From positions 62,001 to 126,000 of the forward strand of contig NZ_CANLWM010000008.1 of the NCBI RefSeq assembly GCF_947494875.1: a DNA stretch of 64,000 bases, written 5' to 3'. The translations under genes and the position numbers were made by a program. Each line of letters starts with the position of its first letter. The stretch's first letter is position 1. The stretch comes from an uncultured Williamsia sp. Lineage in GTDB: Bacteria; Actinomycetota; Actinomycetes; Mycobacteriales; Mycobacteriaceae. The notes beneath the pieces are model-generated. The model was not told the origin of the DNA. It did no database searches and saw nothing but the letters and a program-made list of their open reading frames with translations. Of this stretch, positions 1 through 64,000 are shown one piece after another.

Positions 1-243
1 GAGCAGCACCATGACGCCGATCGTGCCGCCGATGACGGCGAGGCCGCCCGCACCGAAGGCGACCTCGGCGAGGAGACGGAGCATCTCCTTCGGGTAGTGG
101 GTGATGGTGCGCGGCGCCCAGCCCACGGCGCGGCCGTAGAAGGACATCTGCTCGCCGGCGCCGTCGAGCACCTTCAGTGGTGCGTTGGCGCCCTGGCGGA
201 GGCGGTAGTTGAGCAGGTCTGCCCTGCTCTTGGCGATGGTCAT
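1..243 (-). CDS. MlaE/YrbE-family ABC permease, second YrbE (partial)
   Basis: The N-terminal 81 codons of an MlaE/YrbE permease are visible; the 3' end lies beyond the window edge. The start is the ATG at 243-241. The protein has the family's N-terminal helix (motifs LDGAGEQMSFYGRA and LRLLAEVAFGAG) followed by the first glycine-rich membrane segment (GGTIGVMVLL). In actinobacteria two YrbE permeases, A and B, pair with the Mkl ATPase and six Mce proteins to import lipids such as sterols across the envelope. It lies 12 nt downstream of the YrbE-A gene in the same operon, so it is the B subunit. The mce genes should follow to the left of the window. Which mce family it belongs to cannot be read from this fragment. 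Confidence 0.85.
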   Translation of the reverse strand, partial: MTIAKSRADLLNYRLRQGANAPLKVLDGAGEQMSFYGRAVGWAPRTITHYPKEMLRLLAEVAFGAGGLAVIGGTIGVMVLL

Positions 244-255
244 CGTCGATCCCCT

Positions 256-1062
256 CTACGAGCCCCGAGGAGGGACGATCTGCAGGTACACGGCGGTGAG
301 GATCAGGTTGGCGAAGAACAGGAGCAGGAAGGTGATGACCACGCTCTGGTTCACCGCCTCGCCGACACCCTTCGGGCCGGACGCGGGGTTGAGGCCCTTG
401 TAGGAGGCGACCACACCGGCGAGGAGACCGAAGATCGCGGCCTTGACCTCGGCGATGTACAGGTCGGGCAGCTGCGCCAGCGTCGAGAACGACGCGAGGT
501 AGGCGCCGGGCGTACCGCCCTGGACGATCACGTTGAAGAAGTAGCCGCCTCCGATGCCGACGACACAGACCAGGCCGTTGAGCAGGACGGCGACGAGCAC
601 CATGCCGAGGACGCGCGGAACGACGAGGCGCTGCACCGGGTTGATGCCGAGCACCCGCATCGCGTCGATCTCCTCGCGAATCGTCCGCGAACCGAGGTCG
701 GCGGCGACGGCCGAGCCGGCCGCACCCGCGACGAGGAGCGTCGTGATGACAGGGGCGGCCTGCTGCACCACCACCAGCACGCTGGTGGCACCGGTGAACG
801 ACTCGGCGCCGAGCTGACGGATCAGCGAACTGGTCTGCAACGAGACGACGGCACCGAACGGGATCGCGATCAACGCGGTCGGCAGGATCGTCACGCTGGC
901 GATGAACCACGCCTGTTGGACGAACTCACGCAGCTGGAACGGGCGGACGAAGATGTTCCGGATGACGTCGGCGAACAGCTGGACGATGTTGCCCGTCTGT
1001 GTCAACGCCGCGCTACCGGCCTGGTTCACCCGTTCGACGCCACGCGTGGTGGCTGAGCTCAT
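256..1062 (-). CDS. MlaE/YrbE-family ABC permease, first YrbE (YrbE-A)
   Basis: A 268-residue integral membrane permease of the MlaE/YrbE family. About five hydrophobic segments are visible (roughly residues 53-75, 93-120, 150-175, 205-225, 240-262). The family's cytoplasmic coupling motif EEIDAMRVLG starts at residue 130 and is followed by PVQRLVVPR. It should form the membrane channel of an Mce lipid importer with the YrbE-B permease downstream and the Mkl ATPase upstream. The gap to mkl is only 76 nt and the three genes are co-directional. An AAGGG-type ribosome site precedes the ATG at 1062. The substrate is unknown from sequence; related systems import cholesterol or fatty acids. Confidence 0.9.
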   Translation of the reverse strand: MSSATTRGVERVNQAGSAALTQTGNIVQLFADVIRNIFVRPFQLREFVQQAWFIASVTILPTALIAIPFGAVVSLQTSSLIRQLGAESFTGATSVLVVVQQAAPVITTLLVAGAAGSAVAADLGSRTIREEIDAMRVLGINPVQRLVVPRVLGMVLVAVLLNGLVCVVGIGGGYFFNVIVQGGTPGAYLASFSTLAQLPDLYIAEVKAAIFGLLAGVVASYKGLNPASGPKGVGEAVNQSVVITFLLLFFANLILTAVYLQIVPPRGS

Positions 1063-1138
1063 CGAGATGCCCTTGTCGTCGTGCTGTCGGTGGGGATGGT
1101 GCTGTGGGAGAGGGTCGTGCTGGGAGCGAAGGTCTCGC

Positions 1139-2269
1139 TCACGCGTTGCCGGCCCGGTACGCCGGGAACTGCTCGGTGTTCGCCTCGGACCCGGCGAACT
1201 GCTCCTGACGGTCGTCCGACCGGTTCTGGTCGCCGTTGCCGTTGCCGTTATCGGAGGTGACCCTGGCGCGTTCCTCGCGGATCTCGTCCTCGGCCTGCTG
1301 CGACTCGCGGATCGCCTTCTGGGCGCTCTCCGGCAGCTCGTGCATCATCTCCTCGACGCGCTGGCGGTGACGCTCGGCCGCCTTCCGCTCGGGCATGCCG
1401 GGGTTGGGCTGCACCTGCGGGATGATCTCGGAGAAGTCGTCCTTCGTACCGCCACCACCGATACCGGCGTCGGCGAGCTCCTGCTCCTGCGCCGCGGTCG
1501 CGTCGTCCTTCTCCTCGGACATGCCGATCGGACCGAAACGGTCACCGGAGAGGAACTGCTTGACCGCCGGCTCCTCGGAGGTGAGCAGCACCTCACGCGG
1601 CCCGAACATGACCAGTTCCTTGCGGAACAGCATGCCGATGTTGTCCGGGATGGTCCGGGCGATGTTGATGTTGTGCGTGACGATGAGGATCGTCGCGTCG
1701 ATCTCGGCGTTGATGTCGATCAGCAGCTGCGAGATGTAGGCGGTGCGGACCGGGTCGAGACCGGAGTCGGGCTCGTCGCACAGGATGATCTGCGGGTCGA
1801 GCACCAGCGCGCGGGCCAGTCCGGCACGCTTGCGCATACCGCCGGAGATCTCGCCGGGGAGCTTCTCCCCCGCGTCGGCCAGTCCGACGAGGTCGAGCTT
1901 CTCCATGACGATGTCACGGATCTCGCTCTCGCCCTTCTTGGTGTGCTCGCGCAGCGGGAAGGCGGTGTTGTCGAACAGGCTCATCGACCCGAACAGTGCG
2001 CCGTCCTGGAAGAGGACACCGAAGAGCTTGCGGATCTCGTAGAGCTCCTTCGAGGAGCACTTGGTGATGTCGGTGCCGTCGACGATGACCGATCCCTGCT
2101 CGGGGTGGAGCAGACCGATGAGGGCCTTGAGGAAGACGGACTTGCCGGTACCCGACGGGCCGAGGAGGGCCGAGACCTCGCCCTCGGGGAGCGTCAGGGT
2201 GACGTCACGCCAGATGTTCTGGGAGCCGAAGGACTTGGTGAGCCCCTCGACGCTGACCTCGACACCCAC
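1139..2269 (-). CDS. mkl: Mce/Mla-type ABC transporter ATP-binding protein (Mkl/MlaF-like)
   Basis: A 376-residue ABC ATPase. Walker A GPSGTGKS is at about residues 37-44, the signature ISGGMRKRAGLARAL from 141, and Walker B IILCDEPDSGLDP from 161. After about residue 265 a charged, low-complexity tail (acidic, then Asn/Gly/Arg-rich) extends beyond the usual MlaF length, as in mycobacterial Mkl. I chose the GTG at 2269 because a GGGAG ribosome site lies 9 nt upstream. A longer reading to 2434 has no homologous N-terminus and would run up to the rplL terminator. It energises the YrbE permeases encoded downstream. In M. tuberculosis mkl likewise lies close to rplJ-rplL. Confidence 0.92.
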   Translation of the reverse strand: MGVEVSVEGLTKSFGSQNIWRDVTLTLPEGEVSALLGPSGTGKSVFLKALIGLLHPEQGSVIVDGTDITKCSSKELYEIRKLFGVLFQDGALFGSMSLFDNTAFPLREHTKKGESEIRDIVMEKLDLVGLADAGEKLPGEISGGMRKRAGLARALVLDPQIILCDEPDSGLDPVRTAYISQLLIDINAEIDATILIVTHNINIARTIPDNIGMLFRKELVMFGPREVLLTSEEPAVKQFLSGDRFGPIGMSEEKDDATAAQEQELADAGIGGGGTKDDFSEIIPQVQPNPGMPERKAAERHRQRVEEMMHELPESAQKAIRESQQAEDEIREERARVTSDNGNGNGDQNRSDDRQEQFAGSEANTEQFPAYRAGNA

Positions 2270-2424
2270 TATCGGTCTCCCTCTTCTGTTCCCGCCCCGC
2301 TTGTGGTTCGAGTCACTGTAACCCACGGTTCGTGATCGCCGAACATCAACGCCCCATTTCGTGACAGTCAAGCAAAATACGGCATCTAGCTGGGAAGACG
2401 GCCCGAAATCGGACTCAGACGACA

Positions 2425-2458
2425 GCGAGCCCACCCCGTCGTGACGGGGTGGGCTCGC
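2425..2458 (-). terminator. Intrinsic terminator after rplL
   Basis: A perfect 16-bp inverted repeat (arms 2425-2440 and 2443-2458) with a 2-nt centre lies about 50 nt downstream of the rplL stop codon and upstream of mkl. The stem is very GC-rich and has no long U-tract, which is common for actinobacterial terminators. It separates the ribosomal rplJ-rplL unit from the mce operon on the same strand. Confidence 0.8.
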
Positions 2459-2510
2459 CGTTCTCGCGCAGAGAACCTACGCGTGAGTAGCTCGCGTCAG
2501 CGAGCCGACA

Positions 2511-2903
2511 TCACTTGACCGAGACCTTGGCACCGGCCTCTTCGAGCTTGGCCTTGGCAGCCTCGGCGGCGTCCTTGTCGACCTTCTCGAGGATCGCCTT
2601 GGGGGCCGACTCGACGAGATCCTTGGCCTCCTTCAGGCCCAGGCCCGAGACGACCTCACGGACGACCTTGATGACCTGGATCTTCTTGTCGCCGGCGCCC
2701 TCGAGGACGACGTCGAACTCGTCCTGCTCGGCGGCGGCCTCGGCGGCACCGCCGGCGGCGGGCGCACCCGCGGCCGCGACGGCGACCGGAGCCGCTGCGG
2801 TGACCTCGAAGACCTCTTCGAACTTCTTCACGAAATCGCTGAGCTCCAGCAGGGTCAGTTCCTTGAACTGATCGATGAGCTCGTCGGCGCTGAGCTTCGC
2901 CAT
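2511..2903 (-). CDS. rplL: 50S ribosomal protein bL12 (L7/L12)
   Basis: A 130-residue bL12. The N-terminal dimerisation helices ([25 protein letters not shown]), an Ala/Gly/Pro-rich hinge at about residues 35-60, and the C-terminal globular domain ([34 protein letters not shown]) are all present. It forms the ribosomal stalk with L10 and recruits GTPase translation factors. The length is normal. It lies about 100 nt downstream of rplJ in the conserved rplJ-rplL order and is followed by a strong hairpin terminator. Confidence 0.98.
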
Positions 2904-3004
2904 GATGGCGTCCTTCCTGTCAGACCCCGGTGGGGGTGTCGATCCCCGCGGGGACGTTTCTGTGGTGGCGGCGGATGCCGCCGGGTGTGTGGGTGTGCGG
3001 AGGG

Positions 3005-3529
3005 TTACTCCGCGGCTCCCGACTGCTTCTCCTGCAGGGCCGCGGCGAGACGTGCGACCTGCGCCGCGGGCTGACTGAACAGCCCGGCGGCCTTGGCGAG
3101 GTTGCCCTTCATGGCGCCGGCCATCTTGGCCAGCAGGACCTCACGCGTCTCGAGATCGGCGATCTGGTCGATCTCGGCGACGGACAGCGCGCGGCCGTCC
3201 ATGTACCCGCCCTTGACGACGAGCGCCTTGTTGTCCTTGGCGAAGTTCTTGATCGCCTTCGCCGCGACGACGGGCTCGCCCTCGATGAAGGCGATCGCCG
3301 TGGGACCGACGAACAGGTCGTCGAGGCCCTCGATGCCCGCCTCACCGGCGGCACGCTTCACCAGGGTGTTCTTGGCGACGGAGTACGTCGCGCCCTCGCC
3401 GAGCGAACGACGCAGATCGGAGATCTGCTTCACCGACAGACCGCGGTACTCCGTGATGACGGTGGCCGTCGAACCCCGGAACTGCTCCGCGATCTCCGCG
3501 ACCGCGGCGACCTTCTCGGACTTGGCCAT
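3005..3529 (-). CDS. rplJ: 50S ribosomal protein uL10
   Basis: A 174-residue uL10. The N-terminal rRNA-binding domain ([30 protein letters not shown]) and the C-terminal Ala/Gln-rich helix that anchors L12 dimers are recognisable. I chose the ATG at 3529 because an AGGAGG ribosome site lies just upstream and the product matches family length; the upstream in-frame extension looks non-coding. L10 with L12 normally represses its own operon by binding the leader RNA, and a GC-rich hairpin lies in the leader (see the separate entry). Confidence 0.97.
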
Positions 3530-3602
3530 GTCTCGCCTCCTCTCTGTGCATCTCGTGCCGGGCGACTCCCCGAGGGGTCCGCGGGTCCCGTGAGACGACG
3601 AA

Positions 3603-3628
3603 CGCCCCGGACGCAGCTGTCCGGGGCG
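3603..3628 (-). promoter_or_regulatory. Hairpin in the rplJ leader (candidate L10 leader or attenuator)
   Basis: A perfect 10-bp inverted repeat (3603-3612 and 3619-3628) with a 6-nt loop lies about 75 nt upstream of the rplJ start, on the transcribed leader. Autoregulation of rplJ-rplL by L10 through leader RNA is well established in bacteria. That this hairpin is part of such a structure is inference. Confidence 0.4.
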
Positions 3629-4109
3629 CGAGAGAGGCAGGCCGACGTGGTCGGCAGCACGGTCACACCTCGTCCACCTGCGTGGGTCGCCGGCGTGTAC
3701 ACCGGGCCTTCGGAACCCTCCGTGCGGAGAGATCGACCGACGGTCTCTGGTTGAACGGTCAGAGCGTGTCGCCGAGGCGACGAACGCACTGGTGTCCCAG
3801 CGTACGGGGCTGTGGGCCGGGCTTCCAAATCGTCGCCGGTGCCGCCGCGCGGCCCGCGCCGCGTGTGCGGAAAATCTCGGTCCGATAACGGGATCGGACT
3901 GCGGTCCCACTGTTGTCACGAAGCGTCCGCCCCCCTCGTCCGTGCGCAATAGGTTCGGTTACATTCGTGGAGAACGGGCCGTGACCTGCGCCACATTGCG
4001 CGGGGGTATGGGACGGCCGACGGAGTGGACCCGAGGATGCGTCCGCTGCGACCAGCATCGGCTGGGGACGCAGACGTGTGCTCGCCTCGTCTCAGCGGAG
4101 GTGTGTGCG
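3629..4109. other. Intergenic region between divergent rplJ and the CocE-like gene
   Basis: About 480 nt without a convincing gene between two divergent starts. It must hold the rplJ promoter and leader on the minus strand and the promoter of the hydrolase on the plus strand. I see a short inverted pair (TGCGTCC near 4036 and GGACGCA near 4062) but no clear -35/-10 pair on either strand. Reading frames through this region are GC-driven shadows. Confidence 0.5.
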
Positions 4110-6155
4110 ATGTCTGTGCCAGCAGAACCCGGCGACATGCCGGCTGTGCGATCCGTCCCGACGCCCGCGTCTCGGGCGCTCCCCACCTCGCGGGCGACCA
4201 CCAGTCCGCTGCCCACCCTGCCCCTCGGTGACCCGACCGGCGGCTCCGACGCGATGCGCTGGAAGCAGCTGGTCGACGGTCCGCAGCGTTACCCGAACGT
4301 CTCGATCGACCGCGACGTCGAGATCGTCATGTCCGACGGCATCACCCTGCGCGCCACCGTCATCCGTCCCGCCGACGCCATGCGGAGCGCGGTGTCCACC
4401 GCCCACCCCGCGATCATCAGCGTGAACCCCTACAACAGGGCCGCGCTCGACGCACTGGACATGGCGCTGCACAACCCCGTCTTCGGCCGCGGCCTGCGGG
4501 GGCTCGCGGGCGCCGTCGACCTCGCCGGCACCCCGCTCGCCGGGGTCACCGGCATCACCCAGACCCTGTCCGGCGGCGCGCTCGAGGTGTTCGGGATCAA
4601 CCGCAGCCTCGTCCGCAGCGGCTACACGCAGGTCATCGTCGACGTCCGCGGCACCGGCACCTCGCACGGCAAGTGGCAGATCCTCGGTGCCCGGGAGCAG
4701 CAGGACTCGGTCGAGATCTGCGAGTGGGTCCGAGACCAGTCCTGGTGCGACGGCACCTTCGGGCTGGCGGGTTGGTCGTACTCGGCGATCAACTCGCTGC
4801 AGGCCGCCGACAAGCGCCCGCCCGGCCTCAAGGCGGTGTTCGCGGTCGAGGGATGCGAAGACATCGTCCGCGACATCTACATCACCGGCGGGATGCCGTC
4901 GCTGTTCATCCCCATCTGGCTCGGCGTCGTCAACGCGCTGAAGTGGGTGCCGAACCCGGCCACCGCGGCGCGGGATCTCCTCGACGGCAACACGCTGCGC
5001 TGGCTGCGGCACCGCACGGCGTCGCCGGCAACCGAGATGGGCTCCCTCGCATGGGGATTCCTCACCGGTCGTGACGACCGCATCTACGACGACCCGTATT
5101 TCGACGAGCGCGATCCCGAGGTCGAGCGGATCGACGTGCCGACCTTCCTGTTCGGCGCCTGGCACGACCTCTTCGGCCGCAGCGCGACGTCGGTGTACCA
5201 GCACCTGCGGATGGCGCCCGGCCACAAGCAGCTCGTCGTCGCCGACGGCTATCACATCGACGCCGGTGCCGGTTTCGGCGGAGCGGCGAGCCCGCCGCGC
5301 GTCGACGTGCTCGAGCGCGCATGGTTCGACCGCTGGCTCAAGGACATCGACAACGGCGTCGAGCGGTACGGACCGGTGACCCTGCAGCAGCAGGGCGGGT
5401 CGTGGACGTCGGGCGACAGCTTCCCCCGTCCCGGCGCGACGGTCCGCCGCCTCGACCTCACCGACGCGTGTTCGTCGACCGCCGACCACGCCGTGTTCGA
5501 CGGCGCGCTCGGCACCGACGCACCGCGGGGTCGCCGTGCGCTCGGGGTCCGTCCCGACACCCGCGGACTCCGCTCGCGCGACATGTCCCAGGTGACCGCG
5601 GGCATCACCGCGATGCTCGGCCGCGACTACACCGTCGACTCGCGGGAGCAGGAGGCCGGCGGCCTCACGTTCACCACCACACCGGTGCGCGAGCGCACGC
5701 AGATCTCCGGATCCATGAACCTGCACCTCTACGTGCAGACGTCGGGCAACGAGGGCACCTGGGCGGTGACCGTCAACGACGTCGCCCCCGACGGCACCTC
5801 GACGGTGCTGTCGAACGGTGCGCTGACCGTCTCGAACCGCGCGTTCGACAAGTCGCGATCGGAGTACGCCGCCGACGGCACACTGCTCTCGCCGTACCAC
5901 CACCTGAGCCGCCGTCGGAAGCTGCCGGTCCCCGCCGACGTGCCGGTTCCCATCGACATCGACCTCGTCCCCACCGACGCGGTGCTCGAGATCGGTCACC
6001 GGCTGCGCGTCGACGTGTACGCGTCCAGCTTCCCCCGGTACCTGACCGTCGTGCCGGATCTGATCCGCGCGCGCGGGCGGCGCCAGGAACTCGTCCTCGA
6101 CGCCGCGCACCCCAGCTACCTGTCGTTCCTGGCGATCGGCGCCCCGGGCTGGTGA
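4110..6155 (+). CDS. CocE/NonD-family alpha/beta hydrolase
   Basis: A 681-residue protein of the CocE/NonD (X-Pro dipeptidyl-peptidase S15) hydrolase family. The N-terminal alpha/beta-hydrolase domain has the strand VDVRGTGTSHG, the nucleophile motif G-W-S-Y-S with Ser about 223, an acid-region motif FGAWHDLF and a late His in ADGYHIDAG. The C-terminal part (from about residue 440) is the beta-jelly-roll expected of this family (e.g. HRLRVDVYASSFPRY). Members hydrolyse acyl or peptide bonds of varied substrates; the substrate here is unknown. The start is the ATG at 4110, preceded by GGAGG at 4097-4101. No signal peptide is evident, though the first 45 residues are Pro/Ser/Thr-rich and disordered-looking. 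It is transcribed alone, divergently from rplJ. Confidence 0.85.
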   Translation: MSVPAEPGDMPAVRSVPTPASRALPTSRATTSPLPTLPLGDPTGGSDAMRWKQLVDGPQRYPNVSIDRDVEIVMSDGITLRATVIRPADAMRSAVSTAHPAIISVNPYNRAALDALDMALHNPVFGRGLRGLAGAVDLAGTPLAGVTGITQTLSGGALEVFGINRSLVRSGYTQVIVDVRGTGTSHGKWQILGAREQQDSVEICEWVRDQSWCDGTFGLAGWSYSAINSLQAADKRPPGLKAVFAVEGCEDIVRDIYITGGMPSLFIPIWLGVVNALKWVPNPATAARDLLDGNTLRWLRHRTASPATEMGSLAWGFLTGRDDRIYDDPYFDERDPEVERIDVPTFLFGAWHDLFGRSATSVYQHLRMAPGHKQLVVADGYHIDAGAGFGGAASPPRVDVLERAWFDRWLKDIDNGVERYGPVTLQQQGGSWTSGDSFPRPGATVRRLDLTDACSSTADHAVFDGALGTDAPRGRRALGVRPDTRGLRSRDMSQVTAGITAMLGRDYTVDSREQEAGGLTFTTTPVRERTQISGSMNLHLYVQTSGNEGTWAVTVNDVAPDGTSTVLSNGALTVSNRAFDKSRSEYAADGTLLSPYHHLSRRRKLPVPADVPVPIDIDLVPTDAVLEIGHRLRVDVYASSFPRYLTVVPDLIRARGRRQELVLDAAHPSYLSFLAIGAPGW

Positions 6156-6212
6156 AGTCCGACGTCGCCCCACCACGACGGACGGTTCGGCCTCAACCGA
6201 CCGGCGCGCGCG

Positions 6213-7148
6213 TCAGAACGGAATGCCGCTGGGGCCGCATTTCACCGGCGTCGCGTTCTCAAGGTCCAGCTCGTTCATCAACATCCGGGTCACGTTCGGG
6301 TCGGCGATCATGCCGAGGTGTCCGACGTGTTCGGCGGGGCAGATGTCCTGCACCAGGATGTTGCGGACGTTCGGTCCCGCGGGGAGGAACGCCACCGTGG
6401 GCGGAACGGCGAGTTCGTCGTAGCGACTGACGATGTTCGAGTACTCCACTCCGGGATAGGTTCTCGGGACGAGTGCCTGGAACGCAGCCGGGGACAACAG
6501 CTGCCCTGTCGCCGGGATGACCTTCGGGAGCAGAGCTCTCAGCCCCGGGATGAGGTCGACGAGGTCGATGTAGAAGGTGGGCGGGTTGTTCGCCGGAGCG
6601 AGACCGACGACGCGCCGAACGTATTCGTAGCCCTTGTCATAGCGGAGGTAGAACAGGTTGACGGTGCCCCCTTGGGAGTGCCCCACCAGGTCGACCTTCT
6701 CCGCGCCGGTCCACCCTCGGACCTTCTGGACGAATGCGGCGAGCTGGGTCGCCGACGTGGTGACCGAGTCGAGTTCGCCGACGTTCCGCGCCCCGTACAG
6801 GTAGCCGACCGTGGTCGTGTAGACACAGTATCCGCGGTTCGCCAACTCCGGCGCGATCGCCTGCCAGCTGCTGTTCTGATTGACACCGGTCCCGTGCACC
6901 AGCACGACCGGGGTCGGGTGCGTCGTCGACCGGCAGCGAGGGTTGTTGGCGCCCGGTGGCGGGACATCGGGTCGGAAGAACCCTGTCACCACCGCACGCG
7001 CGATGTCGTAGCTCACCGGATAGGTCGGGGCTGCCGCTGCCGGGCCCGCCAGGGCCACGACGAGGCAGACGGCGACGCAGGCGACCACGCCGATTCGTCG
7101 GATGCGGCGGCCTACTCGACCCGTCGTCGTTCCCCCAGCACTCGGCAC
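6213..7148 (-). CDS. Secreted lipase/esterase (alpha/beta fold, class 2 lipase-like)
   Basis: A 311-residue exported hydrolase. The N-terminus has an Arg-rich stretch, a hydrophobic segment (about residues 20-35) and an A-A-A-A-P type cleavage region near 40, i.e. a Sec signal peptide. The mature part contains the oxyanion segment VVLVHGTG, the nucleophile elbow GHSQGG (Ser about 158) and a late catalytic His in EHVGHLGM. Paired cysteines fit an extracellular protein. Such enzymes release fatty acids from lipids; the substrate is not predictable. The GTG start at 7148 has no Shine-Dalgarno, but a TAACGT hexamer (7155-7160) ends 6 nt before it, so the mRNA may be leaderless. Confidence 0.85.
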   Translation of the reverse strand: MPSAGGTTTGRVGRRIRRIGVVACVAVCLVVALAGPAAAAPTYPVSYDIARAVVTGFFRPDVPPPGANNPRCRSTTHPTPVVLVHGTGVNQNSSWQAIAPELANRGYCVYTTTVGYLYGARNVGELDSVTTSATQLAAFVQKVRGWTGAEKVDLVGHSQGGTVNLFYLRYDKGYEYVRRVVGLAPANNPPTFYIDLVDLIPGLRALLPKVIPATGQLLSPAAFQALVPRTYPGVEYSNIVSRYDELAVPPTVAFLPAGPNVRNILVQDICPAEHVGHLGMIADPNVTRMLMNELDLENATPVKCGPSGIPF

Positions 7149-7227
7149 GGTCTGACGTTAGCAGCGGGTTCGGGGAGACGCCGACATGGCGACACCGCTC
7201 TGGTGTGGGTCACATGTCTGCTCGCGG

Positions 7228-7728
7228 TCAAACTATGAGAACGCCGCTCTCGCTGAACAGCACCCGGTAGATCAGACCCGCCTCCGGACCGATGACGTCG
7301 GCGACGAGGTCGATCAGCGTCGCCGCGAAACCCGGACCGTGGGCCGGTCCCCCGCTGTCGTCGAGGTGGTGGGCCAGCTCGTGCAGCACGACGAGTTCCC
7401 GTAACGCCCACCGCCCGTCGCCGTCCTCGGGCACCGCGATCACCGCGGGTGGGCCCGCCTCGTAGTGGGCGCTCACCGGTCCCCGACGCACCCGCACCGC
7501 GACCGGCTCGACGGCGCGCGGGAACCGCTCCCGGATCGACGGCCGGGCGAGAACTCGTCCGACGTGGTCGGCCACCGAGTCCACGGACGCGAATCGCGCC
7601 TCCGGCGGGACCGTGATGGTGACACCGCCGATCCGCGTGCTGGTCCCCGGCGCCTCGAACACGAGGTGCGCCATGCGTTCCGCGGCGTACAGGGCGGCGC
7701 GACCGGCGTCGCGATCGCCGGTGGTCAC
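7228..7728 (-). CDS. TIGR04338-family putative metallohydrolase
   Basis: A 166-residue protein with a zinc-metalloprotease-like HELAH motif at about residues 116-120 and a following HGPGF that supplies a possible third ligand. The start region (RDAGRAALYAAE) matches the actinobacterial TIGR04338 family, which is usually found beside a DUF2786 protein, as here. I chose the GTG at 7728, 7 nt after the DUF2786 stop, because the upstream extension overlaps that gene. The function is unknown; it is presumably a cytoplasmic zinc hydrolase acting with its neighbour. Confidence 0.8.
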   Translation of the reverse strand: MTTGDRDAGRAALYAAERMAHLVFEAPGTSTRIGGVTITVPPEARFASVDSVADHVGRVLARPSIRERFPRAVEPVAVRVRRGPVSAHYEAGPPAVIAVPEDGDGRWALRELVVLHELAHHLDDSGGPAHGPGFAATLIDLVADVIGPEAGLIYRVLFSESGVLIV

Positions 7729-7735
7729 GGCCGCA

Positions 7736-8563
7736 TCAGCCCTCCCCGAGCGCCGCGCGCGGGCCGCCGAGACGCTCCTGCTCCCCGATCCGGGCGCGGC
7801 GGCCGGCACGGTCGCCCGCACGTCGCGCACCCTCCGAGTAGCCGGCCGACGCACTCGACCCCCGCCAGGTGCCGCGCGCCGTGGACTCCGAGCGATGGTA
7901 GTCGACGACCTCGATCTCTTTGTCGCGCAGCGCGATCTGCGTCGACGTCGACCGCCCCTTCTCCGCCGACTGCGCCTCGTCGCGCGCCTGGTCCCGGGCT
8001 TCCCGCAGACGCGTCCCGATCCGTTCGGCGAACGCCGACTGGAAGTTGAGCCGCGCCGTGATCGGTGACAGCGGCGTGTACTCCACCCGACGGCGCGCCC
8101 GCCACCCGTCGCGGTCGGTGACGACCTTCGCCGCCACCTCCTCCTTGTAGGCACCGGACTTCAGGTAGGCGTCGCTGGCGGTGACCATCTGCACCACCAG
8201 CGACGAGTACAGGGTCTCGGTCGCGTCGATGTCCCCCGGGAAGCCGTAGGCCATCACGAACGTCGAGTTGTGGGCCACGTCGACCTTGAGGTCGTTGGCG
8301 TGTCCGATGGCGACGAACAGCGCCACGTACGTGCGCAGTCCGCGTTTGCCCGCGGTCCCGATCGCGATCTGCCGCACGGTCGGCCCCGACGGCGCACCGG
8401 CGGGATCGTGCGCGCGGGCCACCGCGAGGTCGATCGACGCCGCGGTCGCCAGGCGTTGCGCCGCCTGCAGGAACGTCGCCGCCTCGTGCTCGTTGTCGGT
8501 GCCCTCGGCCTGCCGCAGCAGGTTCGCGATGCGGGTCAGGTTCTTGTCGTCTCGCATGTCCAT
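7736..8563 (-). CDS. DUF2786 domain-containing protein
   Basis: A 275-residue protein whose N-terminal 45 residues (ANLLRQAEGTDNEHEAATFL, then AAQRLATAASIDL) are the DUF2786 helical hairpin. The middle is mixed alpha/beta and the last 90 residues are charged and Arg-rich, probably disordered. Actinobacterial DUF2786 proteins are conserved partners of TIGR04338 metallohydrolases, and the two genes here are 7 nt apart in one operon. The biochemical role is unknown. Confidence 0.8.
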   Translation of the reverse strand: MDMRDDKNLTRIANLLRQAEGTDNEHEAATFLQAAQRLATAASIDLAVARAHDPAGAPSGPTVRQIAIGTAGKRGLRTYVALFVAIGHANDLKVDVAHNSTFVMAYGFPGDIDATETLYSSLVVQMVTASDAYLKSGAYKEEVAAKVVTDRDGWRARRRVEYTPLSPITARLNFQSAFAERIGTRLREARDQARDEAQSAEKGRSTSTQIALRDKEIEVVDYHRSESTARGTWRGSSASAGYSEGARRAGDRAGRRARIGEQERLGGPRAALGEG

Positions 8564-8661
8564 TCGACTCTGTCAGACGCCGGTCGGTTCCACCGACCGG
8601 GCGGTTCGTGGATGGCCACGAACCCCGGCGTTGTCCGTTTCGCGGCATTAGGGTGGCGGCC

Positions 8662-9336
8662 GTGGCCACCTTCGTGCTGATACCCGGCGCCGGCTCCGAC
8701 CCACGCTATTGGCGGTTCGTCGTCGACGCTCTGTCCGACCTCGGCCATCGATGCGTCGCGATCGACCTGCCCTGCGACGACGACGACGCGGGCCTCGCCG
8801 AGTACGTCGACGCCGCGGTGGCGCAGACCCCCGACGACGTCGACACGCCTGTCGTGGTCGCCCACTCGTTCGGCGGATTCACCGGCCCGCTGCTCGCCGA
8901 GCGCCTGGGCGCCTCTGCGCTCGTCTTCGCCCAGGCGATGATCCCCCGGCCCGGTGAGCGCCCGGGTGACTGGTGGCACGACACCGGCGCGGAGGCCCAC
9001 CAGGCACGTGCCGCCCGGGAGGGTGGGTGGGACCTCGAGGACATCGACGGCTTGTTCTACAACGGTGTCCCCCCCGAGGTGGTGGCGACCGAGGTCGAAC
9101 GCAGGCAGTCCGACACCCCGTCGGAGCTGCCCTGGCCGGGGGCCGCGCTGCCCGACGTCCCGACCCGGTTCCTGATCTTCCGCGACGACCGCTTCTTCCC
9201 CGAGTCCCTCATCCGCGAGGTCGTCGCGGACCGGTTGCCCGGCGTCGTCCCCGACGAGGTCCCGGGCGGACACATGGCGATGCTGTCGCATCCGTCGGAG
9301 ATCGCCGGGTACCTCGACAGCCTGGTGAACCGGTGA
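8662..9336 (+). CDS. Alpha/beta hydrolase (EstC/PNAE-like small esterase)
   Basis: A 224-residue single-domain alpha/beta hydrolase. It begins directly with the oxyanion loop FVLIPGAGSDPRYW, has the nucleophile motif AHSFGG (Ser about 69) and ends with the catalytic His in PGGHMAML. No signal peptide is present, so it is cytoplasmic. The substrate is unknown. No ribosome site precedes the GTG at 8662, but a TAGGGT hexamer at 8649-8654 ends 7 nt upstream, consistent with a leaderless transcript; a GTG at 8653 is the alternative start. It is convergent with rplA and separated from it by a strong hairpin. Confidence 0.8.
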   Translation: MATFVLIPGAGSDPRYWRFVVDALSDLGHRCVAIDLPCDDDDAGLAEYVDAAVAQTPDDVDTPVVVAHSFGGFTGPLLAERLGASALVFAQAMIPRPGERPGDWWHDTGAEAHQARAAREGGWDLEDIDGLFYNGVPPEVVATEVERRQSDTPSELPWPGAALPDVPTRFLIFRDDRFFPESLIREVVADRLPGVVPDEVPGGHMAMLSHPSEIAGYLDSLVNR

Positions 9337-9341
9337 GACGA

Positions 9342-9382
9342 CGACAGCCGCGTCGGATCACGGGGATCCGACGCGGCTGTCG
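9342..9382. terminator. Bidirectional terminator between the hydrolase and rplA
   Basis: A perfect 18-bp inverted repeat (9342-9359 and 9365-9382) with a 5-nt loop lies between the stops of two convergent genes. It can terminate both the plus-strand hydrolase and the minus-strand rplK-rplA unit. Confidence 0.85.
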
Positions 9383-9421
9383 CGACGCTGGAGACTCAGG
9401 CCTCCCTCCGCGGAGCGGAGA

Positions 9422-10138
9422 TCAGGCTTCCGACGCCAGTGCGTAGTTGCGGTTGATCGACGGGTCGACCGGGATGCCCGGGCCCGTCGTGGTCGAGACG
9501 GTGATCTTCTTCAGGTACCGGCCCTTCGCCGCCGACGGCTTGGCGCGCAGGATCTCGTCGAGCGCGGCGCCGTAGTTCTCGGCCAGCTTGGTCTCGTCGA
9601 ACGAGGCCTTGCCGATGACGAAGTGCAGGTTGGCGGCCTTGTCGACGCGGAAGTTGATCTTGCCGCCCTTGATGTCGTTGACGGCCTTGGTGACGTCCGG
9701 CGTCACGGTGCCGGTCTTCGGGTTCGGCATCAGACCACGCGGGCCCAGGACGCGTGCGATGCGTCCGACCTTGGCCATCTGGTCCGGCGTGGCGATGGCC
9801 GCGTCGAAATCGAGCCAGCCGCCCTGGATCCGCTCGATCAGGTCCTCGGCGCCCACCTCGTCGGCACCGGCAGCGGCGGCCTCGGCGGCCTTGTCACCGA
9901 CGGCGAATACGATGACGCGGGCGGTCTTGCCCGTGCCGTGCGGCAGGTTCACGGTGCCGCGGACCATCTGGTCGGCCTTGCGGGGGTCGACACCGAGACG
10001 GATCGCGACCTCGACGGTGGCGTCGTAGTTGGCCGACCCCGTCTCCTTGGCCAGCGCTGCAGCCTCCAGCGGGCTGTACAGCTTGTCGCGATCGACCTTC
10101 TCGGCCGCGGCCTGATATGCCTTGCTCTTCTTGCTCAT
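9422..10138 (-). CDS. rplA: 50S ribosomal protein uL1
   Basis: A 238-residue uL1 of normal length. Conserved segments include [11 protein letters not shown], the RNA-binding loop region [30 protein letters not shown] and the C-terminal [14 protein letters not shown]. It binds 23S rRNA at the mobile L1 stalk. It follows rplK by about 120 nt in the conserved rplK-rplA order and ends before an 18-bp hairpin terminator. Confidence 0.98.
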
Positions 10139-10261
10139 TGCTCAGTTCCTTCTCCGCAGCTCACGCGGATCGGTGGTTGACGGGCCGAGCCGGCCCTCCC
10201 ACGTGTGGTTTCTGGTGTCGGCGGACAGCCGACGGTGTCCTGGTGGACGGCTTCGCTGCGC

Positions 10262-10696
10262 TCAGCCGTCGACCGTGATGCCCATCGACCGGGCGGTGCC
10301 GGCGATGATCTTCGCGGCCTGCTCGACGTCGTTGGCGTTGAGGTCTTCCTGCTTGGTCTGGGCGATCTCGCGGATCTGGTCCATGGTGACCTTGCCGACC
10401 TTGTTGCTGTGCGGCTCTCCCGAACCCTTCTGCAGGCCGGCGGCCTTCAGCAGCAGCTTCGACGCCGGCGGCGTCTTCAGCTTGAAGTCGAACGAGCGGT
10501 CCTCGTAGACCGAGATCTCGACCGGGATGACCGACCCACGCTGCGACTCGGTCGCCGCGTTGTAGGCCTTGCAGAACTCCATGATGTTCACGCCGTGCTG
10601 ACCGAGCGCCGGACCCACCGGCGGGGCGGGGTTCGCCGCGCCGGCCTGGATCTGGAGCTTGATGATCCCGGCGAGCTTCTTCTTCTTGGGGGGCAT
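10262..10696 (-). CDS. rplK: 50S ribosomal protein uL11
   Basis: A 144-residue uL11. It has the N-terminal factor-binding domain with [22 protein letters not shown], split by the usual Pro-rich hinge, and the C-terminal rRNA-binding domain with GITVDG at the end. It forms the GTPase-associated centre with 23S rRNA and L10/L12. It lies between nusG upstream and rplA downstream, the standard order. Confidence 0.98.
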
Positions 10697-10806
10697 CTCT
10701 CTTACCTTTTGTTGTCCTCGTGTGTGCCCGTGTCATCCACCCGATCGCACCGGGTGACTCGACGGGCGTCCGCGTCCGCTGGAGACGCGAAGTGTGGGAG
10801 GCCCGA

Positions 10807-11649
10807 TCAGATCTTCTCGACCTGACCGAAGCCCAGTTCGACCGGTGTCTCGCGACCGAAGATCGACACCAGCACCTTGACCTTGCGCTGCTCGGCGTTG
10901 ACCTCGCTGATCGATGCCGGGAGCGTGGCGAACGGGCCGTCCATGACGGTGACGCTCTCGCCGACGGTGAAGTCGACCTCGATGGTCGACGCGGCCGCGG
11001 CGGCCTCGACGCCTTCGGCGCCCGCACCGGACTTGCCGGCGGTCGACTTCTTCGCCTCGACGCGCGGCAGGAGGAACTTCAGGACCTCCTTGAGCGACAG
11101 CGGCGACGGCTTGTTGCCGACCTGGCTGACGAACCCGGTGACACCCGGGGTGTTGCGCACGGCGCCCCACGACTCGTCGTTCAGCTCCATGCGCACCAGG
11201 ATGTAGCCCGGCAGCACCTTGCGGTTGACCTTCTTCTGCTGGCCGTTCTTGATCTCGGTGACCTCTTCGGTCGGCACCTCGACCTGGAAGATGTAGTCGC
11301 CGACGTCGAGGTTCTGCACGCGGGTCTCGAGGTTGGCCTTCACCTTGTTCTCGTACCCCGCGTAGGAGTGGATGACGTACCAGTCACCGGGCGCGCGGCG
11401 GAGCTCCTTCTTGAGCTCCTCGACGGGGTCGACCTCCTCGGCCGGCTCGTCGGTGGCGTCGGCCGACTCGACGGGCTCGGTGATGGACCCGGCGACCGCG
11501 TCGGTCAGCTCGGCGGCCGCCTCGGGGTCGACGGGGGCCTGTGTCGGATCGGCGTCGGACTCGACGATCTCGCGATCGGCGTCCTGGATCGCCTCGGTCT
11601 CGACGACGTCCTCACCGGCCGTGGCCGGATCGTTCTCGGGGGTGCTCAC
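10807..11649 (-). CDS. nusG: Transcription termination/antitermination protein NusG
   Basis: A 280-residue NusG. An acidic, low-complexity N-terminal extension of about 95 residues (typical of actinobacteria) precedes the NGN domain ([20 protein letters not shown]...[11 protein letters not shown]). The C-terminal KOW domain has [23 protein letters not shown]. It binds RNA polymerase and Rho or ribosomal S10 and modulates elongation and termination. It lies between secE and rplK as in nearly all bacteria. Confidence 0.97.
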
Positions 11650-11737
11650 TGCAGCCCACGCTCCCTTTCCTTGCTGGTCGTGCTCGCTCGCACGCGGCGT
11701 GCGTGCGCTCTCGTCGTGGTGTCGCGCGCGGGTCGCG

Positions 11738-12181
11738 TCAGCCGAACAACCACAGGACGAGCCGGGCGAACCCGAGGTCGATCCCGGAGATGAACGCGGT
11801 CATCACGATGACGAAGATCAACACGATGATCGTGTACTGGATCATCTCCTGACGCGACGGCCAGATGACCTTCCGCATCTCCGCGACCACCTGGGTGAGG
11901 AACACCCACAGTCGCGCGAACGGGTTGCGACGGCGCTCTTTCTCCGGCGCGGCGTCGGGCCGCTCCTTGAGAGCGACACCTCCGCCCGTGCTGTCGTCAT
12001 CGGCGTCGCCGCCGACCGTCGCCGCCCCACGCTTGCCGCGCGGGGTGGACGACCGCTTGCCCGACGGGCGCAGGTCGTCGGCGGACTCGGTGGCGTCGGT
12101 GCCCACCTCGGATGCCTCGACGTCGGTGGCGTCGGCATCGGCGGCCCCCTTGGCGCGGGCAGCCCTATCGCGCTTGCTCAC
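11738..12181 (-). CDS. secE: Preprotein translocase subunit SecE
   Basis: A 147-residue SecE. The single C-terminal membrane helix with its conserved amphipathic lead-in is clear ([15 protein letters not shown], then [16 protein letters not shown]). The first 85 residues are a charged Asp/Ala/Arg-rich extension, usual in mycobacteria. The GTG start at 12181 follows an AGAGG ribosome site. SecE clamps SecY in the SecYEG translocon. It directly precedes nusG. Confidence 0.95.
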
Positions 12182-12233
12182 CGTGTTCCTCTCCGTCGTC
12201 TGGCGTGACGGCCGGACGGTGCCGACCGGGTGC

Positions 12234-12305
<72 letters not shown>

Positions 12306-12316
12306 CTATCTCGGGC

Positions 12317-12363
12317 CCTCACACGACCAACGCGCCGCCATGATGGCAGCGCGCAGCGTGAGG
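12317..12363 (-). terminator. Hairpin terminator upstream of tRNA-Trp
   Basis: An 11-bp near-perfect inverted repeat (12331-12341 and 12343-12353, one mismatch) is extended by outer pairing (CCTCAC near 12317 with GTGAGG near 12358). It lies about 90 nt downstream of the hadAB stop on the minus strand and before the tRNA, so it probably ends the hadAB transcript. There is no U-tract. Confidence 0.5.
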
Positions 12364-12448
12364 ACCACAGACACTTGAGTGTACGACACCCGATCCCGCC
12401 AACTCCAATCCGCCCATGTCAGCAGGGGTGGAGAAGCGCCGGGCCGTG

Positions 12449-13543
12449 TCAGGAGAACTGCACGTTGGCGAACGCGCGTCCGAAGATCTTCTTGCCGTTC
12501 GACTTGGCGATCATCGCGATCTGTCCACGACGGGTCTCCGGGTCCAGCGACTTCACCTTCGCGGTGAGGTCGATCTGCCCGTAGCCGTCGGCCGGGACGT
12601 ACACCGGGCTGGTGAAGCGGACGTTGTACTCGTAGACCGCACCGGGGTCGCCGATGAAGGCGGAGAGGTAGCCGCCACCGATGCCCATCGTCTGCATGCC
12701 GTGCGCGACGACGGTCTCGAGCCCGGCGATCTTCGCGATCTCGTCGCTGAAGTGGATGGGGTTCGGGTCGCCGGCCACGCCCGCGTAGTTGATCAGGTTG
12801 CCGCGGGTGAGCTTGACGGTGCGCGGCGCGAGTTCCTGCCCGACGTGCACGTCGTCGAAACTGATCGCGCCGTACGGCTTGGGGTCGACGACGGGGTCGG
12901 GCTCGGTGAAGAACCCGCTGTGGTCGGGGACGGTGCGGCCGTGGTCGTAGAAGGCGCCCTCGACCAGCATCGTGTGGGCGACGGTCGTCATGAACGACGG
13001 GTCGGGCGCCTCACCGGCGCGCGCGACGAGCGTCGTCCACGTCGTCATCACCGGCACGTCGTGCTGGTTGTGGATCTGGTTCTTCGTCACCATGATGTCC
13101 GCGCCGCCCATCTGGCGGTACGAGTCCAGCGACACGACGCAGATCAGGCGGTCGCCGACCTCGACGGGCTTGTGGAAGACCAGACGCTGATCGGTCTGCA
13201 TCATCTTCCACAGGTCCCAGCCCTCCACCATCTCCTCGAACAGACGGCGCTGGGCGATCATGCCGGGGATCGCGGCGAAGGACAGCGGGGCGATCAGGGT
13301 GGGGTGACCGTTCGCGTTCGCGGAGGCCTCGTTCCAGTGCACGGGGTGACCGTCCTGGACGGCACGCGCATACTCGCGGACCTTCTCGCGGCCCACCTCG
13401 TAGTAGTCCTCCACCGTGTAGTGGAAGCCCACCTGGGCGGCCGTCCGCTGGGCGATCTCCTCGGCCGACAGGCTGTTCTGGTTGGCCATGATGGCCAACC
13501 GGTCCTCGACCGAGTTGATCGACTGCTCGCTCGTGTTGGTCAC
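12449..13543 (-). CDS. Fused (3R)-hydroxyacyl-ACP dehydratase subunits HadA/HadB
   Basis: A 364-residue double hot-dog protein. Residues about 20-185 match HadA-type FAS1 dehydratase regions (FHYTVEDYYEVGREKVREYA, WNEASANANGHPTLIAP). Residues about 215-364 are a MaoC/HadB domain with the hydratase motif GDPNPIHFSD and AHGMQTMGIGGGYL. In M. tuberculosis HadA and HadB are separate proteins that dehydrate intermediates in FAS-II mycolate chain elongation; HadB carries the catalytic Asp/His. Here they are one polypeptide, and no hadC follows before tRNA-Trp. I chose the GTG at 13543 because an AGGGG site precedes it; a GTG at 13588 would add 15 residues. It lies downstream of rpmG, as in mycobacteria. 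Confidence 0.9.
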   Translation of the reverse strand: MTNTSEQSINSVEDRLAIMANQNSLSAEEIAQRTAAQVGFHYTVEDYYEVGREKVREYARAVQDGHPVHWNEASANANGHPTLIAPLSFAAIPGMIAQRRLFEEMVEGWDLWKMMQTDQRLVFHKPVEVGDRLICVVSLDSYRQMGGADIMVTKNQIHNQHDVPVMTTWTTLVARAGEAPDPSFMTTVAHTMLVEGAFYDHGRTVPDHSGFFTEPDPVVDPKPYGAISFDDVHVGQELAPRTVKLTRGNLINYAGVAGDPNPIHFSDEIAKIAGLETVVAHGMQTMGIGGGYLSAFIGDPGAVYEYNVRFTSPVYVPADGYGQIDLTAKVKSLDPETRRGQIAMIAKSNGKKIFGRAFANVQFS

Positions 13544-13623
13544 CCGAAACCCCTGTCTCTCGCTGTTCTCCCTAGCCGAAGTGGCCACCGCCGAGAACGG
13601 CGATGGCCACGTGGTGGGCTACG

Positions 13624-13791
13624 TCAGCGCGATTCCTTGTGACCCTGGTGCTTGCCACAGTTCGGGCAGAACTTCTTGATCTCGAGACGATCGGGGTCGT
13701 TCCGACGATTCTTCTTGGTGATGTAGTTGCGGTGCTTGCACACCTCGCAGGCCAAGGTGATCTTGGGCCGCACATCGGTCGAGGAAGCCAT
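13624..13791 (-). CDS. rpmG: 50S ribosomal protein bL33
   Basis: A 55-residue bL33. The minus-strand reading begins [20 protein letters not shown] and ends HKESR. It has the zinc-binding pairs CEVC and CPNC, so it is the zinc-containing form. The start is the ATG at 13791 with an AGAG-type ribosome site just upstream. It lies between the tRNA-Met gene and hadAB, the order known from mycobacteria (rpmG2-hadA). A longer antisense-frame reading over the same bases is a shadow. Confidence 0.95.
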
Positions 13792-13824
13792 TGTTCTCTC
13801 GCCTTTCGCATGTCTGTCAGGGGG

Positions 13825-13898
<74 letters not shown>

Positions 13899-13934
13899 AT
13901 GGCACCCCGGGGGGTTGGTCCCGGGAGTCCAGCG

Positions 13935-14007
13935 AGCCCCCTAACGGAATCGAACCGTTGACCTTTTCCTTACCATGGAAACGCTCTACCGACTGAGCTA
14001 AGGGGGC
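13935..14007 (-). tRNA. tRNA-Thr (GGT anticodon)
   Basis: The minus strand reads a 73-nt cloverleaf starting GCCCCCTTAGCTCAG. The anticodon stem is TTTCC/GGAAA around the loop ATGGTAA, giving anticodon GGT. The T-arm is GGTTCGATTCC and the acceptor stem (GCCCCCT/AGGGGGC) is perfect. It lies next to tRNA-Met. Confidence 0.95.
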
Positions 14008-14093
14008 CGGTCCCGCAGGGCAGCGAACCGCCCTGAGAGCCGTGTCGAGGTTACACACCGCTGCGATGGGTGACCAAATCGCTGTGACCTCGG

Positions 14094-14177
14094 TGGTGGC
14101 ACGTGAAGGATTCGAACCTTCGTAGCTTGCGCGACGGATTTACAGTCCGCTCCCTTTGGCCGCTCGGGCAACGTGCC
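14094..14177 (-). tRNA. tRNA-Tyr (GTA anticodon), CCA encoded
   Basis: The minus strand reads an 84-nt class II tRNA starting GGCACGTTGCCCGAGCGG, with anticodon GTA in CTGTAAA, a long variable arm, T-arm GGTTCGAATCC and an encoded 3' CCA. The acceptor stem GGCACGT/ACGTGCC is perfect. It is the first gene of a Tyr-Thr-Met cluster transcribed toward rpmG. Confidence 0.95.
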
Positions 14178-14312
14178 GTGCACCGCGCGAACGCTGTCGC
14201 GCGACGACTGGAAACAGTACAACGTGACCCCCGCCCCCGCGAAAACCGCACGTCGCGACCATCTGTCGGGTTTCGCCCGCGATCTGACGGCCTCGCCTGC
14301 GTTCTGGGTTCG

Positions 14313-14374
14313 TCGCCACCGTGGTCCGATTTCGCCCGCCGGATTCGGCGGGCGAAACAGTCATCCGGTGGCGA
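14313..14374. repeat. 62-bp imperfect palindromic element, copy 1
   Basis: A 62-bp element bounded by TCGCCACC and GGTGGCGA, with a perfect 12-bp inner stem (14330-14341 and 14346-14357) around a GATT loop. A second copy of exactly the same length lies at 15391-15452. About 46 of 62 positions agree without gaps. The two copies flank the AbiEi/DUF559-like gene. Copy 1 is just downstream of the gene's stop and could also act as its terminator. A partial related unit lies at about 14268-14312. Confidence 0.7.
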
Positions 14375-14377
14375 GAC

Positions 14378-15295
14378 TCACCAACCGAGGGCCCGGGCGA
14401 TCCGGGCGACCACGCGGCGGGGCTGATCACGCGCCTCCCGGGCGCTCCATCGGACGAACCGGCGACCCGCGTCGAGGAACCGCTGCTGCCGATACTTCTC
14501 GTCCTCGAGCACTTCCTCGACGGTGCGGTCGGAGTACCGCCCGAAGTACTTGCCCTCGCCGTCACACTCCCCGATGAGGTCGCCGTCGAGCAGGAAGTCG
14601 CACCGACCGAGGAAGGTTCCCGCCCGGTCGCAGATGTCCTGCTGGGTGAGCGGCACGGGCAGGCCGGCATCGATGACGAGGAGCCGACTGCGGGTCTCGG
14701 CCGGACTCTCGCAGGCCGCATCCATCCGTCTCAGGAGCATGAGGCCGCGGCGCGAGCCGTGTCGCCCTCGACCCAGCTGGGTGGCTATCTCCTCCACCGT
14801 GCAGAGACCGCGATGCAGCGCCGCGTCTCCCGCGGCGATCGCCGTCAGCCGCGGCGCCGTACGTGCGAGATCGGCGACGGTGCGCGCGGCCGTCGTCACC
14901 AGTACGCCGTCGACGAAGACCAGGTCGGACTCCTCGACGTTGCGGTGCATGAGCGCGACCCCGCTGGCCCTGCTCCCGGACGCACCCACACCGGGCCTGC
15001 CGAGCTGTACACGCGACAGATCCGCGTCGGGGATGGGCAGCCCGTGGTGCGCCGCGGCGCTCACGTTCGCCAGTCCCACCCCGGGGGTCGAGTCCGTCGC
15101 CAGGGCCCGTGCGAGCACCAGGTGACGCTCCTCGGGGAACCCGTTCAGCAGGCGGCGGGGCGCGTAGTACCCGCCGCCGATGGCGGCGAGTTCACGTGCG
15201 GACACAGCGGCGGCGATGTCGGCCGGGCCGGCACCCAGCTCCAGGAGGCGGCTGCGACGGACGGCGGCCGGGAGGGAGACGAGATCGACGGTCAT
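14378..15295 (-). CDS. AbiEi-like / DUF559-like hypothetical protein
   Basis: A 305-residue protein. The N-terminal about 70 residues resemble the winged-helix antitoxin-like domain of AbiEi-family proteins ([18 protein letters not shown] pattern). The C-terminal about 100 residues look like a DUF559/VSR-type endonuclease fold ([19 protein letters not shown], then [16 protein letters not shown] and a terminal FVRWS strand). Such fusions are frequent in actinobacteria and are annotated as type IV antitoxin-like, but no partner toxin is adjacent. I chose the ATG at 15295; the upstream frame contains a palindromic repeat and is not protein-like. The gene is bracketed by two 62-bp palindromic elements. 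The function is unknown. Confidence 0.7.
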
Positions 15296-15390
15296 CGTGG
15301 CAGCGTCGCCGCGGCACGCGACGCGCACCCGGCGCGAGAGGCGGGGACATCGCCGCCCTGTGGGTGCGCGCTCACCTGTGGACGGCCGCT

Positions 15391-15452
15391 TCGCCACTCC
15401 GTCGACGATTCGCCCGCGGGATTCGGCGGGCGGACCAGCCATGTGGTGGCGA
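15391..15452. repeat. 62-bp imperfect palindromic element, copy 2
   Basis: The second copy of the element at 14313-14374. It has the same boundaries (TCGCCAC and GTGGCGA) and an inner stem CGCCCGC/GCGGGCG at 15411-15417 and 15426-15432. It lies about 95 nt upstream of the AbiEi-like start. A further inverted fragment (CCCACGACGCGGGCGAA) follows to about 15472. Confidence 0.7.
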
Positions 15453-15534
15453 ACCGCCCACGACGCGGGCGAATCCACGACATCGCGTGCGAACTGCGTC
15501 GAGACGGGTGCGGGGTGGTCGTTACGCTGACGCC

Positions 15535-16026
15535 ATGGCTGATTCATCGTTCGACGTGGTGAGCAAGGTCGATCGGCAGGAGGTCGACAACGCCCTGAAC
15601 CAGGCGGCGAAGGAGCTCTCGCAGCGCTACGACTTCCGCGGCACCAACACCGCCATCGAGTGGTCCGGCGAGGAGAACATCGTCATCTCCTCCGACGCCG
15701 AGGAGCGCGCGCAGGCCGGGCTCGAGGTGTTCCGGGAGAAGCTGATCCGCCGCGACATCTCGCTGAAGGCGTTCGAGGCCGGGGACCCGCAGTCGTCGGG
15801 CAAGGGCTTCAAGATCACCGGCTCGATCAAGCAGGGCATCGACACCGAGAAGGCCAAGAAGATCACCAAGGCCATCCGCGACGAGGGCCCCAAGGGCGTG
15901 AAGGCGCAGGTCCAGGGCGACGAGCTGCGGGTGTCGAGCAAGAAGCGCGACGACCTGCAGGCGGTCATCTCACTGCTGAAGGGCAAGGACTTCGAGATCG
16001 CCCTGCAGTTCGTGAACTACCGCTGA
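15535..16026 (+). CDS. YajQ-family nucleotide-binding protein
   Basis: A 163-residue YajQ (UPF0234). It has the start motif [21 protein letters not shown], the central [26 protein letters not shown] and the end [10 protein letters not shown]. Some YajQ proteins bind cyclic di-GMP or nucleotides and act as regulators; the role in actinobacteria is not established. The ATG at 15535 lacks a Shine-Dalgarno but follows a TACGCT hexamer (15523-15528) by 6 nt, suggesting a leaderless mRNA. It is convergent with htpX, only 4 nt apart. Confidence 0.93.
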
Positions 16027-16030
16027 GCGG

Positions 16031-16897
16031 TCAGTAGCGCCCGCGCGCCATCTCCTCGAGGCGCGCGATCCGCTGCTCCATCGGCGGGTGCGTCGAGAAC
16101 AGTTGACCGATGCGCTCGCCGTTGCGGAACGGGTTGGCGATCATCAGGTGGCTCTGCGCGGCCAGGTCGGGCTGGGGCGGCAGCGGCGCGGCCTGCACGC
16201 CGCCGGAGATCTTCCGCAGGGCCGATGCGAGCGCCAGCGGGTCACCGGTCAGCTCGGCGCCGGAGGCGTCGGCCTGGTACTCCCGCGATCGCGAGACGGC
16301 GAGCTTGACGACGGTCGCCGCGATCGGACCGAGCAGCGCGATGAGGATCAGCGCGAACGGGTTGGCACCGTTCTCGCGGTTCCCGCCGAACATGCCGGCG
16401 AACATCGCGAAGTTGGCCAGACCCGAGACGACGGCGGCGAGCGCACCGGCGATCGACGAGATGAGGATGTCGCGGTTGTAGACGTGGCTCAGTTCGTGGC
16501 CGAGCACCGCGCGCAGTTCGCGCTCGTCGAGCAGGCCGAGGATGCCCTGCGTGCAGCAGACGGCCGCGTTCTTCGGGTTGCGGCCGGTCGCGAACGCGTT
16601 GGGCGCGTCGGTGGGGCTGATGTACAGAGCGGGCATCGGCTGGCGCGCGGTGGTCGCGAGCTCACGGACGATCCGGTACATCACCGGCGCCTGCACCTCG
16701 GTGACCGGCTGCGCATGCATCGCCTTCAGCGCCATCTTCGCGCTGTTGAAGTACACGTAGGCGTTCATGCCGACCGCGAACAGCACCGCGACCAGCAGGA
16801 TCGCAGGGCTGCGGAACGCGGCACCGATCGCGACGATGATCGCCGACATGACGCCGAGAAGAAGGACGGTCTTCAGTCCGTTGGCGTGGCCGTGCAT
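16031..16897 (-). CDS. htpX: Zinc metalloprotease HtpX
   Basis: A 288-residue membrane protease of family M48. Two hydrophobic N-terminal segments (about residues 10-50) precede the substrate-binding region [20 protein letters not shown]. The HELSH zinc motif is at about 134-138, two further membrane segments lie at about 145-205, and a late Glu ligand is in [13 protein letters not shown]. It degrades misfolded membrane proteins at the cytoplasmic membrane. In M. tuberculosis htpX lies beside grcC1 and the menaquinone genes, the same arrangement as here. Confidence 0.96.
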
Positions 16898-16969
16898 GTC
16901 GTGAGCTCCTCGCGGGTCAGGGTCCTGTCACCGGGTCAACGAGTCACCCCGGCCGGCGGTTCCCGCCGG

Positions 16970-17980
16970 TCAGCCGCTGCGCTCGACGGTGTAGCGCACC
17001 AGTGAGCTGAACGCGGCCTTGGCGTCGTTGTCGGGCAGGGCGTCGAGCTCGGCACGCGCCTGCTCGGCGTAGTCGGCGAGGGTCTCACGAGCACGGCCCA
17101 TGCCCGACGACGCGATCAGCAGCGACAGCGCCTCGTCGACCTCGGCGTCGTCGGTGACCGGCCGCCGCTCCCCCGACGGCGTGAGCAACAGCTCGCGCAG
17201 CCGGACGCACTCGGGATCGTCCAGCGCGTAGAGCACGGGCAGCGTGTGAACACCCTCCCGCAGGTCGGTTCCGGGCGTCTTGCCCGAATCGCCCGACACG
17301 GAACTGATGTCGATGATGTCGTCGGACACCTGGAAGGCGGTGCCGACGATCCCGCCGAGCCGCGCGAGGCGATCGGTGGTCGCGTCGTCGGCGCCGGATG
17401 TCATCGCGCCGAACCGCCCGGCGGCGGAGATGAGCACGGCGGTCTTCTCCCACACCACCTTCAGGTAGTGGTCGACGGCGCTCGCACCGACGGTGCTGCC
17501 GATGGTCTCGCGCATCTGACCGGTCACCAGTTCGGCGAACGTGTCGGCGATGATCAGCACCGAGTTCGGGCCCAGCGTCGACACGAGCCGCGACGCCCGC
17601 GCGAACAGGAAGTCGCCGGCGAGGATCGCGACGCTGTTGCCCCAGCGTGCGTTCGCGCTCACCGCACCGCGGCGCATCGTCGCCTCGTCCATGACGTCGT
17701 CGTGGTAGAGCGTCGCGAGGTGGATGAGCTCGATCACCGTCGCGGCCGTGATCACCTCGTCGGCGCGCGGGTTCGACCCGAACTGCGCGGACAGCAGCGC
17801 GAACAGCGGTCGGAACCGCTTGCCGCCGGCCTTGGCGAGGTGGGTGGCGGCCTCGGTGAGGAAGTCCTCGCCCGACGACAGCTCGAAGATCAGAAGGTCC
17901 TCGACGCGGCGCAGCGAGCCGGCGACCTCGTCGGCGAACTCGGCCGAGCCCATCTCGATGCCGGCGAACGTGGTCTTCAT
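16970..17980 (-). CDS. grcC1: Polyprenyl diphosphate synthase (GrcC1-like, menaquinone side chain)
   Basis: A 336-residue trans-isoprenyl diphosphate synthase. The first Asp-rich motif DDVMD is at about residues 94-98 and the second, DDIID, at about 219-223; GGKRFRP near 52 is the usual lead-in. It condenses isopentenyl diphosphate onto allylic primers; in this context it should make the polyprenyl chain of menaquinone. The start is the ATG at 17980, giving family-typical length. Its neighbours menJ (divergent), menG and menD support the assignment; the chain length cannot be read reliably from sequence. Confidence 0.88.
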   Translation of the reverse strand: MKTTFAGIEMGSAEFADEVAGSLRRVEDLLIFELSSGEDFLTEAATHLAKAGGKRFRPLFALLSAQFGSNPRADEVITAATVIELIHLATLYHDDVMDEATMRRGAVSANARWGNSVAILAGDFLFARASRLVSTLGPNSVLIIADTFAELVTGQMRETIGSTVGASAVDHYLKVVWEKTAVLISAAGRFGAMTSGADDATTDRLARLGGIVGTAFQVSDDIIDISSVSGDSGKTPGTDLREGVHTLPVLYALDDPECVRLRELLLTPSGERRPVTDDAEVDEALSLLIASSGMGRARETLADYAEQARAELDALPDNDAKAAFSSLVRYTVERSG

Positions 17981-18123
17981 CGGCGCGCCTTGCCCCTGTA
18001 CACGGACGGCTCCATCTCCTCGGCCCGGCTGCGGTGGCGGCCCGCCGCGGCGCGGCCCGGGCCCGCCGGGCACCTGTGTTCGAGGGTAATGGGTCACGCG
18101 CGCTGTCGGTGATACTGGATCAG

Positions 18124-19398
18124 GTGAGCGATGTCGCACCGGCGCAGACCGACTCCCGCGGCGGGGATGCCGTCCCCGAGTCCGCCGACGTGCTCGTCGT
18201 CGGCGCCGGGCCGGGAGGTTCCGCGACCGCCGCGTACGCGGCCGCAGCCGGCCACGATGTCGTCCTCCTCGACGCCGCGACGTTCCCCCGCGACAAGACC
18301 TGCGGCGACGGTCTGACGCCGCGCGCCGTCGCGGAGATGAACCACCTCGGTCTGGGCGGGTACCTGGCCGAGCGCCCGCAGATCGTCGGGCTGGCGATGC
18401 GCGGTTGGGGTGCGTCGCAACGAGTTCGGTGGCCGTCGGGCCGATTCCCCGCGCACGGCAGCGCTGTTGCGCGCACGGAACTCGACGACGCCATCCGCCG
18501 TGTGGCTCTCGAGCGCGGCGTCCGCATGGTGTCCGGCGTGCGGGCCGTCGGCGCGGATGTGCGCGACGGCCGCGTCCGGTCCGTCGAGGTGGTCGGTGAC
18601 GCCGGCCCGTCGTCGATCCGGGTGAAGCAGGTCATCGTGGCCGACGGGGTGCGATCACCGCTGGGCAAGGCCCTCGGTCGGGAATGGCACCGGGAGACCG
18701 CCTACGGCGTCGCCGCACGGTCGTACGTCACGTCGGACCGATCCGACGACGCGTGGATGGGCTCCGATCTCGAACTGCACGGCGCCGACGGCGAACTGCT
18801 GCCCGGGTACGGCTGGGTGTTCCCACTCGGCGACGGCACGGTGAATCTCGGCGTGGGTGCGCTCGCGACATCGCGTCGACCGGCGCACATCGCGCTGCGG
18901 TCGGTGCTGACGCAGTACGCGGTGTCCCAACGGGATCGGTGGCAGCTCGACGGTGCGCCGCAGCGCATCGCGTCGGCGCTGCTGCCGATGGGTGGCGCGG
19001 TGAGCAACGTCGCGGGGCGGAACTGGATGCTCGTCGGTGACGCCGCGGCGTGCGTGAACCCGTTGAACGGCGAGGGCATCGACTACGCACTGGAGACGGG
19101 ACGCTTCGCCGCCGACCGTCTGCGTGAGCCCGACCACACCCTGGACTGGCCGGCGCTGCTCACCGACCACTACGGCACCGCGTTCTCCGCCGCGCGTCGG
19201 CTCGCAGGCGTGTTGACCGTGCCGAAGGCGGTACCCGTCCTGGGACGCCCGGGGATCCGGTCGCAGACGCTGATGTCGATGGTGGTGCGCGTGATGGGCA
19301 ACCTCATCACCGCCGAGGACCGCGACCTCGTCGCGCGGGCGTGGCACGCCGCCGGAAAGGTGTCGACGGTGGTCGACCAGCGCCCGCCGTTCAGCTAG
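18124..19398 (+). CDS. menJ: Menaquinone reductase MenJ (geranylgeranyl reductase family)
   Basis: A 424-residue FAD-dependent oxidoreductase. The FAD-binding GAGPGG motif is at about residues 27-32, CGDGLTPRA follows near 62, and the second FAD contact [17 protein letters not shown] is at about 305. It matches the family of mycobacterial MenJ, which saturates one isoprene unit of menaquinone. The GTG at 18124 has no ribosome site. A GATACT hexamer (18111-18116) ends 7 nt upstream, so the transcript is likely leaderless. It is divergent from the polyprenyl synthase gene and overlaps the menG stop by 4 nt tail to tail. Confidence 0.9.
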
Positions 19399-20093
19399 TC
19401 CGCGATGCCGCTGTGCAGCGCGGCGATCCCGCCGGTCAGATTGCGCCAGCGGACCCCGGTGAACCCGGCGTCGGCGATGCGGCGGGCGAGTGCCTCCTGG
19501 TCCGGCCACGCCCGGATCGACTCCGCGAGATAGACATACGCGTCGGGGTTGCTGGAGACCCGCGTCGCGACGGCCGGGAGCGCCTTCATCAGGTACTCCA
19601 TGTAGACCGTGCGGAACGGGGAGAACACCGGCGTCGAGAACTCGCAGATCACCAGCCGTCCACCCGGCCGCAGGACGCGGCGCAGTTCCTCCAGTGCGAC
19701 GTCGACGTCGTTGACGTTGCGCAGTCCGAACGAGATGGTCGCCGCGTCGAACGCTCCGTCGGCGAACGGCAGGTGCAGCGCGTCCGCACCGACCTTCGGG
19801 ACCGGTCGCGACGACCCCGCGTGCAGCATGCCCAGCGAGAAGTCGGCGGCGACGCAGCGGGCCCCCGACGTCGCGAGTTCCTCGGTGGACACGGCGGTCC
19901 CGGCCGCGAGGTCGAGGACGACGTCGTCGGGGGTCAGTGCCAGCGCCTCGCGGGTCGCCTTGCGCCACAACCGGTCCTGACCGAACGACAGGACGGTGTT
20001 GGTGATGTCGTACCGGCGGGCGACGCCGTCGAACATCGCGGCGACCTCGGACGGCTGCTTGTCCAGACCGGCCCGGGACGTGGCTGCACTCAT
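19395..20093 (-). CDS. menG: Demethylmenaquinone methyltransferase MenG (UbiE family)
   Basis: A 232-residue class I SAM methyltransferase. It opens with [21 protein letters not shown], contains the SAM motif [15 protein letters not shown], and has the UbiE signatures [15 protein letters not shown] and [25 protein letters not shown]. It performs the final C-methylation of menaquinone. The ATG at 20093 has no Shine-Dalgarno; a TACCGT hexamer (minus strand, 20100-20105) ends 6 nt before it, fitting a leaderless mRNA. It is convergent with menJ. Confidence 0.95.
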
Positions 20094-20140
20094 GCCACCA
20101 CGGTACTGCCCCCGGTCCCTTGCCAAAGCGTGCCGATCCT

Positions 20141-20240
20141 CACCCCCGACCGGGCCGAAACTCACCGCCGAGCGGGCCGAAACCCACCCCCGAGCGGGCG
20201 GTAGATCCCGTCGACCGTGCGGTACATCCCGTCGACCGTG
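20141..20240. repeat. Degenerate 22-bp tandem repeat (three units) plus a 21-bp doublet
   Basis: Three head-to-tail 22-bp units at 20141-20162, 20163-20184 and 20185-20206 share CACC-CCGA-CGGGC followed by an A-rich end. Directly after, a 14-bp string beginning TCCCGTCGACCG occurs twice, 21 bp apart (20206 and 20227). The array fills the gap between menG and the mannosyltransferase. The same unit recurs at 21987-22154. Confidence 0.75.
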
Positions 20241-20244
20241 TAGA

Positions 20245-21393
20245 TCAGGCGGTGCGGCGGGAGACGGCGAGGCTGCCGGCGCGATCGACGACGGCCTCGT
20301 AGTGGCCGAGCAGCTGGTCGCAGATCGACGGCCATGTGCGGCCGGCGACGCTACGACGGGCAGCGGCGCCGAATGCCGGTCCCACGGTCGGGTCGAGCAG
20401 GGCGTCGACGGCCGCGGGAAGTCGCTGCTCGAACGACGGGACGTCGAGCAGGTACCCGGTCCGCATCGGCGCGATCAGGTCCTTCGGTCCGCCCGCGTCG
20501 GGTCCGATCACCGGCACGCCGCTCGCGAGCGCCTCCTGCACGGCCTGGCAGAACGTCTCGTGCTCGCCGGCGTGGACGAACACGTCGAAACTGGCGTAGG
20601 CCGCGGCGAGGTCCAGTCCCGACAGCTCGCCGGTGAACACCGCATTCGGCATGAGCCGCTGCAGGCGGGCACGTTCCGGACCGTCACCGACGATCACGAT
20701 CTGCAGGTCACGACGACCCGCGAGCACGGCGAGCCGCTCGACGTGCTTCTCGGGGGCGAGCCGGCCGACGAACCCGACGATCGGTGCACCCGTCGGGCTC
20801 CACCGCGCGCGCAGCGCGTCGTCGCGGCGGGTGGGCGCGAACTTCTCGGCGTCGACACCGCGGCCCCACCGGAAGACGCGCGGAACACCGTGATCCTGAA
20901 GGGCTTTCACCGACACCGACGACGGCGCGAGAGTTCGATCGCATGAGGCGTGCAGTCGTCGGGTCCACGCCCACGCGGCGCGCGTCGTGAGCCCGATGCC
21001 GTAGCTCGCGGCGAATCCGGCGACGTCGGTCTGGAAGACGGCCACCGTCGGGATGTCGAGGCGGTTGGCCGCGTGCGCTCCGGCCGCGCCGACGACGAAC
21101 GGTGACGCGAGATGCACGACGTCGGGGCCGAAGTCGGCGAGTGCCCGGTACAGCGTGCGATGCGGCATCCCCACGGGCAGCGACGAGATCTTCGGGACGT
21201 TGACCGACGGCACGAGATGGACAGGGACACCGTTGATCTCACGCGGCGCCGGCTGTGAACCCCGTGGGGTGTCGGGCGCGATGACGATGGCGTCGTGGCC
21301 GCGACGGTCGAGGTGCTCCAGGACCCGCAGGACCGAGTTCACGACGCCGTTGGTGTTCGGCAGGAAACTCTCCGTCACGATGGCTGTACGCAC
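20245..21393 (-). CDS. mgtA: GT4 mannosyltransferase (MgtA/PimB-like)
   Basis: A 382-residue GT-B glycosyltransferase of family GT4. The N-terminal domain begins [21 protein letters not shown]. The C-terminal nucleotide-sugar domain has [15 protein letters not shown], the HEGE-like [22 protein letters not shown] (EX7E pattern) and GGPKDLI. Its position between menD/DUF3592 and menG matches the mycobacterial GDP-mannose-dependent MgtA (formerly PimB), which builds lipomannan-type glycolipids. The acceptor is inferred from this synteny. It is cytosolic or membrane-peripheral. Confidence 0.87.
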
Positions 21394-21398
21394 GAGCC

Positions 21399-21944
21399 TC
21401 AGTGTGGTGAGTGCACCTGACCCGGATCGCTCTCCGACGTGACCCCGCCCGTAATGGACGGTGAACTGTCCGTGCGCGGTTCACCCGCTGTCTGCCCGCC
21501 GGTGTCGTCGACGTCGTCGGAGCCGCGGCGCCGACGCCGTCGCGCGTACTCCGCGATCCCGACCATCGCGGCGAGCAGCACCGCCCAGGTCCACCCGACC
21601 ACCGAGAGCGCGGGGATGATCGACAGGCTCGCGTCGCGCCCGGCGACGCGGACAGTGTCCGGGTTGCGGGTGTCGTATTCGACGCTGATCCGTTGGCCGG
21701 CCGTCAGGTCGGTCGGATAGAAGACGCCGAGCCGGGGGCTGCGGAGTTCGCCGTCGGGTGTGTAGAACCGCACGGTCGACTTGGTGGCGCCGGCGGTGAC
21801 CACGTCGGCGATGGCCGTGCCCCTGTGTGCGTCGATCGCGGCGTCGTCGCGGTAACACCCGGCGACGACGACGCACATCATGACGGTGACGATCGCGCCG
21901 ACGATGAGCAGCGTGATCTGCGTCCGTCGCAGCGCAGTCGGCAT
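21399..21944 (-). CDS. DUF3592-like membrane protein
   Basis: A 181-residue protein with an N-terminal membrane helix (about residues 9-30), an extracytoplasmic beta-rich stretch ([45 protein letters not shown]) and a second helix (about 110-135), then an Arg-rich segment and an acidic disordered tail. This layout fits DUF3592. The equivalent position in M. tuberculosis (between menD and mgtA) also holds a small membrane protein. The ATG at 21944 follows a TATCGT hexamer by 7 nt. The function is unknown. Confidence 0.78.
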
Positions 21945-21986
21945 GCGCGACACGATACCGGCGCACCCTGTGCACGCTCGGAGTGA

Positions 21987-22154
21987 CTTTTCTGCCCGCT
22001 CGGCGAGATCTACTGCCCAGTCGGCGGAGGATGTTGGCCCACTCGGCGGCGGGGTCACCCGGGCAACCCCGCCGAGCGGGCACAAAATCACCGCCGAGCG
22101 GGCACTAAAGCACCGCCGAGTGGGCCGAAAATCACCACCGAGTGGGCGGAAACT
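21987..22154. repeat. Mirror-arranged 22-bp degenerate repeat array (three inverted, four direct units)
   Basis: Direct units of 22 bp lie at 22067-22088, 22089-22110, 22111-22132 and 22133-22154, each with CCGAGYGGGC and an A-rich end. Three inverted, more degraded units occupy about 21987-22052 (core GCCCGCTCGGCG and variants). The array fills the whole gap between the DUF3592 gene and menD and touches the menD stop codon. The same unit forms the array at 20141-20206. Confidence 0.8.
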
Positions 22155-23796
22155 ACCGAATGCCGGAGGCGATGGCAGCGTGGACGTCGCGGAGGCGGTC
22201 GCGGTCGGTGGGGACCTCGATCACCCGGATGCCGGAGCCCGGCTCGCCGAGGGCGGCGGGCAGGTCGGCGAGGTCGACGCGTTGGTGGTCGACGCCGAAG
22301 CCCGCGCACACACGACCGATGTCGGCGTGGTGCGGGGTGCCGAAGACCCGCTCGAACGCGCCGTCCCAGTCCTTGCCGGTGAACCGCCGCTCACCCTGCT
22401 CGAGCAGCCCGAAGATCCCGCCGCCGTCGTCGTTGGCGACCACGATCGTCAGGTCCCGCGGCCGCGGCTCGCCCGGCCCGATCAGCAGGCCCGACGCGTC
22501 GTGCAGGAACGTCAGGTCGCCCATGAAGGCGACGGTCCGGCGATCGTCGTGGGCCAGCGCGGTGCCGATCGCCGTCGAGATCGTCCCGTCGATGCCCGCG
22601 ACGCCACGGTTGGACATCACCCGCACCTCCGACGACACCCGCCCGGCCAGCGCGACGTCGCGGATCGGGTTCGACGCCCCCACCAGCAGCTGCTCCCCGG
22701 GTCGCATCGCCGCACTCACCGTCCGCGCGACGTGCAGCCCGGTCGCGAGACCCTCGCGGTCCAGTTCGGCATCGACGGACGCGACCGCCCGCTGCTGCGC
22801 GTCGTCGCAGGCCTTCAACCACTCCTCCGACGGCGTCCCCGCGACGACGGCGCGGGTGCCGGTCGCGAGGACGTTGCCGGACACGTCGGGCCACCGCGGC
22901 CCGGTGGTCAGCGCGTAGACGCGTACCTCGGGATCGGCGAGCAGCCGTGACACCTGCCGGTGCAGCGTCGGCCGACCGCAGATGATGGCCTGCTTGGGCC
23001 GCAGCACCGACAGCGCGAGCGGATGCAGCGGCGTCTCGGGGGACGGCGCGGTGGGCTCGGCGACGGTCGGGATTCCGGCGAGTTCCGGCCGCACACCCGC
23101 GCCGTGCCCGGACACGACGACGGTGTCCTCGGTGAGGTCGATGTCGAGCGGGACGTCGAGCCGCCCGACGGCTGCCGTGGTCCAGGGGGCGCCATCGGCG
23201 CGACCGGCGAACGCGCCGAGGTCGTCGTCGGGGCGTACGCCGGCCTCCGGCACCAGCGGCTCCCGCAGCGGGATGTCGAACTGCACCGGACCGGCGTTGC
23301 CGGTGCGCGCCCCGCGGGCGGCGGCCAGCACGCGGCACACCCCCGACCGCCACTGCGAGTTGGTGTCGAGGTCCTGCTCGGCGAGGCCCAGGCTGATGGC
23401 CGCGCGGACCTGCGTGCCGAAGATGCCGAACTGCTCGATGGTCTGGTTCGCACCCGATCCCAGCAGCTCGTAGGGCCGGTTCGCGCTGATCACGACGAGC
23501 GGCACCCGGGCGTAGTTGGCCTCGAACACCGCGGGGCTGACGTTGGCGACGGCGGTCCCGCTGGTCATCACGAACGGCACGGGATTCCGCGACGCCGCGG
23601 CGAGACCCAGGGCGAGGAAGCCCGCGGTCCGCTCGTCGATCCGGACGTGTAAACGGAGTTTCCCGGCACGATCGGCAGCGTGGAGGGCGAAGGCGAGCGG
23701 CGCGTTCCGCGACCCCGGACACAGAACGGCCTCCCGCACGCCGCCGCGCACCATCTCGTCGACGATGACGCGGGCTTGCAGCGTGGACGGGTTCAT
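22153..23796 (-). CDS. menD: SEPHCHC synthase MenD
   Basis: A 547-residue ThDP-dependent enzyme of menaquinone synthesis that adds 2-oxoglutarate to isochorismate. Recognisable are [13 protein letters not shown] and the conserved Glu region [12 protein letters not shown] in the N-terminal domain, the central domain, and the ThDP-binding end [16 protein letters not shown] with [11 protein letters not shown]. The start ATG at 23796 lies in a TGATG overlap with the upstream marR stop, so translational coupling is possible. A TACCCT hexamer also ends 6 nt upstream (an internal leaderless start is possible). A tandem repeat array abuts its stop. Confidence 0.95.
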
Positions 23797-24293
23797 CAGT
23801 CCAGGGTAGATACCCCCGACCGGGGGCCGGTCCGTCGTGACGAATCCCCCATGTGCTTCGGCACACCGATCGCCTCGGTCGACGCGAGCCGCTCCAGCAG
23901 GGGAACGCACAGCATGAGCAGGCCACGCTCGGTCTCGTCGAGCTGCTCGTCGACGGCACGCGCCAGCCACACGTCGCGCAGCGCCCGATCCTCGGTGAGG
24001 AGGTTCACACCGTCGCTGGTCAGGGACACGAGCTGGCGACGACGGTCGTCGGGATCGGTGGTCCGCTCGATCAGTCCGGCCTCGGTCAGCTTGTTCATGC
24101 TCACCGTCAGCGACTGCACGCGGACGTGCATGCGGTCGGCGAGCTCGGCGACGGTCGTCGTGCCGAGACGGTCGAGGTACCCGAGCACGGTGACCTGCGT
24201 CAGGGTCAGCCCGTGGTCGGGCCGGTGCAGGCGCGCCGCTCGGGCGACGCCCATGACGGCCTCGCGCAGGCGGGTGGCGTCGGAGTCGGACAT
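23796..24293 (-). CDS. MarR-family transcriptional regulator
   Basis: A 165-residue winged-helix regulator. It has the recognition region [47 protein letters not shown] and the beta-wing [16 protein letters not shown]. It lies divergent from an AbrB-family membrane protein gene. Two inverted repeats lie in the 86-nt gap, one covering the -10 of the divergent gene, so it probably represses that gene and perhaps itself. A TATCCT hexamer (minus strand, 24300-24305) precedes the ATG by 6 nt. Its stop overlaps the menD start, tying menD to this promoter. Confidence 0.88.
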
Positions 24294-24312
24294 GGCAAGA
24301 GGATAGACGACA

Positions 24313-24325
24313 ATTCTGCGAGAAT
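24313..24325. promoter_or_regulatory. Inverted repeat in the marR/abrB intergenic region
   Basis: ATTCT (24313-24317) and AGAAT (24321-24325) form an inverted repeat with a 3-nt spacer, just upstream of the likely marR -10. It is a possible operator half of the divergent control region. Confidence 0.35.
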
Positions 24326-24359
24326 CACCCGCCTCCACCAGGTGCACATCGGGGAGATA

Positions 24360-24375
24360 CCAAGAGTAGTCTTGG
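24360..24375. promoter_or_regulatory. Probable MarR operator overlapping a leaderless -10 element
   Basis: CCAAGA (24360-24365) and TCTTGG (24370-24375) form a perfect inverted repeat around GTAG, the size typical of MarR sites. The hexamer TAGTCT (24367-24372) sits inside it and ends 7 nt before the ATG at 24380, so it is the likely -10 of a leaderless promoter. Binding would block RNA polymerase directly. Confidence 0.6.
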
Positions 24376-24379
24376 CATC

Positions 24380-25510
24380 ATGCTGATCCGCTGGGGTGTC
24401 CTGATCGCCGTCACGGCGGTCGCCACCCTCGGCTTGGACCAGCTCGACGTCCCGTCCGCGGCACTGTTCGCCGGACTCGTCGTCGCAGCAGCCCTGGCGC
24501 TGCTCGGCTGGGCCCCGACAGCCCGTCCGGGTCGCGACGACGACTCCCCCGCCAAGCCGCCCATGCCGCGCGCCTGCGGCATCGCCGGTCAGGGCGTTCT
24601 GGGCGTCTACATCGGCACCATGGTCCAGCCCGACGTCCTCGGCGGGCTGGCCGACTCGTGGCTGCCCGTCGTGGTGATCGCGCTGGGCACGCTGGTCCTC
24701 TCTGTCGGCGGCGGCGCTCTGCTCGGCCTGAACCGCCGCGTCGACTCCCTCACCGGATCGCTCGCCCTCGTCGCCGGCGGCGCGTCGGGCCTCGTCGCAC
24801 TCACCCGTGAACTCGGCGGCGACGAGCGCGTGGTCGCCGTCGTGCAGTACGTGCGCGTCGGACTCGTCACCGTCTCCATGCCGATCGTCGCGACGCTCGT
24901 GTTCGGCGCGCACACGTCCGGTGGATCGTCACCGAAGGCCGGCGCGGGTCTCACCGATCAGGCGTGGGGTCTGGTGCTGCTGGCCGTCGGCATCGGGATC
25001 GGGCTCACTGTCGGACGTCTCATCAGGCTGCCCGCGGCCGGACTGCTCGGTCCGCTGATCGTGACCGTCGTCGCCGAGCTCACCGGATGGGCGGGACCGG
25101 CCGCAGTCCCGACGATCCTGGTCACCGTCGCGTACGCCGTCATCGGGTGGCAGGCCGGACTCGGGTTCACCATGTCGGCGATGAAGGCGATCGGGAAGAT
25201 CCTCCCGTACGCGGTCGCACTGATCCTGCTGATCGGGGTCGGATCCGCGGGACTCGGTGCGGCACTGAGCGTCTGGACCGGCGAGAGCATGTTCGACAGC
25301 TACCTCGCGACGACGCCGGGCGGCATCTACGCGGTGCTCGCGGCCGCGGCAGCGTCCGGTTCGAACATCACCTTCGTGCTCGCGTCACAGATCGTGCGAG
25401 TGCTCATGATGCTGTTCGTCGCGCCGTTCGCGGCCCGCGCGTACCACCGCTGGCGGACCACACGAGCGGCCCGCAGCACGGGCGACGTCCGCGAGCCCGC
25501 CCACCTCTGA
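24380..25510 (+). CDS. AbrB-family (PF05145) multispanning membrane protein
   Basis: A 376-residue, very hydrophobic protein with about nine to ten predicted membrane segments and the internal duplication typical of the AbrB/AbrB-duplication family (repeated patterns LPAAGLLGPLIV and TPGGIYAVLAAAAASGSN). Members are uncharacterised membrane regulators or transporters. It is divergent from a MarR regulator that probably controls it through the palindrome at the promoter. The substrate is unknown. Confidence 0.8.
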   Translation: MLIRWGVLIAVTAVATLGLDQLDVPSAALFAGLVVAAALALLGWAPTARPGRDDDSPAKPPMPRACGIAGQGVLGVYIGTMVQPDVLGGLADSWLPVVVIALGTLVLSVGGGALLGLNRRVDSLTGSLALVAGGASGLVALTRELGGDERVVAVVQYVRVGLVTVSMPIVATLVFGAHTSGGSSPKAGAGLTDQAWGLVLLAVGIGIGLTVGRLIRLPAAGLLGPLIVTVVAELTGWAGPAAVPTILVTVAYAVIGWQAGLGFTMSAMKAIGKILPYAVALILLIGVGSAGLGAALSVWTGESMFDSYLATTPGGIYAVLAAAAASGSNITFVLASQIVRVLMMLFVAPFAARAYHRWRTTRAARSTGDVREPAHL

Positions 25511-25551
25511 GGCCCTCCCGGGTGCACGGTCGTCCCGAGTAGGGTCGGCCC

Positions 25552-26820
25552 ATGACCGATTCGTCCCGGGAATTCGACGTCGTCGTGTTCGGAGCCACCG
25601 GCTTCGTCGGCGCTCTGACCGCCGACTACCTCGCCCGCAACGCCCCCGCCGGAACCCGGGTCGCGCTCGCCGGTCGCAGCGAGACCAAACTCGCCTCGGT
25701 CCGCCGGACTCTGCCGGAATCCGCCCACGACTGGCCGCTGATAGTCGCCGACGCCGACTCCGCGTCGTCGTTGGACGCGATGGCCGCCCGCACCCGCGTC
25801 GTGTGTACGACGGTCGGCCCGTACCTCAAGTACGGCGAACTGGTCCTGGCCGCGACGGTGAACGCCGGCTCCGACTACGTCGACCTGACCGGCGAGGTCC
25901 CGTTCGTGCGCCTGTCGATCGACAAGTTCGGTGAGCAGGCCGCGTCGAACGGTTCCCGCATCGTCCACTCCTGCGGCTTCGACTCCATCCCGTCCGACAT
26001 GGGCGTCTACGTCCTGCACCGCGCTGTCGAGGAAGCCGGTGCGGGCGAGCTGACGGACACCACCCTCGTCGTGAAGTCGTTCAAGGGCGGTGTCTCCGGC
26101 GGCACCATCGACTCGATGCGCGTCATCGCGCAGGAGGCCAAGGACCCGGAGACGCGGCGCACCCTGCTGGACAAGCACGCGCTGTCCACCGGCCCCGGCG
26201 AGCCGCGTCTGCGGCGCGCGGGTGAGCCGAGCGACACGAAGCTGGTCGCCGCGTCGAGCGTCGACCCGTCGTTGAAGGGGACGCTGGCGCCGTTCGTCAT
26301 GGCGTCGCACAACACCCGCATCGTCCGACGCAGCAATGCGTTGCTGGACAACGCCTACGGCGAGAAGTTCCGGTACTCGGAGGTCATGTCGGTGGGGTCC
26401 CTACCGGTCGTCTCCACCATCGCGGCAGGTGCGGTCGCCGGCGGGCTCGGCGCGTTCCTCGCGGCGATGGCGTTCACGCCGACGCGCAAGATCCTCGACC
26501 GCATCCTCCCCTCCCCCGGTTCCGGTCCCAGCGAGAAGGTTCGCGAGACAGGCCATTTCACGTGTGACGTGTTCACGACGACGACCACGGGCAAGCGGTT
26601 CTCGTCGCGGGTGTCGGCGAAGGGCGATCCCGGCTACAAGGCGACTGCGGTGATGCTCGCCGAGAGCGCGCTGACCCTCGCCCTCGACCGGGACGAGCTG
26701 CCGAACCGCACCGGCGTGCTCACCCCGGCCGCGGCGATGGGCGATGCGCTCGTCGATCGCCTGCGCAACGCCGGGATGACGCTGACCGCGGGACCGGTCG
26801 GCGCCGGCACCGCGGCCTGA
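25552..26820 (+). CDS. Saccharopine dehydrogenase-like (trans-acting enoyl reductase family) protein
   Basis: A 422-residue protein with an N-terminal Rossmann fold (VVVFGATGFVGALTADYL, residues about 10-28), CTTVGPYLKYGE and HSCGFDSIPSDMGVY. A hydrophobic segment near 285-305 fits membrane association. The pattern matches the mycobacterial family that includes the trans-acting enoyl reductase of phthiocerol lipid synthesis, so a role in lipid reduction is plausible but not shown. The ATG at 25552 follows TAGGGT (25540-25545) by 6 nt, suggesting a leaderless transcript shared with the phosphatase 5 nt downstream. Confidence 0.82.
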   Translation: MTDSSREFDVVVFGATGFVGALTADYLARNAPAGTRVALAGRSETKLASVRRTLPESAHDWPLIVADADSASSLDAMAARTRVVCTTVGPYLKYGELVLAATVNAGSDYVDLTGEVPFVRLSIDKFGEQAASNGSRIVHSCGFDSIPSDMGVYVLHRAVEEAGAGELTDTTLVVKSFKGGVSGGTIDSMRVIAQEAKDPETRRTLLDKHALSTGPGEPRLRRAGEPSDTKLVAASSVDPSLKGTLAPFVMASHNTRIVRRSNALLDNAYGEKFRYSEVMSVGSLPVVSTIAAGAVAGGLGAFLAAMAFTPTRKILDRILPSPGSGPSEKVRETGHFTCDVFTTTTTGKRFSSRVSAKGDPGYKATAVMLAESALTLALDRDELPNRTGVLTPAAAMGDALVDRLRNAGMTLTAGPVGAGTAA

Positions 26821-26825
26821 GCGCG

Positions 26826-27347
26826 GTGACGCCCCGCGTCCTGTTCGTCTGCACCGGCAACATCTGCCGGTCGCCGATGGCCGAATACCTGCTACGACAC
26901 CGCCTTCGCGACCACCCCGACGCGGCGCAGGTCAGCAGCGCAGGCGTGGCGGCCCTCGTCGATCACCCGGTGCACCCGTTGACCGCGGAGGTCCTCGCCG
27001 ACCGCGGCATCGCGACCGACGGGTTCGCGGCGCGCTACCTCACCCCGGCGATGCTGGCCGACGCCGACATCGTGCTGGGCATGTCCCGCGAGCACCGCGA
27101 CGCGGCGACCACGAAGGCGCCGGTGCGGTGGAAGCGGATCGCTGTGGCCCGGGAGTTCGACGAGGCGATCGTGGCCGGGACCGCTGATCTCGCGGCGACC
27201 CGATTCCCCGGGGACCGCAACCGCCCTGAACTCGACATCGCCGACCCGATGGGTCGCCCGCGCGCGGACTTCGACCGCGTCGCGAGTGAACTGGGCCCGC
27301 TCGTCGAGCGTCTCGCCGACTGGCTGATCGGGCTCCGGCGTCAGTAG
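26826..27347 (+). CDS. Low-molecular-weight protein-tyrosine phosphatase
   Basis: A 173-residue LMW-PTP. The catalytic loop VCTGNICRS (Cys about 9, Arg about 15) opens the protein and the general-acid region is in DIADPMGRP near 137-145. Such phosphatases dephosphorylate BY-kinases and sugar transferases in exopolysaccharide systems. An initiating sugar transferase gene overlaps this stop tail to tail, and a BY-kinase gene is encoded at 55.3 kb, so a Wzb-like role is inferred. It follows the enoyl-reductase-like gene by 5 nt. Confidence 0.9.
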   Translation: MTPRVLFVCTGNICRSPMAEYLLRHRLRDHPDAAQVSSAGVAALVDHPVHPLTAEVLADRGIATDGFAARYLTPAMLADADIVLGMSREHRDAATTKAPVRWKRIAVAREFDEAIVAGTADLAATRFPGDRNRPELDIADPMGRPRADFDRVASELGPLVERLADWLIGLRRQ

Positions 27348-28846
27348 GCCCCGCGGCTCGACACCACGGTCCGCACGGTGCGCCAGAGGATCGCGAGATC
27401 CTGTGCGATGGACCAGTTCTCGACGTAGCTGAGATCGAGCCGGACCGACTCCTCCCAGTTCAGGTCGGAGCGGCCGGACACCTGCCACAGCCCGGTGATA
27501 CCAGGACGCACCAGCATGCGGCGGGCGATGGGGCCGGTGTAGCGCTGGACCTCCGACGGCAGCGGCGGCCGCGGCCCGACGAGGCTCATCGACCCGCCGA
27601 GCACGTTGAACAGCTGCGGTAGCTCGTCGAGGCTGTAGCGGCGCAGGAACTTCCCGACGCGGGTGACGCGGGGATCGTCGCGCAGCTTGAACAGCAGTCC
27701 GGCGCCCTCGTTCTTCGCCTGCAGGTCAGCCAGTCTCGCGTCGGCGTCGACACACATCGACCGGAACTTCCACATGGAGAACGGCTCGTTGTTCAGCCCG
27801 ATCCGCTGGGCGCGGTAGAACACCGGCCCGGGCGAGTCGAGTTTGACCGCGATCGCGCACGCGATGAGGACGGGCGCGGCGACCAGCAGCGCGCCGAGCG
27901 CGCCGCACCGGTCGACAGTGGCCTTCATGATGCGGTTGGCGCCCTGGTAGGTCGGCTTCTCGACGTGCAGCAGGGGTAGGCCGGCGACAGGCCGCACCAG
28001 CATGCGCGGACCGGCGACGTCGATCACACCGGGGTCGACCACCATGTCGACGTGCAGACCCTCGAGCTGCCAGGACAATTCGCGCATCGCCGAGTGGCCG
28101 AGGACCTCGGCCGAGGTGACCGCGACCGTCGTCGCCCGTGATGCGACCACGGCGTCGCCGGCATCGGCGAACTCCCCGAGGACCGGCACACGATGGTTGC
28201 CGATGGTGATCTCGGTGCGCATCCCGGGACTGGGGAGGCACACACCGACGACCTCGAAGCCCAACTCGGGGTTGCGATTCAGGTGGGCGATCAGCTGACG
28301 CGCGGACCGCTCGCCGCCGATGACGAGTACGTGGTCGAGGCAGGCGCGGCGACGCCGGGCAGCCTTGAGGTTGACGCGCCAGAGGAAGTGCGACAGCAGC
28401 AGTCCGAACGTGCCCAGTGGCAGAGCCAGCGCGATGAAACCTCGCGCGATGTTCAGCTTGAAGAGCAAGTCGACGATAGCCAGGAGACCGAACAGAGTGA
28501 CGCTGGCACTGACCACGCGGCTGAACTCGGTGGGCCCTGCCCCGATGATGCGCAGATCCGCCACCCGCATGATGTTCAGAAGCACGAACCACAAGCCGGC
28601 GATCGCCGCCGCGACGAAGACCGCCGGGATCTCAAGGCGCGCGACGGGGATCATCAACTCCGTGCCGAACCGCGCGAGCTCTGCAGCTACGACCGCCACC
28701 ACGACGACGACGGCGTCGGTGAAGAGGAGTCTGCGGCGGTAGAGATCCGCCCAGGTGGACAACCGCTCCCGGGTCCGCGGGCGAACCACCCGGCGTGGGG
28801 AGAGACGACCGACCGACCTGGTCCGCGATTCCGTTTCCGCGGTCAT
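27341..28846 (-). CDS. Exopolysaccharide initiating sugar-phosphate transferase (polyprenyl glycosylphosphotransferase)
   Basis: A 501-residue WbaP/CpsE-type enzyme. Four N-terminal membrane segments (about residues 40-140) and a Rossmann-like CoA-binding-type domain (DHVLVIGGERSARQLI) precede a fifth membrane helix. The catalytic C-terminal domain has SPGPVFYRAQRIG, FSMWKFRSM, the KFLRRYSLDELPQLFNVL signature, SLVGPRPPLP and RPGITGLWQVSGRS. It transfers a sugar phosphate onto undecaprenyl phosphate to start repeat-unit synthesis. The ATG at 28846 has a G-rich ribosome site. It probably primes the polymer built by the 39-64 kb locus. Confidence 0.93.
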   Translation of the reverse strand: MTAETESRTRSVGRLSPRRVVRPRTRERLSTWADLYRRRLLFTDAVVVVVAVVAAELARFGTELMIPVARLEIPAVFVAAAIAGLWFVLLNIMRVADLRIIGAGPTEFSRVVSASVTLFGLLAIVDLLFKLNIARGFIALALPLGTFGLLLSHFLWRVNLKAARRRRACLDHVLVIGGERSARQLIAHLNRNPELGFEVVGVCLPSPGMRTEITIGNHRVPVLGEFADAGDAVVASRATTVAVTSAEVLGHSAMRELSWQLEGLHVDMVVDPGVIDVAGPRMLVRPVAGLPLLHVEKPTYQGANRIMKATVDRCGALGALLVAAPVLIACAIAVKLDSPGPVFYRAQRIGLNNEPFSMWKFRSMCVDADARLADLQAKNEGAGLLFKLRDDPRVTRVGKFLRRYSLDELPQLFNVLGGSMSLVGPRPPLPSEVQRYTGPIARRMLVRPGITGLWQVSGRSDLNWEESVRLDLSYVENWSIAQDLAILWRTVRTVVSSRGAY

Positions 28847-28872
28847 GTGTTCCCCCCCGCCCGGCACCGCGG

Positions 28873-28931
28873 GCGTTACCAATAACGCGAACTCTAGCGA
28901 AAATTAATGCCGCTAAAGTCGTTAATGCCGC
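28873..28931 (-). promoter_or_regulatory. AT-rich promoter region of the initiating sugar transferase with repeats
   Basis: Upstream of the sugar transferase lie an inverted repeat GCGTTA-CCAA-TAACGC (28873-28888), a TAGAGT -10-like hexamer on the minus strand (28891-28896), and a direct repeat of TTAATGCCGC (28904-28913 and 28922-28931). The stretch is much less GC-rich than its surroundings. Regulatory function is inferred. Confidence 0.45.
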
Positions 28932-29111
28932 GCTGCGTTGCGCTTCGCTCAGTTCACGGCTTCCTGCCCGAAGCCTGACAGGATGACGGTAACGGCTGAC
29001 AACCATCGCTGCAACAGGTGTGCGGGAAGCCATCCGTTGGGGGGACAGCGAGTCTCGGGCGGACGTCGTCCGCTGGACTGCAAGATGTACGGAGGATGAA
29101 GAAAACCGCTG

Positions 29112-29753
29112 CTAGGGCTGCCCGGGCTTGAGTGCGACGAACAGCCCGTCGGCCTCGGCGCACAGCCGGTCACCGTCATGCATTGTCGCCGTGACGAAGA
29201 TTTTACGTCCGTCGATACGGTCGATTCCGGTACGAACGGTGAGATCGCGATAAAGCGGCGTGATCGATCGGTAATTCACCGTCAAATATGCGGTTCGTGT
29301 CACTTTTCCCGACGAGAGTGCGCCGGTCATTCCGAGGAGATCGTCGAATGCGAGACCGATGTATCCGCCGTGCGCGGCGTTGTTGCCGCCGAGGTGGAAG
29401 CGGGTGAACCGCACGATCGCCTCGACGCCGTTCTCGTCGGCCTTGACGACCTCGTAGGGCGGGAGGGTCAGGTTGCCGCGCGCCGGCAGGTCGATCCGTG
29501 TGCCCGACGGCGCGTTCCACTCGTCGATCGCCACGGCACCCAGTTCGTCGTTCAACTCCGCGAGGGTGGCGATGACACGGTCGACGAGTTCCTCGCCCGG
29601 TTCGGCCGCGCGCACCCGGTCCATGAACAGGCGGACGGAATCGATGAACTCGCCGTACCGCGGGCCACCGCGGTCGGTGTTGATGGCCATGTCGCTGCGG
29701 AAGCCGCCCTCATGGGACTCGTCGGGGGTGGTCGTCGCACCGCTGTCACTCAT
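29112..29753 (-). CDS. PaaI-type hot-dog thioesterase
   Basis: A 213-residue protein. The C-terminal 130 residues form a hot-dog fold with HLGGNNAAHGGYIGLAFDDLLGM, YLTVNYRSITPLYRDLTVRTGI and a final beta-strand pair. The Asp in FDDLLG is the likely catalytic acid. The first 70 residues are helical and of unknown role. It is divergent from menB by 60 nt; a role as DHNA-CoA thioesterase in menaquinone synthesis is conceivable but only inferred from position. A TAGCGT hexamer (minus strand, 29760-29765) ends 6 nt before the ATG. Confidence 0.78.
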   Translation of the reverse strand: MSDSGATTTPDESHEGGFRSDMAINTDRGGPRYGEFIDSVRLFMDRVRAAEPGEELVDRVIATLAELNDELGAVAIDEWNAPSGTRIDLPARGNLTLPPYEVVKADENGVEAIVRFTRFHLGGNNAAHGGYIGLAFDDLLGMTGALSSGKVTRTAYLTVNYRSITPLYRDLTVRTGIDRIDGRKIFVTATMHDGDRLCAEADGLFVALKPGQP

Positions 29754-29813
29754 CGCCTCACGCTATCGGTAGCGCGTCAGGGGCCCGATAGGCGCGTCAT
29801 TAGGCTCGGCAGG

Positions 29814-30749
29814 ATGAGCGACGCCACCGAGTCCCCGTTCGTGCCCGAGCAGTGGGCGACCGTCGAGGGGTTCGACGACCTCACCGACCTCACCTATCAC
29901 CGACACACCGGCGACGGTCGCGAGAACGGGATCGTGCGGATCGCGTTCGACCGTCCGGAGGTGCGCAACGCCTTCCGCCCGCACACCGTCGACGAGTTGT
30001 ACCGCACCCTCGACCACGCCCGCCGGACACCGGATGTCGGGACGGTGCTGCTCACCGGGAACGGACCGAGTCCGCGCGACGGCGGCTGGGCGTTCTGCAG
30101 CGGTGGTGACCAGCGGATCCGCGGGCGGTCGGGGTATCAGTACGCCGGCGGCGAGACTGCGGACTCCGTCGACTCCGCACGCGTGGCCGCCGAGGGCGGG
30201 CGGTTGCACATCCTCGAGGTCCAGCGGCTCATCCGGACCATGCCGAAGGTCGTCATCGCGGTGGTCGGAGGCTGGGCCGCCGGCGGTGGGCACTCGCTGC
30301 ACGTCGTCTGCGACCTGACCATCGCCTCGCGCCAGCACGCGCGGTTCAAGCAGACCGACGCCGACGTGGGCTCGTTCGACGCCGGCTACGGCAGCGCCTA
30401 CCTCGCCAAGCAGGTCGGCCAGAAGTTCGCCCGCGAGATCTTCTTCCTCGGCCGCAGCTACGACGCCGAGACCATGCAGCGGATGGGCGCGGTCAACGAG
30501 GTCGCCGACCACGCCGACCTGGAGAACACCGCCGTCGAGTGGGCGCGGGCCATCAACGGCAAATCCCCCACCGCCCAGCGCATGCTGAAGTTCGCCTTCA
30601 ACCTCACCGACGACGGGCTGATGGGCCAGCAGGTCTTCGCCGGCGAGGCCACCCGCCTGGCCTACATGACCGACGAGGCCGTCGAAGGCCGCGACGCTTT
30701 CCTCGAGAAGCGCGACCCAGACTGGACCGCGTTCCCGTACTACTACTGA
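29814..30749 (+). CDS. menB: 1,4-dihydroxy-2-naphthoyl-CoA synthase MenB
   Basis: A 311-residue crotonase-fold enzyme. It has FDRPEVRNAFRPHTVDEL, WAFCSGGDQRIRG, AVVGGWAAGGGHSLHVVCDL, and the MenB-specific DADVGSFDAGYGSAYLAKQVGQK; it ends DPDWTAFPYYY. It closes the naphthoate ring in menaquinone synthesis. The ATG at 29814 follows TAGGCT (29801-29806) by 7 nt with no Shine-Dalgarno, so the mRNA is likely leaderless. It adds to the menaquinone genes between 16 and 24 kb. Confidence 0.96.
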   Translation: MSDATESPFVPEQWATVEGFDDLTDLTYHRHTGDGRENGIVRIAFDRPEVRNAFRPHTVDELYRTLDHARRTPDVGTVLLTGNGPSPRDGGWAFCSGGDQRIRGRSGYQYAGGETADSVDSARVAAEGGRLHILEVQRLIRTMPKVVIAVVGGWAAGGGHSLHVVCDLTIASRQHARFKQTDADVGSFDAGYGSAYLAKQVGQKFAREIFFLGRSYDAETMQRMGAVNEVADHADLENTAVEWARAINGKSPTAQRMLKFAFNLTDDGLMGQQVFAGEATRLAYMTDEAVEGRDAFLEKRDPDWTAFPYYY

Positions 30750-30782
30750 CGGTGCGTCGCCGGACCGCGCACGAAACCGACG

Positions 30783-31046
30783 TCAGAGGTCTCGAAGGTC
30801 GGCGAGGCCGTCCTGCAACGCGCGAGCGAGGAGCTGGCAGGTAGAGGTGGCCGGTCGGCCCACAGAGGCGTACTTCGCCCGGATACGCGACACGTGCGTG
30901 GCCACCGTCGCTTCTGAGACCGAGAGACGACGCGCGGCGTCACACCTCGATGGCGCGATCGCCCATACCCGCAGCACCTCGATTTCGCGGCCACTCAGTC
31001 GCGCATCCGCGTAGCGCTGCGAAGTGGTGTCGTGAACTCCTGTCAC
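30783..31046 (-). CDS. LuxR-type HTH regulator, DNA-binding domain only
   Basis: An 87-residue protein that is almost entirely a LuxR/GerE helix-turn-helix (LSGREIEVLRVWA, RRLSVSEATVATHVSRIRAKY). It has no receiver or ligand-binding domain. The GTG start at 31046 is the only reasonable one. It lies divergently upstream of two DUF218 genes and the RiPP cluster, so it may control them; this is inference. It is convergent with menB. Confidence 0.75.
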   Translation of the reverse strand: MTGVHDTTSQRYADARLSGREIEVLRVWAIAPSRCDAARRLSVSEATVATHVSRIRAKYASVGRPATSTCQLLARALQDGLADLRDL

Positions 31047-31173
31047 TGTGCTGACCCCCGGTGAACCTCGTGCGTCGCCCCTCTCGGCACCAACATTGAA
31101 CCCTGATCCGCAGAAGTGCGCCGAACGTACGCCGAGGCACGGCCGATTGCCGCCGAGTGCCTAGTCTCATGTC

Positions 31174-31716
31174 GTGGCGCGCACCATCGGACGGGCTCTG
31201 GCGGGCGGCCTCGTGATGCTGATGCTGGCTGTTCTCGGCGGTCTGCCGCTGTACGTCTTCCCCGCAGCTGCACAAAGCCCACGATCCGTCGACGTCATCA
31301 TGGTCCTCGGCGGCCGGCAGGACGGGCGGGAGCAGTTCGCGATCCGACTCGCCGAACAGGGATTCGCCAGGACGGTCCTCGTCTCTGACCCGTACACGCG
31401 TCCCGATCCCTATATGGAGGCGGTCTGCGATGTTCCGCATCGAGTCCGCGTCATCTGTTTCGACCCACAGCCGCGCACGACGCGAGGGGAGGCTCGCTTC
31501 CTTCGCGACGAGGCTAAGATGAATGGCTGGAACTCGGCGATGGTGGTCACATTCAGCCCGCACATCGCTCGGAGCGACTACATCGTGAGCCGTTGCTTCA
31601 CAGGCGATCTCGTCATGGTCGATTATCGGGAGAGGCTCTCGATCACCTACTGGGCGTGGATGTACCTCTACCAGACAGCAGGTTTCGTGCGGGCCTTCTT
31701 GCAGGTCGGTTGCTGA
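31174..31716 (+). CDS. YdcF/SanA-like DUF218 protein, copy 1
   Basis: A 180-residue protein with an N-terminal membrane anchor (about residues 7-30) and an extracytoplasmic DUF218 domain: VDVIMVLGGRQDGREQFAIRLAEQG, ICFDPQPRTTRGEARFLRDEA, and the ending YQTAGFVRAFLQVGC. DUF218 proteins (SanA, ElyC, YdcF) are linked to envelope or polysaccharide metabolism, but their chemistry is unclear. The next gene is a close paralogue. TAGTCT (31162-31167) ends 6 nt before the GTG, so the transcript may be leaderless. Confidence 0.8.
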   Translation: MARTIGRALAGGLVMLMLAVLGGLPLYVFPAAAQSPRSVDVIMVLGGRQDGREQFAIRLAEQGFARTVLVSDPYTRPDPYMEAVCDVPHRVRVICFDPQPRTTRGEARFLRDEAKMNGWNSAMVVTFSPHIARSDYIVSRCFTGDLVMVDYRERLSITYWAWMYLYQTAGFVRAFLQVGC

Positions 31717-31763
31717 GCCATCACGACCGGCGTGTCCCCACGCTGGGTGGTTGGGTTGAGCCC

Positions 31764-32303
31764 ATGCGCGTGTTGCGACGGACCGTTCTCGTCTCAGTTG
31801 TGGTCGTCGTCTTCCTCGCCCTCGCCGGCCTTCCTCTGTACGTGTACCCCGCCACGGCGGGAAAGCCCCACAAGGCCGACGCAATAGTTGTTCTCGGAGG
31901 CCTTCAGGACGGACGCGAGTACTACGCATTGTCCCTCGCTCAGCAGGGCTTCGCGCCGACTGTCTTTGTGTCGAACCCCTACAACAGCCCGACCGCCTAC
32001 ATCCGATCGGTCTGCGACAAGCCACACGGCGTGGAGGTGATCTGTTTCGACCCCTCGCCACGAACCACGCGCGGCGAAGCGCGGTCTGTCCGTCAGGAGG
32101 CGGCACGTCGCGGCTGGAAGTCGATTCTCGTAGTGACGAACACCCCCCACGTGGTGCGCGCGGGCTACATCGTCGGCCGCTGTTTCTCAGGACAGGTCAC
32201 CATGCTCGACTTCCGGACGCACCTGTCCGTGCCATATAGGGCCTGGATGTACGCCTACCAGACCGCGGGCTTTGTGCGAGCGTGGCTGCAGGGAGGCTGC
32301 TGA
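31764..32303 (+). CDS. YdcF/SanA-like DUF218 protein, copy 2
   Basis: A 179-residue paralogue of the preceding protein with the same layout: N-terminal membrane helix ending LPLYVYPATA, ADAIVVLGGLQDGRE, ALSLAQQGF, CFDPSPRTTRGEA and the identical-type end YQTAGFVRAWLQGGC. More than half of the aligned residues look identical, so this is a tandem duplication. It starts 47 nt after copy 1 and is probably co-transcribed. The conserved final Cys in both is notable. The role is unknown; it lies directly upstream of the RiPP cluster. Confidence 0.8.
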   Translation: MRVLRRTVLVSVVVVVFLALAGLPLYVYPATAGKPHKADAIVVLGGLQDGREYYALSLAQQGFAPTVFVSNPYNSPTAYIRSVCDKPHGVEVICFDPSPRTTRGEARSVRQEAARRGWKSILVVTNTPHVVRAGYIVGRCFSGQVTMLDFRTHLSVPYRAWMYAYQTAGFVRAWLQGGC

Positions 32304-32477
32304 GCGTCCGAGCCCGCGTCGTCCGACCGGACGATTTCACGGTGGACTGCACGTTCGGCTTGCGCGAGTGCGTGATGCACAGCACTCTTGATCCGTTGTG
32401 CGCTTCTTCGTCGCGAACGAAGCCGCAGGTGTGACGGGGACACCGGTCGGGGCGCGAGAGTGATCGAGGGGAATCAG

Positions 32478-32771
32478 GTGTCACGAACGGTGTCGGTCGA
32501 CGGTCTCGACATCACGTGGACGGAGTCGGACACGGGCTATGTGATCCTCGACCTGGCCGGGTCGCAGTACTACTCCATCAACGACTCGGCCGCGTCGATC
32601 TGGCCGCTCATCACGGAGGGCTCAGACGAGGAAGCACTCGCGACCTCGTTGGCCGACAAGTGGGAGATCCCAGTCGAGACCGCGCGCGCTGACGTGGCGG
32701 CATTGCTCAACCACCTCGCCGAGCGGGGACTGGTGCGGCTGGGTTCCGGCTCCGCCGCAGACGCGGGGTGA
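32478..32771 (+). CDS. RRE/PqqD-like protein of a lasso-type RiPP cluster (B1)
   Basis: A 97-residue PqqD-like RiPP recognition element. The pattern SRTVSVDGLDITWTESDTGYVILDLAGSQYYSINDSAASIW, then VETARADVAALLNHLAERGLV, is the winged-helix RRE seen in standalone lasso B1 proteins. It should bind the precursor leader and deliver it to the B2 protease encoded 0.9 kb downstream. I chose the GTG at 32478 because GAGGGG (32466-32471) precedes it at ideal spacing; a GTG at 32460 is the alternative. It is the first gene of the operon and lies 25 nt before the kinase gene. Confidence 0.87.
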   Translation: MSRTVSVDGLDITWTESDTGYVILDLAGSQYYSINDSAASIWPLITEGSDEEALATSLADKWEIPVETARADVAALLNHLAERGLVRLGSGSAADAG

Positions 32772-32796
32772 CGCCTCAGATGAGTGAGAACGAAAG

Positions 32797-33648
32797 ATGA
32801 CGTTCGGGGCATATGGACTCCGTTTGCCCGACGTCTGCGAGGACGACCTCGTCGCCGACGTCCCGGCTACCTGGCCGCAGTGGTCTGTCGTTCGCATTGA
32901 TGATCCCGAACGAGGCCAGGTGACCGCCCACGTCGATGAAGAGACCGCCCTGATTCCTCATCTTCCCCGAGGACATTCCGAGATCGACCGTCGGACGCGC
33001 TCGACGACCATCGTCAACGCGCAACGCGGCGACCATGCGATGGCGCATCCGCTGCTGGCGTCGACGGCGATCGTGACCGCCGACTGGTCGGGGCGCGTCG
33101 CCCTGCATGGCGGGGCGTTCGTCGCTCCGGACGGACGAGCGTGGGGCGTTCTCGGTGATCGCGGCGCCGGCAAGAGTTCGCTTGTCGGCTGGTGCGTCAA
33201 GAACGGCCTGCCCGTCATCACCGACGACATCGTCGTCACGGACGGCGCGCAGGTGTTGGCTGGGCCGCGCTGCCTCGATCTTCGAGCCGGCGCCGCAAAG
33301 CATTTCGGCCTGGGAATCGATATCGGCGTGGTGGGACGACGGCGCCGCTGGCGGGTACGGACCGACATGTGCGAGCCGGCGTATCCCCTGGGTGGATGGA
33401 TCGTCCCTCGTTGGAGTTCAGAGATATGGATCGACGACGCGGCTGTGGCTGATCGCGCCGCAGTCATAAGTCCACACAGGGCAATTTTCGTCCGACAGCA
33501 ACACCCCGTCGCGTGGATGGGCGTGCTCGCCAAGCGGCTGATTCACTTTGCCCGCCCACAATCGTGGGCGCGGATCGATGTGGCGATGGGCGAGTTGATG
33601 AGCGAGATCGCGACTTCCGTGACCGCGCAAGCGGGAGCGACGCATTGA
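32797..33648 (+). CDS. HprK-like kinase of a lasso-type RiPP cluster
   Basis: A 283-residue protein. The P-loop GDRGAGKSS is at about residues 120-128, inside GRAWGVLGDRGAGKSSLVGWC, followed by LPVITDDIVVTDG (Asp about 143-144), the pattern of HPr kinase/phosphorylase-like enzymes. It lacks the N-terminal domain of true HprK and has no HPr partner here. Homologues in some lasso clusters (e.g. paeninodin) phosphorylate the C-terminal serine of the precursor. Both precursors in this cluster end in Pro-Ser, which supports that role. The stop overlaps the B2 start (TTGA). Confidence 0.8.
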   Translation: MTFGAYGLRLPDVCEDDLVADVPATWPQWSVVRIDDPERGQVTAHVDEETALIPHLPRGHSEIDRRTRSTTIVNAQRGDHAMAHPLLASTAIVTADWSGRVALHGGAFVAPDGRAWGVLGDRGAGKSSLVGWCVKNGLPVITDDIVVTDGAQVLAGPRCLDLRAGAAKHFGLGIDIGVVGRRRRWRVRTDMCEPAYPLGGWIVPRWSSEIWIDDAAVADRAAVISPHRAIFVRQQHPVAWMGVLAKRLIHFARPQSWARIDVAMGELMSEIATSVTAQAGATH

Positions 33649-34037
33649 ATCCCGTTCGAGAGACGAAGGCACGTCGTTTCGGTCCCGCGAACATCGCTGC
33701 CGCCGTATGGACGGCGGTCACCTACCCGATCGTCCAGCGGCGACTCAAGCGTGATGGTGTTCGCACGCGATGCCCATCCGCCCCGCATCGACTGCCGTCG
33801 GCGGCGTCGCGCGGGATGGAAGCCGTCCTGCGCCGGACGCGGGCGACATGCCTGGAAAGCGCACTGATCCGACAGGAATGGTGGCGAGCCCACGACCGAC
33901 CAGTGGAGGTCGTGATCGGCGTCGACGCGTCCGACGGCTTCACCGCCCACGCATGGCTCAGTACCGACGACCCTAAGGTCACTGCTGTCTACCGAGAGAT
34001 CCACCGAGTCCCTTCGCGTTTGAAAGGCCCCGTGTGA
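33645..34037 (+). CDS. Lasso-peptide-type B2 leader peptidase (transglutaminase-like)
   Basis: A 130-residue standalone B2 protein. The catalytic Cys is in RATCLESALIRQEWW (about residue 69), and His (about 102) and Asp (about 109) are in TAHAWLSTDD, the conserved C-H-D arrangement of lasso leader proteases. IGVDASDGF precedes the His as usual. I chose the TTG at 33645 (TTGA overlap with the kinase stop, GGGAG upstream), which gives normal family length; the longer frame upstream is inside the kinase gene. It cleaves the leader after RRE-mediated recognition. The stop overlaps the cyclase GTG by 4 nt. Confidence 0.85.
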   Translation: MNPVRETKARRFGPANIAAAVWTAVTYPIVQRRLKRDGVRTRCPSAPHRLPSAASRGMEAVLRRTRATCLESALIRQEWWRAHDRPVEVVIGVDASDGFTAHAWLSTDDPKVTAVYREIHRVPSRLKGPV

Positions 34038-35206
34038 TCACGGTTCCTCCTTCGCCGCTGACCGATCTCGAACTCGCACTCGGATCAGTGATCGGCACAG
34101 ACCCCGGAACACCGGCGATCGCACTCGATGAGTTCGGTCCCGAGACGCCTCGCACCGCGGTCCGCGCCGTCATCCGTGGGGCATTGGAGCATGGGCCGTG
34201 CTTTGTTGCATTCTCAGGGGGCCGTGATTCATCGACGATTCTCGCGATAGCAGTGGACGTCGCGCGCGAGGCCGATCTCGCCTTGCCGATCCCGGTCTCA
34301 AAAATCATGCCGGACCTCCCAAGCGCCGACGAATCAGAATGGCAGGAACTTGTTCTCGATCACCTGGGGGTGACTGAGCGAATCATCATGGAGGTGCACG
34401 CTGGCGACGAAGAGATCTTCGGCCCGGACGGAATCGAAGCCTTGCAACGGATCGGAGTCACGTACCCAGCCGCGGCGAGTTCTGTAGTACGCCTCGCCAG
34501 AGAGACATCGGGCGGCACCCTTCTCACCGGCAGCGGCGGCGACGAGTTGGGCAACGCGGCGAACTCACAGTGGGCGGCGCGTGCGCTTTCGACGGGCACT
34601 GCACCATGGCGGACGAGATTGGCCGCCCGTCTGCCCGTGGCGGCGTCGGCTGCACGGAGGGTCCGAACACTAGCGAAGAAGCCGACTGATTACTTTTTCG
34701 TCTCGCCGTGGCTCACCCGGCGGGCTGATCTCGCTCTCCGCCGCGAGTTGGCGACTCTCGAAGGCGGCCAGTCGATCCGGTGGGATAGACGTATATCAGG
34801 ATTCGCTCGTAGCAAGCACCTGGTCCTGACGACCCGTTCTTTGTCGGCGCTAGCGGCACCCTACGGCGTCGATGTGCTTCATCCGCTGTGGGAGCGCCGG
34901 ACGTTGGCGGCGTTGGCAGCTTCGAGACCGTTTCAGGGTTATCCCACCCGGTCGTCGATTCTCGAAGAACTAGCTGATGGCCTGCTGCCGATTGAGGTCA
35001 CACGCCGGACGACCAAGGCGGACTTCACCGCAACACCATGGGGTCCGGAGGCGGAGAACTTCATCGCTCACTGGGATGGGTCCGGGGTAGATCTTCGTTT
35101 CGTCAATCCGACAATTCTTCATGCGCAATGGCGCCTGCCGCCGGTCGATCGCACCATTTCATCTATTGCCCTGCTGCAAAGTGCGTGGCTCAATTCGCAA
35201 CGATGA
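34034..35206 (+). CDS. Asparagine-synthetase-like lasso cyclase lacking the glutaminase domain
   Basis: A 390-residue protein with the ATP-pyrophosphatase core of asparagine synthetase B. The PP-loop SGGRDSS is at about residues 61-67 and GSGGDELGN at about 166-174. The N-terminal class II glutamine amidotransferase domain of about 200 residues found in typical lasso cyclases (about 600 aa) is absent, and no separate glutaminase gene is present. The enzyme would adenylate a side-chain carboxylate and form a macrolactam. The GTG start overlaps the B2 stop. The coding sequence becomes less GC-rich toward its end. Confidence 0.82.
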   Translation: MITVPPSPLTDLELALGSVIGTDPGTPAIALDEFGPETPRTAVRAVIRGALEHGPCFVAFSGGRDSSTILAIAVDVAREADLALPIPVSKIMPDLPSADESEWQELVLDHLGVTERIIMEVHAGDEEIFGPDGIEALQRIGVTYPAAASSVVRLARETSGGTLLTGSGGDELGNAANSQWAARALSTGTAPWRTRLAARLPVAASAARRVRTLAKKPTDYFFVSPWLTRRADLALRRELATLEGGQSIRWDRRISGFARSKHLVLTTRSLSALAAPYGVDVLHPLWERRTLAALAASRPFQGYPTRSSILEELADGLLPIEVTRRTTKADFTATPWGPEAENFIAHWDGSGVDLRFVNPTILHAQWRLPPVDRTISSIALLQSAWLNSQR

Positions 35207-35226
35207 CTAACAATGCCGCATCGTTG
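35198..35226 (+). promoter_or_regulatory. Hairpin at the end of the cyclase gene
   Basis: CAACGATG (35198-35205) and CATCGTTG (35219-35226) form an 8-bp stem with a 13-nt loop spanning the cyclase stop codon. It may attenuate read-through or stabilise the 3' end. No U-tract follows. Confidence 0.35.
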
Positions 35227-35241
35227 GAAATTCAGCCATTT

Positions 35242-35247
35242 TATAGT
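35242..35247 (+). promoter_or_regulatory. Candidate -10 element of a precursor-gene promoter
   Basis: TATAGT lies in an unusually AT-rich stretch (35225-35250), 78 nt upstream of the first precursor ATG. It is a good actinobacterial -10. No convincing -35 is seen at 17 nt. A separate promoter would let precursors be made in excess of the enzymes. Confidence 0.4.
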
Positions 35248-35324
35248 TCAGTCGGAGTACTGCGCTGAGGTTGATGAGCGGGTACGCTTCCAGCATTCCT
35301 ACAACAGACCCAGGAGACAAACAT

Positions 35325-35462
35325 ATGCCTTACACCGCACCCACCCTGACGGAGCTCGGCTCGCTGGCCGGCCTCACCCTCGACAAGATCAACAAGGAAG
35401 GCCGCAAGATCGACGGCATGGGTGGTCGACTGGCCGGCAACGTCATCATCATCCCGTCTTGA
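35325..35462 (+). CDS. Lasso-type RiPP precursor peptide 1
   Basis: A 45-residue peptide starting at the ATG 35325 with AGGAG (35312-35316) 8 nt upstream. Residues 3-18 show the lasso leader signature Y-x2-P-x-L-x3-GSL-x2-LT (Tyr3, Pro6, Leu8, Gly12, Thr18). If Thr18 is the -2 residue, the core is residues 20-45 (26 aa): it starts with Asp, and its acidic residues fall at positions 1, 6 and 11. No Gly1 and no Asp/Glu at 7-9 are present, so a canonical 7-9-residue ring is not possible at this cut site. It shares GRKID with the GRGSD of precursor 2, and ends NVIIIPS. It is translationally coupled to precursor 2. Confidence 0.82.
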   Translation: MPYTAPTLTELGSLAGLTLDKINKEGRKIDGMGGRLAGNVIIIPS

Positions 35463-35584
35463 TCGGCGCGTACACCCGGCCGACGGTGATCGATTTGGGT
35501 TCGCTGCAAGAATTGACCCTCAAGGTCGGCCGAGGCAGCGACGCGTTCACTGAGAACGGTAGCGTTGTCGCCGTTCCGTCCTGA
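35459..35584 (+). CDS. Lasso-type RiPP precursor peptide 2
   Basis: A 41-residue peptide starting at a TTG that overlaps the stop of precursor 1 (TTGA, 4 nt), so it is probably made by re-initiation; no separate ribosome site is visible. Residues 5-20 repeat the leader signature (Tyr5, Pro8, LGSL from 13, Thr20). With Thr20 as -2, the core is residues 22-41 (20 aa): it starts with Lys and has Asp at position 7 (GRGSD) and Glu at 11. It ends VVAVPS, matching the Pro-Ser end of precursor 1. Ring chemistry is uncertain. Confidence 0.78.
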   Translation: MIGAYTRPTVIDLGSLQELTLKVGRGSDAFTENGSVVAVPS

Positions 35585-35593
35585 GCCCTTACA

Positions 35594-35630
35594 CAACGGC
35601 CTGACCACATCAAACGTGGTCAGGCCGTTG
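35594..35630 (+). terminator. Hairpin terminator after the precursor genes
   Basis: A perfect 15-bp inverted repeat (35594-35608 and 35616-35630) with a 7-nt loop lies 10 nt after the second precursor stop and just before the ABC transporter gene. No U-tract follows. It probably protects or terminates the precursor mRNA and lowers expression of the exporter. Confidence 0.75.
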
Positions 35631-35653
35631 CTGTGTTCGCGTGCCATCGTCAG

Positions 35654-37456
35654 GTGACCAATTTGCAGACGAGCAATGAGACCGGCCGCAGCCGGCTGAG
35701 AGCTGGTTCGGTCGGATCGGTGGCAAGCGCTTCCCGGTATGCGCTACGCCTGTGCGTGGAATCTGATCGCCGCGGCACCTATGTCATCGGCGTGGGACAG
35801 GTGATGGGTGCGGTTGCGACTGCAATGCTCGTCGTGTCTGTCAAATACGTCGCCGAAGCTCTTCTGTCCGCGGGAAAATCGTCTCTCTGGCCGATCGTGA
35901 TCCTCGCGGCATCGGCTTCCCTGATCTCAGGGCTCGCAGCAATCCGAACCCAGCAGGAGCGGCGACTGGCCGAGGCAGTCAGCCAACGAGTCTGGCGAGA
36001 AGTTCTTGCAGTCGTCGCTCGGGTTCCGCTGATCCGGTTCGAGGAACGCGGCTTCATCACGCGCTATGCACAGGTCGAGCGCGGCGGGCTGATGCAACCG
36101 CTTCCCATGACACGATCCCTGTTCTCACTCGTCGGGTCCGTCTTGTCGACCGCCCTTCTCGTAGCAGCAGTTGCGACGATAGCTCCGATTTTGATACCGA
36201 TCCTTGCACTGGGCGCAATTCCGGCGATCGTCGTCTCCCGGCTGGCGAGCCGACACGAGTTCGCTTTTCAGAAAACTGCTACAGCAACGTATATCGGACG
36301 CGAACGCCTCCGACGCGTCCTGTCCGAGCGGGAATTCGCCGCCGAGGTACGCGCATACGACGCCGCCGACCACTTCATGCACATCCACGACCGCCTTGAC
36401 GCAAGCTTCCTCGACATGCTTCTCGTCCACGTGCGACGGCGGTCGTGGCTCGCCTTCTTCCAGATCGTGGGTACGACCGTCGCCCTACTCGCCGCACTGA
36501 TCGCAATCGCGATAATGGTTGACAACGGGTCGATCACCCTCGCCTCCGCCGGGGCGGCCGCGGTGGCGGCACGGATGCTCGGTGGTCAGCTGTCGTCTCT
36601 CTACGCTGCCTACAGCGGCCTCATCGAGGCGGCACCGTTCCTGACCCAGCTACGCGAGTTCGTGGTCACACCGGCAGACCCATTGCGGACAGGCGCACCG
36701 ACCGAGTTGAGCGGCGGAATGGCTTTGCGGGACATCAGCTTCACTTACCCACAGAATGAGGGTCCCGCGCTTGACGGTGTCTCAATCGACATCGGCGCGG
36801 GCGAGATCGTCGCACTGGTGGGAGAAAACGGTTCCGGAAAGTCCACCCTCGCAAGCATCGTCGGCGGACTCTTTCGGCCTGATTCAGGGGATGTCCTGTG
36901 GAACGGAGCCCCCATCGAGCCCGATGACATGCGGGCGTCCGTAGCGACACTCTTCCAGGATTTCGGACGGTTCAACCTCTCGGTCCGAGACAACATTGCT
37001 GTGTCCGGCTGGTCGAAAACGGACGACTGGCCAATCCGAGCCGCGGCGCGACGCGCAAACTTCCTCCGCACGGCGGAGGGTCTCTCGGACGGGTTCGACA
37101 CGGTCCTGGGTCGCGACATCGACACCGGCGTCGACCTGTCCGGCGGGCAATGGCAGCGGCTCGCCTTGGCACGTGCGTTGTACAAAGACAGCGCGCTTGT
37201 GGTTCTCGACGAGCCGAGCGCCGCCCTCGACCCTCGCGCGGAAAGCGAACTGTTCGAAGACGTCAAAGCGACACTGGACGGCCGAGCCGCGCTCATCATT
37301 TCCCATCGATTCGCCAACGTGCGACTCGCCGACCGGATCTATGTGCTCCACGAGGGGCGTGTCGTGGAGAGTGGGACGCATGACGAGCTGATGCAGACCG
37401 GCGGACGCTACTCCGAGTTGTTCCGCTTGCAGTCGATGAATTACATGTCGCAGTAA
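35654..37456 (+). CDS. ABC exporter (fused membrane and ATPase domains) of the RiPP cluster
   Basis: A 600-residue half-transporter. About six membrane helices (residues about 35-320) are followed by a nucleotide-binding domain: Walker A GENGSGKST near 390, the signature LSGGQWQRLALARAL near 495, Walker B ALVVLDEPSAALDP near 515 and the H-loop IISHR near 549. It should export the mature peptide (the D function in lasso clusters). No N-terminal peptidase domain is present, consistent with a separate B2 protease. The start is uncertain: GTG 35654 is used, GTG 35633 lies next to the hairpin terminator. Confidence 0.9.
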   Translation: MTNLQTSNETGRSRLRAGSVGSVASASRYALRLCVESDRRGTYVIGVGQVMGAVATAMLVVSVKYVAEALLSAGKSSLWPIVILAASASLISGLAAIRTQQERRLAEAVSQRVWREVLAVVARVPLIRFEERGFITRYAQVERGGLMQPLPMTRSLFSLVGSVLSTALLVAAVATIAPILIPILALGAIPAIVVSRLASRHEFAFQKTATATYIGRERLRRVLSEREFAAEVRAYDAADHFMHIHDRLDASFLDMLLVHVRRRSWLAFFQIVGTTVALLAALIAIAIMVDNGSITLASAGAAAVAARMLGGQLSSLYAAYSGLIEAAPFLTQLREFVVTPADPLRTGAPTELSGGMALRDISFTYPQNEGPALDGVSIDIGAGEIVALVGENGSGKSTLASIVGGLFRPDSGDVLWNGAPIEPDDMRASVATLFQDFGRFNLSVRDNIAVSGWSKTDDWPIRAAARRANFLRTAEGLSDGFDTVLGRDIDTGVDLSGGQWQRLALARALYKDSALVVLDEPSAALDPRAESELFEDVKATLDGRAALIISHRFANVRLADRIYVLHEGRVVESGTHDELMQTGGRYSELFRLQSMNYMSQ

Positions 37457-37555
37457 TTTCCAATCGTTGACTTTCTTGTGGATTGAGCACTTCATCCGGT
37501 GCCGTGATTTACTCGTGAAAATTCGTTCTCCGGGGGGATGAACAGGAGTCCCCTA

Positions 37556-39649
37556 ATGCGACGCAATGCCGATCGATCGGCAGGAACTTCACGGCGGACA
37601 TTCCTCGTCGGCGTCCTCGGCGCAGCAGCGGCGACCGCGCTCGCTGGCATCCGCGGGATCGGGCCCGCTCGCAGCGCGCCGACCGCGGGGCCGGCGCTCT
37701 CCTTGCTCTCGGACTTCACCGCGTGCCTCCCGCCTTCGCAGGTCACGCAGAAATGCGCTGCGGCAGGGTCTCTCACGCTGTACTGGTTCCCCGGGGTCGC
37801 GCAAAGCGGAAATCTGTCCACTCGCATCTACGTCGACGACGCGCTGGTCGCCACGACAGCCGGTGCGTTGCGCACACTCACGGGTTTGACCATCTCGCGA
37901 CCGATATCGGTCCGGCTCACCAGCGTCGACACGAGCACCGGCGTCGAATCCGAGTCCACCGCGCAGCTTCTTCGTTCGGTAGCTGCAGCAGACTCCGCAT
38001 CGACTTCTCGACTGCAATGGCTGTCGGCCGAGAACACCTTCGGCGGAGCCCAATTGAGGTGGCCGAAACCCACGACAGCTCCGAGCTCCTTCGTCGTCGT
38101 GGACGCGGACAGCGGACGGGAACTCGTCACCGTCGATGGTGGGGAAACCAGCGCACTGGTGACCGGCCTGAGCACGACTCAACCCACTCGGCTCAGACTC
38201 GAGGGTCGTGGCGGTCCACAGACCATCACGCCACAGAATTCGGTAGTCGTCCTGCCCTACACGCGCGTTGTACCGACTGATCGCTCGAGTCCCGCGGCGC
38301 CGACCATCACGGTCACCGCGCTCAACCGAGGAATCCGAATCAGCGTCAGTCAGCCCGGCGCCGCGGGTGTGGCCGGATGGAATGTGTTCTCCTCCGGCAA
38401 GTTCTTGGGGCAGGTGCGGACGTCTCCGGCAGAGATCAGCGGGATGACCGCAGGCAACCCGAAGACCATCACCGCTGTTGCCGTGTCGACATGGGGGTAC
38501 AGCTCCCCACTGTCGAATGGCGTGCGGGTGACGCCTTCAGGATCGGGCACGCGAGCATCTGAGACCCCGACAACGCCGTTCCGTGTGGGCACCGACGGGA
38601 CGATTCTCGACCCCTCGGGTTCCACGTTCATCCCGCATGGCGCGAACGTGAACGGGTCGGACTTCATCTGGTCCGAGAGGACGACAGGGATGCAGGCCGC
38701 TGCGCGCGACGCGTGGATGTGGTCGGCACTGCGACTCAACTGCGGCATGCGCGACGGCGGTGCACTGTCCGGCGGCTACCTCTACTTCACGAACAACCAA
38801 GTCGATGCGATCGTCTCCGGTTACACCGCCGCCGGGATCGTGGTGATGATCGATCAGCACTCTCACCTCGGCGGCGGAGCAGGCCAGAACCTACCGACTG
38901 TTGCCGGGAGCGCCGGCGACCCGACCGGACGCTCCGCCGAGGAGGCGATCACCGATTGGTGGGTGGCCGTCGCGGATCGGTACCGCACCAACCCACGAGC
39001 CTGGTTCAACCTGGTGAACGAACCCGGGACCGACCGTTCGGCACTCGAGGCTCAGTATCGACGAATGCTCGCGCGCATTAGAGCGATAGCTCCAACCTCC
39101 GTGGTAGTCCTTGATGCAGCGGCGTTCGCCAATGACATCCCCACGAACACGACGATGGGTTCAGGACCTGTCGACCCCGCCCTCTCATTCGTCCTCTCCA
39201 ACGGACCGGCCCTCATGGACGATTTCGGCCCCGCAGCAGGTTACGGGCCGATCGTCTTCTCGATCCACTTCTACGCTCGGTGGACGGTGAACTGGGGACC
39301 GGGTGGGATGATCACCGACGACCAGCTGGCGACGCGGCTGAGGGACTACATCCAACGCTGTAAAGCGGCAGGTCTACCCCTACTTGTCGGAGAGCTCGGC
39401 GTCGAGGCGTACGCGCGCACCGCAGATTCGGCGTGCGTTCGGGTGGCCCTGTACGAGAAGGGCACGGTGGGCGGTCAGACAACTGGCGTCTTGCGCGAAC
39501 AGGGCATCGGATTCTTCCCATGGCATGCATCGACACTGAGCGGAATGCCCATCACAGCCGACAGAACGCTCTGGTCGTCGGTCACCGGCCGGTCCGACAC
39601 CAGTCCGATGCCGGACACAGGAAACGGGTTGTGGGACGCCACCCACTGA
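37556..39649 (+). CDS. Tat-exported GH5-like glycoside hydrolase, copy 1
   Basis: A 697-residue exported protein. The N-terminus has a twin-arginine signal (SRRTFLVGVLGAAAA) and a cleavage region near residue 45. Residues about 50-340 are fibronectin-III-like beta domains. The C-terminal about 350 residues are a GH5 (cellulase-type) TIM barrel with the acid/base Glu in NLVNEP (about 487) and the nucleophile Glu in LLVGELGVE (about 612). It probably trims or degrades the locus polysaccharide. I chose the ATG at 37556 because AGGAG precedes it; ATG 37538 is the alternative. A close paralogue lies at 45997. Confidence 0.85.
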   Translation: MRRNADRSAGTSRRTFLVGVLGAAAATALAGIRGIGPARSAPTAGPALSLLSDFTACLPPSQVTQKCAAAGSLTLYWFPGVAQSGNLSTRIYVDDALVATTAGALRTLTGLTISRPISVRLTSVDTSTGVESESTAQLLRSVAAADSASTSRLQWLSAENTFGGAQLRWPKPTTAPSSFVVVDADSGRELVTVDGGETSALVTGLSTTQPTRLRLEGRGGPQTITPQNSVVVLPYTRVVPTDRSSPAAPTITVTALNRGIRISVSQPGAAGVAGWNVFSSGKFLGQVRTSPAEISGMTAGNPKTITAVAVSTWGYSSPLSNGVRVTPSGSGTRASETPTTPFRVGTDGTILDPSGSTFIPHGANVNGSDFIWSERTTGMQAAARDAWMWSALRLNCGMRDGGALSGGYLYFTNNQVDAIVSGYTAAGIVVMIDQHSHLGGGAGQNLPTVAGSAGDPTGRSAEEAITDWWVAVADRYRTNPRAWFNLVNEPGTDRSALEAQYRRMLARIRAIAPTSVVVLDAAAFANDIPTNTTMGSGPVDPALSFVLSNGPALMDDFGPAAGYGPIVFSIHFYARWTVNWGPGGMITDDQLATRLRDYIQRCKAAGLPLLVGELGVEAYARTADSACVRVALYEKGTVGGQTTGVLREQGIGFFPWHASTLSGMPITADRTLWSSVTGRSDTSPMPDTGNGLWDATH

Positions 39650-39664
39650 ACCTGGCACGCACGC

Positions 39665-40822
39665 TCAGCGGGACCACCGGGTCACGCCGCCGCCCTCCGC
39701 ACTTGCTACCCGAAGCCACTCTTCACGATCTTCCTCGGTCCCACCGGGGCTGTGGAGGACGGTGCGGTCGACGTCAGCCTCGGATCGACCACGAAGGCGC
39801 CCCTCTCCCGCGTCGATCAGGTTCTCGACCATTGCAAGGACGCTGGTCGTCAGCGAATCACGCGTCGCACTGAACACGGCACGCCCGGTGACCCGGCCGG
39901 AGAGCGAACTCTCCACGGGGGCATACCGGCCGGTGGTGGCGCAGAGGCACATCCACAGGTTCTCGGGGCGGCTCAGGAACCGCTGGGGATTGCCGATCGC
40001 GACTCCGAGCGAATCCTCGACACGCTGAATCATCACTGCCAGTTGAAGCGCGGCATCATGCTCGCGCGCCCTCACGAAAAGCTCCGCCAGCGGTGGATTC
40101 AGCGTCCGGAACGCGAAAGCGAAATCCAGCATCCATTTGGCTCTGTGCCCACCCGAGAGGACGGCGTGGGTCGCCAGGAATATCAGCCCATCGAGATCGT
40201 CCATGATCGGGACGGTGAGGCCCGAGAGGTTCGTCTCTCGGCGGCGGTTCAGCACCGCACGCATGTTTACGCCACAGCGACGGCGGATCGAGGGTGACGA
40301 ATAGAAATGCCAATGGAGATCGAGGAGCGTCGACCCGTAGACAAGCGACACCTCTCCCTGTCGCTTGCGCGCGATCATCCCCCAGTTCCGATCGAGCATC
40401 TTCGCGCCCGCGTCGCACAGCGCATCGATGGCGCCGCCGACGTCGTCAGGATGGACGACGATGTCGATGTCGTTGTACTGCCGAGTCCACTCGGCGGGAT
40501 AGAAACGTGCGGCGATGACGGGTCCCTTCACCACCATCCACCGCACATCGGCATCGTTGAGTGCGCGCTTCACGGCAAACAAGATCTGACGTCTCTCCAC
40601 CACACGGAGCTGGGCCTCGCCGACTTCACGTGAGGTCTGAACCGACCTCCTCGAACCCACATCGCGCTGCGCAAACCTGTAGAGAAGCAGCAGGTCGGCA
40701 AGGGCTGCTGCGTCATCGACGCCGTCCGCGGGCTTCCGATCATGAGCAATCGATCGCAAGGCTTGGCGGAGCACCGTGACCTCAGCGGCGGACTGCGGCG
40801 TTCGTTCTCCACAGCCATTCAC
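39665..40822 (-). CDS. NTP_transf_5 nucleotidyltransferase family protein
   Basis: A 385-residue protein of the uncharacterised nucleotidyltransferase family (PF14907). The central motifs are WMVVKGPVIAARFYPAEWTRQYNDIDIVV, with the acidic pair NDIDIVV as the metal site, followed by the HWHF segment. Members occur in lasso-peptide and polysaccharide clusters; the substrate is unknown. Its GTG start overlaps the flippase stop by 4 nt (GTGA), so it is translated in the flippase operon. Being 2 kb from the RiPP exporter, it might modify the peptide or a sugar. It is convergent with the GH5 gene. Confidence 0.75.
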   Translation of the reverse strand: MNGCGERTPQSAAEVTVLRQALRSIAHDRKPADGVDDAAALADLLLLYRFAQRDVGSRRSVQTSREVGEAQLRVVERRQILFAVKRALNDADVRWMVVKGPVIAARFYPAEWTRQYNDIDIVVHPDDVGGAIDALCDAGAKMLDRNWGMIARKRQGEVSLVYGSTLLDLHWHFYSSPSIRRRCGVNMRAVLNRRRETNLSGLTVPIMDDLDGLIFLATHAVLSGGHRAKWMLDFAFAFRTLNPPLAELFVRAREHDAALQLAVMIQRVEDSLGVAIGNPQRFLSRPENLWMCLCATTGRYAPVESSLSGRVTGRAVFSATRDSLTTSVLAMVENLIDAGEGRLRGRSEADVDRTVLHSPGGTEEDREEWLRVASAEGGGVTRWSR

Positions 40823-42306
40823 GCCCGATTCCGGTCCTCTGCCTCTGAGGTCCCCCGTCGGACCGCGACCGCGACCATGGCCACCAAATCAAAGAGCTCA
40901 CGTCGCAGCCGACGAATACTCAGCAGCAGGACCGCAGCCACCGCCAGCTCGACGACGACGGCGATACCGGCACTGGCCCACGGACTCGCTGATACCACTG
41001 TGCTGGAGACGAATTGCGCCACCGCGTAGGCGACACCCCATACCACCAGGGTCGGACCGAAAGAACTGACCACATCACTCATCCTGATGAAGCTGCCGCG
41101 CGAGATCCACCAGACGCTCAGGAGTACCGAGCCGAATATGCTGACGACGTAGGTGACCGCGACCGCGTAGACACTGTGCGCCGACGCGATGAACACGGCG
41201 ACACCGGTCGCGACCTGAGTGGTGAGCGCGGCGACGATCTGCCTCTTCATCTGATTCAACGCAGTTGCTGCCAATTCCACCAGTCCGAACAGCCCGCGAA
41301 CAGTCCCTGCGAGCGCGAGCACGACGAGCAGGTGCCCTGCGGCACTCCATTGCGCGCCGTAGACGAGCTGAACTGCCGGCACCGCAAGCAGGCTGAGGAT
41401 GGTGAACATGGGAGACAGGACGTGGCCCATCGCCGAGACGCCTCTTCTGAGCGCCGACCGAAAGGCGGTCTCGTCGTCCTGCAACCGAGACAGCACCGGA
41501 AGAGCAACCGCATTCACCGCGGCGATGAGCTGCTGCTCGACCAGGCTGACGACCTGCGAAGCGCGGTTGTAGAGACCGGTTTCGGAGGCACCGTGGAATC
41601 GGCCGATCGCAATCACGTCCAGGCTGCGGGAGAAGAACGTCGTCGCCTGGATGAACGTGATCTGTGCACCCTGCACCATCAGCTCGGACACCTCGGAGAA
41701 CGGGGCAGGTCGCGTCGGTCTGAAGCGTGAGGCGACGACCAGGGACGACGCCCACCAGACGCTCACCACGATGCTGCCGATCACCAACGACCAGTAGTTG
41801 AGACCGGCCAGAGCGCATCCCAGGGTCACACCGAGCTGGAGGATCCCTCCCAGGACCTGCGTGATTCCGAGGACGCCGAAACGGAGGTCGCGGAGGAGAT
41901 CAGCCCGGGCCTGACCGCCGAGGGAGGTGATCACGAAGGTGACCGACAACGCCCGGGCGACATCCGCCACCTCTGGTCGGTTGTAGAAGGCGGCGAGCAG
42001 CGGAGCGATCAACAACATCGTGAGTGCGAGCGTCAACCCGAGGAGGACGTTCAGCCCGAACAAGCTGGTCTGTTGCGGACGCGTGAGCTCCCTGGCCCGC
42101 ACCGCAGCCGAGGTCAACCCCAGATCTTGGAAGAGAACCACGAATCCGCTGATCGCGGTGACCATCGCCACGATGCCGAAGTCCTCCGGCGAGAGGAGGC
42201 GGGCCAGCAACACCGAGGACAACAACATCGTCACGGTGTTGCCCCACCGCGATGCCAGGGTGACGACGACGCCCCGAGTGGCGGTGCGACCGAGGGCTGC
42301 GGTCAA
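40819..42306 (-). CDS. Lipopolysaccharide/oligosaccharide flippase (Wzx-like), copy 1
   Basis: A 495-residue protein with about 12-14 membrane segments and the polysaccharide-transporter signature near its start (GVVVTLASRWGNTVTMLLSSVLLARLLSPEDFGIVAMV). It should flip lipid-linked repeat units outward. I chose the TTG at 42306, 8 nt after the glycosyltransferase stop, with GAGGG upstream; the longer frame covers the glycosyltransferase gene. It forms an operon with that glycosyltransferase and the downstream nucleotidyltransferase. Confidence 0.88.
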   Translation of the reverse strand: MTAALGRTATRGVVVTLASRWGNTVTMLLSSVLLARLLSPEDFGIVAMVTAISGFVVLFQDLGLTSAAVRARELTRPQQTSLFGLNVLLGLTLALTMLLIAPLLAAFYNRPEVADVARALSVTFVITSLGGQARADLLRDLRFGVLGITQVLGGILQLGVTLGCALAGLNYWSLVIGSIVVSVWWASSLVVASRFRPTRPAPFSEVSELMVQGAQITFIQATTFFSRSLDVIAIGRFHGASETGLYNRASQVVSLVEQQLIAAVNAVALPVLSRLQDDETAFRSALRRGVSAMGHVLSPMFTILSLLAVPAVQLVYGAQWSAAGHLLVVLALAGTVRGLFGLVELAATALNQMKRQIVAALTTQVATGVAVFIASAHSVYAVAVTYVVSIFGSVLLSVWWISRGSFIRMSDVVSSFGPTLVVWGVAYAVAQFVSSTVVSASPWASAGIAVVVELAVAAVLLLSIRRLRRELFDLVAMVAVAVRRGTSEAEDRNRA

Positions 42307-42313
42307 TGCGCCC

Positions 42314-43483
42314 TCATCTCGAAGCCGTCGACCGGGTGACTCCCCCGTCCTCCACAAGAGCGTGGAGCAGCCTCTCGGCAACGCGCGGCCACGTGAAATG
42401 AGCGGACCGCGTGAACGCCGCAGAGCCATGGGAAGCAGCGAATTCAGGATCCGCGAATCGCTCCATGGAGGCCACGATCTGCGCGTCATCGAAGGGGTCG
42501 ACGACAAGTCCCCCATCCCCCACGAAATCCCTGGATCCGCCGCGAGACCCGGCGATGCACCCGACTCCAGAAGCCGCTGCCTCCACAAGGACCACACCAC
42601 CTGGTTCGTGGATCGACGGCATCACGAAGCACGTGGCTTTTTCGTACAGCCCGGCAAGCGTGGCACGGTCCCCGGCGTCGTCGCGCGAGAGCATTCCATG
42701 GGTGCGGACACCCGGCTCGTCGAGCACTGGGTGCCCTCCTACGACGTCGAGCGTCGCGTCGGGGAAGCGGTCACGAACTGACCCGAAGGCTCTGACAACC
42801 CGCGGACCGTTCTTGCGCTGCCAATCCTTGCCGACAAAGAGAAAACGCGGTGTCGACCAGTCGCGCGCCTTGTTCCTTCGCTCTTCATGTGTACCAGCAC
42901 CGACGACCACCACTTTCGACTCAGGGATTCCGTAGTCGGATACGACGGAATCCGCGGCCCATTGCGTGGTCATGCAGCACTTCACGGCCCTGGAGTAGAC
43001 GGAAACCTGTTGCCGAAGACGATATTGGCGATCGGTTTCGCGCATGGCCCTCCACGCCGGATACCCGAGATCAATTGCCTGCTTGACGGTCATGTCGTCG
43101 TAGATCACGTAGGGAACATCAATGCCCACGGTGTAACCGCTTCCCAGAGCAATCACGCCGGTCACATCGCGGCGAACGGTCCGCGCACGCGCTGCGAGAC
43201 TGCGCGTGATCGACGTTGCCCGGCCGAGGTGGGCTCCCTGATAGGCCGCTTTGAACTTCCCCTGAGAGGGCCACTCTCGTCTCTGCGCCAGGTGGGTGAT
43301 GCCATCCAGTGCAGCGAGCGCGCGGTCGACGTTCGTCGGCATCGTCGCCTTCAAAGCAAAAGCCTCGACGCCGAGGGACCGCAACCCGCTGAGAACGCCG
43401 TACGGTGTGCCCGATCGCGCAGTTCGATCCTCAGCATCTCCCGTGAAAGCGACACCGAAGACTGCAGACACACCAAACTCCAT
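42314..43483 (-). CDS. GT4-type glycosyltransferase
   Basis: A 389-residue GT-B glycosyltransferase. Its C-terminal half has FLFVGKDWQRKNGPRVVRAF, VVGGHP, and the EX7E region SIHEPGGVVLVEAAASGVGCIAGSRGG, typical of GT4. The N-terminal half is divergent (GTPYGVLSGLRSLGVEAFALK). No signal or membrane helix is present. The start ATG at 43483 is chosen; upstream GTG codons are possible. It is the first gene of the minus-strand flippase operon and is divergent from the next glycosyltransferase. The sugar specificity is unknown. Confidence 0.83.
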   Translation of the reverse strand: MEFGVSAVFGVAFTGDAEDRTARSGTPYGVLSGLRSLGVEAFALKATMPTNVDRALAALDGITHLAQRREWPSQGKFKAAYQGAHLGRATSITRSLAARARTVRRDVTGVIALGSGYTVGIDVPYVIYDDMTVKQAIDLGYPAWRAMRETDRQYRLRQQVSVYSRAVKCCMTTQWAADSVVSDYGIPESKVVVVGAGTHEERRNKARDWSTPRFLFVGKDWQRKNGPRVVRAFGSVRDRFPDATLDVVGGHPVLDEPGVRTHGMLSRDDAGDRATLAGLYEKATCFVMPSIHEPGGVVLVEAAASGVGCIAGSRGGSRDFVGDGGLVVDPFDDAQIVASMERFADPEFAASHGSAAFTRSAHFTWPRVAERLLHALVEDGGVTRSTASR

Positions 43484-43643
43484 TCGCGCTCGCTGGGACG
43501 CCACGACTGACTGAATGGCTCGAACGATAACCGACCCCGTCGGACTCGTCAGATCGAGCGGTTCGGCCGTGAAGAATGTGGTCCGAATGGATGATCCTGG
43601 CTGCTGACCGCACCAGGAGTCCCAGCATATGGCCGTGGAAGCC

Positions 43644-43677
43644 GCATTCTGCGGGTGGCCGGTCACGGTCAGAATGC
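43644..43677. promoter_or_regulatory. Inverted repeat between divergent glycosyltransferase genes
   Basis: GCATTCTG (43644-43651) and CAGAATGC (43670-43677) form an 8-bp perfect inverted repeat with an 18-nt spacer in the 250-nt divergent gap (43484-43733). It is a possible regulator site serving both operons. Nothing else is evident in the gap. Confidence 0.35.
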
Positions 43678-43733
43678 AGGAGACCTGATGTCACCGCATA
43701 CTGATGCCAATCGGACAGGGGGACGGTCAAGAG

Positions 43734-44891
43734 GTGAACAGTTCTGCGGTGCCCGAACGGATTGTCGTTCTTGCGATGGTCTCGGACACGTGGACCGACA
43801 CTCTTCGGCGCGGCTTCTACTCAACCGCCGATCAGCTGTTCCTCTCCATGATGGCGGATAGCAGGGTTTCGCGAATCGTGGTCGCAGACCACCCTCGCGG
43901 CCTGTTGTCTCAAGCTGTTCGCCGCCTCCGAGGAGACCGGCCGGCCCCGCACACCCCGACGGTCGACGGTGTACGACCACTGACGTTGCGCACCGGTCTG
44001 CCGAACACGTCTCGCGCGGTCACACTTCGCTATCGCCTCTACGACAGGCAGATTCAGCGTTGTGCAGCCAAGCGCAAGACCTCCGCACCGGCCCTGGTGA
44101 CATTCAACCTGTGGCATGCGGCTTATGGCGACTTGACGGGTTACTCCCGCGTCGTCTTCTACGCTCAGGATGATGAGCGTGAGATCCCTCGCCTGCGTCA
44201 TCTCCGCGATCGGATCACAGACGCCTACCGGGCCATCGCTGCGCGGGGCATCCCGGTGTGCGCTGTCAGTGCGGAACTGCTGGCGCGCATCGTTCCTGAC
44301 GGCGTCGGCCACGTGATACCGAATGGCGTCGACCCCACCTTATGGGAGCAACCGGCACAACCAAGCACATCGTTCGACGCCGGTGGAAAAGCTCGTGCCG
44401 TTTACGTGGGAACGGTCGACAGCCGTCTGGACACCGACGCAGTGCGGTCACTCGTCGAGGCCGGGTTCTGCGTGACGCTCGCTGGCCCGGTACGAGACGA
44501 GGAAGTCGTTCGCGACCTCCGGGGAATCACCGGACTGACCCTCACAGGCAATCTCAGCCGAGACGTCATCCCAGGTCTGCTCTCCGGAGCAGACGTCTGC
44601 TTCTTGGCGCACCACCGAACACCACTCACCGAGGCGATGTCCCCGCTCAAGCTGTTCGAATATCTCTGCTCCGGAACTCCAGTCGTCGCGACCGCGCTGC
44701 CCCCTTTCGCGAACGACCCCGACCTCGCGGGGAAACTCGTATTGGTCAACCCCGAAGACGATTTCGGTGAACGCGCACGCGCCGCGGCATCGCGGGGTCG
44801 GCTATCTGAGTCAGAACGTCTCGCGTTGGTCGAGGCCATGAGTTGGCGAACTCGTCACGCACCGCTCATCGACTTCTTGGTCGGCGCGTGA
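43734..44891 (+). CDS. Glycosyltransferase (TuaH-like), copy 1
   Basis: A 385-residue GT-B protein. Recognisable features are VVFYAQDDEREI, the VSAELLARIV/IPNGVDPTLW junction and the C-terminal AVYVGTVDSRLDTDAVRSLVEAGFCVTLAGPVRDEEV and PLKLFEYLCSGTPVVAT. This resembles the TuaH-type glycosyltransferases of polysaccharide clusters. The GTG at 43734 is preferred over ATG 43704 for its G-rich ribosome site. Its stop overlaps the next glycosyltransferase start by 4 nt (GTGA). The sugar is unknown. Confidence 0.8.
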   Translation: MNSSAVPERIVVLAMVSDTWTDTLRRGFYSTADQLFLSMMADSRVSRIVVADHPRGLLSQAVRRLRGDRPAPHTPTVDGVRPLTLRTGLPNTSRAVTLRYRLYDRQIQRCAAKRKTSAPALVTFNLWHAAYGDLTGYSRVVFYAQDDEREIPRLRHLRDRITDAYRAIAARGIPVCAVSAELLARIVPDGVGHVIPNGVDPTLWEQPAQPSTSFDAGGKARAVYVGTVDSRLDTDAVRSLVEAGFCVTLAGPVRDEEVVRDLRGITGLTLTGNLSRDVIPGLLSGADVCFLAHHRTPLTEAMSPLKLFEYLCSGTPVVATALPPFANDPDLAGKLVLVNPEDDFGERARAAASRGRLSESERLALVEAMSWRTRHAPLIDFLVGA

Positions 44892-46000
44892 CGACACGAC
44901 CGCTGGTGGTGATCCTCGCGTCGACCCCGTTCGACGGGCACCAACTCTACGATCAACGCCTGGCAAGAGCGTTGGCCACCAACTATGACGTGGTCTACGT
45001 CGACCCGCCGCGGGCGTTCGGACGCCCCCGGCCGGGCGGGAGAGGCGTTGCCGAACGAGGTGGTACGGCCGTCGTCTCACCGCGAATGCTTCCGTTCGGC
45101 AAACGGCGTCCGCTTTTCGCGCTGACCGGCTTTCTGGTCGGCGTCGGAGTTCGCTGGGAGATGCGCAAACGCACGAAGAACCGACGACAGGTTCGCTACG
45201 TCGTCATCGCGGCATCTGCCATGACATTGCGCGCCCTCCCGCGTGCACGGAGCGTCCACCTGGTGAAGGACAACTACATCGCAGGAGCAGACCTGATCGG
45301 CATTGACGCGGCCCTGGTGTCACGACGATTCACCGCACGGATGGCACAAGCCGACGCGGTGTGCGTGGTGTCTCCGCACCTCCGGGAAATTCTCGTCCGC
45401 CGCGGGATCCGGTCCTCGGTCGTCCCGGCAGGGTGTTCTCCGGACGAGACGACGCACCCCGAGCCGGCCGATCTCGTGAGGGTCGAGAACCCCCGCGCTG
45501 TCTTCATCGGAATGGTCTCCGACCGGATCGATCTCGCGCTGATGGCCGCTCTGCTCGAGGCAGGCATCTCGGTCGTGGTCGTCGGACCGGTACAGAACAC
45601 GTTCACCAAACACGCCGAACTCGCAGACCTCCTGTTGCGACCAGCATTTCATCACCTGAATTCACGTACAGGCACCGAACTCCATGCCGTGCTGCAGCAC
45701 TGCGACGTCGGACTCATCCCCTACGTGCGCTCGGAGTTCAACGATTCGAGCTTCCCCCTGAAGGCGTTCGAATACCTGGCCGCCGGCTTGCAGATAGTGT
45801 CCACGCCCCTGCCCGCGATGGCGTGGCTCGGGCATGACGTCATCCACATCGAGGGAGAAACCGAAGCATTCGTGAGGGCGACGATCGCCGCGTGTCGGTC
45901 GAGGGGTACGCGGGCGGAAGAGTGCAAGGCGATCGCGGCTGACAACAGCTGGGGCAATCGCGCGGCCGTCTTCGCCGATCTGTTGGGTCTCACGGGATGA
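44888..46000 (+). CDS. Glycosyltransferase (TuaH-like), copy 2
   Basis: A 370-residue GT-B protein with the same architecture as its upstream neighbour: HLVKDNYIAGADLIG, VSPHLREILVRRGI, AVFIGMVSDRIDLALMAALLEAGISVVVVGP and FPLKAFEYLAAGLQIVSTPLPA. It is an old duplicate of the preceding gene. The GTG start overlaps the upstream stop and the stop overlaps the next ATG (ATGA), so the three genes are coupled. The sugar is unknown. Confidence 0.8.
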   Translation: MTTRPLVVILASTPFDGHQLYDQRLARALATNYDVVYVDPPRAFGRPRPGGRGVAERGGTAVVSPRMLPFGKRRPLFALTGFLVGVGVRWEMRKRTKNRRQVRYVVIAASAMTLRALPRARSVHLVKDNYIAGADLIGIDAALVSRRFTARMAQADAVCVVSPHLREILVRRGIRSSVVPAGCSPDETTHPEPADLVRVENPRAVFIGMVSDRIDLALMAALLEAGISVVVVGPVQNTFTKHAELADLLLRPAFHHLNSRTGTELHAVLQHCDVGLIPYVRSEFNDSSFPLKAFEYLAAGLQIVSTPLPAMAWLGHDVIHIEGETEAFVRATIAACRSRGTRAEECKAIAADNSWGNRAAVFADLLGLTG

Positions 46001-48111
46001 CCGACCACCTGTCCAGCTTCGGGCCGATCACCCGTCGGCACTTCGTTGTCGGGGTCGGTGCTGCGGCTGTCGGCGCCGTCGCCGTAGCCTGCACAGGATC
46101 GAAAGGACCCGTCGCGTCGACAGATGCGCCACCCGTCCCGGATTCCGACGCCCTTCCCCTCTCTGACCTCTTCGATCCGCTTCAGCCTCCGACGCAATTC
46201 CGGGTACGTCAGAACGGGGCGCGGACTGTTCGCGCGTCGTGGATTGGCGGAAGTACTCGCGGTGGGTCTCCCACCTATCAACTCTTCGTCGACGGCCGCC
46301 CCGGACCGACATCGAAGAGTTTGGCGGTGACGATCAGCGGTTTGTCCGACGGTCCGCACTCGATAGCCATCGCCACACTGGACGCCGACGGCTCGACATC
46401 GCGTCGTACGCCGGAGTCGGTGTTCAGCGTGGGTGAGGCTGCGGTCGCGTCACTACCTCTTGTCGTCGAGGCCGTTCCCGCCGCGACCAGGATCCAGTTT
46501 CGTTGGACGCTCGACCAGAGCTACTCCGGCCCCGACCCCGACTCATACCGGCTCCGCAAAGAAGGCCTCGAGCGCCCGGTAGCGACAACCGCCAGGACCG
46601 CTGACGCGCCCGCTGCCATGTGGTGCCTCGCGGGTCCTGTCGTTCCGGACGCGGTCGGGGAGTATTTCGTGGAAGCCGTCGACGCAACCGGGTCGACTCT
46701 CGGACGGAGTATCAACTCGGTCCGCGCTGCGGCGTACTACCGTTCGTGGCCGCGGTCCTACCCGGGCCCCGATGCCCTCGACAAAATTTCGGTAGACGAC
46801 ACCACCGTGTCCTGGTCAGCTCGGTCGAGGTGCGATGTCAACGTCTTCGTCGACGGGAAGTTCGCCGCGCAGGCGCCGTGGCCGCGGACGACGATCGACT
46901 TGCCGGCAGGCCAGATTCAGCAGAAGCTCACGCTGCAGGCGGTGAGCGCGTGGGGAAAGACGACGACGCAGGAGACAGGACGGGTGTTGGCCGGCACCGC
47001 TTCACCACCAGGTTTCACCACGCGCGAAGGCAAGATCCTGGATCCGGACGGGAGACAGTTCATTCCTGTCGGCGTCAACGTGTCCGGTCCTGACTTCTTC
47101 TGGAATGAAACAGTTCTCGGCGGCGCGGATGACGCACGAGACAACTGGAGGATGACGGCTGTCCGCGTCGGATGCGGCTTTCGTGACTGGGGGGCGGTCA
47201 GCGGGGCGCAGGGCCACCTGTTCTTCACGAACAATGACCTCGACCGCATCGTCGACGAATACACCCGCGCCGGCATCGTGGTCATCCTGGCCCAGTTCAA
47301 CAAGGGGCTGGGCGCGTCGCCGAACGACTCTACTGGTGGCTTGCTGTCCACGCGGTCGGGTAGCGCACCGGACGGAACCGGACGCAGCGTCGAGGATGCG
47401 ACCACCGACTGGTGGATCGAGGTGGCCCGACGCTATCGCGACAACCCGCGGGTGTGGATCAACCCGATCAACGAACCCCAGCGCGACATCGACGGGCTCG
47501 CCGCCCAGTACACGCGGATGCTGACCCGGATCCGGGCGGTCGCCCCTCTCACACCAGTCGTCCTCGACGCAGCGAATTTCGCCAACGACATCCCCAACGA
47601 CGCCGACATCGGCGACGGGCCGATTCGCGAGGTCGATTCTTTCGTCCTCCGCCACGGTGGATCGTTGGTCGAGCAGTTCGGTGAACCGCGGGGCTTCGGT
47701 CCTGTCATCTTCTCCATCCACGTCTACAGTCGCTGGCCCCGCGACTACACCACGAACGAGAGGATCAGCGACGAGAAGCTCGCCGCGAGGATGCGCGCCT
47801 ATGTCGCCGAGACACGGAGCAAGGGTCTTGCGATTCTCGTCGGCGAGACCGGTGTCGAGGACTTCGCGAAGGAGTACGACAGCGCTTCGGTTCGGGTGGG
47901 GTTGTACGAGCAGGGCCGGATGGACGGAACGACGACAGGCGTGTGGCCCGAACAGGAGGTCGGCGTGATCGCCTGGCACGCGTCACCTGTGAGCGGGATG
48001 TCCATCGCGCGAGGACGATCGTGGATTGCGGTGACAGACATCTCGGGTGCGGCTCCTCAGCCTGACGCCGGCGCCGGCATCTGGGACTACGGCCACCGGA
48101 TCCGCCCATGA
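45997..48111 (+). CDS. Tat-exported GH5-like glycoside hydrolase, copy 2 (predicted lipoprotein)
   Basis: A 704-residue paralogue of the GH5 protein at 37556. The signal is twin-arginine (TRRHFVVGVGAAAVG) and is followed by VAVACTGS, a lipobox-like Cys near residue 32, so this copy is probably lipid-anchored while copy 1 is released. FnIII-like beta domains fill residues about 65-340. The GH5 domain has NPINEPQ (Glu about 492) and ILVGETGVE (Glu about 615). It starts with a 4-nt overlap and is embedded in a glycosyltransferase operon, so it likely processes the polymer at the membrane. Confidence 0.85.
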   Translation: MTDHLSSFGPITRRHFVVGVGAAAVGAVAVACTGSKGPVASTDAPPVPDSDALPLSDLFDPLQPPTQFRVRQNGARTVRASWIGGSTRGGSPTYQLFVDGRPGPTSKSLAVTISGLSDGPHSIAIATLDADGSTSRRTPESVFSVGEAAVASLPLVVEAVPAATRIQFRWTLDQSYSGPDPDSYRLRKEGLERPVATTARTADAPAAMWCLAGPVVPDAVGEYFVEAVDATGSTLGRSINSVRAAAYYRSWPRSYPGPDALDKISVDDTTVSWSARSRCDVNVFVDGKFAAQAPWPRTTIDLPAGQIQQKLTLQAVSAWGKTTTQETGRVLAGTASPPGFTTREGKILDPDGRQFIPVGVNVSGPDFFWNETVLGGADDARDNWRMTAVRVGCGFRDWGAVSGAQGHLFFTNNDLDRIVDEYTRAGIVVILAQFNKGLGASPNDSTGGLLSTRSGSAPDGTGRSVEDATTDWWIEVARRYRDNPRVWINPINEPQRDIDGLAAQYTRMLTRIRAVAPLTPVVLDAANFANDIPNDADIGDGPIREVDSFVLRHGGSLVEQFGEPRGFGPVIFSIHVYSRWPRDYTTNERISDEKLAARMRAYVAETRSKGLAILVGETGVEDFAKEYDSASVRVGLYEQGRMDGTTTGVWPEQEVGVIAWHASPVSGMSIARGRSWIAVTDISGAAPQPDAGAGIWDYGHRIRP

Positions 48112-48998
48112 ACGCTGCCGACCACTCAGAGTCGTTCCTGCCAGTCGCGTCTATCATCATCCCAGCACACAACGAGGACACGGTGATCGGACGATGCCTC
48201 GACCGCATCCGGTCGGATTCGCAGGCGAGCTTCGAGGTCGTCGTGGTCGTCAATGGCTCTTCCGACCGCACCGGCGACGTCGCCGTCGACCACTTGCGGC
48301 ATCACCCGGCAGCGGTGGTGGAGGTCATCCCGACTGCGTCGAAGATCGCGGCTCTGCGCCGCGGGGACGAGATCGCGCAGACATACCCGAGGGTGTACCT
48401 CGATGCCGACATCCAGGTGTCGGCGCGCGCACTGACAGATCTCGCCCGCGTGCTCGCCGACCACGCTGAGCCGGCGGTCGGAGCTCCGCGTATGGTCGTT
48501 GACACCCGCGGATGCGGTTGGGCGCTGAGGGCATATCACAACGTGTGGACGCGACTCCCCTACGCCGAGGACGGGGTCATCGGCGCGGGGATCTATGCGG
48601 TCAACGAAGCGGGTGGAGCCGTCAAGGGCACTTTCCCCGACGTGATGAACGACGATGCGTACGTTCGCGGTGTCTTCGGTCCGGACCAGCGATTGACGAC
48701 TCCGGGGGTGTTCATCGTCGCAGCGCCACGAACGGTCGCCGCGCTGGTCCGGCGCCGCGCGCGGGTACACATCGGGAACGAGGCCGTCGAAGAGATGGTG
48801 ACGGGTTCCGGACGTTCCACCACGCGTTCGGCTCTGCTCCGCATCGTCCGGAGGCGGGAAGCGACGGTCGGCGAAGTCGCTGCCTACGTGTGGATCACGG
48901 CAGCCGCTTTCGCCGTGGCCCGAGTTCGACGCCTTCGCGGAACACACGCGCAGTGGTCGACAGACGTCACCTCACGAGTCCTGCAGGAGCACGAATGA
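48108..48998 (+). CDS. GT2-family glycosyltransferase
   Basis: A 296-residue GT-A protein. It starts ASIIIPAHNEDTVIGRCLDRI, has VVVNGSSDRTGDVA and the metal-binding VYLDADIQVS (DxD) near residues 96-101, and a C-terminal hydrophobic segment (about 262-278). It transfers a sugar from a nucleotide donor. The stop and start overlaps (ATGA both sides) place it within the operon. The sugar is unknown. Confidence 0.85.
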   Translation: MNAADHSESFLPVASIIIPAHNEDTVIGRCLDRIRSDSQASFEVVVVVNGSSDRTGDVAVDHLRHHPAAVVEVIPTASKIAALRRGDEIAQTYPRVYLDADIQVSARALTDLARVLADHAEPAVGAPRMVVDTRGCGWALRAYHNVWTRLPYAEDGVIGAGIYAVNEAGGAVKGTFPDVMNDDAYVRGVFGPDQRLTTPGVFIVAAPRTVAALVRRRARVHIGNEAVEEMVTGSGRSTTRSALLRIVRRREATVGEVAAYVWITAAAFAVARVRRLRGTHAQWSTDVTSRVLQEHE

Positions 48999-49972
48999 CG
49001 AACCCCGCCCTGGCTTCCCGCGACGAGCCGACAGGCTCTGTCGACGTGTCGATCCTGATGGTGACCTACAACGCCGCGGACTGGACACGACGTTCGCTCG
49101 CCGCGGTACCGGCCGGGGTGAAGCGTCATTCGTGGGAGCTGATCGTCGTCGACAACGCGTCGCCGGAAGTCGAGCCCGAGCAGTTGCTCGAGTGGGCCGG
49201 CCCTGACGCGACCGTCGAATTCCTCACCGAGAACATCGGGTTTGGGCGCGGAGTCAATCACGCGTCCGGATTGGCGCGAGGACGGACGTTACTCCTTCTC
49301 AACCCGGACGCCGAGGTCGCCGAGGGCGCGATAGACGAGCTACTCGATTACCTCGACGAGGATCCACGACGCGGGATCGTCGGGGGCCGGATCTTCACAC
49401 CGGAGGGGGACCTCGACCGCGGGTCGTGTTTCGGCGAACAGACCACGTGGAGCCTGCTCTGCTACGCCACAGGCCTGTCGGCACTGTTCCCGCACAGTGG
49501 GTTGCTGAACCCCGAGGGACTCGGACGGTGGGACCGCAGCACGCCGAGGGAGGTGGGCGTGGTCACCGGGTGCATGCTCCTCGTCGACCACGACCTGTGG
49601 CGCCACCTCGACGGGTTCGACAGCGACTACTTCATGTACGGCGAGGACGCCGATCTGTGTAAGCGCGCTCGAACGATGGGATTTCGTCCCTCGGTCACGA
49701 ACGACGCGTGCGCGACCCATGCGCTCGGCGAATCGTCGAGCCGGCTGGTGGACAAGCAGATCATGATGTACCGCGGCAAAGTCACACTCATCGACAAGAA
49801 CACCACGGGAGCCGTGCGCGCCGCGCAGAAGCGGTGTCTCATCATTGGCGTCGCCGTTCGCGCGCTGATGGAGCGTGTCGCCGACAGGGGCCTGCAGTGG
49901 GGGGAGCTCTACGCGCGCCGCGCCGAATGGCGAGATGGCTGGAGTCGCAACCTGCAGAGCACCGCCCGGTAG
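48995..49972 (+). CDS. GT2-family glycosyltransferase (rhamnosyltransferase-like)
   Basis: A 325-residue GT-A protein. VSILMVTYNAADWTRRSLAAV, VVDNASPEVEPEQL, NIGFGRGVNHASGLARGRTLLLLNPDAEV (the DxD-like NPDAE) and DSDYFMYGEDADLCKRARTMGF match rhamnosyl- or galactofuranosyl-type GT2 enzymes. The ATG at 48995 overlaps the upstream stop. Its last 64 nt overlap the end of the convergent wecG-like gene. Specificity is inferred only at family level. Confidence 0.85.
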   Translation: MTNPALASRDEPTGSVDVSILMVTYNAADWTRRSLAAVPAGVKRHSWELIVVDNASPEVEPEQLLEWAGPDATVEFLTENIGFGRGVNHASGLARGRTLLLLNPDAEVAEGAIDELLDYLDEDPRRGIVGGRIFTPEGDLDRGSCFGEQTTWSLLCYATGLSALFPHSGLLNPEGLGRWDRSTPREVGVVTGCMLLVDHDLWRHLDGFDSDYFMYGEDADLCKRARTMGFRPSVTNDACATHALGESSSRLVDKQIMMYRGKVTLIDKNTTGAVRAAQKRCLIIGVAVRALMERVADRGLQWGELYARRAEWRDGWSRNLQSTAR

Positions 49973-50691
49973 AGGAAGACGGGGTTTCCCAGGACATACC
50001 GACGGAACAGTCTGCGCGGCTCCTGCCGCAACCGGTACAGCCACTCCAGGTGCAAATCGCGCACGAGCTCGGGTGCGCGGGGGACGGTGCCAGAGGCGAA
50101 GTCGAAGAAGGCGCCGATCGACATCGTCACGGAAGCACCGCACCGAGCCGAGAAGCGGGCGGCCCACAACTCCTGACGCGGACACCCCATCCCGACCAGC
50201 AGCAGATCGATGTCGGCATCGGCCCAACCGTCAGCCACCGTCATGGACTGTGCGTCGTCGACGAAACCATGATGCGTCGCAACCACGTTCAGCCCCGGGA
50301 TACGGCCAGCGAGGACCCGTGCCGCATTCTCCGCCACACCGGGGGGTGAGCCGATGAAGGCGACCCGCCACCCACGCTCGGCCGCCATGGCCAGCACCGC
50401 TGGGCTGAAGTCGGTGCCGTTGAGGTTGACGGGGAACTCGAAACCGTACATCCGGGCTGCCATCGACACGCCGATCCCGTCGTTCAGCACTAGTGCGTGG
50501 CCGGCCAGTGCGGTCTGGTACGCCGAGTTTCGCCATGCAGTATTCAAAAGGTGTGCATTGGCAAATGCAATAAGGTCGGTTGTGGGACGTGCAACCAATT
50601 TCTCCACGGTACGCAATGCTTCCGAATGATCCAATGCATCGACGGTCACGCCCAGGAGTTGAATCTTTTTCGGCGGCAATGTAACCGTCAT
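49909..50691 (-). CDS. WecG/TagA/CpsF-family glycosyltransferase
   Basis: A 260-residue GT26 enzyme. Signatures are AFANAHLLNTAWRN, LNDGIGVSMAARM, NGTDFSPAVLAMAAERGWRVAFIGSPPGVAENAA, LLLVGMGCPRQELWAARF and IGAFFDFASGTVPRAPELVRDLHLEWLYRL. Family members transfer UDP-ManNAc-type sugars onto undecaprenyl-linked intermediates, so it may add the second sugar after the initiating transferase. It is divergent from the Wzz-like gene across a palindrome-rich promoter region and overlaps a GT2 gene by 64 nt tail to tail. Confidence 0.92.
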   Translation of the reverse strand: MTVTLPPKKIQLLGVTVDALDHSEALRTVEKLVARPTTDLIAFANAHLLNTAWRNSAYQTALAGHALVLNDGIGVSMAARMYGFEFPVNLNGTDFSPAVLAMAAERGWRVAFIGSPPGVAENAARVLAGRIPGLNVVATHHGFVDDAQSMTVADGWADADIDLLLVGMGCPRQELWAARFSARCGASVTMSIGAFFDFASGTVPRAPELVRDLHLEWLYRLRQEPRRLFRRYVLGNPVFLYRAVLCRLRLQPSRHSARRA

Positions 50692-50760
50692 GTAAATGCT
50701 GTCCTTTGAACGGATGACGAACGGTTGAGCGGATCAACGATCGGAGTTTCTTCGATACTG

Positions 50761-50851
50761 TCCGTTAACGGATCGACATGCGAGCCAGTGCGTCACGTGA
50801 TCCAATACAGCTGATCGGACCTCACGTGAGGCTACCCGAGCAGGCTATTCT
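50761..50851. promoter_or_regulatory. Palindrome-rich divergent promoter region (wecG-like / Wzz-like)
   Basis: The 198-nt gap holds a perfect 12-bp palindrome TCCGTTAACGGA (50761-50772) and two copies of TCACGTGA (50793-50800 and 50822-50829), 29 bp apart. The second copy is a perfect 10-bp palindrome with flanks. TATTCT (50846-50851) is a likely -10 for the rightward operon, about 40 nt before the GTG at 50890. One or more dimeric regulators probably bind here. Confidence 0.55.
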
Positions 50852-50889
50852 CGGCATCAGCTGAACGAACGTATTGAGAGGCTTCCCGC

Positions 50890-51606
50890 GTGGATTTGTT
50901 CGACGTCTTGCGCGCCTGCGCACGCCGATGGTTTGTCTTCATTCCACTGGTGGCCATCAGCATTGCGATCGCCTACAACAACTATTCGGGTGTCACCCCG
51001 GTGTTCTTCGGCAACGTCTCGGTCGGGTTGACCGCACCGAGCACGAAAACTCAGCAGACGTCGAGTACGGGGTCGGTTCAGGTCAACTCGAACGGGTTGG
51101 TCGATGCCGGCGGAGTGAGTTATCTGGCGACGCTGGTGGCAACTGCCATGGATGAGCCGTCCACCCGGGAGGCAGTGCGCGCGGCCGGTGGAACACTCGA
51201 TTACAACACCAAGCTGTTCACCGCACCGGTCGGGACACAGATCCCCATCCTCGTCATCGATGCCTCCGGCGCATCAGGTCGAGCAGTCCAGGAAACTCTG
51301 AGGGCAGCGGTCGCGCAGGCGGAACCCGTGGCGCAGAGTGTGCAATCGGACGCCGGTGTGCCCGCAGCGAATCAGTATCGGGCCCTGACCCCGGCGGAGA
51401 TCCCCACACCCGGTGGCGGCTACCCGTCGCGAACCCGAGAGGCTCTGGCCACGATCCTGGGCGGGATCCTGATCAGCGTGGTGGTGACCGTCGCCGTCGA
51501 CGCCATCCTCGCCTACGTCGCACGGAGGCGACGTAAACCGCTTGACGACAGCGACGACCTCACGAAGGCGGATCCCGAGCGACTGCCCAGCCCGGCGGCG
51601 CGGTGA
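50890..51606 (+). CDS. Polysaccharide co-polymerase-like (Wzz-type) membrane protein
   Basis: A 238-residue protein with two membrane helices (about residues 12-30 and 186-208) flanking an extracytoplasmic domain. It begins MDLFDVLRACARRWFVFIPLV, the usual start of chain-length determinants, and has a Pro-rich stretch before the second helix. The Arg-rich cytoplasmic tail has no kinase domain. It should set polymer length or gate export. The GTG start has GAGAGG upstream. The stop overlaps the polymerase start by 4 nt. Confidence 0.78.
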   Translation: MDLFDVLRACARRWFVFIPLVAISIAIAYNNYSGVTPVFFGNVSVGLTAPSTKTQQTSSTGSVQVNSNGLVDAGGVSYLATLVATAMDEPSTREAVRAAGGTLDYNTKLFTAPVGTQIPILVIDASGASGRAVQETLRAAVAQAEPVAQSVQSDAGVPAANQYRALTPAEIPTPGGGYPSRTREALATILGGILISVVVTVAVDAILAYVARRRRKPLDDSDDLTKADPERLPSPAAR

Positions 51607-53006
51607 CGGCCTCGGATCTCCGCTCCCGTTCCCCGGACGACAGCTTCCTGCGCGCCCCAGTGGTGACGCCGCGCGCGAACCCGCTCGTGATCGCTTTCGC
51701 GTTCCTGCTCTTCGCGTTGCCGTATGAAGCGGTTCTCCCGGGCCCTTTGAAAGGCAACGGTTCCCCCGCACGTTTCATCGGCTTAATGATGCTCGCATTG
51801 AGCATCCTCGCCCTTGTCGGTGGCCGACGATTTCTTCCCTCTCGGACGGCCTCCGTCGCAGGTGTGGGTTGCATCATCGGTTATGGCGCACTGTCCCTGT
51901 TCTCCTACGCACGTGCGTACTCGGACTATTTCGTGTCCGCGAATGAGAGCGCTCTCGCGACTCGCGCCGTGATGGGTGTTCTCATCGCCGTGGGCGTCGT
52001 GTCGTACGTAACGTTGACCACGACGACAGCCAGAGCACGGCGCACAGTGATCTGGGCGCTCGTGTCCGGCGCCATGGTGTCGGTGGTCATCGGATTGATC
52101 CAGGGTGTGTCGACCTCCGATTATCGATACATCCTGGTACCGCCCGGCTTTTCCATCATTCTCGAGAAAGAGACGACGGTTCGCGAGGGATTCACCCGCG
52201 TGATGGGAACCGCAGGACATCCCATCGGGTTCTCACTCACCGTCGCCGTGATCCTGCCGCTCGCCGCGCACCTCGCGCGCTATTCGCGCTCACGCAACCA
52301 ACGTGTGATCGCAGCGATCTTCACCGGGCTTCTCCTCATCGCCGTACCGGCGAGCGTCTCGCGCACCGCCATCGTCGCGGTCGCGACCTCCCTGGTCATC
52401 TACGCACTGGTCCTCCCGATCCGGGCGATGATCACCGCGTTCCTCGTGCTGGCGACCGCTGTCTCCGTCTATGCGGTCGTGGCACCTGAGCTGTTCGACG
52501 CCGTCACCAAATTGTTCAGCAATACAGGGAGCGACGACAGCATCACCGGGCGCACCGACGACTACGCCTACGTCGGTGACCTGTTCCGCGCGAATCCATG
52601 GCTGGGCTACGGGTTTGGCAACTCCGCCACCACCGAGCGCTATCTCGACAATCAATGGCTCCAGGCGATCCTGTCCGGCGGAGTCATGGGCGTGGTCGCT
52701 CTGCTCTTGATCGTCGTCGGCGCCGTGTTCGGGGTGGCACACAGCGTCAGGCACACGCGTCGGGGTTCCGAACACCGAGATCTCGTGTTCGCGCTCGCAG
52801 GCGGACTTGCCGCCATGGTCGTCGGGTTCAGCACCTTCGACGAGTTCACCTTCTCCCAGTCGTTTCTGACTCTGTTCGTCCTCTACGCCCTGGTCTGGAC
52901 CTTCCCGTCGACAGGTTCTGCGGGGCTGATCGTTCACAAAGACTCGCCACACATCTACTCGAGTGAACCGACAGCACCAGGGGGGCTCCATGCATTCAAC
53001 GGATGA
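51603..53006 (+). CDS. O-antigen polymerase/ligase-like membrane protein (Wzy-type), copy 1
   Basis: A 467-residue protein with about 11-12 membrane segments. A large extracytoplasmic loop carries [19 protein letters not shown] and [28 protein letters not shown], the pattern of the Wzy_C / O-antigen ligase family. It should polymerise repeat units or ligate them. The GTG start overlaps the Wzz-like stop (GTGA), and its end overlaps the acyltransferase start by 17 nt. Confidence 0.87.
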
Positions 53007-53496
53007 CACGACACTGCGAAAGTCGAAGCGATTGGGCATCAACCGCTTGTGGCGATTGCGAAACGTCGTCGTGTCACTGCGGCGATTCGTGCTCGTCCGT
53101 GCGCTGAAGATGGACATCCACCCGACGGCTCAACTGTCGATGTCCGCGAAGCTCGACCTCACCTTCCCGGTGGGAGTCCACATCGGCCCGTACAGCTACG
53201 TGGCTTTCGACGCGCGGATCCTCACCCACGACCGGGTACGAGGGATGTTCCTCCACACCAGGATCGGAGCCAACTGCTTCATTGGTGGATGTTCGATCAT
53301 CCTGCCGGGCGTGGAGATCGGGGACAACTGCGTCGTCGGCGCCGGAGCGGTCGTCACCAAGTCGGTGCCGCCCCGGTCGATCGTGGCGGGCAACCCTGCG
53401 CGCGTCATCAAGAGCGAGATCGACGTGATCGAGTACGGAAGGATGCGAGACGCGGACGCTGTGGAGAGCGCCCTTGTCGAACAGGGACTCGCCTGA
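52990..53496 (+). CDS. Hexapeptide-repeat acyltransferase
   Basis: A 168-residue left-handed beta-helix acyltransferase. The hexapeptide repeats run from about residue 50 ([26 protein letters not shown]) to [33 protein letters not shown], the LbetaH signature of maltose/galactoside-type acetyltransferases. It probably O- or N-acetylates a sugar of the repeat unit. The ATG at 52990 has AGGGGGG upstream and overlaps the polymerase gene. Confidence 0.88.
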
Positions 53497-54215
53497 CCTC
53501 CTCACCGCGCCGACGCGGTGTCCTCGCGGCAGTCGTACTGCTGATGGCGGCGACTCTCGTCGGCGACTTCCGAGGGTCGATCATCCGTGCTGTGCCACCC
53601 ACCCCAGTTCACGACGTGGCCATGAGGTGTCGTCCGAGCGCGCCGTCCCCGGCGCCGATACGATTGGCTGCACTCGGCACAAGCCTCACTCACGACTACA
53701 CCTGGCCGGACGCTGTCGCGGCCCGACTCGGTGAACGGCTTGGCCGCGATGTCGATCTCGTGCGAATCGCGCGGCCGGGTGCAACGTCGAGCTGGGGGCG
53801 CTCTGTGGTCACCACCACAGCCGACCTACCGGCGACGGACGTCGTGCTCGTCGAATTTCTCGCCAACGATTCCGATCTTCTCGACTGGATGACGGTGCGA
53901 GAAAGCCGGGAGAATCACGTCGCGATCATCCGATCACTACGGGGACGAATCCGCGGGTGCCAACAGCCGGCGATCGTGCTCATGACGATGAATCCCGTGC
54001 ACGGAGCGCGCGGCTTGCTGCGACATCGCCTGCCCGCCTTCGAAGGCATGTACGCCGAGCTCGCCCGCCGTGCCGGCGTGGGACTACTCGACCTGAGAGA
54101 CCGCTGGGATCCGCGAGAGAGGTTCAGAGACGGGCTACATCCCACAGACGATCAAGCCAACGCCGTGATCCCCCCTGCGGTGGTCGACTACCTGACCCCG
54201 CTGCTACGCGCCTGA
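53493..54215 (+). CDS. SGNH/GDSL-like hydrolase, membrane-anchored
   Basis: A 240-residue protein with an N-terminal membrane helix (about residues 8-26) and an SGNH-type domain: [11 protein letters not shown] (Ser block), [19 protein letters not shown] (Asn block) and [11 protein letters not shown] (Asp/His block). It probably deacetylates or esterolyses the polymer outside the membrane, opposite to the neighbouring acyltransferase. No ATG, GTG or TTG precedes the membrane helix. A CTG at 53493 overlaps the upstream stop (CTGA) and has AGGGA at good spacing. Otherwise the ATG at 53544 would remove most of the helix. Confidence 0.78.
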
Positions 54216-55315
54216 GCGCGTTCCCGAGAACGGAGGCGGTGGCGCCCGGATTTCCTGGCACGTTCGCCGAGCACCAGGACACGCACCGGATCGAAGCGTC
54301 CCAGCAGGATCTGGAAAACGATCGGGAACGCGACGCCTGCGGCGAGCGACACCGTGAACACGACGAACAGGTTGCCGACCCCGAGATGCGTTACGACCAC
54401 GCGGGATCCGGCCGTGGCGAACACGTGGAGCAGATAGATACCGAACGCGAATCCGCCCATCCACGAAAGCACCCTGTTGCGAATCAGATGACGGAGGACG
54501 TAAAGCAGGATCACCGCGGACACACCGACGGCGAAAGCAGCGAGTTTGGTTTCCCACCGATGGCCGACCTCCGCGTGACCGGTGATCTGCATGAGCCGGA
54601 ACCCGTATGCGGCAGCGAAAACGATCACCACACCCGCGACGGACCCCGCGGACCCCGCGAAGAAGCCGTGACGGCGGAGTCCATACCCGATGAGGAAGAA
54701 GGGCAACAACTGGATTGCCGAGTTGACGCTGAAGACGTTGAAGGGCGAGGGGATGATCGCGAACATGTGGCCCACCGAGGTGAGGGCGAGAACGATCAGA
54801 AAGCGCGGGCGAGTTGCGAGCACACCGCCGACCTCGAGGATCCCGACCACCAAGAAGATGAGGAAGACCGCCTGCAAGAACCACAGGTGCTGGAAGCTGT
54901 AGAAGAAGATCCAGGGGTAGTCACCGAGGTGGGGACGCGAATTCGACGCCGGAATGAGGTACTGCGAGAAGAACAACACCGTTCCGACCACGAGCATGGG
55001 GACCAGCAACCGCCGAACCTTCGATCTCACCAGTCCCGGATAAGCGGCGGCCGCCATCGGCGGACGAAGTGCGAACACGAACCCGGACAACATCGTGAAG
55101 AGCGGCATCCGGATGTCCTCGAGACACTCGTAGAACACCGCCCATCCCGATCCGGGACCGACCTGCATGCCGCGCGCACCGTCGCCTCCGCCAATGACAT
55201 GCCCGGCGACCATAAAGATGGCCGCGAGGCCGCGTAACGACTCGATCGACTGGTCCTTGCCACGGACGACCGACGCTTTCATGTCCACGGTCGACACAGA
55301 CATCTTCACCACCAC
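54188..55315 (-). CDS. Acyltransferase 3 family membrane protein
   Basis: A 375-residue protein with about ten membrane segments. It begins with the family motif SIESLRGLAAIFMVAGHV and has RMPLFTMLSGFVFAL and SFQHLWFLQAVF. Such enzymes transfer acetyl or succinyl groups to exported polysaccharides. The GTG at 55315 follows GAGGTGA; an ATG at 55303 is possible. It is the last gene of the minus-strand BY-kinase operon and overlaps the SGNH gene by 28 nt tail to tail. Confidence 0.88.
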   Translation of the reverse strand: MVVKMSVSTVDMKASVVRGKDQSIESLRGLAAIFMVAGHVIGGGDGARGMQVGPGSGWAVFYECLEDIRMPLFTMLSGFVFALRPPMAAAAYPGLVRSKVRRLLVPMLVVGTVLFFSQYLIPASNSRPHLGDYPWIFFYSFQHLWFLQAVFLIFLVVGILEVGGVLATRPRFLIVLALTSVGHMFAIIPSPFNVFSVNSAIQLLPFFLIGYGLRRHGFFAGSAGSVAGVVIVFAAAYGFRLMQITGHAEVGHRWETKLAAFAVGVSAVILLYVLRHLIRNRVLSWMGGFAFGIYLLHVFATAGSRVVVTHLGVGNLFVVFTVSLAAGVAFPIVFQILLGRFDPVRVLVLGERARKSGRHRLRSRERAQARSSGVR

Positions 55316-55319
55316 TACA

Positions 55320-56756
55320 TCACCTCAAGACCTCTGTGACATTTCGCCCCCGGTCCCGACGCCGGAACCTTGATCGCTGCGCCTTCTGAGGTCCGTAGGT
55401 GTAGGCCGACGGACCGGACGCAGTTCCTATGAGCACCGCACCGAACAGCCGCCCGCCTGCAGCGGACAACTGAGTAGAAGTGTCTCGCAGATCCACGAAT
55501 CGTGTCGCTCCAGATCGTGCGACGATCACGGTTCCGTCCACCCACGCAGAGAGCACGACAGCATCGGTGACCGGCAGCACCGGAGGAGAGTCGATGATGA
55601 CGACGTCGAACGTTTTGCTGAGGTCGTCCACCACCTCCCGCATACGAGTCGATCCGAGCAGCTCGGCCGGATTCGGCGCACGTGTCCCGGCGCTGAGGAT
55701 CCACAGGTCCTCCACCTGACTCGGCTGCACCAGATCATGCGGATCACCGTCACCACGAAGCCAGTTCGTCAGACCCACCGAGCCCACCGAGCCCGACCGC
55801 TGGTCGACCTGAGGGCGGCGGAGATCGGCGTCGACGATGACCACTCGACGCCCCGACTCGACGATCGCGGCCGCCAGGTTCATGACCACTGTCGTCTTGC
55901 CCTCACCCTCCGACGGGCTGGTCACGAGGATGACCCGAGGCGGGTCGTCGACTCGGGCGAAGCTGAGATTGGTGCGCAGTTTGCGGAACGCCTCCGCGGC
56001 AGGGGCCGCGCCCTCGCCGAAGTCGATCACTCCCCGCCGACGCAACAGGTCGTCGCGCGGGATGACGCCGAGCACAGGCGTGTCAGTGACGCGAGCGAGG
56101 TCGGCCGAGCTGCGAACTTTGTTACTTGTCTGGGCGCGGATCACCACGCCTACCGCACCGACGACAAGGCCGGCGAGGACAGCGAGTGCCACGTTGCGAA
56201 CTGGCTTGGGCGACACCGGTGTCGACTCCGACGTCGCGGGTGTGACCAACGTCAGCTTCGCCAGGGGCTGCCCGCCACCGCTCGGTGTCTCCAGCCGCGC
56301 CACCGACGTCGTCATCGCGGTGGCGATTCCCCCGGCGAGCCGCTCCGCGATCGATCGACTGTGTTCCACCACCGCGATGTTCAGCAGCACGGTGTCGACC
56401 GATGCCGTGGCGCTGACGGCTTTCCGTGCTTCATCGAGCGAGAGCGGCACCCCGGACGTCTGCAACGCCTGACCGACCACGGCATCGGTGGTGACCAGCC
56501 TCGTGTAGGACTGCACGCGCTGCTGCGAGGCCTGCGGCCCCTGGTAGGCATTCTGACCGGCGTCACCGCCACCGGAGGTCACGTACATGATCGCGGTCGC
56601 CCGGTACTTCGCCGGCTGCGCCGCGCTCACACCCAGCGCCACCCCACCGAAGATCACGGCGATCAGGACGATCACGATCCATCCCGACCGGAGGGCTCGC
56701 ACCACCGACCGCACCGCGTCGTCGTCGGCGGTCCGCACCTCGGCGGGGCCGGTCAT
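55320..56756 (-). CDS. Wzz/BY-kinase fusion: polysaccharide co-polymerase with tyrosine autokinase
   Basis: A 478-residue protein. The N-terminal Wzz domain has two membrane helices (about residues 23-45 and 215-235). The C-terminal BY-kinase has Walker A TSPSEGEGKTT, Walker A' VVIVDADLRRP and Walker B VVIIDSPPVLPVTDAV. The short tail after it contains Tyr residues (SAYTYGPQK) that may be the autophosphorylation cluster. BY-kinases control polymer length and export and are reset by LMW-PTPs, one of which is encoded at 26826. The ATG at 56756 overlaps the upstream polymerase stop (ATGA). Confidence 0.93.
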   Translation of the reverse strand: MTGPAEVRTADDDAVRSVVRALRSGWIVIVLIAVIFGGVALGVSAAQPAKYRATAIMYVTSGGGDAGQNAYQGPQASQQRVQSYTRLVTTDAVVGQALQTSGVPLSLDEARKAVSATASVDTVLLNIAVVEHSRSIAERLAGGIATAMTTSVARLETPSGGGQPLAKLTLVTPATSESTPVSPKPVRNVALAVLAGLVVGAVGVVIRAQTSNKVRSSADLARVTDTPVLGVIPRDDLLRRRGVIDFGEGAAPAAEAFRKLRTNLSFARVDDPPRVILVTSPSEGEGKTTVVMNLAAAIVESGRRVVIVDADLRRPQVDQRSGSVGSVGLTNWLRGDGDPHDLVQPSQVEDLWILSAGTRAPNPAELLGSTRMREVVDDLSKTFDVVIIDSPPVLPVTDAVVLSAWVDGTVIVARSGATRFVDLRDTSTQLSAAGGRLFGAVLIGTASGPSAYTYGPQKAQRSRFRRRDRGRNVTEVLR

Positions 56757-58006
56757 CGCGTCGCCCGCAGACGCACGGCCAGAACCACGATGATCGCGAA
56801 GACCGCGGGGAGGTTGTAGCTCCAGGGCGAGAACGCCAGGTCCCACAGTGCCTGAATACCCAGGAACATCATCACCGGTGCGAGAGCAGGCAGACGATGG
56901 GCGCGAACGACGAGAGCCACCGCGGCGACAACCAACCCGGCCGCGGCGAGCGCCGCGAGCACACCCGCCTCGGCCCACGAACCCAGCAGGATCGAATGCA
57001 GCGACACCGCCCCGTCCGCGGTCCGCCAGAGCGTCTGCAGCGGATAGGACAGGTCGAAACCCCACCGGTAGGCGAGCTGATAGGCGTGGTCGAACACGCT
57101 GGCGGACAGTGCATTGGCGTCACCCCATCCCAGCAGCGGCCGATGTGCGATGGCGGTGATCGACAGCGGCGGTTCGGTGCGCCCGGCAAGGATGGCCGGG
57201 ACATGCTGCGCGGACTGCATCTCCACCTTCGCGGTCAACGCGCTGCCGAGAAGTCCGGTGTTCGCCGCCGCCGACAGCGCCGCGGACGAACCGACACCCA
57301 GCGCCGCGACGACCCCGGCCTTTGCTGCCAGCGGTAGTGGCCGTCCGCGGAGCGTATCCACCGTCACCAACAGCGCCGCAGCGAGACAGATCAGCGCGTG
57401 CGAGCGGAAGTTCAAGGCGATGCTCACCGATGCGAGCAGGATCAGCACCACGCAGCCCGCCGCGGGATGGGCTCGCCTGCGGCGCGCGACCGCGATCAGA
57501 GCCAGGGCAGTGACCGACGGTGCGAGACCGTACTTCCACAGATCGGCCGTGGACCCGCCGGCGGTGAGCGCGGTGCCGACGGCGAGGTAGAAGGCGATGG
57601 TGCCCGCCGAGATGCCGGCCAACAGTGCCATCAGATCCGGGACATCACGGGCGAGAACGGCGATCCCTGCGATGTAGAGGGCGACAGCGGGGAATGCCGG
57701 GACGTCGATTGCCGACAACGAGGTCTCGTTGATCAGAGCCGACACCAGGTAGGCAAGCGATCCTGCGAGGCACAAGAGCAGCGGCAGGGCAAGCTCACGG
57801 CGCACCCACTGATGGATCGCACTCACAGCGAAGACGAAACAGACCAGCGAGAAGCCGGTGACCGTGAACGTCATCAGCGGGAGAGCTGATGTCGCGCCCG
57901 TGAGCGCGAGGGCTGGGCTCCGGATCGACGATCGCGGCACCGGTTCGGCGGACGAGGCGTCGGTCAGAAGAAACCGTTCGCCCCCGGCCGAAACGGCTGC
58001 AGTCAT
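56753..58006 (-). CDS. O-antigen polymerase-like membrane protein (Wzy-type), copy 2
   Basis: A 417-residue protein with about 11 membrane segments. The extracytoplasmic loop has ITAIAHRPLLGWGDANALSASVFDHAYQLAYRWGF, and SLHSILLGSWAEAGVLAAL resembles the H-x-x-x-L segment of O-antigen ligases. It probably polymerises a polysaccharide. It is the first clear gene of the BY-kinase operon and is translationally coupled to it. A second polymerase in the window (51603) implies two polymers or a separate ligase. Confidence 0.82.
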   Translation of the reverse strand: MTAAVSAGGERFLLTDASSAEPVPRSSIRSPALALTGATSALPLMTFTVTGFSLVCFVFAVSAIHQWVRRELALPLLLCLAGSLAYLVSALINETSLSAIDVPAFPAVALYIAGIAVLARDVPDLMALLAGISAGTIAFYLAVGTALTAGGSTADLWKYGLAPSVTALALIAVARRRRAHPAAGCVVLILLASVSIALNFRSHALICLAAALLVTVDTLRGRPLPLAAKAGVVAALGVGSSAALSAAANTGLLGSALTAKVEMQSAQHVPAILAGRTEPPLSITAIAHRPLLGWGDANALSASVFDHAYQLAYRWGFDLSYPLQTLWRTADGAVSLHSILLGSWAEAGVLAALAAAGLVVAAVALVVRAHRLPALAPVMMFLGIQALWDLAFSPWSYNLPAVFAIIVVLAVRLRATR

Positions 58007-58337
58007 GCTGCTCTGAGGTCGTCGAGCGCGACGCAGGCCACACGAAGAGAACCCAGGGCCGGATCGACGTCAGACGCCTCCACCGAACTCCCCCTCCCCC
58101 GGGCGAACCCGTCCGGGCCGCATGACTCGGCGCGCTCGTACCGGCGGCCATGGCGGAACGGTACTAGCACGATGGCTGCATCGCCCACCGAAAAGAGGGC
58201 GGTCGAGGCTGCGGCAGAGGAAGGTACTCCGAAGAGACCACACGACCGGCGCTCACAGGGACCACACTGCGTGCGGTGCCCCAGAATGACCCCATGATCG
58301 ACCAGGGCAGCCCCATCGGCGCGGCCGCAGCATAGCG
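58007..58337. other. Intergenic region between divergent polysaccharide operons
   Basis: About 330 nt between divergent starts. It should hold promoters for the minus-strand polymerase/BY-kinase operon and the plus-strand glycosyltransferase operon. I see no strong palindrome. A short minus-strand frame ending in an ATGA overlap with the polymerase start is discussed among the rejected items. Confidence 0.45.
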
Positions 58338-59114
58338 ATGAGCCCGGATTTCCGCGCGCGCCGTCGCGTGCTGTGGACCGTGGGATCCCTGCTCGCTGTC
58401 GTGCTTCTCGTTGCCGGGACATGGATCGTCGTGGACGATCACGACAACGACGCCGCTGAGGGTCCCACGGACGCCGTCTCGATCCCGTCTCCGAGCATCG
58501 GGCCGCCGCCCGGCCCGACCGGCGCCGCCGTCGTGGTCGACTTCGCGACGACGCGATCGCTCCGCGACGTCCCTGCGGCGCGAACCCTGGAGAGCGGCCG
58601 CAACAGCAGACCCATGGCCGTCGAGCAGGGCGCGCTCCGTCATGGGAACCCGACGGGAACCGACGCCGCGAGCTACATCGAGTTACCCTTGCCGCGGCCG
58701 GTGACGCGGCTCGGACTGACCGCCGCGTTCCCGCGCACCGGGGGCTTCGTCGCCGCCGTCGCATTCGACGGATCCGTCGTCGACGCGATGGCCGCGCGCC
58801 GGACGTTCCCGTATGCGGGGATCCACTTCGTCGCCGACGACCACACGTGGGATCTGGGCGTCTTCGATCCCGAGATCGGAGCCAACACCATCGCCCGCGG
58901 CGAGTGGACCAGGCCGGACGGCGGGGATGGTCCCGTCGCATTCGAGATCAACCGCACGGGGTCGGTGCTCACCGTCACCCTCCCCGACGGGCGCCGGTCG
59001 AGCGTGGCCGATCCCCGGGTCGGCGCATGGACAGGGAGGTGGGCGACATGGGAGCTCTACGAGCCCCGTCCGGGTGTCACCCCTGCTGCGATCACGTCGA
59101 TGTGGGCGAGTTGA
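58338..59114 (+). CDS. Membrane-anchored hypothetical protein of the polysaccharide locus
   Basis: A 258-residue protein. An Arg-rich N-terminus and one membrane helix (about residues 12-32) are followed by a Pro/Ser-rich linker and an extracytoplasmic beta-rich domain of about 190 residues (ASYIELPLPRPVTRLGLTAAF, FAYP-like PYAGIHFVADDHTWDLGVFD, GPVAFEINRTGSVLTVTLPDGRR). This looks like a concanavalin/LamG-type jelly roll, but I do not recognise a family. It is the first gene of a long operon, one nt before the next start, so it probably acts on or binds the polymer outside. Confidence 0.65.
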   Translation: MSPDFRARRRVLWTVGSLLAVVLLVAGTWIVVDDHDNDAAEGPTDAVSIPSPSIGPPPGPTGAAVVVDFATTRSLRDVPAARTLESGRNSRPMAVEQGALRHGNPTGTDAASYIELPLPRPVTRLGLTAAFPRTGGFVAAVAFDGSVVDAMAARRTFPYAGIHFVADDHTWDLGVFDPEIGANTIARGEWTRPDGGDGPVAFEINRTGSVLTVTLPDGRRSSVADPRVGAWTGRWATWELYEPRPGVTPAAITSMWAS

Positions 59115-59115
59115 C

Positions 59116-60381
59116 ATGCGGCTGACGATCATCGGCATCAACTTCACCCCGGAGGTCACGGGTGTGGCCCCGTACACCACCGCCCTCGCCGCCGGCCTCG
59201 CGCGACGCGGTCACGGCGTCACCGTCATCACCGGTGTCCCGCACTACCCCCAGTGGCGGGCCGACCGCTCCGGGCCGCGTCGATTCATGACCGACGACGG
59301 CGTGCGGGTCCACCGCGTCAGCCACCCCGTCCCCCGGTCGCCGGGAACTCTGGGTCGCATCAGGATGGAGGCGGTGTTCGCCCTTCGCGCGATGACCGCG
59401 AGATGGCACCGCCCCGACGTGGTCATCGCGGTGAGCCCGGCACTGCTCTCCGCAGCCGCCGTCACCGCGCGGGCACGGAAAGCCCGGATCCCGGTGGGTG
59501 TCGTGGTCCAGGACATCTACACCACCGGTGCCGCCGAGATGGGGGTCCTGCACGGCCCGGCACAGGCTGCACTGCAGTCACTGGAACGGCGCACGCTCGC
59601 CGGGGCGGACGGCGTCGTCGCCATCCACGACCGATTCATCGACACCCTCACCCGCGCGGGAGTGGAGCGCGACGCGGTGTCGGTGGTGCGTAACTGGTCT
59701 CACGTCTCCGCCGACGCCGCGGCCGCACGAGAGGCGACGCGGGCAGAACGGGGGTGGGGGCCTGATGACGTCGTCGTCGTCCATGCGGGGAACATGGGCC
59801 GCAAACAGGCCCTCGAGACGGTCGTGGAGGCGGCACGTCTCGCAGATCGTCGACGCTCGCGCGTCCGCTTCGTCCTGATCGGCGACGGGAATCAACGTGC
59901 GTCGTTGCAACGACTCGCGCATGCGATCGATCGCGTCGAGTTCACACCCACTTTGCACGAACGCGAGTACGTGTCCGTCCTCGCGGCGGCCGACGTCCTG
60001 CTCGTCAGTGAGACAGCGGGTCTCACCGAGATGGCCCTGCCGAGCAAGATCACGTCCTATCTCGTCGTGGGGCGCCCGATCGTCGCCGCGACGCCGGAGG
60101 AGAGCGTCGCCGCCGACGAGATCAGGTCCTCGGGTGCCGGGATGGTCGTCGCGCCAGGCGATCCGGCCGGTCTCCTCGACGCGCTTGTCACCGCCGCTGC
60201 CGACGAATCCCTCGTCCGGCAGGCGGCGCTGCGCGGTCCCGATCATGCCCGCCGCATTCTCGGCGAGACCGAGGCGATCGACGCCTATGAGGCGTGGTGC
60301 CGCGCTCTGGCCGAGCGGCGTACCGGGGAGCCGCGGTGCACGACGAGTCCCTCGGCGGACAACCGCGGAGTCGGTGCATGA
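59116..60381 (+). CDS. GT4 glycosyltransferase (WcaI-like)
   Basis: A 421-residue GT-B protein. It begins LTIIGINFTPEVTGVAPYTTALAAGLARRGHGVTVITGVPHYPQW, the WcaI-type start, and has VVQDIYTTGAAEMG, VVRNWSHVS, VVHAGNMGRKQALETVV, and PSKITSYLVVGRPIVAAT. Relatives act in colanic-acid-type synthesis. The start ATG at 59116 lies 1 nt after the preceding stop. It is coupled to the next gene by an ATGA overlap. The sugar is unknown. Confidence 0.88.
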   Translation: MRLTIIGINFTPEVTGVAPYTTALAAGLARRGHGVTVITGVPHYPQWRADRSGPRRFMTDDGVRVHRVSHPVPRSPGTLGRIRMEAVFALRAMTARWHRPDVVIAVSPALLSAAAVTARARKARIPVGVVVQDIYTTGAAEMGVLHGPAQAALQSLERRTLAGADGVVAIHDRFIDTLTRAGVERDAVSVVRNWSHVSADAAAAREATRAERGWGPDDVVVVHAGNMGRKQALETVVEAARLADRRRSRVRFVLIGDGNQRASLQRLAHAIDRVEFTPTLHEREYVSVLAAADVLLVSETAGLTEMALPSKITSYLVVGRPIVAATPEESVAADEIRSSGAGMVVAPGDPAGLLDALVTAAADESLVRQAALRGPDHARRILGETEAIDAYEAWCRALAERRTGEPRCTTSPSADNRGVGA

Positions 60382-61286
60382 AGGTATCGGTCGTCATCCC
60401 CACCATCGGTCGAGCGTCGTTGTCGACCGCGATCGATTCCGTTCTGGCGCAACGGTTCGACGGCGAACTCGAGTTGATCGTGGTCTCGGACAGCGTGGTG
60501 ATCCCCGAGTTGGCGGCCGACAACCGAGTTCGTCGTCTCCGGGTGGGTCCTGGCGCGGGTGCGAATGCAGCACGGCAGTGCGGAATCGATGCCTCTTCCG
60601 GTGACGTGATCGCCCTTCTCGACGACGATGACGTCTGGCGTGCCGACAAGATCGCCTGCCAATTGCGCCACGCCGCGATGCGGGTGGACCTCCATGGGTC
60701 GCACCCGTGGGTGTCGGCCACCTCGACGACGGTCACCACGCACGGGCGCACGAAGGTGTGGCCCCGCAGAGTGATCACCGCACACGAGGATTACGCCGAG
60801 TACATGTTCCGGCTCCGTTCGGTGCGTATGGGCGGGAGCTTTCTCCAGACGTCCACGATGCTGTTCCCCCGCTGGATCGGACGCGACGCTGTCCGGTTCG
60901 ACCCGTCGACGGGAATCCACGACGATTTCGCCTGGATGCTCGACTTCCGCGACGCGTTTCCCACCGCGCCGATCCTGCAGACATCCGAGCCGTTGGTCGC
61001 CTACGCCGCCTCGGACAACGGGATCTCACACAGTTTCGCCGTCGACAAGAGCGTCCGCTTCGGCAGGACGCGCCTCGCGGACCGGCCGGATCTGCTGGCC
61101 GACTTCCTCCTCACCTTCCCGGTCACCAGAGCTGTCGACCTCGCCGATCACCGTCGGATCAGAGCCCTCATCCGCGAAGCCGTCCATGTGGGACGTCCTT
61201 CCCGTCACGCGCTCGAACGGGCAGTCATCGAGCACACGCGCGCAGTGGTGCGATCGTCGATCTCCCGGAGGAAGGCGCCCCGGTGA
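60378..61286 (+). CDS. GT2-family glycosyltransferase
   Basis: A 302-residue GT-A protein with VSVVIPTIGRASLSTAIDSVLAQ, ANAARQCGIDASSGDVIALLDDDDVW (DDDD metal site) and GIHDDFAWMLDF (acceptor/base region). The ATG at 60378 overlaps the upstream stop, and its stop overlaps the next GTG. It has no membrane helix. The sugar is unknown. Confidence 0.86.
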   Translation: MKVSVVIPTIGRASLSTAIDSVLAQRFDGELELIVVSDSVVIPELAADNRVRRLRVGPGAGANAARQCGIDASSGDVIALLDDDDVWRADKIACQLRHAAMRVDLHGSHPWVSATSTTVTTHGRTKVWPRRVITAHEDYAEYMFRLRSVRMGGSFLQTSTMLFPRWIGRDAVRFDPSTGIHDDFAWMLDFRDAFPTAPILQTSEPLVAYAASDNGISHSFAVDKSVRFGRTRLADRPDLLADFLLTFPVTRAVDLADHRRIRALIREAVHVGRPSRHALERAVIEHTRAVVRSSISRRKAPR

Positions 61287-62065
61287 CCACTCCCCTGGTG
61301 TCCGTGGTCACGATCAGCCTCGACGACATTCGGGGACTGCGACACACCATCGCCGGCGTCAGCGCGCAGGATCACGAGGCGGTCGAACACATCGTGATCG
61401 ACGGGGGCTCGGGACCCGAGGTCCGAGCCATGCTCGAGGCAACGCCGAACATGGCGTACTGGCAGTCGCAGCGCGACGGCGGACGATACGACGCGATGAA
61501 CATCGGACTCGCCCACGCGACCGGGAGCATCATCTGGTTCATGCACTCCGGTGACACGTTCGCCTCTCCGCAGTCGATCTCGACGGCGATAGGCGCGGTG
61601 GGTGCACCCTCTGCCGGGTGGTGGGCACACGGGATGGCGCGACTCGTCGATCGCGCCGGCCGCTCCCGCGGCCTGATGGGACAGAAGGAGTTCAACCTCG
61701 CCCGCTTCGCTGCCGGCGGCGTGGCCATCCCCCACCAGGCCACCTTCTTCCATCGCGCCCTCTTCGACGAGATCGGCGTGCATGACCTCTCGGTCGGACT
61801 CGCCGCAGACCAGGAGTTCATGCTGCGCGCAGCTCTGCGCCGACCACCCATCGTCATCGACGAGATCCTTTGTGACTTCGACATCTCCGGCGCAGGGTCG
61901 ACCCGCGGTGTCCATCCTCATTTCGTCGACATGCGTCGTGCCGCGCGCGCTCACATCGAGATGTCCGCGTCGGCGCGTCTGGCCCACCTGGCGCGCTCCT
62001 ACATCGTCGAGGCGAGGAGCCACATGGCGTACGCGCGTCTGCGAATGCGTGTGCGCACGCGATGA
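61283..62065 (+). CDS. GT2-family glycosyltransferase (WcaA/colanic-acid-like)
   Basis: A 260-residue GT-A protein. VSVVTISLDDIRGLRHTIAGVSAQDHEAVEHIVIDGGSG, YWQSQRDGGRYDAMNIGLAHATGSIIWFMHSGDTF and the QATFF/ADQEFMLRA segments match short GT2 enzymes of polysaccharide loci. Its metal site HSGD replaces the common DxD, as in some relatives. The GTG and ATG overlaps (4 nt each side) show tight coupling with its neighbours. Confidence 0.85.
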   Translation: MTTPLVSVVTISLDDIRGLRHTIAGVSAQDHEAVEHIVIDGGSGPEVRAMLEATPNMAYWQSQRDGGRYDAMNIGLAHATGSIIWFMHSGDTFASPQSISTAIGAVGAPSAGWWAHGMARLVDRAGRSRGLMGQKEFNLARFAAGGVAIPHQATFFHRALFDEIGVHDLSVGLAADQEFMLRAALRRPPIVIDEILCDFDISGAGSTRGVHPHFVDMRRAARAHIEMSASARLAHLARSYIVEARSHMAYARLRMRVRTR

Positions 62066-63402
62066 CATCCTCAGGCGGAGTCGCACCGAGGCGTGGTGGC
62101 CACGGCCTCGACGCCGCCGAACGACGTTCACTCGTCCTCGGGGTCGTCATACGCGCGGTCGGCACCCCAGCCGTCGGCTTGCTGGGTCTGCTGAACACCG
62201 CGCTCGTCATCCACCACACCGACGCGCGGACCTTCGGCGTGGTCAGCACGGTCGCAGCGGTCGCGCTGTTGTTCCCCTTCGCCGACCTGGGCGTGGGGGC
62301 GGCGGTCACCACCGCCAGCGCGCAGTGGACGGACGGGGCCATCACCCGGGCGCACTACCTCCGTGTGCTGCGGCGCGCCGGCTCGGTGCTGGCCTCCGTG
62401 ACCGTCGGGATATGGACGCTGGCAACAGCCGCATGGGCTTTCGACGGATGGGGACTGCTCTTCGGGGACAGCATCAGCAGATCCGAGAGCACACCATTGT
62501 CGATCGCGCTGGCAGTGTTCGGACTGGCCGTGCCGCTCAGCGCAGGCCTTCGACTCCTGACGGGATTGGGACGCAACCACATCGCCGTCGGTGTCTCACT
62601 CAGCGCGGCGGCGTTCACGGTGATGGCAACAGCACTCCTCGTCGGCGTCGACGCGCATGGGTTGCTCTACGCCGTCCCCCCCGTCATCGGACTCGCCCTG
62701 TCCGGGTTCGTCGCCCTCGTGGTCGCGGCGCACATCGTCCGACAGACCGGGACCGCTGCCGCCGATGGCGGTCGACCCGTCCTGCCCGAGCGATTGCTGG
62801 CGGGTTCGGCGTCGATGTTCGTCATCTCCATCGGACTGCCCGTCGGCCTGCAGTGGGGTCGTCTCGTCGTCGCGCACTCCGGCGATGCCGCAGATCTCGC
62901 ATCCTACGGTCTCGCCGCCCAGCTCTATGGAATGGGATGGATGGTGATCTCGACCGCCGGCACGGCGATGTGGCCGATATTCGTCCGGCGACGCGTGGAT
63001 CCGCGGCGAACACTGCGATTGTGGCGAGCAAGCCTGTTGTGGTTCAGCACAACCGGCGCGGCGATCGGTGTGGTGTTCACCCTCGCCGCCCCATGGGTTG
63101 CGACCATCGTCTCCGGTGGGGAGGTGACCATCCCGACGGGGTTGGCCACCGCATACGGGCTGCTGCTCCTCGTCCAGAGCGTCCACCTCCCCACAGGCTC
63201 ACTCCTGACGACACCGTCGGAGCTGCGTTGGCAGGCATGGTGTGTGGTCGCGATGGCGATTGTCAGCATGGGCTCGGCGGTGGTGTCGGTTCCGATGTTC
63301 GGGGCAACAGGTGCGGTCCTCGGATCGGTGGCAGGGGTGGTGATCGGGCAGCTGGTCCCCGACTTGACCTCGGCCAGGACGAAAGTTGCGGCAAGGAAAT
63401 AG
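62062..63402 (+). CDS. Oligosaccharide flippase (Wzx-like), copy 2
   Basis: A 446-residue membrane protein with about 12-14 helices and the polysaccharide-transporter pattern LGLLNTALVIHHTDARTFGVVSTVAAVALLFPFADLGVGAAV near its N-terminus. It should translocate lipid-linked units made by the three upstream glycosyltransferases. It starts with an ATGA overlap and ends the operon; a gap of about 90 nt follows. It is only distantly similar to the flippase at 40819. Confidence 0.86.
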   Translation: MTSSGGVAPRRGGHGLDAAERRSLVLGVVIRAVGTPAVGLLGLLNTALVIHHTDARTFGVVSTVAAVALLFPFADLGVGAAVTTASAQWTDGAITRAHYLRVLRRAGSVLASVTVGIWTLATAAWAFDGWGLLFGDSISRSESTPLSIALAVFGLAVPLSAGLRLLTGLGRNHIAVGVSLSAAAFTVMATALLVGVDAHGLLYAVPPVIGLALSGFVALVVAAHIVRQTGTAAADGGRPVLPERLLAGSASMFVISIGLPVGLQWGRLVVAHSGDAADLASYGLAAQLYGMGWMVISTAGTAMWPIFVRRRVDPRRTLRLWRASLLWFSTTGAAIGVVFTLAAPWVATIVSGGEVTIPTGLATAYGLLLLVQSVHLPTGSLLTTPSELRWQAWCVVAMAIVSMGSAVVSVPMFGATGAVLGSVAGVVIGQLVPDLTSARTKVAARK

Positions 63403-63494
63403 ATTTGGCCCGTGGTCGTCCGGTTGGTGGACGGCGAAGGAACGCCAACTGCACATATGCTCCGGGCACACAATCGACACCTTGGAGCATGCGC

Positions 63495-64000
63495 ATGGGC
63501 AAGCACAGCCCCGCACGACCGGCATCACATCCCATCGAACTCACCACCGCCGCTACTGTCGCTGCGGTCGCAGCGCTCTTCGCGACTGCAGGGTTCGCGC
63601 TCGTGGCGGCTCCGGCCGCCGCAGCGCCATCGAAGCCGGTCGCCTATGACGAGGGAGTCAAATCGAGCGCGAACCTCGTCGCGTCTTTGCTCCCGCCGAA
63701 GGTTCTCCCTCCCAACGCGGCTCCGACCAGCGTTCCCCCAGCCATCCTCGCCGTGCGCGGATCGTCCTCTGCGACCGCGTCCCCGACGCTCACCGGCGTC
63801 GGCAAGCAGGGTGGTCCGTCCTCCACCACGAGCCCGTCGACGTCGATCGTGCCGAATCTCGCCACGACCTTGTTCAGCGCGTTCCCACCGTCCCCGGCGT
63901 GGACCACGGTGACGCCGTCGGGCACAACCACCGTGAGCACCAAGTTCGCACCACGCATCGCGACGGTGACCACCACCCCATCCGCCTATGCCCTGGTGCC
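63495..64000 (+). CDS. Exported protein of unknown function (partial)
   Basis: The reading frame is open to the window edge. It starts at ATG 63495 with GGAG (63484-63487) 7 nt upstream and begins MGKHSPARPASHPIELTTAA, followed by a hydrophobic segment and an A-P-A-A-A-A-P cleavage region near residue 44, i.e. a Sec signal peptide. The mature part visible (about 125 residues) is Ser/Thr/Pro/Ala-rich with no recognised domain. A CATATGCT-type -10 lies about 30 nt upstream. The 3' end is missing. Confidence 0.65.
   Translation, partial: MGKHSPARPASHPIELTTAATVAAVAALFATAGFALVAAPAAAAPSKPVAYDEGVKSSANLVASLLPPKVLPPNAAPTSVPPAILAVRGSSSATASPTLTGVGKQGGPSSTTSPSTSIVPNLATTLFSAFPPSPAWTTVTPSGTTTVSTKFAPRIATVTTTPSAYALV

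Follow-up and report, generated by a model that had tools for sequence, protein, structure and literature searches.

Which ring would a lasso-type cluster close when a single cyclase serves two precursors whose acidic residues stand at different distances from the leader? This question is raised by a locus of an uncultured Williamsia sp., contained in the 64,000-nucleotide stretch of DNA analysed here as a whole (the window). In published descriptions, lasso cyclases employ the N-terminal amine, with which an Asp or Glu at core positions 7–9 closes the ring (PMC10368454, in excerpt), and characterised lasso rings comprise 7 to 9 residues (PMC13352647, in excerpt). Comparison with related loci suggests that this cluster may instead direct the synthesis of phosphorylated peptides with a ring between the ε-amine of a Lys and the side chain of an Asp, formed by a lasso-type cyclase; this reading, which is based on sequences, is given a probability of about 0.5.

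Gene content and genomic setting

The initial annotation had placed genes for an RRE protein, a kinase, a B2 peptidase, a cyclase, two precursors, and an ABC exporter between positions 32478 and 37456, and all of them were recovered at those places and sizes, on the plus strand. The first gene (32478..32771, GTG start) encodes an RRE/PqqD-like B1 protein of 97 residues, which matches PF05402 (2e-18) and stays below the cut-off of NF033530 (lasso_PqqD_Strm; 59.7 bits, cut-off 70). It is followed by an HprK-like kinase of 283 residues (32797..33648), assigned by its identity to relatives and by the aligned catalytic motif H104-K126-D143-D144, and by a B2 leader peptidase of 130 residues with Cys69/His102 and a TTG start (33645..34037; PF13471, 1.4e-10), which exceeds the cut-off of the lasso B2 model NF033537 (42.7 bits, cut-off 33). 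Next come a short macrolactam cyclase of 390 residues (34034..35206), precursor 1 (35325..35462, 45 residues), and precursor 2 (35459..35584, 41 residues, TTG start). A strong hairpin with a 15-bp perfect stem (35594..35630, plus strand; −35.9 kcal/mol, z −6.5), either a terminator or an attenuator, separates the precursors from an MsbA-like ABC exporter (35654..37456; PF00005, 7e-29) of 600 residues, or 607 if the GTG at 35633 is used, which is ~51% identical to the exporters of the related loci L007 and L008.

The TTGA and GTGTGA overlaps reported earlier, joining the kinase stop to the TTG of B2 and the B2 stop to the GTG of the cyclase, are real, and a further overlap joins the stop of precursor 1 to the TTG of precursor 2. 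Precursor 1 holds an AGGAG ribosome site; precursor 2 has no ribosome-site match of its own, and is thus probably translationally coupled.

The extent originally given to the cluster holds for these genes, but overlooked two elements of its setting. One is a gene on the minus strand (39665..40822) for a nucleotidyltransferase-like protein of 385 residues (PF14907, 2.9e-22), the 'N' gene of phosphoglycosylated lasso clusters, homologues of which occur in 14 of 16 such loci (L009, discussed below, counted). The other is the Wzx/Wzy-type polysaccharide locus that surrounds the cluster.

RRE, cyclase, B2, and kinase occur together in 38 of the 50 stretches compared (window counted), so that this set is not due to chance. 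A kinase search of genome contigs retrieved two loci, from Rhodococcus sp. IEGM 1381 and Nocardioides mangrovicus. The search of plasmids returned no match for the cyclase, for window precursor 1, or for the L101 precursor, and for the kinase a single weak match that covered 16% of the protein; there is no sign of a plasmid-borne family.

A short cyclase shared with actinobacterial relatives

The cyclase belongs to the asparagine-synthetase-like macrolactam cyclases of lasso clusters (PF00733, Asn_synthase, 8e-13) and holds the synthetase domain only. Its match to the lasso cyclase model NF033535 begins at position 247 of 668 and reaches 27 bits (cut-off 525), the amidotransferase part being missing, and the DNA upstream is occupied by B2. 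Searched alone against the PDB, the window cyclase gave three weak, unrelated matches, and a profile of its relatives matched the beta-lactam synthetase 1jgt from residue 216 onward. The SGGRDSS PP-loop and K328 are invariant among the aligned relatives.

The absence of an N-terminal amidotransferase domain, noted at the outset as a truncation, stands, but it is not peculiar to this genome: in the relatives, the stop-to-stop frames are shorter than 500 residues in 4/4, 20/20, and 19/26 cases. The seven longer frames extend over 515–878 residues, and the upstream parts of those of L089 and L091 read as noise. The truncated cyclase is thus, as judged from these frames, a widespread actinobacterial form.

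Precursors and the spacing between Lys and Asp

Precursor 1 consists of the leader YTAPTLTELGSLAGLTL and the core DKINKEGRKIDGMGGRLAGNVIIIPS, with Lys5, Asp11, and a C-terminal Ser, and the core of precursor 2 is KVGRGSDAFTENGSVVAVPS, with Lys1, Asp7, and a C-terminal Ser. Searched against RiPP precursor models, as the initial annotation had proposed, they match the lasso leader model NF033521 (cut-off 19), precursor 2 with 21.9 bits and precursor 1 just under the cut-off with 18.7. The YxxPxL-type motif, Thr(-2), and the RRE gene all point to a lasso-type leader. Along with B2 and the cyclase, this bears out the lasso-type machinery first proposed. Thr(-2) is found in 15/15 precursors of the group defined below, although it lay outside the scoring. 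It had also been claimed that neither precursor fits the usual ring rule. That is correct for precursor 1, the acids of which occupy core positions 1, 6, and 11, but not for precursor 2, where Asp7 nominally falls within the 7–9 range.

The comparison with related genomes, likewise proposed there, revealed that similar gene sets are found repeatedly in Actinobacteria, where most encode ordinary lasso cores with the Asp at positions 7–9. A group of 15 loci, with members in Nocardioides, in two genomes of a single Rhodococcus genus, and in further genera besides the window, follows another rule. In 14 of the 15 group precursors, the ring-type Asp is preceded by a Lys at a distance of exactly six residues (the exception being L043, with a spacing of 7), against 3 of 45 precursors in D9-type loci and 0 of 7 in the GG group. 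These counts overstate independence, since the group includes several close relatives and near-identical sequences are numerous among the 45 controls; the group itself was defined after precursor inspection. Thus, the earlier idea of a non-standard lasso stands insofar as precursor 1 departs from the usual rule, and the positive rule came from the relatives.

Counted from the leader, the Asp of the group ranges over core positions 7–15 (SD 1.81), whereas its distance to the Lys hardly varies (SD 0.25). From L007 to L008, the leader-to-Lys distance changes by two residues, with the Lys-to-Asp distance unchanged. The same is seen within the window, where the Asp residues at 11 and 7 share one spacing, MAFFT aligns the K, G, R, and D of both precursors, and the two share one B2 and one cyclase, the only cyclase match in the genome. 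This fixed spacing, despite the wandering Asp, suggests a Lys(ε)-Asp ring. Chance was rejected as its source, since shuffled cores reached it in 0 of 20,000 trials, both with all 15 cores and with nine representatives all bearing the spacing; with eight representatives including the exception it was reached in 2 of 20,000.

An acid at core position 7, 8, or 9 is also present in 6 of the 15 group cores, in which an ordinary ring is possible. Four of these combine Gln1 with Asp9, and a ring that starts with Gln has been predicted in a metanodin relative (PMC12670498, in excerpt). L009 shows the Lys-Asp spacing with a cyclase placed elsewhere in the tree; since L009 is Lys-rich, it may show the spacing by chance.

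A single clade for the 15 group cyclases was not rejected by the AU test (p 0.40). At the 80% level, the group (15 rows) and the D9-type enzymes (27 rows) are not told apart by any column of the aligned cyclases, and hence no residue switch accounts for a new nucleophile.

Kinase and likely phosphorylation

The window kinase is 38–46% identical to those of L007, L008, and L043. It gave no Pfam or NCBIfam match above cut-off (HprK_rel_A, TIGR04352, E 0.16), and its profile gave one weak match in the PDB, to an ATP-binding protein. The H-K-D-D motif is intact, by alignment, in the window and in the 14 other group loci, and 13 of the 15 group precursors end in Ser, as do both window precursors. 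Like paeninodin-type clusters, the window therefore combines a His-Lys-Asp-Asp kinase with a C-terminal Ser, and phosphorylation of the product, originally mentioned as a possibility, appears likely on these two features. A covariation of the C-terminal Ser with an intact kinase was rejected: the GG group holds the Ser in 0/7 precursors, yet the kinase motif in 7/7.

Alternative interpretations

The main rival, considered unlikely, is an ordinary lasso of seven residues arising from a shifted cut, where B2 or a second peptidase cleaves before the conserved Lys and the α-amine of this residue closes the ring (Lys1-Asp7). Core 1 cut before Lys5 would have, after loss of one water, a calculated neutral monoisotopic mass of 2262.263. 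Such a ring would lie within the characterised range of 7–9 residues (PMC13352647, in excerpt), precursor 2 already bears the Lys at core position 1, and BsfA is cleaved after an Ile(-2) leader (PMC10368454, in excerpt), an Ile being found two residues before the Lys in precursor 1, L007, L088, and L089. However, the residues preceding the Lys share no common motif, Thr(-2) at its normal distance from YxxP would be needless in all 15 precursors, and an α-amine ring gives no reason for a first residue that is always Lys. Ordinary cleavage followed by N-terminal rings of 7 to 15 residues, perhaps unthreaded, requires no new nucleophile, and loci with the same enzyme set do hold acids at positions 7–9 (42/45 D9-type, 7/7 GG-type). 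Nevertheless, this is improbable, as the window cyclase would have to close rings of both 7 and 11 residues, and the constant spacing would become a coincidence.

A comparably low probability is given to Lys and Asp forming a recognition motif for the kinase, the RRE, or the cyclase, with a product that is linear or cyclised elsewhere. This would resemble the linear polyphosphorylated peptides (LPP) of Bacillota, whose clusters share the RRE, the HprK-like kinase, and the nucleotidyltransferase, and whose peptides were inferred by their authors to be linear (PMC13381572, in excerpt). LPP clusters, however, lack a cyclase, whereas here its PP-loop and K328 are invariant, and B2 occurs in the window as well as in 12 of the other 14 loci of the group, the misses being L098 and L101, on contigs below 7.5 kb. 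A decaying or non-functional cluster is the least probable of all: the GC3 of the cluster genes (0.66–0.81, against mostly 0.84–0.99 in most genes before 29 kb) suggests an acquired block, but the frames are open, the catalytic residues intact, and the overlaps preserved, and the strong hairpin still parts the precursors from the exporter.

Proposed pathway and significance

If the Lys(ε)-Asp ring is correct, the cluster would yield two phosphorylated macrolactam peptides. From the known roles of these families, the RRE would bind the YxxPxL/V leader and hand the precursor to the kinase, which is expected to phosphorylate the conserved C-terminal Ser, and to B2, the cut of which would fall just behind the residue that follows Thr(-2). 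In the new step, suggested by the spacing, the short cyclase would adenylate the conserved Asp and the ε-amine of the Lys six residues upstream would attack it. The resulting ring, from side chain to side chain, would be constant in size (Lys5-Asp11 and Lys1-Asp7) and would leave between 0 and 8 N-terminal residues free as an arm. After loss of one water, the calculated neutral monoisotopic mass is 2732.512 for core 1 (2812.478 with HPO3 added) and 1957.986 for core 2 (2037.952 with HPO3 added). The nucleotidyltransferase-like enzyme may then decorate the phosphate, and the ABC protein would export the peptide. Given the polysaccharide-locus setting, the product is speculatively suggested to work at, or be joined to, cell-surface polysaccharide. 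Rather more tentatively than the ring itself, it is proposed that a clade of lasso-type cyclases has switched its nucleophile from the N-terminus to a Lys side chain, and that the resulting class, phosphorylated peptides with a Lys-Asp (i,i+6) macrolactam, is attached to surface polysaccharide, or acts on it, by way of the C-terminal phospho-Ser.

Among the matches listed in a search of open-licence literature (titles and starts of abstracts), none described a Lys-Asp ring made by a lasso-type cyclase, nor these actinobacterial clusters, which is weak evidence of absence. If true, the reported tie of kinase-bearing RiPP clusters to polysaccharide loci in Bacillota (PMC13381572, in excerpt) would extend to Actinobacteria. 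Moreover, if a clade in nature relies on a Lys side chain, its rings would no longer be tied to the N-terminus, leader cleavage ahead of cyclisation could become unnecessary, and a compact cyclase (~390 residues) would be available for engineering. The predicted ring is directly testable by mass and one mutation.

Comparison with known systems

Side-chain amides between Lys and Asp or Glu are known from graspetides such as the microviridins, where they are made by ATP-grasp enzymes; graspetides are not known to have the set of B2, RRE, and lasso leader. Among lasso-type peptides, lariocidin B ('class V') also holds an isopeptide from a Lys ε-amine, although this links Lys2 to the carboxyl of Arg17 on top of a normal N-terminal ring (PMC12427821, in excerpt). 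The LPP clusters share the exporter and nearby polysaccharide genes as well, but a SpI-type peptidase takes the place of B2 (excerpt of PMC13381572), and the window, with its cyclase and B2, falls outside this class. The bsf cluster of Bradymonas sediminis contains RRE, B2, C, D, kinase, and nucleotidyltransferase, and its kinase acts on the precursor; it differs by a predicted Gly1-Asp8 ring, Ile(-2), and phosphorylation at Ser3 (excerpt of PMC10368454).

The paeninodin/pseudomycoidin-type clusters of Bacillota share a discrete RRE, B2, a cyclase, an HprK-like kinase with H-K-D-D, and the C-terminal Ser, in addition to a nucleotidyltransferase in some of them and, in one group of Bacilli, a position inside polysaccharide loci (excerpts of PMC9266682 and PMC13381572). 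Unlike them, the window cluster is actinobacterial, its cyclase lacks the N-terminal domain, and the Asp, at core positions 7–15 across the group, has a fixed Lys partner.

Lys–Asp Spacing in the Precursors

The leaders were aligned on Tyr(-17), Pro(-14), and Thr(-2), numbered as in PMC10368454. This alignment gives precursor 1 of the window (45 aa) the core DKINKEGRKIDGMGGRLAGNVIIIPS, with acids at positions 1, 6, and 11, and precursor 2 (41 aa) the core KVGRGSDAFTENGSVVAVPS, with Asp7. The precursors of the relatives fall into three sorts: D9-type (ordinary lasso cores, with Asp at core position 7–9), GG-type, and Lys-type, a group named from its precursors, 15 of which come from the window and 13 further loci. 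An acid at core position 7–9 is found in 42 of 45 listed D9-type precursors, many of them near-identical copies from related genomes, and this set misses L046 and one L096 precursor, the leader score having differed from that of an earlier listing. The three exceptions (L039 at 1784, L142 at 9403, and L044 at 738) appear to be reading frames that arose by chance, or to belong to another cluster. Such an acid is present in 7/7 GG-type precursors, and in only 6/15 of the Lys-type. The 7.3-kb contig of L098, a locus placed in the Lys-type group by its cyclase, yielded no precursor, and the precursor search of L104 and L108–L111 found none.

Lys-type precursors hold a Lys six residues before an Asp in 14 of 15 cases, the exception being L043, with a spacing of seven. 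The paired Asp lies at core position 7, 9 (four), 10 (four), 11 (four), 13, or 15. Elsewhere, a Lys six residues before an acid occurs in 3/45 D9-type and 0/7 GG-type precursors, plus L009 of the pair L009/L010. When Lys–acid offsets of 1–14 were counted over the Lys-type cores, the 14/15 seen at offset 6 was reached at no offset in 20,000 rounds of shuffling the 15 cores. Shuffling nine representatives gave 0/20,000, a favourable choice given that all nine have the spacing, while eight representatives including L043 gave 2/20,000, or 0 if only residues 1–16 were shuffled. The D9-type cores of L031, L032, and L050 carry Lys3 six residues before Asp9, and are possible intermediates between two ring types.

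Kinase and C-Terminal Serine

PadeK-type kinases are described in PMC9266682 as requiring a His-Lys-Asp-Asp motif and targeting the C-terminal Ser of the precursor. The window kinase holds this motif (H104, K126, D143, and D144), the kinases at 14 further loci of the group have it too, and Lys-type cores end in Ser in 13 of 15 cases, Ser being next to last in the remaining two. GG-type cores have no C-terminal Ser (0/7), yet the kinase motif is kept in 7/7, which counts against a strict Ser-kinase rule. Loci L099, L100, L102, L103, and L105–L107 combine acids at 7–9 and mostly Gly-rich cores, without C-terminal Ser, with an intact kinase catalytic motif.

Gene Cluster and Short Cyclase

The PqqD-like RRE, kinase, B2 leader peptidase, cyclase, two precursors, and ABC exporter that the initial annotation had placed at 32478–37456 are all present, all on the + strand, with start/stop codon overlaps at the kinase–B2, B2–cyclase, and precursor 1–precursor 2 junctions. 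Between precursor 2 and the exporter lies a hairpin of high stability (-35.9 kcal/mol, z -6.5) with a perfect stem of 15 bp, which would fit a terminator or attenuator allowing excess precursor. The 4.77-Mb genome, in the same family as genomes G241 and G318 (which share a genus), has a single PF13471 match and a single match to the window cyclase, both within the cluster. Two tandem DUF218 proteins (31177–31716 and 31764–32303) lie immediately upstream of the RRE gene, and homologues are also encoded close to the L010, L031, and L033 clusters.

Profiles built on the genes of the window detected RRE, cyclase, B2, and kinase together in 38/50 stretches and the ABC exporter in 32/50. The twelve without all four genes are L045, L046, L049, L098, L101, L103–L105 (some of them short contigs), and L108–L111, which were retrieved by their kinase and lack a cyclase of this kind. 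Seven further loci hold all five genes (7/7).

The homology of the 390-aa window cyclase is confined to the synthetase portion of the family: it matches PF00733, its alignment to the 668-position lasso cyclase model starts at position 247, and for a profile of twelve cyclase sequences the match to beta-lactam synthetase starts at residue 216. Because the DNA directly upstream is taken up by B2, the gene lacks an N-terminal amidotransferase domain. Cyclase matches were found in 5/401 genomes of the family and 20/394 of the class with the window protein as query, and in 22/348 of the order with profile A2, each count including the window's own genome. The open frames of the relatives are mostly below 500 aa (4/4, 20/20, and 19/26, respectively), and the short form is therefore widespread. 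Stretches L092, L093, L094, and L096 each hold two different short cyclases close together and two precursors.

In a cyclase tree of 59 rows, the Lys-type enzymes form two supported blocks (99/98 each) and the pair L098/L101 (98/95), whose junctions with one another and with the GG-type are poorly resolved. A single clade of all 15 Lys-type cyclases is not rejected (AU p 0.40), which is no proof of a clade.

Polysaccharide Locus

The cluster sits inside a Wzx/Wzy-type surface polysaccharide locus (27341–28882, 40819–42600, and 43704–63402) with an initiating sugar transferase, a Wzx-like flippase, polymerase-like (Wzy-like) proteins, WecG, an acyltransferase, and several glycosyltransferases. 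Two mutually similar GH5 (cellulase-family) proteins of ~700 aa (37538–39649 and 45997–48111) flank the nucleotidyltransferase and flippase genes. Homologues of this nucleotidyltransferase (PF14907 kind, 39665–40822) occur in 14/16 Lys-type loci (L009 included; the two misses are contigs below 7.5 kb), 7/8 GG loci, and 17/33 others. The third-codon-position GC of the called frames, mostly 0.84–0.99, falls to mostly 0.70–0.84 after 29 kb (29178–63976), as might be expected if this block were acquired or variable.

A homologue of the initiating transferase lies within the examined stretch in 8/16 Lys-type, 11/33 other, and 0/8 GG loci, counts to be read with its copy number, which was determined for the window genome (three copies in 4.77 Mb). 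Since it recurs near Lys-type and other clusters, the association with polysaccharide genes looks repeated rather than accidental. For Bacilli, PMC13381572 describes a group of lasso clusters that include a kinase and lie within capsular polysaccharide loci. PsmN adds hexoses to phosphorylated Ser, according to PMC9266682, and this analogy, together with the location, leads us to guess that the peptide may be joined to the polysaccharide.

Ring Topology

From these sequence patterns, we infer that the ring would join Lys and Asp at a constant spacing, wherever the pair sits relative to the cleavage site. Such a ring would explain why the Lys is invariant, why its distance from the Asp is constant, and why its distance from the leader varies; an N-terminal ring accounts for none of the three. 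The window is the strongest single case, as one cyclase faces both Asp7 and Asp11. The most serious rival reading places the cleavage immediately before the Lys, leaving a 7-residue lasso ring. This reading, although rather unlikely, is kept because BsfA, the precursor of the Bradymonas sediminis bsf cluster, shows cleavage with Ile(-2), and an Ile lies two residues ahead of the Lys in four cores. The retention of Thr(-2) in 15/15 precursors argues against such a cut. An isopeptide bond from a Lys epsilon-amine is found in lariocidin B (PMC12427821), but there it is an extra bond, joined to the Arg17 carboxyl.
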